In this document: positions 1-64,000 of the stretch, piece after piece
Layout: every line of letters begins with the position of its first letter
Position numbering within the stretch: position 1 is the first letter of the stretch
Source of the DNA: Metarhizium brunneum
Taxonomy: Eukaryota > Ascomycota > Sordariomycetes > Hypocreales > Clavicipitaceae
Assembly: GCF_013426205.1 (NCBI RefSeq)
Contig: NC_089422.1
Span: 992,001 to 1,056,000, forward strand
Reading direction: 5' to 3'
Length of the DNA stretch: 64,000 bases
The notes under the pieces: model-generated
What the model saw: only the letters and a program-made list of their open reading frames with translations
The model's database searches: none
Told to the model about the DNA's origin: nothing
Made by a program: the position numbers and the translations under genes

Positions 1-145
1 TCTTATTGATTTCAAAGGAACTGTGTGTTGCTTTTTACGGAACCCGGGTGTATCTTGCTGTCTGTGGAACTCTATCTCTTCTCCGGATGCTACACGCAGT
101 GCATCGACTACATAACACCCTTTAGTCCCAACTCATTTTCTCACA

Positions 146-1658
146 ATGGCTCCTATGGATTTGAGAGAATATGGCGACGCTCAACTAGAGACAGGACTAC
201 TGAGGACACACGAAGAGGAGAAGATTCCATTCACCCCAACTGGGCTTGAACAGTCTCAGACCGGTCCAACATATCATCAACCGGAACCCAAGGAGTCACG
301 AAAGATGTCCTCACATAGACGGATGGTTATCATCGTGATGCTGAGCTTGCTCCTTGGATTTGGAGTAGCTCTGGCTAAAAACCCCTCCTTTCCTTCATCT
401 TGTATGGGATGGACCCGTGCCAACGAGAATATTCACACGAAAGCCGCTCGTTCCTTTCTGGAAAAGCGTGCTGATGCCTCTGCCACCAATGCGACTACAC
501 CTGGAGCACCGACGGAGAAGAGCGAATCTGGCACTGGACAAGGACAGCTGACGACACCCACCACATCTGCAACTCCGACTTCATCTAGCCGTAAGTTCAA
601 GTCTCCCGACGCATCAGTAAGGGGGATCGTCCAAACTAACGGGAGTTTTTAGACGAATCCACGACATCAACCGCTTCGTCGACCATTAGTCACTCCTCCA
701 TCCCCTCTCCTACGAGCACTCCCGAATCATCAACTCCTTCTCCGTCCATAATACCACCGGCCAGCCCGACAAGCTCTACTTTTCCGAGCCCAACTCCTGC
801 AAGCACTTCAACTACCTCCCAAGCGCCTGAATCCACTCCCTCTGGTACGTCCTCCACGAGACATGAGACTGTCTCCGAATCTTCTTCCTCCAGTGTATCT
901 CCAGTGTCCTCTTCCAGTATGTTGCCAAAGGATGACCTCTCCTCTTTCTCTTCCTCTTTCTCTTCCATCAGTTCGTCCATAGCACCGTCCACCGTGCCGC
1001 CCAGCAGGTTTACCGGTCCTTCTTCGAGTGGGTTATGCTACCAGCACTGTCCTTTAGTCCCCAAATTGATCTATCAGGCCAAATATACGAACCTCCCATT
1101 CCACTAATCACACCTCATATTTGTATATGAGTCACCAAAAATTGTATGAATAGCTCCAGTGTCTAACTGTTGGTGCCTCCAGCTCCAGGGGAGACTCCCA
1201 AGTCTTCAGTGCCTGCTGTATCTACGGGTGGGTGTCCACGCATATAGCCCATGATTTTTTTTATCCATCCACAAATCACCACATCTTTCAACGCTCGCAG
1301 ACCAGGATACCTACTTTTTGATTTGATTCACTTGCATTGACTTGCTGCAAAGTCGCTGACCGTTTGATTAGAAGCATCATCTTCTGGCGAAGCTGCCCCT
1401 ACTTCGAGCAAGATCGAGAAGACTATCACGACCGGCCGTGTCGCCACAACCAGCCCCGTACGACATACCTACACCACTACGTTACCCGACGGTGGTACTC
1501 GCACCATAACATCCACTTCTTGGGTGGCTATTGTGCCCACGGATAAGTCTACTGCCGACGGCGGGCCCCAGTTGCAGAATCATGCGCCAAAAGCTCAAGG
1601 CCATTTCACGCTCATTATTGCTGCTGGGGCGTTCGCAGTTGGCATGTTACTGATTTAA
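146..1658 (+). CDS. Ser/Thr-rich secreted or GPI-anchored surface protein
   Basis: Four-exon model, exons 146-590, 653-1027, 1183-1227 and 1375-1658, giving 382 residues. Intron 1 has a GTAAGT donor and an ACTAAC branch point; introns 2 and 3 (155 and 147 nt) both start GTGGGT, and all three are phase 1, so the frame closes exactly. The ATG at 305 starts a classical signal peptide (MSSHRRMVIIVMLSLLLGFG...), so translation may begin there rather than at 146; with the upstream ATG the hydrophobic stretch lies near residues 60-77. A possible Kex2 site (EKR) follows. The middle is a long Ser/Thr/Pro tract, expected to be O-glycosylated. The C-terminus ends in a hydrophobic tail (FTLIIAAGAFAVGMLLI) typical of GPI-anchor signals. 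No enzyme domain is recognisable; I infer a cell-wall or plasma-membrane mannoprotein. Confidence 0.6.
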
Positions 1659-2112
1659 CATTATTTCCACATCTGTTTACTGATCGTATTTTGAATTATG
1701 CGAATCGTTGATTAAGCATGGCGATATGCATTGCGTCGGTGGATTAGGTCTGATGATTTAACGACTCTCCTTAATTGTTTGGTTTGGAAAAATTAGACCA
1801 TAGGCATGCGACTGCCTCGTACTGTAGATTGCAAAAAGCGGAGTAGAATGGCCAATGAGATGAATTTCAAGGATGCGACTGATTGTGACAACTAATGGTA
1901 CAAGGCATAGATGGGACATGGTGTCGTGAATATACAGACTATTAGAAAAAAGGGCATCTTTTGGATTCCTCTCACATGGACACATGGACACCATAATTAT
2001 TCAATATTGTGTTGATTATGACAGTTCTAATTGTAGGTATATGCAAAGCGCCGCAACTCCATGCCCATTTTCGTATCCCATTCCTTTCCCAAATCACCCA
2101 CCAACCACGTCC
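1659..2112. other. Intergenic, convergent 3' ends
   Basis: Sequence between the convergent 3' ends of the surface-protein gene and the FAM32A-like gene. It holds only short open frames with no splice support. I see no RNA gene or repeat here. Confidence 0.5.
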
Positions 2113-2570
2113 TTAACCGGGTCCTATCTTTGGCATATCGTGATGTTCACTGAGTTTCGACAGGTATGTGTTGAGTTCCTCGACTCGTTCCTTGTGCGTT
2201 TTCAGTAATTCCGGTCGAGAACTCGACGACTCAGCCATCTTTTGCAGCTGTACCCAAGTTAGCGACTGTCTTTGTCGGTGTTTGGCCGTTATGCACATAC
2301 CCTCTTCTTTCTGACCTCGTCGTATTTCCTCTCGGATTCCGTCTTTCGTGCAACTGCGCCATTGTCGTCGCTCTGATCGCCCTTGCTGTCACGGTGATCC
2401 AGTTGCTCGTCGGCGGCGGGAGCACCGTCGCTCTTCGCTAATGCGCCCTCGCCCGCGGACAAATTCCTCTCCAAATCGTTCTTGTCCTTCTTCTTCTTCT
2501 TTTTCTGAACCTTGGCGCCCTTGAGCTTGAGGGCGCCTCCCCCAACAGCGGTGTAGTCGCTAGGCGGCAT
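2113..2570 (-). CDS. FAM32A/DUF1754-like nuclear protein
   Basis: Two exons, 2570-2301 and 2247-2113, separated by a 53-nt phase-0 intron (GTATGT donor, GCTAAC branch, TACAG acceptor), giving 134 residues. The N-terminus has the family's GGALKLKG motif followed by a lysine run and an acidic/charged linker. The C-terminal half reads ERKYDEVRKKR, then THKERVEELNTYLSKLSEHH and DMPKIGPG. That layout matches eukaryotic FAM32A (about 112 residues in human), a small nuclear protein found with late spliceosomes; the function here is by family only. Start chosen at MPPSDY because the conserved family begins there; the in-frame upstream codons are not conserved-looking. Confidence 0.85.
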
Positions 2571-3187
2571 GGTGATGTGGTTGCTGTGTAGCACGGCCGC
2601 CCGCAGATGTCTTTGGCTGAAGTCCTCGGATGGAGGAACGACCGACTCTGTGCTTAGTCACCACAGACAAAGACGGGAGCCAAGGCCCTTCAATGCCGGA
2701 ACTCCATCTTGGCGGCAGCCAATGAAAGCATCATTTCTCCATCATCAATGCTTGCTCGAGCCGCTACTAGCTTCTGTGGGCTTTTCTGTCTCCTATTGAC
2801 GGAAACCAAAGCGCCTCCCCCTACACTTTTTGCTATTCAGGATAAACGCATTAGACGAAGAGCATCCGTACGGTTTCATTTTTACTCTGGATCCCGCCGT
2901 TGTCACGCAGACATTTGGACGAAACATCGCTTGCATCGCTCCTACCACTTTCGCACATCCCTGCAGCGTCACAGGCCCAAAAGGCCCTGCTGTTGTTGGT
3001 CCATCGCCATCCTACGTTTTTGGTTGACGAACGTGCCTTTTGCTTGCACTGTGCGCGTTCTGAATATGAGCTATTTCTGCTAGCCTTTTTATATTTCTCG
3101 AATACAGTATCGCGTTTTGTTACCGGCGATCGAACGTACAGATTAGAAGCTCTCTAGGCCGGGGCTGGTTTCTTCAGGGAGCTCGCG
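2571..3187. promoter_or_regulatory. Shared divergent promoter region
   Basis: This 617-bp gap separates the divergent starts of the FAM32A-like gene and the amino acid transporter, so it must hold both promoters. Three overlapping short frames run through it, but none has a protein-like composition or splice signals. I could not name a specific operator or TATA element. Confidence 0.45.
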
Positions 3188-5068
3188 ATGTCCCCTTATG
3201 CGGTGCAATCGCAGTCGCGAGACTCCTTAGAACTTGCGTCTCTGGCGAGCTCGAGCATGATAGATGGTGGTGCAGTATCAGAAGTGTCCTCCAGACCGAG
3301 CATTTCGTCATCACGGAGGCTGTCACTGGTGGAAGAAGAGGATCCCCTCGACGATGGTAATCCGGCCGGAAGATTAGGACGGTCATATTCGGTATCCTCG
3401 ACGTTTGATTTCGCTGCGAATTTGTTCCCTTTGAGTTCGACTACTGGGGCGGGAGGGTATGCGCCAGTTGGAGCGCCGACTTCTGGCGCGCGATCGGGTG
3501 GTGCGCTGGGAGGAGGATCGTTGGAGAAGCACAAGACGCTGACTTACCTGAACGGGCTGTCGCTCATCATTGGCCTCATCATTGGATCGGGAATATTTTC
3601 GTCACCAAGTCAAATCAGCTCCAAGGTCGGTTCACCCGGGGCGGCGATTGTAGTGTGGATTGTTGCCGGAATCCTGGCTTGGACTGGTGCGGCGTCATAT
3701 GCTGAACTAGGAGGCGCAATACCGCTGAATGGCGGGTCGCAGGTTTATCTCTCCAAGACGTTTGGTGAGCTCGCTGGATTCTTGTTCACTTGGACAGCCG
3801 TGTTGGTGTTGAAGCCTGGAAGTGCTGCCATCATTGCTATCATCATGGGGGAGTACTTTGCGCGAGCCATCATCGGGGCCGACGCAGAAGATGTAAACCC
3901 GTGGGTGAGCAAGTCGGTGGCGTTGCTGGGGATTTGCACCGTTACGTGTTTCAACTGCATTTCTACGCGGATGGGTACGCGCATCAACGACGTGCTTATG
4001 TTTTTAAAGTTTGTGGCATTGCTATTCGTTACAGTGGTTGGTATCATAGTTGCTGTGAAGGGATATACATTCAATGGAGAGAAGGATAATGCCTGGAAGC
4101 CACAGGACTGGTTCAAGGATACTTCATTCGACCTGTCAAACTGGGCTATCGCATTGTATGGCGGCCTGTGGGCGTATGACGGGTGGGACAATGTGAGTAT
4201 ATATCGTTTCGCCGTGTTGGTCGCTTTTTATTTACTAACCGTCTTGCAGACGAACTATGTTGTTGGGGAGTTCCGAAATCCGAGCAGGGATCTTCCGCGG
4301 GTTATTCACTCAGCCATGCCGCTGGTCATTGTGAGCTACGTGCTTGCCAATGTAGCATACTTTCTCGTATTGCCCGTCGAGCAGGTCAATGGTTCTAATA
4401 CCGTGGCGGTCATGTTCGGCTCCAAGGTATTTGGCTCCATCGGCGCCGTCATCATTGCTCTGATGGTCAGCGCAAGTTGCCTTGGCGCTCTCAACTCTTC
4501 CACCTTTACCGCAGGCCGACTTGTCTACGTTGCCGGCAAGGAGGGATACATCCCAAGCATATTTGGCAAAATCGGCGTGCACAGCCAGGACCCTAGCCTG
4601 ACGACCCAACGAACACGAAATTGGTTCTCTAAGAAAATCCACCGCTTCGTTGGGGACGACGAGATGGGCCTCTTCTTTACGCCCATATACGCTTTAATCC
4701 TCAATGGCTTCATCACTGCTGGCTACTGCGTCGTCGGCGAATTCCCCACGCTCCTTACCTTCTACGGCGTTGCTGGATACACGTTCTACTTTTGCACTGT
4801 TCTTGGCCTCATCATCCTCCGCGTTAGAGAACCCCAACTTGAGCGCCCATACAAGACATGGATCACAACCCCAATCATATTCTGCTGCGTCAGTCTCTTC
4901 CTTCTCAGCAGAGCTGTCTTTGCGCGACCGGTCCAAACTGTCGCCGTGGTAGGCTTCGTTGTGGCGGGAATCCCCGTGTACTTTTGGCGTATCCGGGGTA
5001 GGGACAGGTTTCGGAAACCAGGCGACGATGGGGGGCATCGGCCATGGTGGCGTTTTTGGAAACATTGA
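3188..5068 (+). CDS. LAT-type amino acid transporter (APC superfamily)
   Basis: Plasma-membrane or organellar amino acid permease of the L-type (LAT) group. About 110 Ser-rich cytosolic residues precede a 12-helix APC core. The first helix carries the substrate-site signature GLIIGSGIF, followed by SYAELGGAIPLNGG and, in mid-protein, YDGWDN then TNYVVGEFRNPSRDLPR, which is strongly conserved in fungal and animal LATs. A 57-nt intron (4193-4249; GTGAGT donor, TTACTAACC branch, TTGCAG acceptor) must be removed to join WDN to TNYVVGEF; exons are 3188-4192 and 4250-5068, giving 607 residues. The intron has no stop and is a multiple of three, so an unspliced reading frame looks deceptively continuous. 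The substrate cannot be read from sequence; neutral amino acids are usual for the group. Confidence 0.9.
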   Translation: MSPYAVQSQSRDSLELASLASSSMIDGGAVSEVSSRPSISSSRRLSLVEEEDPLDDGNPAGRLGRSYSVSSTFDFAANLFPLSSTTGAGGYAPVGAPTSGARSGGALGGGSLEKHKTLTYLNGLSLIIGLIIGSGIFSSPSQISSKVGSPGAAIVVWIVAGILAWTGAASYAELGGAIPLNGGSQVYLSKTFGELAGFLFTWTAVLVLKPGSAAIIAIIMGEYFARAIIGADAEDVNPWVSKSVALLGICTVTCFNCISTRMGTRINDVLMFLKFVALLFVTVVGIIVAVKGYTFNGEKDNAWKPQDWFKDTSFDLSNWAIALYGGLWAYDGWDNVSIYRFAVLVAFYLLTVLQTNYVVGEFRNPSRDLPRVIHSAMPLVIVSYVLANVAYFLVLPVEQVNGSNTVAVMFGSKVFGSIGAVIIALMVSASCLGALNSSTFTAGRLVYVAGKEGYIPSIFGKIGVHSQDPSLTTQRTRNWFSKKIHRFVGDDEMGLFFTPIYALILNGFITAGYCVVGEFPTLLTFYGVAGYTFYFCTVLGLIILRVREPQLERPYKTWITTPIIFCCVSLFLLSRAVFARPVQTVAVVGFVVAGIPVYFWRIRGRDRFRKPGDDGGHRPWWRFWKH

Positions 5069-5704
5069 AAAACTGAACAAGCATCAGCCGGCGCAGTGTT
5101 TTTTCTGAATACATTTCATTGGGAATGGATGCGTACAATTGGAAGCAGAACACGTGAATTTTGTCTTTTGACCCCTTCAGGATGGAGGAGCCTTTGTATT
5201 TTGGGTAATACTGAGAGGTACATTTATGACCCCAGCACAGGACAAGCTGCTAATGACGAGACGGGCGGTTGGCTTAGGCAGTCGGTGTATTGTGAAACGG
5301 TACATACGCAGATAACACAATACATAATGCATGAAGATGGATTTAAACGCCCATCTGCACCGTTCAGACCAGCTTGCATACGCGATGGTGGTGGTGATTG
5401 GCGGGTGGGTTGCCGCGGGCGGCTACAGATCGGCCCCCAGCAGGCCGTTGGCAAGGCCTCTGCGTTGGGCGGAGTTTTTCGACTTTTTTTCACGGCATGG
5501 GCACGTATGCGTCTTTGATGGCGCTGCCGTCTGGAATTACTTAAATGGCTTGCTGTGCGGCATTTCGTGCCGATCGGCTCGCGACGATGTCTGCGGACGT
5601 CGTGCTACATAAGGAACGAACCCTTGGCATGTACGTGTATCGCTGTGCCCTCTTGTATACCGCTGTGCTATCCGGACCTTGTGTGTTTTGCATAGAAGCA
5701 AACT
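5069..5704. other. Intergenic, promoter of ankyrin gene
   Basis: About 636 bp of ordinary-GC sequence between the transporter stop and the ankyrin-protein start. It should hold the terminator of the first and the promoter of the second. The open frames here are short and lack family features. Confidence 0.45.
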
Positions 5705-8700
5705 ATGAATGGCCTCCCTGTTCTCTGGCTGCTCGCGGGCCGAGCTGCCGCGGCGGACGATGACCTGTCCGACTTCACCAACAACCTGGCGCAGGATCTC
5801 GGGCCGCTGCTGGCGCTGTTTGGCGAGGCCGTGACGAAGCAGTATCTCAGCGAGAGCACCACTTTCCTCGACTACTTCACCTTCGCCATGGGCCCGCTGG
5901 GCATCATCACGGCCGTGGTGTCGGTCATCCGGGTCTGCGGGCACCCGTCCCTCCGGGCCTTCATCGGGAGGTCGCAGGAGGGCGAGGCGGCCGTGGAGGC
6001 GGAGCTGTGCGCCTCGACGAGCCGCGACGTGTGCGAGCTGTTCCACAAGGGCGGCATCGCGCGCGTCCTCGGGAGGCAGCCCGATCTGCTGGAGCTGGTG
6101 GCCGTGTCGCCCGCCGGCGGCCGGGGCCGGGGCAAGAGGCTCGAGATATTCCAGGACCACATCCGCAACGCGGACGAGACCATGTACTGGAAGCGCAGCC
6201 GGGGGTCCGTCTTCAGCCCCGACGACAAGTCGGGCCGTTGCCAGATGTCGCCGACGCCCAACCTGTCGCTCAACATTGGCATCAAGAGGCCCAAGCTGTG
6301 GGTGGTGTCGCTGGTCGCGCTCAACGGGCTCGTGCTGCAGGCCGGCATCATCGTCCTGGCTGGCTTCGGGGCGTGGCGGCTCGGCTGGAACAAGTACCAT
6401 CCCGACAATGCCACGGCGCGCGACTACGCGCCGAGGATGTTCATCGCCGGGAGCTTGCTCCTGTCCCTGGGGATGTGGGGATGCGCCGTGCTCATCGGCC
6501 AGGCCACGCAGGAGGTGAGGTTCAGGCGCGACGAGCAGGCCGCCGGGCACAAGACGCGGCTCATCTGGCTCCAGCCCGGGCCGCAGCTTGTTGGGGAGCA
6601 GAGCTTCGACCCCAGCTCCTTCTTTGAAAGCGAGAAGCAGCCGCTTGAGTACTGGGTTTCGTCGCGGAAGCGAAAGGGGTCGGAGAGGCTGTTCGAGGTC
6701 CTGACCTTCTTGGCGGTGCTTGCGTCCGTGGTTGGGTATATACTTCAGTTTATTGGCCTGCGAGGCATGAATGCGTGGCTGTCGCTGGCGCAGCTGGGCG
6801 TCACGCTGTACATGAGCATGCTGCGAGGGGCGCTCCGGATACAAAGGCTCCAGAACCATGAGAACAAGTTGTCGAAAATCCCGGACCTGGTGGCCGGCCA
6901 CGAACTCGACTGGCTGGCGTATGAGCTGGCCTTTGACGACTCCCCCATGCAAGCGACGGGGCAGCCGCAAAGGGGAGCCAACTGGCACATTGTGAGTGGG
7001 AAGATGCCGAGCGATGATAAGCCCATGACGGTTTGTAACGGTGGTTCTTTCGAGCTCAGTGGTGCCTCCGTGTCCAGTCGACGCAACTCCTGCGACAAGA
7101 CGTCATTGCGGGAGTTCATCGGCTCTCAGGGGTGCAGCGACTTGTATTACGAGCTGTTCGACCTTCGCGTCCAGCTGTCTGGATTAACGGGGAACCAGGG
7201 CATGGCGAGTCTGGCAACAGGTTCTGGAGGTGGGAAGCCGTGGAAGTCCGACATGGTCGCCGTTCGCAAGTCCGCCATCAAGCTTGCTGAAGCGCTTGGC
7301 GAGATAGCAACTGCGCTTTTTTCCGGGGAGAATCGTGCAAAGAGGAGCGACTTGACGGTTCCTGTCGAGGCTCTTGCTCATACGGATTCTGAACCTTGTT
7401 GCTCCAGCACGCTGACGCAAGTCGTCGGTGTTGAGATGAAGGCCCCTGAACCAACTCAGCCAAAATGGAGAGTCAACGCGGCTCATATAGAAGCTATTCT
7501 TGGCCTTTGGACTTGGTCGCTGGTGTCTTCTCAGGACGTAGTCGGAGACAGTGAATCTCCAAACACGTCTGCCAGCTCAAAGGACAGAGCGAGCGTCTCG
7601 CACCAAATTCTGGCAGCTGGCTTGGATAATGAATATTGGAACAGCGAGGTCGACATCGAGGTCGAGCTGAACTTTTGGTTCGGCCCTAATACACATCTCC
7701 TTTCCAGGGAAAGCCTCCGCCTCGGTAAGGGCATGAAATGTGACAACTTCACCACGCTGTGTCGCCAGTTAACTGGTTCCGGCGGCTGGGAGAAGCTGCC
7801 GAGATCGACGGAGTCGTCGTCCTCCCTGCTGAGCTGCAGCAAAACCCCCATCTTCCAGCTGCGGCTGTTCGGATGGAATATTCTATGCGAGTCCTTGGCA
7901 ATCAGTGGCACGGATCCCGTTGGGGCCTCGGATGTTGTTAAATTGCAGAGTTCCCAAGACGATAGCCACGTTTCTATTGGTGTTCAATACTTGCGGTCTG
8001 AGTGTAGTATCATTGATTTGTGCACCCAACAGCTCCTGATAACCCTGGTGAAGAACCTGATCAGTCTGGCGGCACTGCCGATTCCTGAATCCACCGTCTC
8101 GGAGAAGGAAGGGTTCATTCAGCTGCAGAATCCATTGGTCGCGACGTTCGAAAAGGCATTCGTCGACAGCGAAATCGGCTCTCGAACGGACGCAATCACC
8201 ACCATTATCCCCCAACTGAGACGGCAACTCCTCCCCAGCGACGAGAACCTGATATCCAGTCTCGTCCAGTCGGCAAACACATTCAGACAAAAGGGGGAAT
8301 GGGCTCGTGCGGCCGTATTGCTGAAATGGGGGTGTCGTCACTTTTCGCCGGAGCACATGCGCAACCGCCATGCGGATCGAGCTCTGCAATGGCAGTTTTT
8401 CGAAAGGATCCTCAGGGTCGCGGCTGAGTTTTACCGCTACTCAGCTACCTTGAAGAGCGACAAAATGGGCATCTCGTACGCGCAGGATGGGCTGAGAGAA
8501 ATGAGGGATATGTGCCACTTCATGCTTCCCTCATCCGAGGAGGACAGCGTCGAGCCGTGCCAGCAGAACATCACCTCCATGCTGGCTTGCTATGCCGACG
8601 TGTTCGACAAGTTGGCAGCAGAGACAAGCCGCCCCCGAAAAGCCAACAGCGTACACCCCTTTGTGCATGCCATTGACGACGGCAACAGAGTCGACGCCCT

Positions 8701-10075
8701 CTACGAACTGAGTTTCCTCCACAGCGGCGACTTTGGATCCAAGTCCCTCAAGCCCGCTCTGCCGCTTGCCATTCGCAACCAGTGGACCGAGGTAGTCGAT
8801 GCGCTTTTCGAGATGAGGGTTCATCCTGACAGCGAAGACGAGGCCGGGAGAACCGGTGCTTCCCACTGCGCCGAGCTCGGGCACGTCTCTCTGCTGCGCG
8901 AGTTGGCGGCCCGGGGTGCCTTTTTGGATCAATCGGACAACATGGCTCGCACGCCGCTGCACTGGGCGGCGCTGAGCGGGCAAGACGAGATTGTGGCCGT
9001 GCTCTTGGAGACGGGTAACGTGGATATTTCCCGACGGGACCAAGACGGCGTCGTGCCATTCTGGCACGCGATTGAGAAGAACCATGACAGCATCGTGCGT
9101 GCCCTTCTGGATCGAGGCTTCACCGTCGATGCACGGAGGGCGAAACTGGATCGGTCTCCGATATCTTGGACGGCGGAGCACGGGCAAGCTGAGATTGTGC
9201 AGCATTTGGTCCAGAGCGGCGCCGAAGTCAACAAGGCCGAAAAGGGATTACATGCGGGGTTTCATCCACTGCATCACGCTTGCGAAGGCAGTCACGAAGA
9301 CGTCGTGCGTGTGTTGCTGGAGGCCGGGGCCGATCCCAACGTGCGCAGCGAAAATGGGCGTACGCCACTGCATTTGGCCGCCGCGGCAGGCAGTACAGCT
9401 ATTGTACAAATCCTCCTTAGTTTGGTGCCCGATGTAGATGAAACGTGCAATTCCGGGAACACGGCATTACACTATGCCGCAAGTGAAGGACGTGTGCATC
9501 TGCTCAAGATGCTAATCGATGCTGGTGCGGATATTGAGCGTGGTGATGACGAGGACAGGCGGCCAATTCACGCGGCTACGAAGAGTAACTATTTTTGGTC
9601 GCACCCAGACGCTGTTTTTGAACTTCTCAAACTGGGAGCTGTCATCGACCCTGTTGACAAAATTGGACATACTCCTTTATGCTTTGCGGCCGACAATGGA
9701 CAAGCTGGCATTATTGAGGAGCTGTTGAGCCGAGGCGCAAATGTAAACCATGCTGATAAGCACGGACAAACCCCTTTATATAATGCGGCCCAGAAGGAAC
9801 GGTTTGCAATCGTGAAAAGACTGCTAGAAGCTGGAGCTGATGTACACTGCCAGGACAAGAATGGCAACACGGCTTTGATAGCTGCTACGGATTCGCTGTG
9901 GGGTGGATCCGACTTGGTACAGCTGCTGCTCGAGCACGGTGCTGTAGATGTTCCAAGGAAGGACGGGGCAACAGCTCTCTCAATAGCTCGAAGCAATCGT
10001 TTCTGGAGCACTGAAGAAGTTTTGCTGCAATCAGGCAACTACCCAAATACATATAGGGAGGGCCAAAGTTTATAG
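5705..10075 (+). CDS. Membrane-anchored ankyrin-repeat protein
   Basis: A single uninterrupted frame of 1,456 residues. Residues 20-130 form a block (DLSDFTNNLAQDLGPLL, QYLSEST, GPLGIITAVVSVIRVCG, STSRDVCELF, GGIARVLG) that recurs in large fungal ankyrin proteins and has no function I know. Hydrophobic segments near 58-78, 199-223, 245-265, 330-351 and 356-377 suggest several membrane passes. A long middle region (about 390-1000) has no domain I recognise. From about residue 1040 to 1440 come roughly 12 ankyrin repeats with TPLHWAA and GADPNVRSENGRTPLHLAA type units. The architecture (sensor-like repeats plus a conserved N-terminal module) resembles fungal incompatibility or NLR-like proteins, but no NACHT or NB-ARC P-loop is visible. 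Its stop codon lies at the exact edge of the AT-rich island. Confidence 0.85.
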   Translation: MNGLPVLWLLAGRAAAADDDLSDFTNNLAQDLGPLLALFGEAVTKQYLSESTTFLDYFTFAMGPLGIITAVVSVIRVCGHPSLRAFIGRSQEGEAAVEAELCASTSRDVCELFHKGGIARVLGRQPDLLELVAVSPAGGRGRGKRLEIFQDHIRNADETMYWKRSRGSVFSPDDKSGRCQMSPTPNLSLNIGIKRPKLWVVSLVALNGLVLQAGIIVLAGFGAWRLGWNKYHPDNATARDYAPRMFIAGSLLLSLGMWGCAVLIGQATQEVRFRRDEQAAGHKTRLIWLQPGPQLVGEQSFDPSSFFESEKQPLEYWVSSRKRKGSERLFEVLTFLAVLASVVGYILQFIGLRGMNAWLSLAQLGVTLYMSMLRGALRIQRLQNHENKLSKIPDLVAGHELDWLAYELAFDDSPMQATGQPQRGANWHIVSGKMPSDDKPMTVCNGGSFELSGASVSSRRNSCDKTSLREFIGSQGCSDLYYELFDLRVQLSGLTGNQGMASLATGSGGGKPWKSDMVAVRKSAIKLAEALGEIATALFSGENRAKRSDLTVPVEALAHTDSEPCCSSTLTQVVGVEMKAPEPTQPKWRVNAAHIEAILGLWTWSLVSSQDVVGDSESPNTSASSKDRASVSHQILAAGLDNEYWNSEVDIEVELNFWFGPNTHLLSRESLRLGKGMKCDNFTTLCRQLTGSGGWEKLPRSTESSSSLLSCSKTPIFQLRLFGWNILCESLAISGTDPVGASDVVKLQSSQDDSHVSIGVQYLRSECSIIDLCTQQLLITLVKNLISLAALPIPESTVSEKEGFIQLQNPLVATFEKAFVDSEIGSRTDAITTIIPQLRRQLLPSDENLISSLVQSANTFRQKGEWARAAVLLKWGCRHFSPEHMRNRHADRALQWQFFERILRVAAEFYRYSATLKSDKMGISYAQDGLREMRDMCHFMLPSSEEDSVEPCQQNITSMLACYADVFDKLAAETSRPRKANSVHPFVHAIDDGNRVDALYELSFLHSGDFGSKSLKPALPLAIRNQWTEVVDALFEMRVHPDSEDEAGRTGASHCAELGHVSLLRELAARGAFLDQSDNMARTPLHWAALSGQDEIVAVLLETGNVDISRRDQDGVVPFWHAIEKNHDSIVRALLDRGFTVDARRAKLDRSPISWTAEHGQAEIVQHLVQSGAEVNKAEKGLHAGFHPLHHACEGSHEDVVRVLLEAGADPNVRSENGRTPLHLAAAAGSTAIVQILLSLVPDVDETCNSGNTALHYAASEGRVHLLKMLIDAGADIERGDDEDRRPIHAATKSNYFWSHPDAVFELLKLGAVIDPVDKIGHTPLCFAADNGQAGIIEELLSRGANVNHADKHGQTPLYNAAQKERFAIVKRLLEAGADVHCQDKNGNTALIAATDSLWGGSDLVQLLLEHGAVDVPRKDGATALSIARSNRFWSTEEVLLQSGNYPNTYREGQSL

Positions 10076-10086
10076 TCTATTTATTA

Positions 10087-10240
10087 TATAAAATATATAC
10101 CTAGTTACTATAAAATATATACCTAGTTACTATAAAATATATACCTAGTTACTATAAAATATATACCTAGTTACTATAAAATATATACCTAGTTACTATA
10201 AAATATATACCTAGTTACTATAAAATATATACCTAGTTAC
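10087..10240. repeat. Tandem repeat, 7 x 22 bp
   Basis: Seven head-to-tail copies of an AT-rich 22-bp unit containing ATACCTAGTTACT; the CC pair recurs at 10100, 10122, 10144, 10166, 10188, 10210 and 10232. Copies are essentially identical, with a degenerate partial eighth copy after 10240. It starts 12 bp after the ankyrin stop codon. There are no unique spacers between units, so it is a minisatellite and not a CRISPR array. Confidence 0.95.
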
Positions 10241-11151
10241 TAGAAAATATATAAAATATATTAAAATCTACCCTCTGTAATAAGAGGGAAAACTATAATA
10301 TAAAGCTACTTTTTATTAACTAGCTTTATAGTATTCTTCTTAATTTTCCCTTTTATTTCTTTTTTTTTTCTTACTTTTTTAGTTATTTTATTAAGTTTTT
10401 TAACTTTTTTAGTATTTTTAGCTTTTAATAATATATTTTTCTTCTTATTAATATTTTTTATAATAATAGCTTTTTTATTACCTTTTTAGGCTTATTAGTT
10501 TTAATCCTTAAAATTATAATAAGTAACTTACTTATATTAGGCTTATTATTTTTTTTAGTACTAATTATAATTATAGTTATTAATTATTAACTAAGTTTAA
10601 TATTAATAAGTACTTTAAGAAGTAATATAAAGCTAAAAACCTATAAGTAGCTGCTTTATAAAGTAATTTATTTAAATTAGGTATATAAAGGCAAAATAAG
10701 GTAATTATAAAGAAAATAATAGGCTTTATAAAAGTCAGGACTTTATTAATTTATATTATATTAGATTACTCTAAGTTTTTTGGGGTATAACTTACATAGT
10801 TATAAGTTACTATTATTATTATATACTTTTATTAGCATATAAAGTTATAAATCACCTTTTAAGCTAGTAAATTTAACGTATTATAATACGTGTATATAAT
10901 GTTTTTTAAATTATATATTACTATTAAATTAGCTAGGTATAGCTATTAATTATATTACTAGTAGGTCCTGGTAATTAACTAGCCTTTTTTTTATTTTTTT
11001 TATTATAATTTCATATATTAAAATCTATTAAAATATAAATTATAATAGCTTAATATTTAATTTAGTTAAAGTTTTTACCTCCTGCTATATTTTAGTATAA
11101 AACAAAATCTATATACTATATATTAAAAGGTATATATTTACAAAAATAGTT
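10241..11151. repeat. RIP-degraded AT-rich relic of unknown origin
   Basis: About 0.9 kb with the same extreme AT bias as the retrotransposons but outside the left target duplication of element A (11152-11156). I see no LTR end here and no match to the gag, RT or LTR segments of A, B or C. It contains a perfect 16-bp palindrome centred on TTATAA at 10876-10891 and a few surviving CpG pairs. It was probably already present and AT-rich when A inserted at its right edge. It may be the remnant of a different element; identity unknown. Confidence 0.5.
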
Positions 11152-11156
11152 ATTTA

Positions 11157-11603
11157 TATTACAACCTAGCCGCAAGCTGTAATATAAATTATAAGAGTAA
11201 GCTAAATTATATAAACTACTATATAATATAAGCAAGAAAAACTATAAAATAATAATTAATATAAGCTATTAATAAAAAAATACTTATTATATATAAAATA
11301 AGTAATATAAGTAATTATAATAAAATTAATATAAGTAATATTATTACTTATATTTAAGGTAAATAATTATTATAATATATAAGAACTTTTAAATTTATTT
11401 TATAAATAAACTTTAATTTCTTAGCTTTTAATATAAATTATTATATTAAATAAGCTTTATTTATAACTTTTTAATTCTAATTATTTAATTATAATTTATA
11501 ATTTATTATTAATATAATAATTAATTACTTAAATTAATTACTTTAATTATTTTATTAATATAAATTATAATTAATTTATTTTTTAAAAATCTTAATTATT
11601 ATA
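11157..11603 (+). repeat. 5' LTR of element A
   Basis: 447 bp, same length as its partner at 34293-34739, and shares with it an internal AT segment (ATATATAAAATAAGTAATAT and following) not present in the B or C LTRs. Heavily RIP-mutated, but the inner start-side CCTAGCCGCAAGCTG still keeps CpG. An 11-nt segment at 11423-11433 is complementary to the sequence just inside the LTR (11604-11614). Confidence 0.92.
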
Positions 11604-12420
11604 TATTAAAAGCTTTTATTTAAATTATTATTATATTACTTTAAGTAATACTTAATAATTATTAATATAATATTATATAAGCTTATTATTATATTTAAAT
11701 TAAATAAAACCTAAAAAGAATTAATAATTATTTTTACTTATAAAATACTTATTAAAATTATATACTTTTAAGAATAAATTTAATAAATAAAAAAAAAATA
11801 ATAAAAATAAGCTATAATTATTATTATAATTAAAAAAAACTTAAAAAAAATCTTTAAATCTAAAATATTAAGCTTATATAATAGATTTTTAGGTATACTT
11901 TAAGGATTTTTTATTTAATTTAAAGCTTATTATTAATAATTTTTAAATAAAATAAAAAAATCTTTTATTAAAATATTTTATATAAAAAAATATATAATAA
12001 AAGTAATATTTATATAATTTAAACTTATTATAAAAAATTATTTTAATAAAAAAAAATTATTATAAAAAAGAAATTAATATTATTTTTAAAAATTATAATA
12101 AATTTAAAAAAGCTATTAAAAAAGCTTTTAAAATAATTAATAAAACTAAAGCTATTAAATATTATATTAATAAATTTAAGTAAAAAAAATTAATTTTTAA
12201 TTATATTATTTACTTTAAATAACTTATATTTTAGCTTAATTAAAAAAATAAGTCTTTTATATTAACCTTTTATAAAAAGCTTAAAAAAAAGTTAAAAATA
12301 AATTTTATAAAAAAAATAAACTAAATAATTTATTAAATTATATTATTATAATAATATAAATTAATAATAAATAATATTAATAATATATATAAAAAAAATA
12401 AAATAAAAAAACCTAAAACT

Positions 12421-12866
12421 TATTACAACCCAGTCATAAGCTGCAGCGTAGGTCGCAGGTTAGGCTGGCTATATAAGCCACAAAACAGTACAAGTATAAT
12501 AAGTAATAAATTAATAGTTAAAATAAGCTATTAATAAGGAAAAGTTTACTAACTATTTAATAAACTCTAAATAAACTAATAATATATATATAATTATAAT
12601 TTACTAGGACTTTAATAAATAATAAGTAAATACTATAATATATAAGAACCCTTAAATTCACTTTATAAATAGACTTTAACTCCTTAGCTTTTAATATAAA
12701 TTATTATATTAAATAAGCTTTACTTATAACTCTTTAACTCTAATTACTTAATTATAATTTATAACCTATTATTAATATAATAATTAACTGCTTAGATTAA
12801 TTACCTTAGTTATTTTATGAATATAAACTATAACTAGTTTATCCCTTAGAAACCTTAGTTATTACA
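12421..12866 (+). repeat. 5' LTR of element B
   Basis: 446 bp, beginning TATTACAACCCAGTCATAAG and ending in TTATTACA. The first 80 bp keep several CpG and GC-rich words (GCTGCAGCGTAGGTCGCAGG). The segment 12686-12696 is complementary, over 9 uninterrupted positions, to the sequence immediately after the LTR. Confidence 0.92.
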
Positions 12867-15800
12867 CGTTAAAAGCTCTTATTTAAATAATTATTATATT
12901 ACTTTAAGTAATATCTAATAATTATTAAGATAGCACTTATAATACCTACCTTATTTAAGGTAATTATATTATTAATACCTTAAAAACCTTAAAGCCTTAG
13001 ACCCTAAGACCTTATAATTAAACTTATATAATTATACTAATAAGTTAAGTAACTTAGCCTTAAATATTAAATACTTATATTAAAATAAAAAGACTTAAAA
13101 GAGATTATTAAGCTTAAAGCACTAAAACTTTATAATAGTAACCTAAGAATACTCTAAGAATTCTTAATCTAGCTTAAAGTATATTACTAATTTTACTTAA
13201 ATAAGTTAATTAATATATAAGTAAAAGTGTTATATATTAAAAGATATATAATAAGTATTATACTTATATAATTTAAATTAATTATATAAAATTATTTTAT
13301 TAATATAAGAAATAATTAAGAAGATAAAATAAAAGAAATATTTATTAATTATAAAAAATTTAAAAAAGTAATTAAAAAAACATTTAAATTAACTAATAAA
13401 GTAAAAACCATAATTATTTATATAAATTAACTTAAATAAAAAGGATTTATATTAGATTATATAGCATATTTTAAATAAGTTATTTTAGTACTAGACTAGG
13501 AAAATAAGCTACTTATATTAGCCTTCTTTAAAAAACTAAAAAAAGAAATTAAGAATAAATTATATAAAAAAAACATACTAAATAACTTCTTAGATTATAT
13601 AATAATAATAGTTTAAATTAATAATAAATAATATTAGTAATATATATAAAAGTAATAAGAAAAAGAAACCTAAAACCCTATAAAAAAAAAGAATAATAGG
13701 TAAACTAAAAGAAAAGGCAAGAAGAACTTATTACTTATAATTATACTTTTAATCTTAAATAAATAAAGCTTAATATTACTAAAAAGAATAATAAGAAAAA
13801 AAAAATACTATAATTATAAAAAACCAGGATATTTTACTAATAAATATAAGAAACCTAAGAAAAAATAAAAATTAGTACTAAAAAAAGGTAAAAAATAGCT
13901 TAATATTACTAATTAATAAAAAAATAAAATTATTAAACTAAAAGTAAAATATAAGAACCTTAATTAGACCTTTTATTATAATAATAATTATTATATTTAT
14001 ATAAGTAATAAATAAGAAAAAGAATAATTTTTAAAAGAATTAAAAAAACTAAGAAAAAAAATTATAAACTTTATAAGAAATAGGTTATAAGTAGCTAAAT
14101 AATTAATATAAGAAAAACTAAATAAATAATTAATAAAAAAGAAAACTCTTATAATAATAAAATAAAAAAAACTTTATAAACTAAAATTATTAAAATATTT
14201 AAATAAAAACTTATATTAAGAAATCCTTAATTAGGTATAATAATAAGTAAAAGTAAGGAAAATTTAAAGGGAATAATAATATAAAAAGAAGTAAAATATA
14301 TAAATTTTTACCCCTTTTAATAAATTAAAAAATAAAGTAAAGGAAATAAGTATTAATAATAATAATATAATCTTAAATACTTTAGAATTATTTAAAAATA
14401 AATAAAATAAAAAAGAAATATTAATAAGGCTAATAATTATATAAAAGTAAGCTATATAATAATATTTCCTTATATTAATAAGAAAATATTTTATAATTCT
14501 TATTTTAATAATAAATATTATTATAATAATAAAAAACTAAATATTATAATTTTTAAAAAAAGAAAAAGAAAATAATTTTAGACTCTTATTAAAATATATA
14601 AAGTATATATATTTAATATAAGTATTATATATATTTATAATATATTAGGTATATTTTATAATTAAGATATAATTAAATATATTTTTAATTAAAATAAAAG
14701 GATATTTAATTAAAGTATTATATTTTAAATAAAAACTCTTAAAATAAAAAGTAAAAATAATTAATAATAATTAAATAATAATCTTAGAACCTAATTTAAA
14801 TATACCTATTAAATATTAAGCTTATATAAATCTTATAAATATATATAAATTAAATATATATTAATTATATATATATATATAAAATAAGTAGTAATATTAA
14901 TATATATATAAGGGAAAAATTCTAATATATAAAAAAAAGTTATTACTTAAGTTATCTTAATATAAAATAAAAGATTATATAATATACTTATTATTAAATT
15001 ATTTAAAATATATAATAAATAAGACTAAGAAATAATATAAGTAATAATATAAAATATTAATAGTATATAAATAAATATAATAAGTATTAAATATACTTAA
15101 ATAAAAAAATTCTAAGGGAATTATAAAATTAATATATTATAATAAATAAAGGTTAAATAAGTAATATTATAAATAAAAGTTTAATCTTAAATATAATAAG
15201 AAATATATAATAAATTATAATAACTTAAAATATAAAAAGTATAAAAAAATAAAAAACTAAATTTATAATTACTTATATTAAATATTTAATAATAGGTTTT
15301 ATTTTAAGTACTTATAAAATAAAACTAGACTTATAAAATAATATTAAGAAATAAAATAATAAATTATAAAAAAATTTATTTTAAAAAACTTAAAAAATAA
15401 AGCATATTATTTATAAAAAAGCTATAAGCTAGTATAAAAAAAAAACGCTAATAACCCTTAATATAATCTAAGATAAATAAAGTAATAAAATAGTATTAAA
15501 TATTAAAGTTATAAAATATTATATTTATATACTTATAAATAATAATATAATAAGTAATTATATTTTACTTAAAGTTATAAATTATTATTAATTATTATAA
15601 AAATATAAAAAAATATTATATAAGTTAATTAATATTAAAGGAAAACTTTTTATTTATAATAATAGAATTATTAATTAAGAAACTAATTATCTTAAAGTAT
15701 AAATTTAAGGTTATTTAAAAGTAATTTAACTTAATATTATAAATATATTAAAATATAACCTAGTATTAAAGTACCTATAATTATAAGAGAGTAACCTATT

Positions 15801-16209
15801 AATTAATTAAAAAATAAGCTAATTAAAATAAAATAAGATTTTAAGCTAATAAAATTAATAAAATTTAAAAGAAAAAATAAAATTTTATTATAACTTAGCT
15901 TATAAATAAAATTCTAAAAAAAAGGAACCTTTAAGTAAGTTATTTAAGAATTAATAATAATAAATAAATAATATAAAAATAATAAGTATAAAGAAAAGAA
16001 TAATTAGATCTATTATAATAACCTTAATAGTATTATAAATTAGGATATAAATAATAATAAGTAATAAGAAGATAAAAGCTAAGATTTAAAAGGTTATTAT
16101 TACCTTAAGGAAAAACCTTATAAATATAAATAAAAAACTTAAAGAAAAAAAGAAAAATAAAAATAATAAAAATAATAAAAGCCTAATAATAAAAAAAAAA
16201 AAACTTAAA
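12867..16209 (+). pseudogene. Element B gag and early pol relic
   Basis: Coding remnant between the 5' LTR of B and the insertion point of C. At 13806-13850 fifteen codons keep exact CX2CX4HX4C zinc-knuckle spacing, but all four ligand positions (1, 4, 9 and 14) now encode Tyr, as G-to-A in TGY codons and C-to-T in CAT would produce. Upstream sequence aligns by eye with the gag remnant of A at 11640-12410. The following 2 kb should be protease and linker, but I cannot place the catalytic Asp. Stops occur in all frames. Confidence 0.75.
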
Positions 16210-16214
16210 AATAT

Positions 16215-16654
16215 TATAATAGCTTAGGTTCCTAAGGGATAAACTAGTTATAGTTTATATTAGTAAAGCTATTAAGGCAGTTAATTTAAGCAGTTAGGTA
16301 TTATATTAGTAATAGGTTATAAACCGTAATTAAGTAATTAGAGTTAAAGAGTTATAAGTAAAGCTTATTTAATATAATAATTAATATTAAAAGCTAAGAA
16401 GTTAAAGTTTATTTATAAAGTAATATTAGGGGTTCTTATATATTATAATAGATTACTTCTCTTATTATAATATTTCCCTTTAGATTATTATTATAACTAT
16501 AATCTTACTTATATAGATTATGGTTTCTTTTATAATTTAAATATAATAGTTACTTTAACCTTTAATTTATTATTTGCCCTGCTTATATTACCTTATAGCT
16601 TATATAGCTAGCCTAACTTATAGCCTGCTTCTTATATATAACTAGGTTATAATA
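16215..16654 (-). repeat. 3' LTR of element C
   Basis: 440 bp, aligned over its whole length by eye with the LTR at 23640-24079. All differences I noticed are C/T or G/A transitions, as RIP produces; I saw no indel. Its outer end reads TATAATAGCTTAGG on the plus strand and abuts the aatat target duplication. Confidence 0.92.
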
Positions 16655-17419
16655 TAATATCCCTTTTCTTATAGTTTTATTCTTAAGACCTAAGTTTTAT
16701 TTTATAAATAGCTTTATAGCCTTTTCTTTTATTAATAAGTTCTCTTTTTCTTTTATTTTTTAGGATATTTTATTAATATTATATCTGGTTATATTTTTAA
16801 GCTAAAATTAAATATAAAGAAAAATAATAATTATAAATATACTAATTTTATTAATATTATAAATTTATTTAGCTGCTTTATAAATATACCTTATACTTAT
16901 TATTTTAAAAATAGTAAATTCTATTATATAATAAATAAGAAATTATAATATAATAAGTATATATAGTATAATTACTTATATAATAGTATTTTAATAGCTT
17001 TTTCTTATAGGTATTATTATAGCTCTTATTTTATTTATATTCTTTTATTAATAATATTTCTTAGTAATATACTTATTAAAGTAATAAAAGAAACTAAAGT
17101 TAAAGGAGGAGAAGGCAGGTAATAAGCTATTAAAGCTTTATATATAGCTAACTAACTTTTAGTTTTAGCTTTTTATAGCTATAAATTAATTAGCTTAAAT
17201 ATAAAAAATCTAGAATTATATTAAGAATAAGAGTTTAAAATTATTTTATTATAATATAATAAAGTTAAATACTAAGGATAAGATTTTATTTACTTTAAAT
17301 ACTTATAAGTATTAAGTAATAAATAATTTAGGTATAATAGGTATTTTTAAAAAAAGTAATTAGTCTACTTTTAGGTTAAGTAAGGAGTTCTTAGATCTAG
17401 GTCCCCTTATACCTTTTAT

Positions 17420-20400
17420 GCTTTTTAGTAAAATTACCTTAATAAGTACTAGTATTTTCTTAAGTGCTTTATAGGTTCTTATATATTTTCTTTATATTTA
17501 TAGTCTTTTTACTTAATAAGGTATTAATATATTTTATTTTTTATCTTTATATCTAAGATTTATTTTACTTTATATTCTTTATTATTTAAGACTTTAATAT
17601 CTTTTTTTATTAATATATTATTTAATATTTTCTTAAGAAGTAAAATATATATTATAAGATAATTCCTTATAGTTTTTAATAATAAAAGTTTATAATTATT
17701 TATTAATATTTATTTTTTAATAATAAATAGTCCTAATTTTTTATAATTTAATTTATTACTTAGTTATATTATTTTAATATTTTATTAGAGTAAGTAAACT
17801 ATGTTTTCCTCCTTAAAAATTAGTTCCTTTAATTTTTTATAATTATAATATTATATTATTTTATTTTATATAAATTTTAATTTATATTATATTTTTTTAT
17901 ATAATCTTTTTAGTTTATTTACTTATAATATTATTTATTTTACTTATAGTTCTTTATATTATATTTAAAATACTTTAGGATTAAATTTATAATTAGTATA
18001 AGCTAGTATTTATTTTATTAATTCTAATATTAAGTTATTATAAGCTAATTATATTATAAGTAATTATTTAACTTAATTATTTTATTAATAATTAATATAG
18101 TATTATAAATATTATTTAAGTATTTAGTTTAATTTTTTTATTTATTTATTTATTTATAAGTAATATATAATACTTAACTTATAATTTATTTTAAGTTATA
18201 CTATAAATACTTACTAAAACTTAAAGGTAAATATACTTTTTTTATTTAATATAATTTTCTTTAATAGCTTATAATTACTTATTATTATTTATAAGAATAT
18301 ATATATAAGTTTTTTTATATTATTTACTTTTTTATATAGTAAAAAGTATTTATACTTTATAAGTTTATTTATAATTATAAATATATTATTATATTTTATA
18401 TTAGTTATTAGTTTTTTTAATATTAGTAGCTTTATAATATAATTAAAAGCTATTAATTCTTATAATTATATTAGTACTAGTAATAGTTATAATTCTTTAT
18501 ATAGCTTATATTATAAAGCCTTACTTTTTTTATATTATATATATTTATTAATAATCTTTTTAATTATTTTCTTAATTCCTAAAAAATCGTATTATTATTA
18601 TATCTTATTTAATATCTTATAAATTTCTTAATATTTATAAACTAAATATTTATATATTTCTTTAATATATTCTTCTTATAATTCTAGTAATATTTAGATT
18701 TTCTCTTTATATATTAGTACTTCTCTTAAGTAGTATATATATCTTATTAGTATATCCCTAATATATTATATATTATTTATTATTTATTAGTATATTTTAT
18801 TATATATTAGGTTTTTTTTTTATACTTTTAATATAATATTTAGTTATTTTTACTAAAAATTATTATTTTTATTAATCTTAAGAAATTATCTTATTATTAT
18901 AAGTACTTTTATATTATAATTATTTTTTTAACTTAAAGTATTTACTTATTTATTTTTAGATTCTTTTTAATAAATAATTTTATAATTAAATTCTAAAAAA
19001 TATTTAGCTTATTAAATTTATTATTTATTTAATTATTATATTATTATAAAATAAAAAATATTCTTATAATTAATATATATCTTAACTTTATATTTATTTT
19101 TTATAAAATAATATTTAAATTTCTTAAAAGTATTAATAATTATTAAGAATTCTTTATTATAAATAAGGTAATTAAGTTCTACTTTATAAAGTTTTTTTAA
19201 GTAAAATATAATAAGATATAATTTCTTATTATTATCTTTTTATTTAATTTATACTCTTAAAGTAAAATTTAAAAAATTAGTTTTTAATTTTATTTTTTTT
19301 TTTAGGTTAAAAGTTCTTAAAATAGGTTTAAATATAATAAGTTCTTTAATTTTATTAAAAGTATATTATACCTTATTATTTTAATTTTATTACTTATTTT
19401 TCTTAATAAGTTTATTTAAAAGTATTATAATTTTATTATAACTCTTAATAAATCTTTTATAATAGTTTATAAAGCTCTTAAAGCTTTATATATTCTTAAT
19501 ATTTTTTAATATTAGCTAGTTTCTTATTACCTTTACTTTAGATTTTTTTATTTATATTTTATTTAATTATATTATATATCTTAAAAAGTTTACTTCTTAT
19601 ATATAAAATTTATTTTTTATTAGTTTTATTAATAATTTTATGTTTTATAATGCTTATAATACCTTATATATATATCTTTTATAGTTTTTTAGGGTTTTTA
19701 AGAAGATTAATATATTATTTAAATATACTATTATAAAATTATTTAAATATTTTTATAATATATTATTAATTATTTATTAAAATATTATTAATATATTAAT
19801 AAGCTTAAATAATATTATTAAGTATTTAAATAATTTAAACTTTATTTTAAAAGCTATCTTTTATTTATAATCTTTTTTTATTTAAATTAAATTATATATT
19901 CTTTTTAGGTTTAAAGTAATAAATTAATTTATTTTATATAATTAATCTTATAATTCTAATATAAGTAATAATAATATTTAATCTTTTATAATAATTATAT
20001 TTAATTACTAATAATTTACTATTAATTATAGTTTTTTATTCTTTTTTAGAATAAATATAATTAGGTATTTAGCTTTTAATATAAATACTTTAATATAGCT
20101 TTTTATTAGTATTTTATTAATATATTCTTATAATATTTTAAGTTCTTTTATATTTAAGTTATAAATCTTATAAAATATTATTAATTTTTTATTTATTAAG
20201 TTAATTTAATAATTTTATTAATTATATTCTAATAGTTTAGTTTTTAATTCTTTTATAAATAATTTTTTATATTTTTAGTATTTTTTAGGAATATTCTTAA
20301 GTTTTTTTTTTTTTATTATTAAGCTTTTATTATTTTTATTATTTTTATTCTTTTTTTTTTTTTTAAGTTTCTTATTTATATTTATAAGGTTTTTTCTTAA

Positions 20401-23400
20401 GGTAATAATAACCTTTTAGATCTTAGCTTTTATTTTCTTATTACTTATTATTATTTATATTCTAGTTTATAATATTATTAAGGTTATTATAATAGATTTA
20501 ATTATTTTAACTGCTTTTTTACTACTTATTTATTATTATTAGTCCTTAAATAACTTACTTAAAGGTTCTTTTTTTTTAGAATTTTATTTATAAGTTAAAT
20601 TATAATAAAATTTTATTTTTTCTTTTAAATTTTATTAATTTTATTAGCTTAAAGTCTTATTTTACTTTAATTAGCTTATTTTTTAGTTAATTAATAGGTT
20701 ACTCTTTTATAATTATAGGTATTTTAATACTAGGTTATATTTTAATATATTTATAATATTAAGTTAAATTACTTTTAAATAACCTTAAATTTATACTTTA
20801 AGATAATTAGTTTTTTAGTTAATAATTTTATTATTATAAGTAAAAAGTTTTCTTTTAATATTAATTAACTTATATAATATCTTTTTATGTTTTTATAGTA
20901 ATTAGTAATAATTTATAACTTTAAGTAAAATATAATTACTTATTATATTATTATTTATAAATATATAAATATAATATTTTATAATTTTAGTATTTAATAT
21001 TATCTTATTACTTTATTTATTTTAGGTTATATTAAGGGTTATTAATATTTTTCTTTTTATATTAGCTTATAGCCCTTTTATAGATAGTATGCCTTATTTT
21101 TTAAGTTTTTTAAAATAGATTTTTTTATGATTTATTATTTTATTTCTTAGTATTATTTTATAAGTTTAGTTTTATTTTATAAGTACTTAAAGTAAAACCT
21201 ATTATTAAATATTTAATATAAGTAGTTATAAATTTAATTTTTTATTTTTTTATATTTTTTATATATTAGGTTATTATAGTTTATTATATATTTTTTATTA
21301 TATTTAGGGTTAAACTTTTATTTATTATATTACTTATTTAGATTTTATTTATTATAATATATTAATTTTATAATTCCCTTAGGGTCTTTTTATTTAAGTA
21401 TATTTAATACTTATTATATTTATTTATATATTATTAGTATTTTATATTATTACTTATATTATTCCTTAGTTTTATTTATTATATATTTTAAATAATTTAA
21501 TAGTAGATATATTATATAATTTTTTATTTTATATTAAGATAACTTAAGTAATAATTCTTTTTTATATATTAGGATTTTTCTCTTATATATATACTAATAT
21601 TATTACCTATTTTTTATATATATATATAATTAATATATATTTAATTTATATATATTTATAAAGTTTATATAAGCTTAATATTTAATAGGTATATTTAAAT
21701 TAGGTTCTAAAATTATTATTTAATTATTATTAATTATTTTTACTTTTTATTTTAGAAGTTCTTATTTAAAGTATAATACCTTAATTAAATATTCTTTTAT
21801 TTTAATTAAAAATATATTTAATTATATTTTAATTTAAAAGTATACTTAATATATTATAAATATATATAATACTTATATTAAATATATATACTTTATATAT
21901 CTTAGTAAGAGTCTAGGATTATTTTTTTTTTCTTTTTTTAAAAACTATAATATTTGATTTTTTATTATTATAATAATATTTATTATTAGAATAAAAATTA
22001 TAAAATATTTTCTTATTAATATAAGGAAATATTATTATATAGCTTATTCTTATATAATTATTAGCTTTATAAGTGTTTTTTCCTTATTTTATTTATTTTT
22101 AAATACTTTTAAAGTATTTAAAATTATATTATTATTATTAATACTTATTTCCTTTATTTTATCTTTTAGTTTATTAAAGGTAATAAAGATTTATATATTT
22201 TATTTCTTCTTATATTATTATTTCCTTTAAATTTTTTTTATTTTTACTTATTATTATACTTAATTAAGAATTTCTTAGTATAAGTTTTTATTTAAATATT
22301 TTAGTGATTTTAGTTTATAAAGTTTCTTTTATTTTATTATTATAAGTATTTTTTTTTTTATTAATTATTTATTTAGGTCTTTTTATATTAGTTATTTAAT
22401 TACTTATAACCTATTTTTTATAAAGTTTTATAATTTTTTTTTTTAGTTTTCTTAGTTTTTTTAAAGATTATTCTTTTTTTTATTTATTACTTATATAAAT
22501 ATAATAGTTATTATTATAATAAAAGGTTTAGTTAAGGTTTTTATATTTTACCTTTAATTTAATAACTTTAATTTTTTATTAATTAATAGAATTAAGTTAT
22601 TTCTTATTTCTTTTTAATATTAGCTTTTATTTTTTTTTAGGTTTCTTATATTTATTAATAAAATATCTTAGTTTTTTATAATTATAATATTTCTTTTCCT
22701 TTTTATTATTTTTTTTAGTAATATTAAGCTTTATTTATTTAGGGTTAAAAGTATAATTATAAGTAATAGGTTTATTATACTTCTTATATTAATTAGCTTA
22801 ATAACTTTTTCTTTTAATAAGGCTTTAGGTTTTTTTACCTTATTTCTTTTATATATATTACTAATATTATTTATTATTAATTTATATTATTATAATAATA
22901 TAATTTAATAAGTTATTTAGTTTATTTTTTTTATAAAGTTTATTTTTAATTTTTTCCTTAAGTTTCTTATAAAAGGTTAATATAAGAGGTTTATTTTCTT
23001 AGTTAAGCTAAGATATAAGTTATTTAAAGTAAGTAATATAATTAGATATTAATCTCTTTTACTTAAGCTTATTAATATAGTACTTAATAGCTTTAGCTTT
23101 ATTAATTATTTTAAAGGCTTTTTTAATAGCTTTTTTAAACTTATTATAACTTTTAAAAATAGTATTAGTTTCTTCTTTATAGTTATTTTTTTTTTATTAA
23201 GATAGTCCCTTATAATAGGTTTAAATTATATAAGTATTACTTTTATTATATACTTTTTTATGTATAATACTTTAATAAAGAATTCTTTTATTTTAATTAA
23301 GAATTATTAATAATAAGCCTTAAGTTAAGTAAGGAATTCTTAAAGTATATCTAGGGATTTATTATATAGTTTTAGTATTTTAGGTCTAAGAATTTCTCTT

Positions 23401-23639
23401 AAGTTCTTTTTAATTATAATAGTAATTATAGCTTATTTTTATTATTTTTTTTTTATTTATTAGACTTATTCTTAAAAGCATATAATTTTAATAAGTATTT
23501 TATAAGTAAAAATAATTATTAATTCCTCTTAGGTTTTATTTAATTTAAATATAATAATAGTTTTATATAGTATTATATTAATAGTTATTAGGTATTACTT
23601 AAAGTAATATAATAATAGTTTAAATAAGAGCTTTTAATA
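17420..23639 (-). pseudogene. Element C gag-pol relic
   Basis: Minus-strand coding remnant running from inside the 5' LTR towards the chromodomain. Legible pieces are the Tyr-substituted CCHC spacing at 22689-22645, a reverse transcriptase core reading FIIVYLNNILIF around 19740-19700 (the family has YLDD, both Asp codons changed by G-to-A), and a chromodomain-like stretch ending near 17,420. Stops interrupt each domain. The 11 nt directly after the LTR (23639-23629 on the minus strand) pair perfectly with an internal LTR segment at 23820-23810. Confidence 0.8.
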
Positions 23640-24079
23640 TATAATAGCTTAGGTTCTTAAGGGATAAACTAGTTATAATTTATATTAATAAAGCTATTAA
23701 AGTAGTTAATCTAAGTAATTAAGTATTATATTAATAATAAGTTATAAACTATAATTAAGTAATTAGAGTTAAAAAGTTATAAGTAAAGCTTATTTAATAT
23801 AATAATTAGTATTAAAAGCTAAGAAGCTAAAGTTTATTTATAAAGTAATATTAAGGGTTTTTATATATTATAATAAATTACTTCTCTTATTATAATATTT
23901 CCCTTTAGATTATTATTATAATTATAATCTTACTTATATAAATTATGGTTCCTTTTATAATCTAAATATAATGGTTACTTTAACCTTTAATTTATTATTT
24001 GCCTTACTTATACTGCCTTGTAGCTTATATAGCCGGCCTAACTTGTAGCCTGCTTCCTGCATACGACTAGGTCGTAACA
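23640..24079 (-). repeat. 5' LTR of element C
   Basis: 440 bp and the best-preserved LTR in the window. On the minus strand it opens TGTTACGACCTAGTCGTATG and keeps several CpG pairs over its first 80 bp. It shares its first 60-80 bp and its last 200 bp with the A and B LTRs, but the middle is different. Confidence 0.93.
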
Positions 24080-24084
24080 AATAT

Positions 24085-26940
24085 CCCTAAAAAATACCAG
24101 AAATATAAAAAATTATTTATAAAAAAATTAAAAACTAGATTACTTAAATATAATTAATAGAATTATAAAATTAAATTAATAAATAAAAAATTAATAATAT
24201 TTTATAAGATTTATAACTTAAATATAAAAGAACTTAAAATATTATAAGAATATATTAATAAGATATTAATAAAAAGTTATATTAAAATATTAATATTAAA
24301 AGCTAAATACCTAGTTATATTTATTCTAAAGAAAAATAAAAAATTATAATTAATAATAGATTATTAGTAATTAAACGTAATTATTATAAAAGATAAAATA
24401 TTATTACTATTAATATTAGAACTATAAGACTAATTATATAATATAAATTAGTTTATTATAATAAACCTAAAAGGAGTATATAACTTAATTTAAATAAAGA
24501 AGGGTTATAAATAAATAATAGCTTTTAAAATAAAATTTAAATTATTTAAATACTTAATAATATTATTTAAGCTTATTAATATATTAATAATATTTTAATA
24601 AATAATTAATAATATACTATAAAAATATTTAAATAATTTTATAATAGTATATCTAAATAATATACTAATCTTCTTAAAAACCCTAAAAAACTATAAAAGA
24701 TATATATATAAGGTATTATAAGTATTATAAAACATAAAATTATTAATAAAACTAATAAAAAGTAAATTCTATACCTAAAAAATAAACTTTTTAGGATATA
24801 TAATATAATTAAATAAGATATAAATAAAAAAAATAAAAATTAAGGTAATAAAAAACTAACTAATATTAAAAAGTATTAAAAATATATAAAGCTTTAAAAG
24901 CTTTATAAACTATTATAAAAGATTTATTAAAAGTTATAATAAAATTATAATACTTTTAAATAAACTTATTAAAAAGAATAAGTAATAAAATTAAAATAAT
25001 AAGGTATAATATACCTTTAATAAAATTAAAGAACTTATTATATTTAAACTTATTTTAAAAACCTTTAATTTAAAAAAAAAAATAAAATTAAAAACTAATT
25101 TATTAGATTTTACTTTAAGAATATAAGTTAAATAAAAAAATAATAATAAAAAATTATACCTTATTATATTTTACTTAAAAAAACTTTATAAAGTAAAACT
25201 TAATTACCTTATTTATAATAAAAAATTCTTAGTAATTATTAATACTTTTAAGAAATTTAAATATTACCTTATAAGAAGTAAATATAAAGTTAAGATATAT
25301 ATTAATTATAAAAATATCTTTTACTTTATAATAATATAATAATTAAATAAATAATAAATTTAATAAGTTAAATATCTTTTAGAATTTAACTATAAAATTA
25401 TTTATTAAAAAGAATCTAAGAATAAATAAGTAAATACTTTAAGTTAAAAAAGTAATTATAATATAAAAGTATTTATAATAATAAAATAACTTCTTAAAAT
25501 TAATATAAATAATAATTTTTAGTAAAAATAATTAAATATTATACTAAAAGTATAAGATAAAAACCTAATATATAAGAAAATCTAATAATAAGTAAAGGAA
25601 AAGATTAGGTTTATAAACACGCTAAAAAAATATCTTATAGAACCTAGAACTATCCTAAAGTATTATAAAAAAACCTAGATACCTCTAGAGTTATAAGAAG
25701 AATATATTAAAGAAATATATAAATATTTAGTTTATAAATATTAAGGAATCCATAAAATATTAAATAAAATATAATAATAATATAATTTCTTAGGAATTAA
25801 GAAAATAATTAAAAAGGTTATTAATAAATATATATAATATAAAAAAAGTAAAGCTTTATAATATAAGCTATATAAAGAATTATAACTATTACTAATACTA
25901 ATATAATTATAAGAATTAATAGCTTTTAATTATATTATAAAGCTATTAATATTAAAAGAACTAATAACTAATATAAAATATAATAGTATATTTATAGTTA
26001 TAAATAAACTTATAAAATATAAATACTTTTTATTATATAAAAAAGTAAATAATATAAAAGAACTTATATATATATTCTTATAAATAATAATAAGTAATTA
26101 TAAGTTATTAAAGAAAATTATATTAAATAAAAAAAGTATATTTACCTTTAAATTTTAATAAGTACTTATAATATAACTTAAAATAAATTATAAGTTAAGT
26201 ACTATATATTATTTATAAATAAATAAATAAATAAATAAAAAGATTAAATTAAATACTTAAATAGTATTTATAATATTATATTAATTATTAATAGAATAAT
26301 TAGGTTAAATAGTTACTTATAATATAATTAGCTTATAATAGCTTAATATTAGAATTAATAAAGTAAATACTAGCTTATATTAATTATAAATTTAACCTTA
26401 AAGTATTTTAAGTATAATATAAAAGACTATAAGTAAAATAAGTAATATTATAAGTAAATAAACTAAAGAAATTATATAAAAAAATATAATATAAATTAAA
26501 ATTTATATAAAATAAAATAATATAATATTATAATTATAAAAAATTAAAGGAATTAATTTTTAAGAAGGGAAATATAGTTTACTTACTTTAATAAAATATT
26601 AAAATAATATAATTAAGTAATAAATTAAATTATAAAAAATTAAGATTATTTATTATTAAAAAATAAATATTAATAAATAATTATAAACTTTTATTATTAA
26701 AAATTATAAGAAATTATTTTATAATATATATTTTACTTCTTAAAAAAATATTAAATAATATATTAATAAAGGAAAATATTAAAGTTATAAATAAAATAAA
26801 GTATAAAGTAAAATAAATCTTAAATATAAAAATAAAAAATAAAATATACTAATATTTTATTAAATAAAAAAAACTATAAAGATAAGAAAAATATATAAAA
26901 ACCTATAAAATACCTAAAAAATTACTAGTACTTATTATAA
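24085..26940 (+). pseudogene. Element B reverse transcriptase, integrase and chromodomain relic
   Basis: Pol of element B resumes immediately after the right target duplication of C. From about 24330 a single frame, read through stops, gives recognisable Ty3/gypsy reverse transcriptase blocks (LNVIIIKDK, INLKGVYNLI, then FIIVYLNNILIF with the active site at 24650-24661). RNase H is expected next but is less clear. Integrase follows: KYQGIHK and YKKSKAL near 25735-25860 mark the zinc-binding HHCC region, then a degraded catalytic core. The chromodomain around 26800-26930 identifies the group as a chromovirus. Most Trp, Gln and Arg codons have become stops, as RIP predicts. Confidence 0.85.
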
Positions 26941-27700
26941 TAATATTACTAGTAGTTTATAACTTAGTACTAAGTAAAGCGCCTTAGTCTAAAATATTAA
27001 AGGCATCTTAGTCTTAAGTATTTTAAATAGCCTTAGACTTTTATTATTAAACTTACTTTAATTTATACTTTTAAGCTTTCTTCTCCTTTTTTTTTTAATT
27101 TATATCTTTTATCTCCTTTAAAAAAGTAAAGTTATAATAAGCTATTTTTAGACCTTTTTTATATAAATAATAATATATATATTAAAAATATATTAAATAA
27201 TTTAAGGCCTTATTTATTTCTAGCTAAGCCTTATAATACCTCTTAATTAATAGTTTTTTTATTAATTTCTCCTTCTTTTTAAGCTAATAAAGTTTCTTAA
27301 TAATATAATTTATTAGAATATATTAATAGTATATATTATAATAAGAAAACCTTATATATATAGTTTATTATAAGAGTATAAGAATTATTATAAAAATAAC
27401 CTAAAAAATAATAAAGAATATAATAATTAATACTCTTAATAACCTAATAAAAACTTTTTTTTTTAAAATAATAATTATAAAGTAATACCTTAAAACCTTA
27501 TTTATAAATAAAAGTAATAATTATAATATAATTAATAATAGAATAAGATCTCTTAGGTTTTTTTATATAATTAAATATAATAAAGGAAAAATATTATAAA
27601 GAAGTAAAATACTTATAACTAATAAAAGAAAAGGTAAATAAAATTATTTATAAAATAAGGCTTAGGTCTTAAGGGTAAAACTATAAAAAAGGGGATATTA

Positions 27701-28146
27701 TATTATAACCTAGTTATAAGCTATAATATAGATTATAAGTTAAGCCAGCTATATAAGCTATAAGACAGCGTAAGTATAATAAGTAATAGATTAATAGTTA
27801 AAATAAGCTGCTAATAAGAGAGAGTTTACTAATTATTTAGTAAACTCTAGATAAACTAATAGTATATATATAACTATAATTTATTAGGACTTTAATAAAT
27901 AATAAGTAAATATTATAGTATATAAGAACCCTTAAATTTACTTTATAAATAAACTTTAACTTCTTAGCTTTTAATATAAATTATTATATTAAATAAGCTT
28001 TACTTATAACTTTTTAACTCTAATTACTTAGTTATAATTTATAACTTATTACTAATATAATAACTAACTGCTTAGATTAATTGCCCTAGTTATTTTGCTA
28101 ATATAAACTACGATTAGTTTATCCCTTGGGAACCTTAGCCGTTATA
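27701..28146 (+). repeat. 3' LTR of element B
   Basis: 446 bp, preceded by a purine-rich stretch (AAAAAAGGGGA at 27685-27695) that could be the polypurine tract. It ends CCTTAGCCGTTATA and abuts the aaact duplication at 28147. Its last 60 bp keep more G and C than the 5' partner. Confidence 0.92.
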
Positions 28147-28151
28147 AAACT

Positions 28152-31100
28152 TTATTAAAAAAAAAGTTATTAAGCTAATTAATATAAAAAATATAATAAA
28201 CTTATTATTTATAATTATACTTTTAATTTTAAATAAATAAAGCTTAATATTATTAAAAAAATAATAAAAAAAAAATATTATAATTATAAAAAACTAAAAT
28301 ATTTTATTAATAAATATAAAAAACCTAAAAAAAAATAAAAGTTAATATTAAAAAAAAATAAAAAATAATTTAATATTATTAATTAATAAAAAAATAAAAT
28401 TATTAAACTAAAAATAAAATATAAAAATTTTAATTAAACTTTTTATTATAATAATAATTATTATATTTATATAAGTAATAAATAAAAAAAAAAATAATTT
28501 TTAAGAAAATTAAAAAAACTAAAACAAAAAATTATAAATTTTATAAAAAATAAGCTATATATAATTAAATAATTAATATAAAAAAAACTAAATAAATAAT
28601 TAATAAAAAAAAAACTTTTATAATAATAAAATAAAAAGAATTTTATAAATTAAAATTATTAAAATATTTAAATAAAAACTTATATTAAAAAAATTTTAAT
28701 TAAATATAATAATAAATAAAAATAAAAAAAATTTAAAAAAAATAATAATATAAAAAAAAATAAAATATATAAATTTTTATTTTTTTTAATAAATTAAAAA
28801 ATAAAATAAAAAAAATAAATATTAATAATAATAATATAATTTTAAATATTTTAAAAGTATTTAAAAATAAATAAAATAAAAAGAAATATTAATAAAATTA
28901 ATAATTATATAAAAGTAAATTATATAATAATATTTTCTTATATTAATAAGAAAATATTTTATAATTTTTATTATTATAATAAATATTATTATAATATTAA
29001 AAAACCTAATATTATAATATTTAAAAAAAAAAATAACTTTAAACTTTTATTAAAATATAAAAATTATATATAATTAATATAAATATTATATATATTTATA
29101 ATATATTAAATATATTTTATAATTAAAATATAATTAAATATATTTTTAATTAAAATAAAAAAATATTTAATTAAAATATTATATTTTAAATAAAAACTTT
29201 TAAAATAAAAAATAAAAATAATTAATAATAATTAAATAATAATTTTAAAATTTAATTTAAATATACTTATTAAATATTAAGCTTATATAAATTTTATAAA
29301 TATATATAAATTAAATATATATTAATTATATATATATATAAAAAATAAATAATAATATTAATATATATATAAAAAAAAATTCTAATATATAAAAAAAAAT
29401 TATTATTTAAATTACCTTAATATAAAATAAAAAACTATATAATATACTTATTATTAAATTATTTAAAATATATAATAAATAAAGCTAAAAAATAATATAA
29501 GTAATAATATAAAATATTAATAATATATAAATAAATATAATAAATATTAAATATATTTAAATAAAAAAACCTTAAAAAAATTATAAAATTAATATATTAT
29601 AATAAATAATAATTAAATAAATAATATAATAAATAAAAGTTTAACCTTAAATATAATAAAAAATATATAATAAATTATAATAATTTAAAATATAAAAAAT
29701 ATAAAAAAATAAAAAACTAAATTTATAATTATTTATATTACATATTTAATAATAAGTTTTATTTTAAGTACTTATAAAATAAAATTAAACTTATAAAATA
29801 ATATTAAACTTATAAAATAATATTAAAAAATAAAATAATAAATTATAAAAAAATTTATTTTAAAAAACTTAAAAAATAAAATATATTATTTATAAAAAAG
29901 CTATAAGCTAATATAAAAAAAATATTAATAACTTTTAATATAATTTAAAATAAATAAAATAATAAAATAATATTAAATATTAAAATTATAAAATATTATA
30001 TTTATATATTTATAAATAATAATATAATAAATAATTATATTTTACTTAAAATTATTAATTATTATTAATTATTATAAAAATATAAAAAAGTATTATATAA
30101 ATTAATTAATATTAAAAAAAAACTTTTTATTTATAATAATAAAATTATTAATTAAAAAACTAATTATTTTAAAATATAAATTTAAAGTTATTTAAAAATA
30201 ATTTAACTTAATATTATAAATATATTAGAATATAATCTAATATTAAAATATTTATAATTATAAGAAAATAACCTATTAATTAATTAAAAAATAAGTTAAT
30301 TAAAGTAAAATAAAATTTTAAGTTAATAAAATTAATAAAATTTAAAAAAAAAATAAAATTTTATTATAATTTAACTTATAAATAAAATTTTAAAAAAAAA
30401 AACTTTTAAGTAAATTATTTAAAAACTAATAATAATAAATAAATAATATAAAAATAATAAGTATAAAAAAATAATTAGATTTATTATAATAACCTTAATA
30501 ATATTATAAATTAAAATATAAATAATAATAAATAATAAAAAAATAAAAGCTAAAATCTAAAAAATTATTATTATTTTAAAAAAAAATCTTATAAATATAA
30601 ATAAAAAACTTAAAAAAAAAAATAAGAATAATAAAAATAATAAAAGCTTAATAATAAAAAAAAAAAACTTAAAAATATCCCTAAAAATACTAAAAATATA
30701 AAAAATTATTTATAAAAAAATTAAAAATTAAATTACTTAAATATAATTAATAAAATTATAAAATTAAATTAATAAATAAAAAGTTAATAATATTTTATAA
30801 AATTTATAATTTAAATATAAAAAAACTTAAAATATTATAAAAATATATTAATAAAATACTAATAAAAAGTTATATTAAAATATTAATATTAAAAGCTAAA
30901 TACTTAATTATATTTATTTTAAAAAAAAATAAAAAATTATAATTAATAATAAATTATTAATAATTAAATATAATTATTATAAAAAATAAAATATTATTAT
31001 TATTAATATTAAAATTATAAAATTAATTATATAATATAAATTAATTTATTATAATAAACTTAAAAAAAGTATATAATTTAATTTAAATAAAAAAAATTAT

Positions 31101-33560
31101 AAATAAATAATAACCTTTAAAATAAAATTCAGATTATTTAAATATTTAATAATATTAATAAAGCTTATTAATATATTAATAATATTTTAAAAAATAATTA
31201 ATAATATATTATAAAAATATTTAAATAATTTTATAATAATATATTTTAATAATATATTAATTTTCTTAAAAATCTTAAAAAACTATAAAAAATATATATA
31301 TATAATATTAAAAATATTATAAAATACTAAATTATTACTTAAATTAATAAAATATAAATTTTATATATAAAAAATAAACTTTTTAAAATATATAATATAA
31401 TTAAATAAAATATAAATAAAAAAAATAAAAATTAAAATAATAAAAAACTAATTAATATTAAAAAATATTAAAAATATATAAAGCTTTAAAAGCTTTATAA
31501 ATTATTATAAAAAATTTATTAAAAGTTATAATAAAATTATAATACTTTTAAATAAACTTATTAAAAAAAATAAATAATAAAATTAAAATAATAAAGTATA
31601 ATATACTTTTAATAAAATTAAAAAACTTATTATATTTAAACTTATTTTAAGAATTTTTAACTTAAAAAAAAAATAAAACTAAAAATTAATTTATTAAATT
31701 TTATTTTAAAAGTATAAATAAAATAATAAAATAATAATAAAAAATTATATTTTATTATATTTTATTTAAAAAAATTTTATAAAATAAAACTTAATTATTT
31801 TATTTATAATAAAAAATTCTTAATAATTATTAATACTTTTAAGAAATTTAAGTATTACTTTATAAAAAATAAATATAAAATTAAAGTATATATTAATTAT
31901 AAAAATATTTTTTATTTTATAATAATATAATAATTAAATAAAAAATAAATTTAATAAGTTAAATATTTTTTAGAATTTAATTATAAAATAATTTATTAAA
32001 AAAAATCTAAAAATAAATAAATAAATACTTTAAATTAAAAAAGTAATTATAATATAAAAGTATTTATAATAATAAAATAACTTTTTAAAATTAATAAAAA
32101 TAATAATTTTTAATAAAAATAATTAAATATTATATTAAAAGTATAAAAAAAAACTTAATATATAATAAAATATATTAATAAGTAATAAATAATATATAAT
32201 ATATTAAGAATATATTAATAATATATAATATATTAAGAATATATTAATAAAATATATATATTACTTAAAAAAAATATTAATATATAAAAAAAAAATCTAA
32301 ATATTATTAAAGTTATAAAAAAATATATTAAAAAAATATATAAATATTTAATTTATAAATATTAAAAAATTTATAAAATATTAAATAAAATATAATAATA
32401 ATATAATTTTTTAAAAATTAAGAAAATAATTAAAAAAATTATTAATAAATATATATAATATAAAAAAAGTAAAGCTTTATAATATAAATTATATAAATAA
32501 TTATAATTATTATTAGTATTAATATAATTATAAAAATTAATAGCTTTTAATTATATTATAAAGCTATTAATATTAAAAAACTAATAATTAATATAAAATA
32601 TAATAATATATTTATAATTATAAATAAACTTATAAAGTATAAATACTTTTTATTATATAAAAAAATAAATAATATAAAAAAACTTATATATATTTTTTTA
32701 TAAATAATAATAAGTAATTATAAATTATTAAAAAAAATTATATTAAATAAAAAAAGTATATTTATTTTTAAGTTTTAATAAGTATTTATAATATAATTTA
32801 AAATAAATTATAAGTTAAGTATTATATATTATTTATAAATAAATAAATAAATAAAAAAAATAAATTAAATATTTAAATAATATTTATAATATTATATTAA
32901 TTATTAATAAAATAATTAAGTTAAATAATTACTTATAATATAATTAGCTTATAATAGCTTAATATTAAAATTAATAAAGTAAATATTAGCTTATATTAAT
33001 TATAAATTTAATCTTAAAGTATTTTAAATATAATATAAAAAACTATAAATAAAATAAGTAATATTATAAGTAAATAAATTAAAAAAATTATATAAAAAAA
33101 TATAATATAAATTAAAATTTATATAAAATAAAATAATATAATATTATAATTATAAAAAATTAAAAAAATTAATTTTTTAAAAAGAAAATATAATTTATTT
33201 ACTTTAATAAAATATTAAAATAATATAATTAAATAATAAATTAAATTATAAAAAATTAGGATTATTTATTATTAAAAAATAAATATTAATAAATAATTAT
33301 AAATTTTTATTATTAAAAACTATAAAAAATTATTTTATAATATATATTTTACTTTTTAAAAAAATATTAAGTAATATATTAATAAAAAAAAATATTAAAA
33401 TTATAAATAAAATAAAATATAAAATAAAATAAATTCTAAATATAAAAATAAAAAATAAAATATATTAATATTTTATTAAATAAAAAAGCTATAAAAATAA
33501 AAAAAATATATAAAAGCTTATAAAGTATTTAAAAAATTATTAATACTTATTATAATAATA
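28152..33560 (+). pseudogene. Element A gag (3' part) and pol relic
   Basis: Continuation of element A after B. It starts with a zinc-knuckle remnant at 28276-28320 (same Tyr-for-ligand pattern as B) and runs in parallel with the B sequence through reverse transcriptase, where the active site at 31242-31253 reads YFNN, integrase and chromodomain. Mutation load is visibly the highest of the three. A stretch near 32200-32250 has a short tandem duplication of an AATATATTAATA-type unit absent from B. No frame is open. Confidence 0.82.
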
Positions 33561-34292
33561 TTATTAATAATATTTAATAAGGTATTCTTAAATATAATAT
33601 TTTAATTTAATATATTAATAATACCTAAAAACTATATATTAATAATAATTTTAAATTTATAATACTTTTTTTTATTTAATTTATTTAATAATTATAAACT
33701 TAAATAAATTATTTTATTTTTTTTTAAAAGTAATTAATACTTTTACTTATATAATTACTTTAAATAATTTAAGAATTTATTTAAATTAACTTATATTTAA
33801 TATAATACTTTATAATAAAAAATAAAAAGTTTTTTAATAAACTTTTTTTTTTAATTTAAATATTTTAACTTAAAAATAATTTAATTAATTAAAAAATATT
33901 TATTAATAAAAAGTAATAATATATAAAAAAAGTATTTATATAAATTAATTATAATATTAAAAGTATTATAAAAATACTTTTATTATATATACTTTTTATA
34001 TTTTAAAAAATACTTAATTATTTTATAATAAAAACTATAAGTAAAATAAAAAAAATATAATATAATATTAAAGCTATAAAAATTTATATATATTATTAAG
34101 ATATTTTAATAATATATAAAATTTAATTTTAGTTTTAATTTTTAAACTTTAAAAAAATAATTAAATATAATATTAAAAAAATATTATAAAAAATAAAAAA
34201 AAAAAAACTTATTAATAAAAAAAATAAAATATAAAATTATTTATAAAATAAACTTAAGTTTTAAAAGTAAAATTATAAAAGAAAAAATATTA

Positions 34293-34739
34293 TATTATAA
34301 CCTAATTATAAGCTATAATATAAGTTATAAAAATAAGTTAAATTATATAAATTATTATATAATATAAGTAAAAAAAACTATAAAATAATAATTAATATAA
34401 GCTATTAATAAGAAAATACTTATTATATATAAAATAAGTAATATAAGTAATTATAATAAAATTAATATAAGTAATATTATTACTTATATTTAAGGTAAAT
34501 AATTATTATAATATATAAAAACCCTTAAATTTACTTTATAAATAAACTTTAATTTCTTAGCTTTTAATATAAATTATTATATTAAATAAGCTTTATTTAT
34601 AACTTTTTAACTCTAATTACTTAATTATAATTTATAACCTATTATTAATATAATAATTAACTGCTTAAATTAATTACTTTAGTTATTTTACTAATATAAA
34701 CTATAACTAGTTTATCCCTTAGGAACCTTAGCCGTTACA
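34293..34739 (+). repeat. 3' LTR of element A
   Basis: 447 bp, ending CCTTAGCCGTTACA and directly followed by the attta target duplication and then normal-GC host sequence. The last 60 bp are much less mutated than the same part of the 5' LTR. Confidence 0.92.
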
Positions 34740-34970
34740 ATTTATCGTGGCCAGAATAGCACCCTGTAATTATATAAAGTAATACGTCTTGTGATACTAA
34801 CAGGAGACTGTAGTTCTCACAAACGGGATAGCAAGCTTATCAGCAAAAACGTCTTTGTTATTCATTTTTATTAAAACCCAGTCCTAGATATCCTTCATGT
34901 ACATATTCTCCATCCACTCATCAGTCGTGAGGTATGAGAGCCGGGAATTCATAGCTTTCACATTATCACT

Positions 34971-36678
34971 TCAAGATGTTTTCTTGTCATTGCCGTAGGC
35001 TCTGGTGGCATAGCTGCCCTTGTGAACAATCAAGTCCTCGGGACGGTAGTCATGCTTGCCGCTCAAGTAGCTTTGAAGAATAGCCTTGGTACCCTCGGCA
35101 TAGCGCTTCTGAGCATCAAGCGAAGTTCCAGACATGTGGGGGACCATGGCGTTGCCACCTCCAAACGGGTTCTTGGCGGTTCGCAGTGGGTGGTTCGGGG
35201 CGGCGGGCTGAGGGTACCACACATCACCGCCGTAACCGGCTAGGTGGCCAGACTCGAGGGCCGCGGCGACGTCTTTTGCCACAATAATACCGCCACGGGC
35301 AGTGTTGATGAGGTATGAGCCTATAATTGTTAGGTTAGCATACGTAGACGGCCTCAAGCAAAAATTTGGACGACTTGCCAGGCTTCATCTTGGCAATGTT
35401 GTCCTTATTAAACAGGTCTTCTGTCTCACTATGCAAAGGGCAGTTGATAGTAAGAACGTCACACCGTTCTAGCAAATCATCAAAGCTCACAAGCTCACAG
35501 CCGAGTTCTTCCGCCTTCTCAGTGCTCAGAGGCTGGTAGTCGTGGTAAAGGAGCTTGCAGTTAAACGGTTTGAGTCGTCGCAAAACGCGCTCGCCGATAC
35601 GACCGACACCAAGGGTACCAACGACCTTGTTCTCCAGGTCATATTCCTGCTTGGCGACGGCCGCAACATCCCAGTCACCTCGCTCCACCTGCTCGTGGGC
35701 GGGGACAAAGTTTCGAATCAATACCAAGATGGTCATAACAACGTGCTCAGCAACAGAGACGACATTACTGCCAGTGACTTCGGCGACCGTAATACCGCCA
35801 TTAGTCTTGTTGGCAAGGTCAAGGTCGACGTGGTCTGAGCCGATACCCGCAGTGATAGCGAGCTTCAGCTTCTTAGCCTTGGGAAGGCGATCTTTTTTCA
35901 GGTAGCCAGGGTGGAAGCTGACCATTGTCAACAAAGTTGTCCTGACGAATGAAATTGTAGGAGACCTACGGCGTGGTAATGATAACTTCGGCATCTACAA
36001 GTTCCTGCTCGAACTTGGAATCGACACCCTCCTTGTCTGATGTGGTGACGAGAGTGTGGCCCTGGTCCTCGAGCCATTTCCTAAGGCCAAGTTCATTCTC
36101 AGTCGTACCAAGAAGTTCAGGAACCTAGCGATTGAGAGAAAACCAGATGCGCGTTAGCGTTGCACTAGAAGGGATAGGTAAGTACCAGACGGCCACGACT
36201 CGACGATCCCAGCTCCGTGTTCCCCGCAGTTCCATACTACGTCCCCGCGTTTTGGGCTGAAAAGGGCCAAAACGGGAAACTCGGGACAGAAGGTGTGGAG
36301 TCTGGACCACTGCGACAATCGCGTGCGCCATCATTGAGCCGGCCAATTGCTTCACAACATGAAATGACGTCCCATTTCAGGCGCGAGAGTCAATGAATAC
36401 ACAAAAAGCAAAAGAAATCAACTTACATCCTTGGCGTGCTGGCCGCCGTCGTAGGTACAGAGGAGAACTTTGACCTTTTCACGCGCGGTTGTCAGCGCAC
36501 GCATCGATGATGGCAGGAAGCGTGGCTTCGCAGAAGACAGAGGTGACGTAGACAGCTTGTTGGCGAAACCGGCAGCTCGAAGTGAAGCAGGACGAGCTGA
36601 GGCAGCGGAACAAGTTGAAAAGAGGGCAGCTCGGGAAGCGATAGGGAGAGAACGGGACAAGGGGCGTAAAGATACCAT
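34971..36678 (-). CDS. NAD-dependent formate dehydrogenase
   Basis: Oxidises formate to CO2 with NAD. Exons 36678-36427, 36124-35970, 35917-35379 and 35320-34971 give 431 residues. The first 68 residues are rich in Arg, Ser and Ala and look like a mitochondrial presequence; a second Met at residue 59 would give a cytosolic form near the usual length of about 365. Family motifs are all present: [29 protein letters not shown], the Rossmann loop GTLGVGRIG followed by YHDYQ (NAD-ribose Asp), NTARGG with the catalytic-site Arg, and [18 protein letters not shown] with the catalytic His. Intron 3 (35378-35321) uses a GC donor (GCAAGT); this is the only choice that restores [15 protein letters not shown]. 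Intron 1 is long (302 nt). The stop is about 230 bp from the end of retroelement A. Confidence 0.95.
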
Positions 36679-39600
36679 TTTTGATGTGTTTGGTGTACGA
36701 TCTGTTTCCTATGTGGTGTTTGAGACGTCCGTCGTCAATCGATTCTGGGCTCGCTCGTGAATCCTAGAGAACAGAGTTTTGGGAGGGAGGGAGGAAAGTC
36801 AGAGGAGGTGGTGCGACAGCGCGAGGCCAGGTTGTTATACGTGTGGTAAGTGAGAACGGAAGCTCCTCGTTCGTCGTAAGCTCAGACTGGCTGGATTGAA
36901 TACGTATCAGCAAGTGCAAGTAGAATTCGTGTGTCATCGGTTTCCTCCAAGATGCCGAGATGGCGAGCGGCTGGTCCGTATTTATGTGAAGCTGAGCTGC
37001 CTCTGATACATATCGTCACCCCTTTCATGATTCCATCCCATGCAACCCGTTCCGCGCTTTGTTTAACCCCTCTCCGGCTTGCTTCTCGGCGTGATCATCT
37101 GCCTTAGTCGTATGTACGAAGGACATGTACAAGCTCTCCGATTGCTCCTCCCGATCGCCGCCCCGTCTGTCCGGTGATGTCTACTCCACAGTTGTCTGGA
37201 AGTGTCTCGCAGAGAGCTCGGCGTTGCGGTTTATATGACTTCATTGGTGACTTGAAGCTTTGTTGCGGGGTAATGGAACAACTCATTTGGCCTAGCGAGC
37301 ATGGGGGACTGGTAACCACGGTAGCAAAAGCTCCCGTGGCTACGCGGCCGGCCGCTTTTGCTGCCCAGCTAGCCCAATGGATTCCGTGGTCGATGTCTGT
37401 TGCAAGATGAAGCGCTGGTGGTGGGAGGTATCTCGGGGTTCGGGATTTGATGGCTTGATGGATGGAACCATGATGGATGCATTTGACGGGTCATGGAGAA
37501 GATGTGAGGAGGAAGTTGCCCGCAAAGTGCATATAAGTGGGACTGTCAAGCTGGCATTGGCCCCAGCCTGTTTGAACTGAACGTGTGAGAAGCGGGGTCG
37601 ATGAAGCTTCGGCATCAGGAAGGTACGACCACGACCCTCACCACACAACACTTGGCATGGCATGCTCAAAGCACCATGGGTCAGCCACTGGCGGGAAGGA
37701 TATGGACCATGACTTGGTGACATGAGCAGTTCAACTGATGGCACTCGGCGTTGTCGCGGCTGATCTCAACTCTGGCTTGAAGTTTTCTTGACAGGCTGTT
37801 TGCGGTTCCTTCATGGCTCTTCCTGTCACCACATGCAACGCCCTGTTTGGGCTGGTTGCTCCCTTGGATCTGGGCTGGAGCTAACAAAAGCCACTTGCCT
37901 TGGGGGGTTCAATCGCCCGCTCCACTGCCCCTGATGACTGCTGGAGGCGCTGCAAAGAGGGTATGTCTGGTGAGAATACCCTGCACCATCGAGAGCCATC
38001 GACAGCCAACCCATTATGGACGGAGTCCTTGTCTCTAATGGTTCCTGGAGAGAGGTGTTGAGTGCACTTTTACGTCGCACCAGGACCTGTCGAATTGGAT
38101 CTTATCCGGAATGATGCCAAAATGAGGCCTTTCCCGGCACACTTTCGGAAACATCATTGGCTCTTGGGGACTTGCGGACTTGGGGTTTGAAGATGGCCCA
38201 TTTGTTTGCTATGTGCAACAATAAATGGATATCAGGGCGCGAATTTGATGGCTGCTACTCCGTAGTCGAGTGAGAACCCGAGTTTTGTCCAGCTTCGGAG
38301 CAAAGCTGTCTGGGGCAGGGGAGGACTGGCATCAAATGGACGGGAACATATGTCGCCGCGTTGTCCCATTTCTAATCATATATACGGGGCTGCCATCATC
38401 GTCAGTATCAACGCCGAGAAAATTGCACTGCAAAAGGACCAACGTGGTGGTCTCTGGCCTTTACGCCGCACATCCCGTCAGCATCCATGAGCGCTTCCTG
38501 AGACACATCTCTCATTGACCTGCATGGGAGTGTGCCTCAGCAGCCTGGCTGTGAGCTTCCCATCCCATCGACACGTCGATCAGTGACTACGTATTGATCA
38601 TCTGTCGTTTCTTCTCCCCCCCTGGGTGAAGTGGCCCTGCTTTTTAGGGCTGGTATCCTTGCTTTCTCCCACGTGGCATTCTTATTTTGAGGACATCACG
38701 AAACTGGGTTTGCATTGATGCCCTCATCTCAGATATTAGAAGTCTACGCACGCAACTTGTTTATGAATTCGATCAAGATTGTGGCAGACATGTCGAAGGC
38801 AGAGGCTCAGAAGGCAGAGGCTCAGGCAGGACTCTGAGGACCGAGGATTCAGAATGATGGCTGAGATCAACACAATCAACTGTCAAGCCCTTCTTCTTGA
38901 GTTAATTGGGCCCAAAGGGCGCGACTTTTCAACAGGCTGAATTGCATCGAAAAACCAAATATTCTCCGCAACAAATTCTCCTTGGGGAATTTTTGTGCGG
39001 CCCGCCCTACGCCCCAAAGGCCACTCTCACCATGTTGTCATGCTATACTTGCGACAAGATGGCTCGTTCATCTAACATGGCCATTATCAGCTGCTTTTGT
39101 CTGTTTCCCCAATCGTCTCGTTTGCCCCTCTTTGGGCGTTATCGACTCTCGCCGCCACCTCGCCGCTTGACTTTAGAACGGCATTAGACCGTTGGACTGC
39201 CCCCCTTTATGTCAGTTGACGGAGCTATCAGTCTGGACCCTCTTCAATTGATGCCCATATTTCCCCTGATAGGACCTCTCATTGGTTGCTAAGCCTGATC
39301 GAGAATCTCCTGCAGCCTTTAGACGCATATGCCAGTTTTTTGAGACGATGGACGCCCGTGACAGGTGGTTAGTGTCCGATGGTCGACGCCGAGTACTCGT
39401 GGCGTTGCTAACGACGTGACACATTCCCATGGTTTGCTCGTTATTGTATGGGTATAACAGGGACATGGTATGCATGTAAGACTATTCGTCTTGTGCCTGA
39501 ATCGATTAAAAAGATGCGTCCGAGCGCACGAGGTGTTACACAGATCGACCAAGCTCCAACTAGGGCCCGAGTGATGTACATTGCAAGTGGTAGCGGAAGC

Positions 39601-40228
39601 GGGCACGGCACGGATATCGTGATAAGCAAAATGGAAGCTCCTCTGATTCTGGCCAATTGCAATTTGTTACGAGCCATCGATAAACGGGATCCCGGCCTTG
39701 TCAATCCGCCGCCAGAAAGCCACCATGAGGGGTATCAAAGGCCAAATTCCCCGAGCGGTTGAGATGTGGCTGGCCGTCTTGCGCATCATCTGCCAAACCA
39801 AAAGACTTTGGCTCCTCTCTGGATATCTGTGGAACAAGTTGCTGTTGGCTGCCATGACATGAAGCGGGGTCTTTCAAGTCGAGAATTAGGACGACGGGCA
39901 ACGAAGATTTTGTACAAACTAGCAATGTCGCCATGATTTTTTGGTGCCATGTTGTCCCATTTCTCGGAAACCCTGGCTGCAGAGGAAACTACCGCCGTTA
40001 TTTATGAAGATGGAGATCCATGCTGCCTGGCAGGGCTGATTCTGTAGTTCCTGCAACCTCTCACCTCCTTGCTATACACTGATAAGCACTATATATCTAA
40101 CTGTAAAAAAGCATACATTTACGGGGTCTTGTTAAAACAGCGTTTTGCGCCCAACTTTACACTCATTTCCTTTGACCACTTTTTATTCATTTTGATTCAG
40201 GCATTCCCGGCGGGCGTTTCTTTTCACC
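36679..40228. other. Long gene-poor intergenic region
   Basis: About 3.5 kb of normal-GC sequence between the divergently transcribed formate dehydrogenase and bZIP genes. Many short frames occur on both strands, but none shows domains, signal peptides or consistent splice sites. It contains a 15-bp direct duplication (GAAGGCAGAGGCTCA, twice near 38797-38826) and one TACTCCGTA motif (38256-38264). Long upstream regions are common for fungal regulators, so it may hold bZIP control sequences. Confidence 0.45.
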
Positions 40229-40996
40229 ATGGAGTCTATTTGCACTGAGCATCAACCAAATCACTTCTTTATGGGGGCTGTCGAATACCCGTTCTGGGAG
40301 CAAGGGCAACCGTGGGAGGGATATATTGAGCCACGACAACCCGTATTTTCTGACCCGTTTGAAGGCGCTTCTCCTGAATCTTCCTTTGATGGAGCTATGG
40401 CCTGGACCGACACCTGTGAGCAGCTGTACTATATGCGAAGCTCAGTGTCACCTACGACACTCTCGCCTCCTGTGGCAGCACCCGAGTTAGTCAACCCGAA
40501 AGCAACTGAAACTATTCAGACTCAACCACCGGAAACATCAACTGTGGCCAAAAACCCAGGCACAAGCACAAAACGAAAGCGAAGACAACCTCAAAGCGTT
40601 GCAAAGTCAACTCATGCCGGCGACTCAAGACTAAAACGGCCTTTTCTCTCCCGCTCAACTTCCTTCTCCTCGTCCACCGTCGACCCCCTTTCGCACAGTA
40701 AGGACGACAAGGCCAAGAATAAAGAGGACATGTACCTAGAGCGCAGCCGGGTTGCATCCAACAGGTTTCGAGAACGCAAGCGCAACGAAATCGCCCAGCT
40801 TGAGTCAGAAGAATACACCATAGAAGACGCAAACCGTCAGCTGCGCAGCATTCTTGACGCACTGACGAGTGAGATACTCTCCCTCAAGATGCAGCTGCTT
40901 CAGCACACAAACTGCAATTGCGAACTGATTCAAGCCTACATTAACAAGGAAGCACGTCATTTCGTCAAGAGTCTACAGGGAGTTGCCAAGGGGTAG
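40229..40996 (+). CDS. bZIP transcription factor, ATF/CREB-like, atypical basic region
   Basis: Intronless 255-residue protein with a good start context (CACCATGG). The N-terminal 110 residues are acidic/aromatic and Pro/Ser-rich; a KRKRR cluster near 115-119 could be a nuclear signal. The basic region runs YLERSRVASNRFRERKR (residues 169-185), followed by a zipper with hydrophobics at L191, I198, L205, L212 and L219, exactly nine residues after R181 as the fold requires. The invariant bZIP Asn (N-x7-R) is Ser173 here. The Arg at the end of the motif is kept. This points to altered or weakened DNA contact, or to a heterodimer partner. Targets are unknown. Confidence 0.85.
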   Translation: MESICTEHQPNHFFMGAVEYPFWEQGQPWEGYIEPRQPVFSDPFEGASPESSFDGAMAWTDTCEQLYYMRSSVSPTTLSPPVAAPELVNPKATETIQTQPPETSTVAKNPGTSTKRKRRQPQSVAKSTHAGDSRLKRPFLSRSTSFSSSTVDPLSHSKDDKAKNKEDMYLERSRVASNRFRERKRNEIAQLESEEYTIEDANRQLRSILDALTSEILSLKMQLLQHTNCNCELIQAYINKEARHFVKSLQGVAKG

Positions 40997-41621
40997 AGAA
41001 GAGTTGGGGGTGACGACACTTGCGTTTTGTATTGTTCGTCCTTTTTTCCAGCACTCATAGCAGTTGACCAGCGCAACGGGGCGTACGATAAGAAGTGTAC
41101 ATTGATGTATTTTATCGACAATTGTAAAATTGAAGAAACAGAAACACACACACACACACAAACAAAAAAGGAAGAAATATGGCCCAACTTGAAACAATCA
41201 CTAGTAAGGAGGTCACTAGGAACGCCCAGACTACCAGCCTCGCGGCGAGATAGCCTCACGGCAAAAGGGCGCAACGGGAGCAGAGGCGAGGACGGGCCAT
41301 GGATTCGCCGTACATTCAACTAAAAAGCGAATTAATAGTCCTATCTGTATTTATGGTACAATTTACTAAAGCTGGTTCGATGCCATCATTTTATTTCAGC
41401 ACTGTTCTTGTTCCTCCAACCCCTCCATGCTGGATATTATAAACGAGCTCTCATATGACTCGTTCTTCCCATGTGATTCATGCGGGTTGTGCCGTATTAA
41501 GACGCCACAGGTATTACATTATTAACGGCATCCATTATCGAGACGGCTTCCCTGACTGCGTTTCGGGCAAGATGCATATCGGGCCCGTCGGCTCCATCAG
41601 AAAACCTACCCCCCTCCTCCC
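40997..41621. other. Intergenic, convergent 3' ends
   Basis: Between the convergent stops of the bZIP and aquaporin genes. It includes a short (CA)n run at about 41144-41160. No other feature seen. Confidence 0.5.
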
Positions 41622-42665
41622 TCAAGCGGCAACGTGCGGCATAGGATCGTGCCGGATCTCCTTCGATCCAGGCGTCGGCAGCGTGCCATCGCTCGCCTCG
41701 CTCGCAGTGCTGCGGTGGTTCTTCTGGTGGTGCTGCTGGGTGGACGTCGCGGTGCCAACGGGGGGCAGCGCCTTCTCGACGTCGTCGTCGTCGTCGTCCT
41801 GGCCCGGGTTGGCGCTCTGGTACTCGAGCCACTTGAGGATCTTGTAGACGGCAAAGGCGAGGAGGGAGCCCATCAGTGGGCCGACCCAGTAGATGTAGTG
41901 GTAGCCGACGAAGCCCTGGATGCAGGCGGGGCCGAAGGATCGCGCAGGGTTGATGGAAGTGCCGGTGTAGTTGACGCCGACGATGTGGGCGATGAAGACG
42001 GCGATGCCAATGCCAATGGGCGCGAGGTACGTGGCCTTGTGCTTCTCCACGGCGAGGAAGTACACCGTCAGCACGAGCTGCGCGGTGAGGAACATTTCCA
42101 GGAAGACGCCCTGGACCTTGGAGGTTCCGTTGCTGAGAGAGTTGGCCACGGTGAGCGGTCCCGGGAGCAGTCCGTCCACGACGGCGGCGGCGGCGATGGC
42201 GGCAACAAGTTGGGTAGGGATGATGAGGATGCCTCGGAGGGGCTTGACGGCACCGACTAGCATCAGACCGAGGGTGACCTGTGAAGCAATGAGTACACAC
42301 GCACACAAGTTGGACAAGACACCAGTGTCCCGACGGCGGCAGGGTTGACGACTTACAGCAGGGTTAAACATGCCACCCGTCACGCGGTAAAACACCCACA
42401 CGTTGACGGCAATGGCCGTACCGAAAGCGCAGGCAATGTAGAGGAGAGTAGCCGGGGCCATAGGGCCGTCGGGGATATTTGGCTGGTTGTTGTTGATGGC
42501 TGTCTGGGCCCCGGCAAACGACAGCATGAGAAACATAAAGGTGCCGCAAAACTCGCCAAAAATCACAACCAACAGGTTGCGCACCGAGTCTCCAAACATG
42601 TGCTTGCGAGGCCCTGACTCCTGGGAGCTGCTCCCCCGGGAGTTGAACACGTTGCGTAGCGTCAT
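41622..42665 (-). CDS. Aquaporin (MIP family water channel)
   Basis: Two exons, 42665-42357 and 42278-41622, joined across a 78-nt intron (GTAAGT donor, TTCACAG acceptor), giving 321 residues. The first pore motif is split from what follows by the intron: FNPA ends exon 1 and VTLGLML opens exon 2 (N101-P102-A103). The second motif is NPARS at 213-217 with Arg216 of the selectivity filter, and a TM5 His lies in FIAHIVG. NPARSFGPA rather than NPARD favours water over glycerol transport. The C-terminal tail is cytosolic and has an acidic Asp run and a His/Gln-rich stretch. Upstream in-frame codons lack an ATG, so 42665 is the first start. The intron is a multiple of three without stops. Confidence 0.93.
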   Translation of the reverse strand: MTLRNVFNSRGSSSQESGPRKHMFGDSVRNLLVVIFGEFCGTFMFLMLSFAGAQTAINNNQPNIPDGPMAPATLLYIACAFGTAIAVNVWVFYRVTGGMFNPAVSRQPCRRRDTGVLSNLCACVLIASQVTLGLMLVGAVKPLRGILIIPTQLVAAIAAAAVVDGLLPGPLTVANSLSNGTSKVQGVFLEMFLTAQLVLTVYFLAVEKHKATYLAPIGIGIAVFIAHIVGVNYTGTSINPARSFGPACIQGFVGYHYIYWVGPLMGSLLAFAVYKILKWLEYQSANPGQDDDDDDVEKALPPVGTATSTQQHHQKNHRSTASEASDGTLPTPGSKEIRHDPMPHVAA

Positions 42666-45600
42666 GGCGAGAGATGAAAGAAGAAGATGATGATGTTGCG
42701 AGCGAAACGTCGGCGTGGTGGAAAACGAGTGCTGGGTGCCGATGCCGATACTTACGCCAGAAGCCAAGGGCAAGAGAGACGTTGACAAGAAGCTTTGAGG
42801 GCAAGCTTCTGAGCCGTCTGCGTATTTATGTTTTCAAAAGGTTTTCGAGCGGCGATTCAGGGTGGGTATTGCTCCCCGTCGTCGTAGCACCGAGACGATC
42901 ACGGATTCAGAAAGCGTCATGAAAATCTCGGCACGAGTCACATCTTGCTCCGTGTTCAGCAGCAATCAACTCTGGTCCGTGATATGCTCTCCAGTCCGTG
43001 GGTCAAACTCTCTTCCCGAGGGAGAGGAGGAGTGTGGCTAGTCAGCGGCGCAGGAAGGAAAAAAAAGGAGGCTTGCTGTAACTCGCCAATGCTGAAGAGC
43101 GGAGTCGTGCAAAGGGAATCCCGTGGCTCTCCTCACTTGCAGGCAGTCTTGAAGGACCGGATGGCACTGGTGTGATTTATAAATGCAGATGTCGTGTGAC
43201 TATCATGCCTCCTCATGTGAATAGCTTCGTGGGCAGGGGGGCAGGGTGATGTTGCTCGACAAAGGCTTCAGTCTATGACGCTCACTTCTTTCAAGGCATC
43301 TATCTCTTTCCATGTTGAATACAAGGTATATACATGTACATACAACACACAGCCAAGACTTGTCCCACGGTTGTCTTGTACATGCAAACCGTGGAAGCCG
43401 GCTCCCAGCGCCGGAAAGTCCGGACAGCACGGCTCAGTGGCAGGTCCATCTCTCAGCTAATCAACGGGACAGGAAGAGGAGCCAGGCAACAAGAAGAGGA
43501 ATAAAAATAAATAAAAATAAAAACTCAGACTTGTTTAGGAGTCTGTGGCAGCAAAGTTTTCACGAGGACGAGTGGCTTGGGCGGGAAAGACGAGGCACTG
43601 GGAGGCGTTGGATTAGTGTCGTCGATGCGCAGACACATGCACAATTGTGTGTCCTACATGTACGGAGTATGTATGTGCATACATATGTCGATATAGTACC
43701 AGACATGTGCATGTAGTATGCAGCAGAACAACGGTGCCCCCACCATCTCAACATGGATATTGTAAGTTACATGGTACGGCGTAAGTCGCAACGTCTTAAC
43801 GTCTGTCTGTTTTCGGCCAAGCGCTTGTACGTGCGGATTATGCCATGCGGCCCCGCAAAGGGTCCTCGTCATGCAAGAAACACATGCCGCCAAGGCCTCA
43901 TGGGTGCCATGCTGCGCTGAAAAGTTGGCAGACGGCTGTGGGAAACGCGGCCGGGTCTAGACCGTTGCAGGTCCCCCTCGACCAATGGGCGAGTCAGCTT
44001 TTGTTTGGCCTTCAGCTTCCTACGTAAGGGGGCTGAAACTAACAAGCTCGTAAACCTAGATGGAATGGGGTGAGCGTGGGGATCCTGGGCCAATCAGGCG
44101 GCGCATGGCCGCAGAGTTTGGAGAGGACGGCGGCGCGGCCAATTGGGTCACGGTCCGACGAGCTCTTCCATCGTCGACGGCGCGCGTATGAGCTCCACCG
44201 GATCGGACTGTGGCTTGTTGCTCTTGTTGCCTTTGCCTCATTCGGCGCCAAGTCGTTCGTGCGGCTAGCATTCGAGATCCCTGCATTCCAGCGGGCTCTA
44301 AGAACCTGCTACGGAGTACACCGTGGCTCGTTGCTGGTGAGGTTATTGCCATGTGCCTGTCTGTGGGCGTATGATGCTCGACGCAATATACATGGTCTGA
44401 CGAGGCCGTCGACTTATACCACCGACACCCACCAACCACCTGCCTGGGTAGTCACCACTCTTCACCGACATGACGATATCCAGGATGCAAATACAGAAAT
44501 AGTCATGGATTGATTGTCACTGTGCCCGGCTTGCTATGGTGGGAGGACTGCCTCCCCAGTGGCTGGCAACCGCGTATTGCCCAAGGTTGTACGCTATGTA
44601 AGCTTCAAGCCACATATCGTTCGGCTGTGAACGGAGCCGCAGCTGCAATCTAAAGCCGTTTCTAGTTGCCGGCAGAGGCGGGAAGCATTGGCCATTGTCC
44701 TCGGTATCATGGAGGCGAGTCAATAAGGTTAAGATGCCGCACAGAGCTGCTTCAACGAAAAACAAGGGGGGGGGGAGGGGGGGTCCAAGCCGGCCAAGCC
44801 AAATCCTGCAAGATACGAAAAGAAAAGTCTGTGGTTCCAACCCGAGTTTATGAAGCACCGCCTTGCTTGTGGTACGGGAACCACCAAAAGGCCGTCCTCA
44901 TCCATGGTTCTGACCAGGGGCCCTGCAGCAACGTTGATATCATCTTCCCCCCGGCCCGAACCCTTGCGCAATGTGTTTCAGATATGGAATTTGCTCTTTG
45001 TTAGCACGTCGTTTTATATACTACTACTACTACTCCGTACAGGTTTTTATTATTGTTATTCCCCCGTGCGTCCGCGCCTCTACGACTCTTGTTGTGCGAC
45101 GCCACTTCGTGTAGTAGAATGAGCCTCACACTGCATGTCTGGGCACAGCACACCGAGTATCAACCAAGAACGACTGGACGTAGACCCATGAGAGGCGCAT
45201 ATTCACTGCCTTTTACTCCGTACACCGGTCAAGAGACCCAATATGCCAAGAGTTGCGGATGGGCCCTATATGTTCGCATAGCATGATATATTGGGCCACG
45301 TTTCCATTGTAGCTGAGGTGCCTCCATAATTCGCCATCAAAAGGTGCTGAGTTGCGCGACAGCATCACCATCGACCCGGTCAATTCGTTCATGCCTCAGG
45401 TGAGACTGCCGCCGGGCTCCGATGCAGTCCCGTCGAGACGCACCTTGACGTAGAAAAATCTCTCAAGGTTGCACCGTAAAACTCGCAGAATGGCGTCACT
45501 AGGACCTCATTTCTTGGTTTTCAAATACGAAATTGACACCCTGAACAACTTTACACCTTGTTTGGCTTTCCGACACGGCCACGCTGTCATTATTCCGCAA

Positions 45601-47409
45601 CATCAGGCTGGTGTCGGGGAGACATGGACGGTACTCCATCCACGGGGTAGGTCACACCGAGTACAAACAGGGAGAAAAGCTTAAAGGCCTTTTTTTGCGG
45701 CCCCCAAAAGCTTGCAATGGGGAGCACGAATGCCGGCATTGGTATCCCGATGTACATATGTAACTACATACACGGCACGCCGGAAGTTTTCCTGCCGGCA
45801 GTTTTCACCTAGGTATGCCGTGCAGCTGCTGTAGCTAACGCGCCTACGGTAGCACACGAGGGAACACAAGCACCAGCATTTCCAAGACATTTTCGTAGCT
45901 TAAACCGGATTTCTTGTGTGAACATTTGTGTTGTCACACCCCCCCAAGCCGGGGGCGGCTATGGCTGACGAGCTGACGAGCTCTACGGAGTACAAATTGA
46001 GGTATACCGAGGCCAAGGGAAGGGCTCTGAGGTGGGGGCCGAATCTGACATGAATCAAACCATTTATTTGACTTTTGTGAGTGGCTCTTGCTTGTATGTA
46101 CATGCCTTGAGTCCCGAGTGATTTGCCAGGCTGTCTGCTTGGCTCCTCCAAGACGCCTGGCGCTCGTGCTGTTGGAGGCGCTAGACGCGGAAGTTCTGAT
46201 GATGAGCCTACAGAGTGGTACGAATGTATCGATTGTGAAGGCGGGTAGTCACGTTACGCTGGAGACTCGGCAACACATGGTTGTGATATTGTCACGGTCT
46301 ATGTGCAAAAGGGCCAAGGGCTAACCCGACGGCTAGTGGATGTGTATTCGCCCAGTGACGGTGATGTCTCGTAAAGCATCATGTTGAAAGATCAGGCGAC
46401 GCTATTTCCGATGTAAAGCACCGATTACGTGACGTGGTGGTTGTCGACTTTGGCAAACACTATTTACACTGTCGTCATCAGATGGGAGACTGGAGGTCTG
46501 CGGTCCAAACCAGCCCACCACTTACAGACACATGAATTCCATTTGCGGACATTTGGTAATGTAGGTTTTATTTCATTTTATCCAATTCGAATTGTGCACT
46601 GTTTTCGCCTCTCATCTCGAATGCCGCCGAATAAACGGGCCACAAACTGAACCCAGTTGAGTTGACACAAAAGGCAAACTGAGGTCTATGAGCTTATGTA
46701 TACAAGGCGTGCCCGCCGCAGATTTTTAGTTTTCGACACCATTTATAATGTCTGGTCTTTCCAGTTGTGCTCATTTGACTCTGACTGATGAGATAGATTT
46801 GTGTACAAACTACGCTATTCAGACGTATCGTCATAGGATGGCTCTGGGAAATGGCAAATCCAACGCCAACCAGAGCTGCACCTCACGATGGTTGACTGGG
46901 AAATCCACGGCCCACCACCAGAGTGAAATGCCTAGAGACTGTCGGCCGTGCCCTCGCGGCCCGTCGGGACATACAGGATCAAGTGCACATGCATATAAAA
47001 AAGCAAGGGTTGTGGGAGGAGCGAAGCCCGCCACAAATTTGGCTGGGTATTCAACAACGCCACCATCATCTCTTATTGCTCCGTCTCCAGGACAACTTTG
47101 CACAATGGCTTCGTGGCGTCCTGGACTACCGTCATCAATAGAACAGCAATAAACATCGTCAACTAGACTCATGGCAAGAGTTTATTGTGAGCACTGCCAA
47201 GGCCTGCCACGTCGCCGTCTTTCATAATGAAGTCAACATTGTTCCACGCCAGCCACAAGGTGCTGGATTTTGCTACCAGAGATGTGGAGTATGGTGGTTA
47301 TAAGCGACGAGGCCTCTCGGTCTTTGCCAATATTTCCCAAGCTCTTTTGGCTTGATCATGTTGTACCTTGTCGCCATCACCAGCACCACGAGTCCACGAC
47401 ATATTGGGT
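42666..47409. other. Gene-poor region of 4.7 kb
   Basis: No gene with convincing frame, domain or splice support on either strand. It contains a G-rich tract near 44766-44783 (ten G, one A, seven G) and five copies of the 9-bp motif TACTCCGTA or its complement (43661, 44310, 45031, 45214, 45984). Composition is normal, so it is not a RIP-degraded repeat. It may hold control regions for the aquaporin and UstYa-like genes, or untranslated RNA that I cannot see. Confidence 0.45.
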
Positions 47410-48458
47410 ATGAACAAGATCATCGGACGAAGCATGTGGTCTGAGGCCTCCGAGTACGAGCGTCTCAAATCACTTGAAAGAGAAGACGATGGCCTCGAAG
47501 AGCCTCACGAGCCCGAACGCCGCTCCACCGTCAGGCTACCGAGAAGGGTGTTCATGACGCTCCTGGCCTGCAACGCACTTCTGTTCATCGCATCAGTATA
47601 CATTCTTTGGGCGGGCACCCTTGGAAAACGCGCGCCCTCAGAGTGGGAATGCGCGCAGACCGTCTCGCCATGGTGTGAGTACACGTTGACGGCGTGAGGC
47701 CCGCAGCACCGCTTGCTGACCAGGCGAGCAGCGCCGTTATGGGAGGCAGTCGAGTTCTGGGAAGGCAATTTCGACAACGACTTTGCCCATCCCTCCAAGT
47801 ATCGCGGCCCGCCGACGCTGGAGCTGCAGAAAACCTGGGATGATCTCTGGGGCGGTAAGCACAGGTCTTTGTAAACTATATACGTGCTCCAACTGAACTG
47901 ACGCAATTCCAGTCCGCGGCATCGGAGTCGGCAGAGACGATTTGCAAAAGCTCAACAAAACCGACGTCGGTCAGTACATCGAGATCCGGGGAAGCGACCC
48001 CGACAACCCAACGTATGGCGCTGCGATAGAGGCCCTGCACCAGCTCCATTGTCTTGTAGGTGACTTTTCATTTCCGGGGCCGGACATTGTCTCGAATACA
48101 GCCGCCGGCTTGCGAGACGCATACACGTACGTAGACTTGGGCGTGGGCTGACCGGGACTACTGGCAGAACGTAATACGCCAATATACCTGGCCGCTGGAG
48201 ATGTATGACAAGTCGTGGGGGAACCTATACCCGTCCGACTTTGAAGACACGGCCACGGCACGGGTACACGTCGACCACTGCATAGAAACCCTTCGACTGA
48301 GCTTGATGTGCTATGCCGACGTGACGCCCGCGCTGCTGACGTACGACAAGGAGGCTGGTGGTCGGCGAACCGACTTCAACACCCATCACAAGTGCCGCAA
48401 CTTTGAAAAGATTATGGATTACATAGACGGACATGGGGTGCAGGTTGATCCTGCGTGA
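47410..48458 (+). CDS. UstYa-like oxidase (DUF3328 family)
   Basis: Four exons, 47410-47674, 47732-47854, 47913-48055 and 48168-48458, giving 273 residues. A short acidic cytosolic head is followed by one membrane helix (about residues 46-67) and a lumenal domain. The two HXXHC motifs that define the family are present: HQLHC at 172-176 and HVDHC at 211-215, with the connecting LNVIRQYTWP. UstYa-type proteins catalyse oxidative cyclisation or related steps in fungal RiPP and other specialised-metabolite pathways (ustiloxin, cyclochlorotine). Intron phases and the typical SPWSPLWEAVEF segment support the model. It is convergent with the P450 gene about 0.8 kb downstream. No RiPP precursor with repeated Kex2-bounded cores was found nearby. 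Confidence 0.9.
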
Positions 48459-49288
48459 GAGCCGGCTCCTCGTGCGGGACTTTTTGTGGCTGTATACCAA
48501 GGAAGACAGAAGGATGGATTAGATGGTGCAGGAGCTGCTTGGTGAGATTTCAAGTTGGCGCGCGTGTTTTGGGTTCCCGAGTCGAGGATTGATAGAATGA
48601 CGCCTTGGTGCAAGTGAGGGTTTTGGCCGCCATGCATGGGCCGTTTCGACGACGGCATGTGTGCGATGGGCAGGCCATGGATCCGGGCATGTCGTGACGT
48701 GTAACGAAACGAAACACTGGCTGTGGCGGGGACTATTCAATGCCAATGCATCTTTGAGCAACACTTGACTCTGCTCTGACTCGGACCAGTTGGCTACTTG
48801 GCACAGAGTACGTCTCAAGAAGAGTGTAATTTGGGGCGAGGAGCCTCTTGAGAAGAGGTAACGGAGCTAGATGTAGTCATTTGCATATTGATCAATAATA
48901 ACTGCGGGTTGATGAACCCTACAGTCAGTCTGACACTCCCGCTTGTATCAGCGATACTCTCCATCGCCATATCCCAGGGCAGGCTTTGCCAATGACGTGA
49001 ATACAGCTTTCCCCTGAGCACAAGGTTTTGTACGAATGCAAATCGTGGCAATTAGGTTTAGCGAGGGTCTCCTTCGCAATGGGACAATGCAGATAACCAA
49101 CATTTGCTTGAATCAGTGCAATATCGCCGCCTATAGCCCCATGAAACTCAAACATGATGTCCACGCAGAGGCAGACGGTGACAAGAAAAGCTTTAACTTT
49201 TGGGGACCTGGTCTCGAGGGCAATCTATCACCAGAGCAGCCAGACGTGTCCCCTCAAATACGCAACAATCGTTGAATCGACGCTGTAG
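48459..49288. other. Intergenic between convergent UstYa-like and P450 genes
   Basis: About 830 bp between two convergent stops. I see only short frames and no repeat or RNA gene. Confidence 0.5.
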
Positions 49289-51220
49289 CTACCAACCAAG
49301 GACCTCCCTTCTCCTGATTCTAAACGGCACAGCGCCCTTGACAGCCATTGTGCCCAAACCAAAGCCACGCATGTCCATTTTCAACGAGTCAACATCCACC
49401 AGGGGCTCAATGTCAAAGTACGTCACCATGACGGCAGCGGTGTAGATGATGTCACGCTTGGCGAAATGCCGACCCGGGCACTGCCTCTGCCCGCCGCCAT
49501 ACGGGATCCAAGATCCGTCCACGTCCTTGATCCCAAACGAGGCGCCGCCCGCCGATGCCGGGCAACCATCCTCTCTCCGACCCGCGCCCCGCGCCGGACC
49601 CGAGCCGCCGGCCTCGCTGCCATCCGCCCTCTTCGGCCCGCTGCCCGGCACGCCCTCGAACCTGAGGAACCTCTCTGCCCAAAACGTATCGAGGGGGTGC
49701 CGGCCGCCCTCACCGGCGTTCCACACCGCAGGGTCCATGTGCGCGACCGTCGTGCTCATGAGGACGAGATGGCCGCGCGGCACCACCCACTCCCTGACGT
49801 GTAGATTGTCAAAGAGGGGGACGCGCAGCAGGAGCATGTGCACGCGCAGCCGGAGCACCTCGGCGTAGATGGACTGCAGCAGCGGGTTCTCCAGCAGCAG
49901 GGCAATGTCGAGCCGTGCCGCCGGCGACCTGGAGTCGCGGCACTTGGCGACCTCGCGCCGCACCCTGCGCAGCAAGTCCTTGTCGCTGGTGATCTCGAGC
50001 ACGGCCCAGAGGCCGGCGACGACAGAGTTGCGGGTTGACCTGTGCCTTTGTTGGTTATCGAGTCGCTCATCGGGGGTTTGTTTCTCGCTTTCATCAAACT
50101 TACGCCCATATGACGCCAAAGTCGGCGGCCGCCATGGCGTCGGCGTCCATGTGGTCCATGTCGGAGAACAGCGCGTGGCGCTGGCGAAACACCCGGCTGC
50201 CCCAGAAGGGATCGTCGCCATTTTCGTCGACGGCGTCGTCGTGGAAGTTGAGCTGCGCGTGGCGGCGCCAGTCCTTGACGCAGGCCAGGAGCCGGTCGCG
50301 GCGGGCGTAGACCCGGGGTGCGAGGACGCGCGGCGTGCTCCGGAAGAGACAGTCGAGATGGCGGTCCAGCTTCCACAGCTCCTCGAGGAAGTGAGGATGC
50401 CGCTGCAGCAGGTAAGGCCCGCAGAGGGCATCTGTGTTGGCGTGGGAGACGTCCGCCTCGAATACTCGCGTCAGGTCCGGCATCTCGGTCCACTCGGCGC
50501 CGACGGGGAGCTGCCGGAGCCGCTGCGCCAGATGAATCTCGTATCGGTTCCAGAATGCCCTCATCCCCGGGCCGGATAGAAACTTGATCATGGGCCCGTA
50601 GGTGAGGTGGTCGATGCGGTTGCGAGGCTCGACGGGCGTGGCGGCCATGGGCTTGTGCCGATAGCCGGACTTGTCCAGGTCGTAGAGCTGGAGGGCTTCG
50701 CCGGACATGCCAAAGACGTTTCCGAGCACGAAGCGGTGCAGCACGGCCATTGTGCACGTCCACGAGTTCTTGAAGACGGCCTTGACCATGTCGGGGCCTT
50801 GGGTGAGACACATGTCTGTGTTCATGACGCGGACCCGTACGGGGTGCTCGTGCTGGAACAAACTAGTATATACAATTTTAGATGGCTTCTTTTTTTGAAG
50901 AGGAACAATCGGGAATTACATGCTTACCTAGAAGACAGCACCCAGTTCACGGGGTTTCGAGACAGGGCAAACGACAAGGTCGTCACGACCGGCCCAATAC
51001 TTGGAACCGTATAGGGCCAATACGGAGGCACTTTGGGACCGCCATGCTGCGCTCTTGACTTGAATATCCAGAAAGTCTTGATCCAGCTCGTCAGCAAGTA
51101 TAATGCGAACAGGATAGAAACCGAGCAGACCAAGTCGCATTGTGCCAGCCGTTCCACGAGCACATGCAGCGTCACAAGAGGGCTTCCAACGACCGATGCA
51201 TGCGCCATGGCAGATGACAT
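49289..51220 (-). CDS. Cytochrome P450, CYP7/CYP8-like
   Basis: Three exons, 51220-50928, 50862-50104 and 50039-49289, with 65- and 64-nt introns that close in frame, giving 600 residues. The N-terminus has a membrane anchor (about residues 30-48) and a Pro-rich hinge (PKVPPYWPYTVPSIGP). The K-helix motif EVLRLR and the heme loop PYGGGQRQCPGR with Cys at about 538 are intact. The I-helix reads ASTRNSVVAGLW in place of the usual AGxDT, as in CYP7/CYP8 (prostacyclin-synthase-like) enzymes, which often rearrange or hydroxylate without the normal acid-alcohol pair. A Gly/Ala/Arg-rich insert precedes the heme loop. It sits next to the UstYa-like gene, which suggests a joint role in a specialised pathway; substrate unknown. 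Confidence 0.9.
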
Positions 51221-52489
51221 GTCGTTGCCGACTTGGACTTATTCCAAAGTGACTGGACACTTTTACGTCCAGATGTCGCCTGCACAGCAACCCGGCGCGG
51301 CGGGAGAGCCAGTCGTTTATCTAGACTTGACCAAACACGATTCGTCCCAAAGCAGCCGACCGCTGGACCGATCAATGGCCCAAATCTACTTGGACAAAGC
51401 CGCAGCGCGTTTCAGATCATCCCATGCATATCAACCGACGGCACATGGAAGCCAGCCCATGCACCTACCCTGGCCGCCTTTGCCCCGTGGTCTCACCTTG
51501 TCAAGCAACAACCACGGTCACTTGCGTATCGATGTAGGTACAAGGGGACCGGCTCCTGGTCCAACTCTGCCGGATAATGCGCATTGTAGCGCGGCCTAGG
51601 AGCCGGATGTAACAGTACGACAACGGCGTCGATGCGCAGACGTGAGAGGGGGAGAAGGGAGTGAACGCCATCGACGCCCTCGTCTGGGCATGACTTTCTC
51701 GCGAGGGCTGAATTCGGCCTCTGATCCAATACCTTTGGCCAATTCCAACTTGCTACTCGGCACCAGACCACTTTTTTTACCCCGCGCCGTCGCCAGTCAG
51801 AAAGGGCTGGCAGACGGGGGACAATGTGACATCTGACATGGACGTTCTGGAATGAAGCAAGTGACACATCAGCACCCTCATACACCAGTTGACCTGTTTG
51901 GAGGGCCGTCGAAGCCTATAAGAACCACACGCGCGTCTGATGGCGCTTCGTGGCGTGCGCTGAAAAAGTTGTCCGGTCGACTGTCCTGTCGACTGGTCCG
52001 TCTTATATATGCGCATGTGGCGAAAATAGCATTCTCTATACATGGACCGCGAGGCCAAGGGGATACATACAGTATTGACAAGGACGGCGATGCCCACAGC
52101 TGGGCTTGGCCGTGGCGCCCGGTACCTTTGTCCAATGGACCGTTTTTTCAACCATCGAACCGAGGGCCTTCCTTGTCTCAGGAGAGGTGTGATGCCGCAC
52201 GCGACAGAGGCCGTCTGTTACAGATAGGCACGGGGCATTCTGGCCGTTTTCCCAGCGGCAGCGTATATATATATATATATTCGCCCGGCCCCCCGGGAGC
52301 CCATAATGAGCAGGGTATACTCTACAAGACCGGCCAAGAGAATAATATTCAACGCCCATATGTGGACCGCACCTTGTCCCCTTTCAACAGCCACATGGCG
52401 CACGGCACAAGGCCAACATGTACAAGGCAGCCCAATCTGCTCCTCCTCTACTTGCCGGCCACCCCTTGCTTCACGTACGCGTCTAGCAT
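51221..52489. other. Intergenic upstream of the P450 gene
   Basis: Between the P450 start and the 3' end of the NlpC/P60 gene, both on the minus strand. A long plus-strand frame crosses it (51852-52850) but has no protein-like features and runs antisense into the peptidase gene. It contains a (TA)n run at about 52264-52280. The P450 promoter should lie near 51230-51500. Confidence 0.5.
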
Positions 52490-53116
52490 CTACCAAAAGC
52501 GGACAGCATCAGGACAAATGCTCTCGCCACCGTACGAAGTCCAGATCTTCTGCTCTCGAACGGGAACACCGGTATGGGCGGCATTCACCATCCAGCCCGG
52601 CTTGGTGAAGATGCCGACGTGGACGACGCCCGTCTTGCAGTCGCCACCTTTGCCCCAAAAGAGCAGATCGCCGGCTTTGGCTTGCGCGCGAGGAATGTGC
52701 TTGCCCAGTTTGGAGGCGTATTGCGCCTGGGCGGTGCGGGCTGGCCGTATTCGATCGACGTTAGCTCTCAAGTTGGAAGAGGAGGTCGCGAGGACCAGGG
52801 CCACGCACGAATCTCCTTCTTCTCCGCCTGGTAGACAGAGTACTGGGTGAGACCGGAGCAGTCGAAGCCGCCGTTGGTGGGACCGTGGATGTTGCCACCG
52901 CCCCAGACGTAGGGCTTGCCCTTCATCTTGTCGGCTGCGGCGACGATGCCGGGCCCGGTGCGCCTCTCGAGGCCGGATTCCGAGGCCTGGGGGGGGGTGG
53001 TTAGTATGTGTGACTTGGGCCGGTGAGAGGCTGGGTTGGGAGTATACCTCGGTAGTTGTGGGCATGGCATAAGCGCCGGCGGCGAGGAAGACGGTAAAGA
53101 GAGAGGGCAACTTCAT
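52490..53116 (-). CDS. Secreted NlpC/P60-family peptidase, bacterial type
   Basis: Three exons, 53116-53048, 52986-52809 and 52740-52490, giving 165 residues. The first exon encodes a clean signal peptide (MKLPSLFTVFLAAGAYA). The mature part is one NlpC/P60 domain: YVWGGGN, FDCSGL with catalytic Cys66, IPRTAQAQY, AGDLLFW, VVHVGIF with His123, and NAAHTG with His138 as third residue. In bacteria this fold cleaves D-glutamyl bonds in cell-wall peptides (RipA-like). Fungi lack peptidoglycan, so I infer gene transfer from bacteria and a role against or around bacteria; its two introns show it has been adapted. Intron 2 uses GTGCGT. The start is fixed by the signal peptide. Confidence 0.92.
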   Translation of the reverse strand: MKLPSLFTVFLAAGAYAMPTTTEVYSQPSLSPAQVTHTNHPPPGLGIRPREAHRARHRRRSRQDEGQALRLGRWQHPRSHQRRLRLLRSHPVLCLPGGEEGDSCVALVLATSSSNLRANVDRIRPARTAQAQYASKLGKHIPRAQAKAGDLLFWGKGGDCKTGVVHVGIFTKPGWMVNAAHTGVPVREQKIWTSYGGESICPDAVRFW

Positions 53117-54785
53117 TTTGTGGATGGAGCGCTGTCGACTTGAGTGTTTTTGTTTGTTATATTTGAAACTTGCCTATGCTGAGCGGGCAAGTGACCCTAT
53201 TTGTAGCTTCTTCACGATCTTGGGCTCATGGTCATGTATCCATTGCGTATTGTTTCTGTAGCTAGATAGGGAGTCTTGTGCCAAAGGATCCGTCCTGTTC
53301 AGGGGAAACATGCAGCTGAAATGCAAGTTGGACGATCGATGCTACCTCAGCCGCACAGCAGGTTCATTAGCATCTGCCTTGTGGTGTAGACCTGGGGTAA
53401 AATTACTATTTTTACTCACGGGACAACGTTAAGCTCGGGCAAGATTGCCCTTTGGCCCCTGACTGGAAGCTGAATTTGCCCAGTGGCACCCAACTTGTTC
53501 AACATTCCAGGCCGCATTGTCAGCGTGCTGTCTTGTGCGTTTATGCCAGAGATAAGACGGGCCAACTTGGTTCCCGTCTTGGGCCAGAGTTTCCATGTAC
53601 ACACACAGGTCGAGTTGAGTCGCGCCCTGAGCTCAGCTATAATTCCGACTTGGTCTCACCGTCGAGGATTTCGTATTTCGTACCCAGCACACCGTCTCGC
53701 ATCTATTCACAATATTCAATGCTTCTTCTTTGAACTGTTCTCTCGTCCCCACACGACGCCCGCGGAGGCGGCAGAGGCGCTCGGCTCGTCGGGCCACTTC
53801 CGGAGCGGGGAGTCTGACATGCCTTCAAGGTCCGATGGGAGCCAGAACAATCACACTTCGTTATCATGCGGTGGCCAGAAACTCGATGACACTATTTTAT
53901 CGCAAGATAAGCAAGTCATTGCTTCAATTTTTAAAATGATATCGAATCGCCCGCGTATTGAACAAGCACACAAAACCATCAAGGGCAACTCCTTCTATTT
54001 ATGGCAACATGATGAGTACATACAACAACCGGACTGATGGGCGATTACCAGCGCCGGGGCCGGGGTTCTCTAGTGATCATGTCTGGTACCGAAATTGGGC
54101 AAAATTCCAGCCCTGGCTCCAGTCTTTTACTAGCTAACATTTGAAAGTCATCTAATTGACTTGTTAGACCAGACAGTGACAGCACTCCAGCGCCGTCAGC
54201 TGCAGGGTTTACTCGATGGAGGCTTCAGCTGAACTCGACCCATGTTAGCCCTGTGCTACGACACTACCTTGCCGAGTTGGAGCCATCGATGTGGTGGTTA
54301 CCCCGTACATGTCGCCCATTCCGGACACCCGTGCGGGAGTCACTTTCAAACACTTGAGGACAACCGAAGCTAGTATTGTCAGGAGATCATGGCCCTATCT
54401 TCGGGAGAAATAGTTGCGGAAACAAGCAACCCCGTCGTCCCGGCTTTGCTTCATCTTTTCTTTTCTCAAGCATCTTGCTCTTGGATCAGCCTATATTCTG
54501 GCCTCAATCCACCTCGTCTCATGCGTTGAGACAAACTCCAAATACCACGGTTCCGCCTCCAACATGCTCAATAGTTCGTCAATATGTTTCTCTATTATTG
54601 GGTATCAGGCACCTCTTTAGCGCTAGCCATCGGCCCAGAATATCCAACTTCTTCTCCTGTAGATGCTGGGATCATCAACACATCTAACCAAATATCCCTC
54701 TATCCCTCTATCCTCGACCACGCCGGTGTCGTCATTTTTTCACCCTCGCACAACACCAATGCAAACCATCATGAAGGCCGGTCCC
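53117..54785. other. Intergenic
   Basis: About 1.7 kb between the start of the NlpC/P60 gene and the 3' end of the glycosyltransferase gene. The short plus-strand frames at 53452-54037 and 54376-55037 have no recognisable domain or splice pattern. I see nothing else. Confidence 0.45.
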
Positions 54786-56413
54786 TCAAAATACCCGCTT
54801 CAAGCTGGGCCCAACCCAACTAGCCGCGTCGCATTTCCTGCTCAAACGCCACTGATCGATTCTCTCCGTCTCCCAGCCGGACTTATAATCGATCCACTTC
54901 CCCTCAACCTCGTGCGCCTCCTGCGGTCCCCCGTAGTGAATAGCGTGCAAGAGGTGACAAGTGTTCTGGTCTCGTCCTTTCCAAACCCACTGCATACATT
55001 CCCCATCCGCCCGGCACAGCTTCTGGCAAGCCTGTGACGAGTCTGCTTGGCGCTCCCCCAAAGGCACGAAACTACCACGGGCCTCGTTGTTCCAATTGTC
55101 GCGGGTTGAGTGCTGGCCCGGGCGGTAAAAGTGCCACAGGTCCGCATACATGAGCGGCTGCTGTGCCCAGAATCCGTCAGTCAGGCCAAGAACAGCCTCG
55201 AGCATGGCGCGGCGGACTTACCCCGTGTTTTCTGTGTTCAAACTCCCACCGCCACAGCTTGACCATGTCCTGCGTCGCGACCTTGTGCATCGTCACCAGC
55301 GGGTGGCACCAGTGGTCGCCGTCGAACGGGAGAGCCGTCAGCAAGTACGGCGTGAAGAGCGGATAGAAGCCCTGCAAGACGATGCCCAGCTCCCAGGCGG
55401 CGAAGCCGAGGATACTGTCGCCGCAGCACTCGCCGTCGTGCGCGAGATACCTGAACCTCTCGCTGAACGGCGGGTCGATGAACGCGCCGTTGGGCCCGGC
55501 GCGACGGTGAAGCAGCTTCTTCATGGCGCCGCGACTGAGGACGTATCCGGGGCCGCCGTTGGCAAACAGGGTGCCTTGGAGGCGTCTCCCGTCCCGGCGT
55601 CCGGGAGAGGCCGATCCCATGTACAGGGGCGTGTCGGGGTCCAGTGTGTCGAGAAAGCGAAACATGTTGTCCCAGAGAATATATCTGGGAATGATTGTTA
55701 ATGTCACCGCAGTCAGGGACAAGGCGTCGTACTTACGTGTCCGTCTCGTAAAAGACGTAGAATTCCTTGTTCGGCCTCATGGCCCACGCTCTCTCAACCG
55801 CCGGCAGGAACTTGAACTTATCCAAGGCCCAGCCATCAATCTTCTTAGCGGCCTCTTTATCTGTTTCCAATGTGCCGTTTTCCTTCATCTCCTTTTGCAG
55901 CAGGTACTGCTGGAACTTGGAGGTGTCCGAACCCTTCCGGTACGTATCCGGCAGATAAGCCAAGATGTCGATGACTTTGTGGCCGCGCAGAGTCTCCTCC
56001 ATATCTGAAAAGATCAACAAGTCGTCTGCGGAGAAGCAGGCGCTCACGCTGTCCAGCTGCGACTCAATCTTGTCTCGGTTCTCGCTGTATCCCATCTTCA
56101 GAACGGGCTGGATCCGCGACAGCTTGTGTCTGGGGAAACTGGCGCATAGTTCCTGGGTGCTTCTGTTACCGGGGCTCAGTGACACGGGCTGGAAGTCGCT
56201 CGTTGTTGGAAAGCTGTACGTCTTGTTGATCTCGTCGGGTTCCAGCCACAGCTTGTTGGGAGGAAGCTCCGGCACCGGTGCTGGCTCACGACGGCTCCAC
56301 AGAAAGAGGCTCGTGAGGAAGAACAAGGCCGCCGTCAGCAAGATGTTGCGATTGAGGCGCTTGTTGGTCAGAGGCGACAGGCGCGACCTGTCTGGCTGAT
56401 TGAAGGGCTTCAT
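54786..56413 (-). CDS. GT31-like type II Golgi glycosyltransferase
   Basis: Three exons, 56413-55737, 55684-55222 and 55160-54786, giving 504 residues. A short cytosolic tail and one membrane helix (about residues 23-39) make it a type II Golgi protein. The nucleotide-sugar site is YVFYETDTY (E223-T-D225, a DxD-like motif), followed by LYMGSAS, LFANGGPGYVLSRGAM and HDGECCGDSILG, the order seen in fungal fringe/C1GALT-like GT31 proteins. The last 100 residues add a Cys-rich segment (ACQKLC, GECMQWVW, NTCHLL) resembling a PAN/Apple-type module. Intron 2 has two adjacent in-frame CAG acceptors, so the length may be 503 or 504. Donor and acceptor sugars are unknown. Confidence 0.85.
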
Positions 56414-58409
56414 GGCCACCACGTCTATTCAGACGGCCAAAGTGGCGACACACAGCCGGCTTTGACGACTCGATGTTGCGGCTGCAGCAGATCAAGGTCA
56501 AGTCCCGTCATAATGTGTCGTCACTAGTCAACACGAAGCATCGTGACGGCTTTTTGTGGTGTCGAGGACTTGAGGGAGGGAAGGGGAGAGAAGACTCCAG
56601 ACCCAGGCAGGCAGAGGGGCGAGAGTTGGCTCGTCAGCTCGCTCTATGGCTGTGCAACCAACCGAGCCCGAATTCACTTGAGATGAAAAAAAAAAAAGTA
56701 ATACACAGCATGGTCCTTGTGCCCCTTGGCCGGGCTTGCAACAAAGCTCACCCACCTTGGCCTTCAAAGTTGTGGGTATCCGAACTGACGGGTGGCGTTC
56801 GGCGGCCCTGGAGACCAGTCCTGACGTCAATATGTCAACTGGTGTGACAGGGATAGGATTCACACAACATTGAAAGCCTCGTTTGCTTCCGGAGCAGATG
56901 GGCCGGTAAAGTCTCCGGGCGTTGACACCCTTGGCACCACCAAAGCTCTCTGTCCCGTTGTCAAAATATATTGAAGCCACCCGCGGCCCACCCTGGCCTT
57001 GTGCGTTTCTGTTGACCACGAGTCCACGACAGCCAGTTGCTCTGAGAAAGAAAAAAAGCTCATCAGCAAGACGGTCCCTGACGGGGTCCCTTGCTCGGTC
57101 ATTTCTCGTGACCCGTTCGGGAAGTCGCCGGCTCACCAATTGCGTGGTATGTTGCATGTGGCATCTTGGCATCTTCTTGGCGACCTTGGATCACGCCCAA
57201 TTCGCGCACGAGATGATGCCAGGTACCAGTTGACATGAACGCGATCCGCCGGCTCCCGTGTCAGACCCAGTGCATAATTTTGGCAAGGCTGAGCAGCCGC
57301 CGACTTTAATCGCGGTTTTGCTCCAAAGGACGAAAAACCGATCCGGAAGACTACTAGATGTTGGAGCCAAAGTGCATAAAAAAACGGGCGGTTTGTCTGG
57401 CCAACGCCCTGCCGCTTCCGGTCACATATTTGTGGCTTGGGCCGGTCAGCTGCCGGCGCTGGACGTGATTTCCAGTTGATATTACGTGGACGAGCCACAT
57501 GTGCTCCGTCTAAGTACTCCGTACTCCGTACATAGGATCAAATCCAAGTCTAATTGTAACATTGAAGTTATATGCGCGCTGTAAGCTTACCCTTGCTTCG
57601 TGGCTTAGCTATGAAGCGGCCCGCTTTATCGCTAGCTCTTACTGCGTGGCAGAGCTTTGCCTTCCATGTCTGGTTATTTTTTCTTCAATGTTTCTTAAAA
57701 ACAAAAGTCAACGGTCGCTTACGCAATCGAATAAGTACGCCTCGGACTTCCTTGCTTGTCGGGCCGCATGTTATTGTAGCGCGGATAAGCCTCGACCCAA
57801 CGTGCCAGGTGACTTCAAATGTTTGATTTGTCCAACTCGGTCGGTCTGATCTCCGACCCTTTTAGAAGCCGCAGCCTCCCGTTCCATCCGAGCCGCGACT
57901 TAGAATCGGCCGAGTAGATGAGTCGCCCAGTGCAATTTGTGGCGGCCAGTCTGCAATTTTTCTTTTTCCGGAAGCGGTTCATCGCTCTCTGCTTCTCTCA
58001 TGTCGCTCAAAAAGACTACCCGCCGCATCGACCATTGATTCATGTAAATTTAGTATATACTCAGCCCTCGCGTCCTGTACGAAGGAGGCTATCCTGTTGT
58101 AAAGCAAGTATTCCTCGCCAACGTAGGTCTCGTCGCTGGCACAAAAGACGACCAGGTTTTATCAAAAGAAAAGAGAAATCATCTGGTCGCTTAGATTGTT
58201 TCTCTATTGTCTCAAGATCCACCAATCCGAGGCAGAGCTTCATCTTGTAAGCGAATAACCCAATGCATTATACAGAGTAGTACTTGCAAGTGCAACGCTC
58301 GCTACAAGGTCCAAAGAAGCTGCCCGAGCTCAACTATTCGCTACAATCAGTCAACGTCACGACGAGAGAGACGAGCCCAAGCAACTGAAAGGCAAAAAGA
58401 GAATCGAGT
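56414..58409. other. Intergenic
   Basis: About 2 kb from the glycosyltransferase start to the tRNA gene. It holds an A-run at 56685-56696 and two overlapping copies of TACTCCGTA (57515-57530). No gene is supported on either strand. Confidence 0.45.
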
Positions 58410-58482
58410 GGTTTCGCCCGGGCTCGAACCGGGGACCTTCTCGGTGTTAGCGAGAAATCATGACCAACTAGACCACGAAACC
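58410..58482 (-). tRNA. tRNA-Val (anticodon AAC)
   Basis: 73-nt cloverleaf on the minus strand without intron. The acceptor stem pairs GGTTTCG with CGAAACC. The D-arm (GTCTAGTTGGTC) is followed by an anticodon stem TCTCG/CGAGA with loop CTAACAC, so the anticodon is AAC. The T-arm is CCCGGTTCGAGCCCGGG, containing the B box. A run of five T on the coding strand at 58398-58394 serves as the Pol III terminator. Confidence 0.96.
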
Positions 58483-59692
58483 GATTGTTCTGATTGGATG
58501 ATGACGAACTGGCAAATAACAGCTTATAAAACTTCAGTGTTTTTTTCCAAGTTGCAAAGTCGAATTGAGCCGAGTTGCCGTGGGATGTTTTTACAGGCAA
58601 AATGTCAACTCAGGTATAGTGTATTCTAATTAATGGGTAATTTTCTCATGTAGCGGATTGTTGCTGAATATGCCCTTTCCCCAATACAACGATCGCGCGG
58701 GAGCCCGCTCTTGGATTTAGCCGTCTCTTGTGTCACCTCTGTAAGTTGAGCACCTCCTTGCCTCGCAGTGGCATGATTCCGGGTAGGGTTACATTTGCGA
58801 CGTCAAGATGGCGAGACATGGTCAATCCCATTGCTGAAAATGGGCATATGCTATGAAGCCTCACTAGACGGAAGAATCCTAAATGTAGATTTGCCCTTTG
58901 AACACCGTCGCCCCGGCGCTGAATTTCCTAAGCAGCCTTAAACGGACCGAGATGGCTGCCGGAGCTGGGCTACATGCAACATGGAGTTGTGCTGTCTGGT
59001 GCATCGATACGAGCTGACGGCGCAGAACAGGCCGGTCGTTGCCCTCGCGTCCGGCAGCTTAGCGCATTTAAAGGGATGCATCAACTCCTGCTGCCGATGC
59101 AACGCTCGCCCACGCGCCAACTACTAGCAAGTTGCTCGCCCTCAAGGTGCAACGTTGAAAGTTGTCTGGGGAAGAGACGACGCGGTATGACGACATGTCG
59201 GTACTAGTAATCATCTCGTATCTTGTCCCCACATAAACACCAGAGCGCAACCAGGATGCTTGGCACACGACCTAGGCCCTTCTTTTTCAATCGAAAATGG
59301 ACCTGCCATCTGCTTCACTGTTGGGGGAAAAGGACGCCAAAGGTGGGACAAACCAGGCATCAGACGGCAGATCTGACGATGCCAATTCGGCCGGCACCCA
59401 GGTCTGTGCTACGGTGCCATTCGCCTCAGCTTCGTCGGCACTGGAAGCTGTCAACTGGTCCTTGACAATCGGCTCATCGATGCCGCCGTGTCTTTAATCC
59501 ACCAGTCACAGTGAAGCTGCGTTTGCTTGTGCCACCTCGAGGTTGAGTAGGGTCCGACGAGACTGCTAGCTTCGAATCCTATATAAACCAGCCCAGTATC
59601 GATCGACATTGTTTGCATGTCGGTTACCTGGCATCCAGACACACAACCTCAACTCCATCCTCACCTCGCGCAAGAGCATCAATTCGCAAAAA
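58483..59692. other. Intergenic
   Basis: About 1.2 kb between the tRNA and the secreted-protein gene. It should include that gene's promoter; TATATAAA at 59580-59587 lies 106 bp before the start codon and is a plausible TATA element. The open frames here have no family features. Confidence 0.45.
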
Positions 59693-60409
59693 ATGCTCAT
59701 CCCGGCCGCCGCCCTCAGCCTCATCGGCCTCGCCGCCGCCTCTCCCCTTGGCGAGCGACAAGTCGTCCCCAACTATCCGTCAAAATCTACCTCCAAAGGC
59801 TTCCACCTGGTGGTTAATGTCACCGATCTTTCCAAGGACTTCGAGTCTCCCGTCCACAACACCTACGCCTCCAGCATCCACGTCGGGGCCGGCCTTGCGC
59901 TCGTCGGCCAGAGCGCAAGCACTGGATACGGCCGCATTTTCTACCAGAATGGCACCGTGGATGAGCAGAGGTACAGCCAGTCCAACATTCTCTCCGACAG
60001 CGGCACTCCCCCCTTCCCTTCGGGCCTCACGCTTGTCAAGGACCCCAACTCTCAGACCGTTTCGACGGCTCATCTGAACGGCGGCGCTGGACAGTCCGGC
60101 ATTGGTATCACGCGCTTTCCCGAACCATACGCCTTCTTGGACCCCGAGACGTGGGTTGCCTGCAACGAGAGCCAGCCCTACTACGGGGGCAAGTACTTTG
60201 TCATCCTCAAGCAGGCCGAGACGACCATTGGTGACGATGGTTCAATCAACCGAAACATTCCCGACGGCTGCGCCCCTGTGCGCCTGGTTCCCGAATGCAC
60301 TAAGCTGAACGACCTACCGGCTGGTTCTACCTCCAGCCACGAGTATGCCCTCGACAGCGAGTGTTACCCTGACGTGAAATCTCTGGATTGGACACAGTAC
60401 GGACCCTAG
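59693..60409 (+). CDS. Small secreted protein of unknown function
   Basis: Intronless, 238 residues. The start at 59693 gives a clear signal peptide (MLIPAAALSLIGLAAASPLG); upstream in-frame residues are not part of it. The mature protein opens with KGFHLVVNVTDLSKDF and VHNTYASSIHVGAG and has a pair of spaced Cys in the C-terminal third (VACNES, DGCAPV, PECTK, SECYP: four Cys in all). This resembles a family of hypothetical secreted proteins common in filamentous ascomycetes; I recall it as a DUF-type family without a known role. Two NxT/NxS sites suggest N-glycosylation. It could be an effector or wall protein, but nothing in the sequence shows it. Confidence 0.8.
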   Translation: MLIPAAALSLIGLAAASPLGERQVVPNYPSKSTSKGFHLVVNVTDLSKDFESPVHNTYASSIHVGAGLALVGQSASTGYGRIFYQNGTVDEQRYSQSNILSDSGTPPFPSGLTLVKDPNSQTVSTAHLNGGAGQSGIGITRFPEPYAFLDPETWVACNESQPYYGGKYFVILKQAETTIGDDGSINRNIPDGCAPVRLVPECTKLNDLPAGSTSSHEYALDSECYPDVKSLDWTQYGP

Positions 60410-60652
60410 AGGGGTCAGTGGTCAACGGGAAAGAGTCGGGGGGGCATTATAGAATATGCTACTTGCATTGTCGGATAGCAACGCCATGTATGTAGTACCT
60501 TGGATTTATAACTTAATATGTTGACTGGACACGAATAATATTGACGAAATCGATGATTTGCAATGGTACTACATGGTTGGACGTGCTACTGTCTCATCAT
60601 TGGTGTATTTGATACCAGGATAAACGACGAAATATTGCAAGCCATGGCGTCG

Positions 60653-62631
60653 TCACACATCAAATCCCTGACTTTTTTCATCCCTGACAGTGACTCGCCT
60701 CACCCTCAGCTGGCCAGACTCATCATGCTCAGCATCCCATTGTTCTATGTTGGCAAGCGGCACTTTGACAAGTGTATGTGAGAGAACGCCATCATCTTCA
60801 GCATGCGTAACCTCGGCGCGAACGCGATATCCCCTCCACTTGGGGATAGCATACATCCACGCCACATAGTACAATCCACATATAATCATGCTGTATACAA
60901 CAAGTTAGATATACTCGGGTATTCTCTTGTCGGGTCGATAAAAAACTCACACGCCAATCCCGGCCACGCAGTACGTAGCGTACCAAAAGCTCACATCGCC
61001 GGCATACGGCCCTCCCTTGGGTGGCCACCAGGGCATCACCAGGAGGAACACCTGAATCAAGTTGTAAAACACCAAGAGCACGTCCCAAACCCGAAACTGC
61101 GATCTCGGCAGCTTGTTGCGGCTTCGCCGCCGCCGAATGATAAAGACACCCAGAGTCATTGCCAAGCCAAACATGGCCTCGGGGTACGTCTTCAAACTCA
61201 CCACAAACTGAAACGCATCGCCGGCGGGCGGCGCCGCAATCATGACAAACGTCATGAGCCACTTGAGCAGGTAAGGGCCGACCGGTGTGCCAAAGGGCTT
61301 CGTCGCCACCCAGAAGTTGGTAAACGGCAGCACGCCCTGTCGGCCGATTTCGCGGATCATGCGAGACTGGCCAACCAGCACAGCCAAGAGGTTGCCATAG
61401 GCACTCAGCAGAACGAGCACATTGAGCGCCGTTTCCGCACCGCCCGTGCCGAAGACGGTCGTGAAGAAGACACTGGCCGCGATTTCCTTGGACGTTGCGA
61501 ACTGGGTCTTGTCCACGGCAGCAAAGTAGGCGACGTTGCAGAGGATGTACAGAACCGCCACGATCAAGACGGAGGCAAAGCCGTGCTTCTTGATGGACGG
61601 GATCGGGTTCCTGATCTCGTTGACGACGTTGAAGGCGTTGGAGAAGCCGCTGAACGAGAAGACGATGCTGACCAGCGCGGTGGACAAGTCGTTCCCGTTG
61701 GTGGTGGTGCCCTGGAACGCGTTGTCAAAGTTGGCGCCGGGGTTTGGTACGCGGGATACGTGGCCGCCGAGGACGACCAGGCCGGTGATGCTGATGAAGA
61801 CGAGGGTGAGCACCTTGAGGACGCCGAGTATGTTGACGGCCCACAGGGAATACTTGTTGTGCGCAATGACGCCTGTTGGGATTGATGTTAGCGATGCGGC
61901 GGGCAGGGGGCGCGGCGTTTGCCCACGTTGAACGTACAGATGACGGCGAGGGTGTATGCCGCGATGGCGACCCCCTTCATTTGCCAGTCGGACGGGGTTG
62001 TGCCCGCGATCCGCCAGACATATCGCGACAGCACGATGGCGTTGCTGCTGCTGAAGGACAGAATGACGGACTGGACGGCGAAGGCGATGGGGAAGAAGTA
62101 CTTTGGCCGGGGGTATGCCTGCTCCAGGTAGACGACTTCGGATCCGCTGCGATTGGGGAAATAGCTGGCCAGTTCGAGATAGGTCCCGAAGCCGGCAATG
62201 GCCATGATGGCGCCAATGGCCCAGTATATCAGGGCCAGGCCGACGGAGCCAGTGGCCTTGAGGATGTTTCCCGCTGCGGCGTGTTAGTGGGATTCTGGGG
62301 GAAAGGGGTGACGGGCTGAGCCGGGTGACTGACGCGTTGAGAAGATTCCCGTGCCAATCATCTGGTTGACGTTGAGGAAGATGATGGTGACCCATCCCAC
62401 GTGGTATCCTAGGGGGGAGTTTCTCTCGACCGGGGCGCCGACGGCTTCTTGGTAGGTGGCCTCGGAGCCATTCCCTCCCTTTACACGAGTGAAGGCGAGG
62501 TCTCCGTCGTACACAATGTCCGATGAGCTATCGGATGCGTAAGCGCCGCCGGCAGCGTCGCCCGGGGCCGGGGCCGGAGCCGGAGCCGGAGCCGGCGTTG
62601 AGCTGGACGTCTCCCAGAACCGGAGACCCAT
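60653..62631 (-). CDS. Mup1-like amino acid permease (LAT group, APC superfamily)
   Basis: Four exons, 62631-62334, 62273-61938, 61872-60951 and 60890-60653, giving 597 residues. Introns are 60-65 nt with donors GTCAGT, GTACGT and GTGAGT. The N-terminus has a repeated Pro-Ala stretch (residues 12-22). The core begins NQMIGTGIFSTPGNIL, continues with YLELASYFP and ILSFSSSNAIV, a layout close to yeast Mup1-type methionine permeases, and ends with hydrophobic FWYATYC and GLYYVAWMY segments before a soluble tail. Transported substrate is inferred: sulphur amino acids are likely but not shown. It is divergent from a TauD-like dioxygenase across a 581-bp gap, which fits a shared role in sulphur or amino acid use. 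Confidence 0.9.
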
Positions 62632-63212
62632 GGTGTTTTGCGCTTCCACGAGATCGTCCAGGACGATGTGCAGAGCAGGAGATTGTGTAAAACGCGCCCT
62701 TTGATGGGCCGGGCTTCGGGACAAAACTACGTTAACTCCCTCCCTTTTAGCCTTTGCTGCCTCCTGCCGCCGAGCTTTTCCTCATTGCATCTCATAATCA
62801 CGCAAGAGCACCCTTGCACCGGCACCTATCGCGCTCCCAACTACTCGAGTAGACTGCATTGTAGACTTATGCGCATTGCCCGTTTCATATCCAGGACTCT
62901 TCTGGACTCAACTGTGTCTACAACCAGGTCCAAGGTGCCATGTCATGCCACCATGGTGACATGCAGCCAAGTCTGGAAGAGCCGGTTATTGGTGGATGCG
63001 GCCACGAAGCCGCGTCGACGATCAGTTGCGACATTGCACCATCGCATCTCGCCATTGGAGACGTGTGGATGGACGATCTGGACACTATTAAGTTCTATCC
63101 ATCTCCAACGGGCGCGCGCCGTGAAAAAAAAAAAACATCGTCTTTGCGCGCTGCAAATCATTGCTGCGGATTACACTTGACACTGTACAATACCGTCGAC
63201 GCATCGCGGGAA
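62632..63212. promoter_or_regulatory. Divergent promoter of permease and TauD-like genes
   Basis: Both flanking genes start at this gap, so it must carry both promoters. At 62944-62963 lies a 20-bp near-perfect palindrome (one mismatched pair) centred on CCATGG, with CACCATGGTG as its perfect core. Within it, ATGGTGACAT (62953-62962) matches nine of ten positions of the fungal CYS3/MetR consensus ATGRYRYCAT, which would fit sulphur control. A plus-strand frame opens upstream at 62940 in phase with the dioxygenase, but the ATG at 63213 is preferred because the residues before it do not look conserved. Confidence 0.35.
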
Positions 63213-64000
63213 ATGGCGACGGCGGCGGCCAACAGAACAGGTCCTCCGGGACAGCCTGACATTGCGTACACGCCGAACTGGGACACATACCAAGAGCGCA
63301 TCAAGAGACGCCAAGAGACCGAGAAAATCAATGGCACTCTCCCCGACGGGTTTCCGCAAAAGCTAGAGTCCAGCTTGGCATGGACCGGGGCCACCGTCAC
63401 CGACCAGTACGACTGGTCCTACGAGTTGAACCAGTCTGAGCTGGAGGAGATTCAAGAGGCCCTGGATTACTTCAAGAGTAAGAGCTCAAGTCTGGTAGCA
63501 AAAACAAAAGACCCGTGTGCGTTCTCTGACGCAAAGCAGGCCAGAACAAGTCGCTCGGCGAGATCAGCCAACTCACCTTTCCTCTGCCCAAACTCCATCC
63601 CCGTCTGCGGTCCATTTCCGCCGACGTGCACAACGGCCACGGGTTCAAGGTCGTCCGAGGCATTCCAATCGACAAGTACAGCAGGGAAGAAAACGTCATC
63701 ATCTACGCAGGCATCGCCTCCCACGTGGCCACCATCCGCGGGCGGCAGGACCACGAGCACAACGGCCGCCCGGCCGACGTCGTCCTCGCGCACGTCAAGG
63801 ACCTGTCTACCCACGCAGACGCAAAGAACATCGGGTCGCCCGCGTACACGACCGAGAAGCAGGTGTTCCACACCGACGCAGGCGATGTGATTGCCCTGTT
63901 TGCCCTGGCCGCCGCGGACGAGGGCGGCGAGAGCTTCCTGTCCAGCAGCTGGACCGTGTACAACGAGCTGGCTGCCACGAGGCCCGATCTGATCCGGACG
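63213..64000 (+). CDS. TauD/TfdA-like Fe(II)/2-oxoglutarate dioxygenase (partial)
   Basis: Exons 63213-63477 and 63540 to beyond the window; 242 codons are present and the 3' end is cut. The 62-nt intron has donor GTAAGA and acceptor GCAG and joins DYFKS to QNKSLGEISQLTFPLP; an alternative acceptor three bases upstream would change one or two residues. The sequence continues LHPRLRSISADVHNGHGFKVVRGIPID and reaches the iron-binding motif HTDAGD (H199 and D201). The distal His would lie outside the window. Fungal members include taurine or sulfonate dioxygenases and enzymes of other pathways, so the substrate is uncertain. The divergent Mup1-like permease supports a sulphur-related role. Confidence 0.88.

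Follow-up and report, generated by a model that had tools for sequence, protein, structure and literature searches.

How did a 23.6-kb island of retrotransposons, lying one inside another, arise in the insect-killing fungus Metarhizium brunneum ARSEF 4556, and can its layers be read as a history? Repeat-induced point mutation (RIP) is a sex-linked genome defence that acts before meiosis in the sexual cycle. According to a review, RIP indices point to RIP in Metarhizium species with narrow host ranges and not in the generalist clade. None of nesting, chromoviruses, and RIP is new in kind; what draws attention is that a clade reviewed as RIP-free bears heavy RIP followed by a burst of unmutated copies. 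Here, we follow up an earlier note on a stretch of 64,000 nucleotides (the window, to which all positions refer).

Structure of the Nest

The note described three nested LTR retrotransposons of a single lineage, C inside B inside A with C reversed, and this description stands. The site lies on chromosome 1 (1,003,152-1,026,744). Coordinates, LTR lengths (447/447, 446/446, and 440/440 bp), and three perfect 5-bp target site duplications were reproduced to the base, and net sizes of 7,852, 7,856, and 7,865 bp (A, B, and C) derive from the coordinates.

10300..11150, unstranded: AT-rich target DNA adjoining A on the left, a further repeat; the majority of its copies match the first 710-770 bases
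11152..11156, unstranded: duplication of A, left copy, ATTTA
11157..34739, + strand: element A, outermost, holding B and C; 92% of core C/G sites mutated
11157..11603, + strand: 5' LTR of A, 447 bp
12416..12420, unstranded: duplication of B, left copy, AAACT
12421..28146, + strand: element B, inside A, holding C; 79% of core C/G sites mutated
12421..12866, + strand: 5' LTR of B, 446 bp
16210..16214, unstranded: duplication of C, left copy, AATAT
16215..24079, - strand: element C, innermost, reversed; 78% of core C/G sites mutated
16215..16654, - strand: 3' LTR of C, 440 bp; 40 transitions against its partner
23640..24079, - strand: 5' LTR of C, 440 bp
24080..24084, unstranded: duplication of C, right copy, AATAT
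27701..28146, + strand: 3' LTR of B, 446 bp; 57 transitions and 1 transversion against its partner
28147..28151, unstranded: duplication of B, right copy, AAACT
34293..34739, + strand: 3' LTR of A, 447 bp; 42 transitions against its partner and nothing else
34740..34744, unstranded: duplication of A, right copy, ATTTA

LTR identity within A, B, and C is 0.906, 0.870, and 0.909, with zero gap columns, whereas all 12 cross-element comparisons are lower (0.706-0.796) and carry 39-56 transversions and 3-23 gap columns. The refuting condition set in the note, LTRs matching better between elements than inside them, is thus not borne out. The empty sites were examined by aligning the interrupted pieces to an uninterrupted genomic copy, the flanks not being joined: in the coordinates of that copy, the pieces of A end at 1251 and restart at 1256 (site of B), and those of B end at 3780 and restart at 3785 (site of C). 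In both cases the alignment gap equals the 5-bp length of the duplication. The insertion order, A, then B, then C, is certain. The AT island had been equated with the nest; the nest does span 11157-34739, but the AT-rich tract is somewhat longer, from about 10,081 to 34,744. The 1.07 kb preceding A consists of a distinct AT-rich sequence of 17% GC, mostly repeat, with at least 40 other matches at 83-90% identity (40 scored of 169 candidates).

That the nest is partly an assembly artefact is hardly credible. The assembly was built on Nanopore R9.4.1 and Illumina reads (PMC7842015), and 15 of the 23 indels in the core of A, comprising all its single-base indels, are deletions at runs of at least five A, a Nanopore-like pattern; yet three different perfect duplications lie exactly at LTR ends, the LTR pairs are gap-free and of three distinct types, the junctions restart exactly 5 bp apart, and in seven other nests both flanks continue in the coordinates of one copy.

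Identity of the Family

The family is a chromodomain-bearing Ty3/gypsy element, apparently self-priming, in keeping with its earlier assignment to the chromoviruses. In the pol of an unmutated relative (1,277 residues), Pfam places RVT_1 at 385-545, RNase H at 633-739, the integrase zinc domain at 838-896, the integrase core at 941-1016 and, C-terminal to the integrase, a chromodomain (PF00385) at 1211-1260 with 70.8 bits. The order of RT, RNase H, and integrase is also visible in the window by tblastn alignment, and the pol of C, stops aside, keeps a single frame over residues 3-1259 of the unmutated pol. The chromodomain region aligns in C and A, and weakly, with a frame shift, in B. Five pieces of the window were submitted to Pfam: three RNase H pieces pass and two integrase pieces fall below acceptance.

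17428..17574, - strand: part of C that aligns with the unmutated pol's chromodomain (positions derived from the alignment)
19039..19239, - strand: RNase H piece of C, PF17917, 33.7 bits
25136..25336, + strand: RNase H piece of B, PF17917, 32.2 bits
26802..26949, + strand: part of B where the chromodomain would lie, with a frame shift, last part E = 0.24 (positions derived from the alignment)
31730..31927, + strand: RNase H piece of A, PF17917, 25.2 bits
33418..33564, + strand: part of A that aligns with the unmutated pol's chromodomain (positions derived from the alignment)

A chromodomain search within the window gave no match above E = 1. Elsewhere in the genome, four mutated copies have degenerate chromodomains 1,298-1,301 bp behind the RT query, all with stops; two score over the curated cut-off, one at it, and one below. 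An Rfam search returned no match, nor did a comparison of the pol protein with a phage collection.

Tf1/Sushi-type elements are self-priming fungal chromoviruses, the primer-binding site of a self-priming element being complementary to the start of its own RNA. The M. brunneum family resembles them in its gag followed by protease-RT-RNase H-integrase-chromodomain, and NCBI labels the M. brunneum homologue 'Transposon Tf2-12 polyprotein'. A possible further likeness is a candidate self-priming site, in which 10 nt following the 5' LTR match the complement of a stretch inside the LTR (frequency 0.0024 in shuffled LTRs); the family is unlike them in that the complement lies at LTR position 256-265, a candidate transcript start. 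The tRNA-site TGG is absent from the first 20 nt behind the 5' LTR, and in the window copies both partners of the complement are mutated. Skippy and MAGGY, as generally described, are likewise fungal Ty3/gypsy elements with 5-bp duplications, and the chromodomain of MAGGY serves as the standard example of how an element is directed to H3K9-methylated DNA.

RIP and the Order of the Layers

The AT island is itself a product of RIP, which the note, drawn from the letters alone, had not recognised, any more than the existence of unmutated family members in the genome. The RIP signature, C-to-T and G-to-A changes in repeats with CpA favoured, is found in all three elements: relative to the unmutated copy, changes in the RIP direction stand against opposite transitions at 3157:32 in A, 2612:107 in B, and 2666:93 in C, and CpA is the top mutated context in each (98.7-99.9%), CpG being nearly as fully hit (97.5-99.5%). 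Between LTR partners, 139 of 140 differences are transitions, with one transversion in 1,333 aligned sites. The LTR termini are altered as RIP would leave them: of the six LTRs, one begins with TG and five with TA, while two end in CA (3' LTR of A, 5' LTR of B) and four in TA; unmutated copies retain TG...CA.

Slow deamination of methylcytosine in silent DNA during clonal growth, with the unmutated copies merely too young, would account for the depletion of CpG alongside CpA, and a second, longer putative methyltransferase frame (1,192 aa) and a host clade whose sexual state is unconfirmed (PMC7776561) would accord with it. We nevertheless hold it rather unlikely: CpA leads in every element, GC jumps at the right-hand boundary of A (12% in the LTR, about 53% in the flank), a lone transversion beside so many transitions demands a very strong bias, and a RID-like open frame is present. 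This frame, of 692 aa, carries the PCQ and EQT triads described for RID-type methyltransferases (PMC6709928) in the 303-residue stretch read; triads and open frame together indicate a putative RID-type enzyme.

With RIP as the preferred source of these changes, the layers have an order and no dates. The earlier note saw in the nest a dated sequence of events, a claim we could not uphold: because LTR divergence here is RIP and not a clock, the differences being RIP-type transitions without a time scale, it is ruled out as a dating method. The single LTR transversion hints at youth and gives no age. Transversions relative to the unmutated copy, considered as a RIP-free clock, number 139 in A, 243 in B, and 144 in C and do not follow the nest order; the counts probably reflect source lineage, as the LTR types differ. 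Core indels (23 in A, 14 in B, 2 in C) agree with the order, which is not proof, and were discounted since the A-run deletions may be sequencing error and the LTR pair of A is gap-free.

RIP load is an unreliable layer marker too. At discordant core sites A is more mutated than B at 418 and less at 67, whereas B and C divide 211 to 213; the equal load of B and C means that no RIP is detectable between their arrivals. As a general layer order RIP load was rejected: among nine other nests, picked after the data were seen, the host is higher in six and the insert in three (Wilcoxon P = 0.20). These are the seven with both flanks continuous and two with one flank (copies 13 and 25), the one-flank cases 20 and 26 and the LTR-only matches 2, 8, 11, 18, and 27 being excluded. 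The target site duplications are more telling of the host. In that of B, three of four C/G sites are mutated in both copies and one is kept in both; across nests, 23 C/G sites comprise 18 mutated in both copies, four kept in both, and one discordant, against 5.1 discordant sites expected if RIP acted only after insertion (one-sided P = 0.014), which suggests that nest hosts were already mutated before insertion. The case cautions that LTR divergence in RIP genomes gives no element date, and that RIP load alone gives no insertion order.

Unmutated Copies Elsewhere in the Genome

The genome holds at least 17 near-identical copies of the family that are unmutated. Scored for identity with the unmutated copy, the members form tiers, 17 at 100%, 11 at 84-90%, 1 at 78%, and 11 at 66-70% (40 scored of 43 candidates); such copy numbers are lower bounds, each DNA search scoring 20-40 candidates. 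Both ends were read for 15 unmutated copies, and in 14 of these the LTRs are identical and the duplications perfect. Both flanks are below 30% GC in 11/15 and at least one in 13/15, against 1/31 background grid points (Fisher P = 1e-6 for both flanks); only one flank is below in L013 and L020, and neither in L011 (0.362/0.400) and L018 (0.345/0.405). With a cut of 37%, fixed after the first flank values had been seen, both flanks are below in 11/15, one in 4/15, and none in 0/15, the background remaining 1/31. Six unmutated copies are inserted in mutated copies of their own family; the 49 mutated copies considered are those most like B or A and no random sample. These AT-rich landing sites could alternatively reflect purged gene insertions or an integrase preference for AT-rich DNA. 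A few TAG/TAA stops occur in 10 of the 11 chromodomain matches adjoining the 84-90% tier, and on these few stops the differences of that tier may be ascribed to RIP.

The unmutated copies might have arrived separately and recently, for instance through horizontal transfer, outside the lineage of an otherwise correctly read nest. The LTR types of A, B, and C differ mutually and each element carries its 139-243 transversions, as such an origin would have it; yet all three align with the unmutated copy over their full length in purine/pyrimidine letters, C keeps its single pol frame, the 84-90% tier occupies the middle ground, and close pol relatives occur in M. robertsii (94%) and M. guizhouense (93%). 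We consider a separate arrival quite improbable.

Proposed Alternation of Transposition and RIP

From the directly observed nesting, order, RIP spectrum, unmutated copies, and AT-rich landing sites, the likely history is one of three successive chromovirus insertions with RIP, then an unmutated burst elsewhere. A would have inserted beside an AT-rich repeat and been mutated by RIP; B would have entered A and next C entered B, with further RIP on all three; and the same lineage would later have made unmutated copies, mostly in older AT-rich mutated DNA. RIP-mutated layers followed by an unmutated burst imply that transposition and RIP came in turns, and no effective RIP would have acted after the last burst, hinting at a genome defence active in the past and idle since. 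RIP here was presumably meiotic and RID-dependent, the chromodomain may guide the integrase to RIP-made heterochromatin, and the recent lineage would be clonal. Counterpoints are the more mutated inserts in three of nine nests, the equal load of B and C, and the transversions out of nest order.

The element crapaud of Podospora anserina is similar in its LTR types, differing in the 5' half of the LTR, and in full copies split into strongly mutated and unmutated, with bursts that escape RIP (PMC10787394). Its host, however, is described there as obligately sexual, whereas no sexual state is confirmed for the M. brunneum clade, and the text considered here is not centred on nests as records of layers or on targeting by the chromodomain. 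Within the same generalist clade, Metarhizium humberi, with 51 large RIP-affected regions of mean GC 20%, is already a published exception to the RIP-free view (PMC9210286); that strong RIP is alike, but is described, in the text at hand, by window statistics, with nothing on the structure of single elements, on nests, or on family members that escaped mutation. In M. brunneum, the long-read assembly reveals RIP near saturation, contrary to the review. Earlier short-read assemblies, which break up near repeat-rich regions (PMC7842015), presumably lost such AT-rich DNA.

Overall, we lean toward reading the island and its relatives as layers that record how sexual and clonal periods alternated in a Metarhizium generalist; on this reading, target site duplications keep the RIP state of the host at each landing, and heavy RIP gave way to a RIP-free burst despite an open RID-like gene. 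If this is true, a clade reviewed as lacking RIP underwent heavy RIP and then a RIP-free burst. As a single family contains both the mutated layers and the unmutated burst, the time of the last RIP-competent sex becomes testable through comparison of isolates at defined insertion sites.

Results

The nest is real and exactly described in the earlier note, and it is made of known kinds of element; self-comparison and direct reading reproduced every claimed coordinate. The features concerned are as follows.

11157-34739, plus strand: A, LTR retrotransposon holding B
12421-28146, plus strand: B, LTR retrotransposon holding C
16215-24079, minus strand: C, LTR retrotransposon
Unmutated relative, frame 1 (stop to stop), 851 aa: gag and zinc knuckle
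Unmutated relative, frame 2 (stop to stop, overlapping the 851-aa frame), 1,277 aa: protease, RT, RNase H, integrase and chromodomain

The LTR pairs are gap-free (447 bp in A, 446 bp in B, 440 bp in C) and differ at 42, 58 and 40 positions, respectively; 139 of these 140 differences are transitions, the sole transversion lying in B. Identity within elements (0.870-0.909) exceeds that in all 12 cross-element comparisons (0.706-0.796), which show 39-56 transversions and 3-23 gap columns apiece; as judged by eye, the differences cluster in the LTR's 5' half. When written in purine/pyrimidine letters, in which repeat-induced point mutation (RIP) is invisible, A, B and C each align end to end with an unmutated 7,811-bp copy that occurs naturally in this genome. 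On its coordinates the left piece of A stops at 1251 and the right begins at 1256, while B stops at 3780 and resumes at 3785; these resumption points show the empty sites without any joining of flanks. C is indeed reversed, its RNase H piece lying on the minus strand, whereas A and B have theirs on the plus strand.

The window occupies bases 992,001-1,056,000 of contig 1; the genome has 7 contigs totalling 37,771,916 bp. Within the window, an AT-rich tract (about 10,081-34,744) is set in DNA of about 54% GC, and a permease in the flanking DNA has one database match at 100% identity and another, in Metarhizium guizhouense, at 96%. A different AT-rich repeat adjoins A on the left (10300-11150); it has at least 40 other matches, 83-90% identical, and inverted neighbours occur among them (e.g. 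C3:2770602 and C3:2771772, on contig 3). An ankyrin-repeat frame occupies 5696-10075, and between its end and this AT-rich repeat sits a 22-bp tandem repeat (10087-10253; 7.6 copies, 99% match).

The unmutated pol, whose chromodomain spans residues 1211-1260 of the 1,277-aa frame, was compared with each element by tblastn. C covers residues 3-1259 in one frame; in B the match is interrupted by frame shifts, the last stretch (1224-1259) appearing only at E = 0.24; in A it is spread across three frames. A chromodomain model search of the window itself gave zero matches at E up to 1; outside it, four mutated copies have a degenerate chromodomain 1,298-1,301 bp downstream of the RT query. Among pol records, the best matches come from M. 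brunneum (98% identity), M. robertsii (94%) and M. guizhouense (93%). Self-priming Tf1/Sushi elements carry a complement to their own LTR. A similar arrangement is suggested here, at the level of sequence, by a 10-nt stretch that begins one base after the 5' LTR and is complementary to LTR 256-265 (frequency in shuffled LTRs, 0.0024).

RIP made the island AT-rich. Against the unmutated copy, RIP-direction changes number 3157 in A, 2612 in B and 2666 in C, with 32, 107 and 93 opposite transitions, respectively, and the core C/G sites are mutated at 2367/2582, 2026/2572 and 2033/2621. CpA and CpG are mutated at 97.5-99.9% in all three cores, CpC and CpT less (83% in A, 53-58% in B and C); C before a pyrimidine is thus spared. 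Near-equal mutation of CpA and CpG, as in these cores, is not known from RIP in Neurospora. A candidate RID-type methyltransferase gene (692-aa open frame) carries, within the 303 residues read, the PCQ and EQT triads, described in PMC6709928 as the mark of such enzymes; a second methyltransferase gene has a 1,192-aa frame.

The order A, then B, then C is fixed by the nesting. The further claim of a dated sequence of events falls: with all but one of the LTR differences being transitions, LTR divergence yields no time. RIP load (418 sites mutated in A only, 67 in B only; 211 versus 213 discordant sites for B and C) fits A before B and is silent on B before C. Target duplications (TSDs) offer another line of evidence: a host mutated only after insertion should often have two differing copies. 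Across B-in-A and seven other same-family nests, 23 C/G sites were available (C-in-B contributes none, its target being without C or G): the two copies are both mutated at 18 of them, both unmutated at 4 and discordant at 1. Rates derived from A or B according to context and host load predict 5.1 discordant sites (one-sided P = 0.014), a test that any bases already different in the host's source lineage would weaken. With so few discordant sites, the hosts were probably RIP-mutated before being hit. As a general guide to order RIP load is weaker: in a position-matched comparison of nine nests, six have the more heavily mutated host and three the more heavily mutated insert (Wilcoxon P = 0.20).

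Outside the window, the ends of 49 mutated copies were examined: both are visible in 29, one in 16 and none in 4. The 29 two-ended copies have perfect TSDs in 21 cases, one RIP-type transition in 4 and unmatched TSDs in 4. The surroundings of the examined copies are AT-rich: GC is below 30% in 61 of the 74 flanks measured and below 37% in 67, and it reaches 42% or more in 2. Two copies, C3:4587855-4595712 (+) and C3:4602377-4610234 (-), have swapped TSDs (AGTAT/CCTTA and CCTTA/AGTAT), the pattern that an inversion of the intervening ~6.7 kb, through recombination of one copy with the other, would leave. The unrelated TSDs of C3:422140-429997 and C4:204987-212842, both with two ends, perhaps mark recombinants with partners outside the sample.

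Against the unmutated query, 40 scored copies of 43 candidates fall into tiers: 17 at 100% identity, 11 at 84-90%, 1 at 78% and 11 at 66-70%. The 1,277-aa frame is present, as two protein versions, in 16 of the 17 top-tier copies, the frame of locus L027 being shorter. From 16 loci (L027 left out) the end-reading script recovered 15 full-length elements; L012 yielded none because it shares an LTR with L013, the upstream half of the same tandem pair (C3:4547700-4564999), a sign of LTR-LTR recombination. TSDs are perfect and LTRs identical in 14 of the 15, the exception being L013, whose LTR comparison is one base out of register. Flanks of 400 bp are below 30% GC on both sides in 11 copies, on one in 2 and on neither in 2 (L011 and L018, GC 0.345-0.405), against 1 of 31 background grid points; the GC-rich flank of L013 is formed by its tandem partner. 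Mutated copies of the same family enclose six of the 15 (L015, L016, L017, L024, L025, L026), both flanks being continuous in one host copy's coordinates; one flank of L026 scored 338, marginally below the highest of 30 shuffles (339), and it was assigned by coordinates. The 11 copies at 84-90% (e.g. C1:9539407, C3:4676464), beside which chromodomain matches hold 0-4 stops, all TAG or TAA, are possibly a wave only lightly met by RIP.

Discussion

A review (PMC7776561) places RIP, by RIP indices, in narrow-host species and not in the generalist clade including M. brunneum. Another paper describes RIP as low overall and lists homologues of rid from M. anisopliae, M. robertsii and M. acridum (PMC4133081), and strong RIP is reported for M. 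humberi, of the generalist clade (PMC9210286). Within the sections covered of the two M. brunneum genome papers (PMC7842015, PMC11457142), RIP appears solely in a reference title. Neither this nest nor a burst of unmutated copies in M. brunneum RIP islands is described among the best-ranked matches listed from the open-licence literature.

We propose that RIP in the sexual cycle would convert repeated copies to AT-rich DNA. By analogy with Neurospora, H3K9 methylation would be expected on such RIP-made DNA. The chromodomain, placed after the integrase, would then bring the next copies to H3K9-methylated AT-rich DNA, chromodomain targeting being known from MAGGY-type elements, and every layer would be mutated in the following sexual period. 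The current top layer has so far escaped RIP, clonal growth being the presumed reason. The interest lies in heavy RIP alternating with bursts of unmutated copies in a clonal generalist supposed to be free of RIP, an alternation that can be tested with this nest and the related copies.
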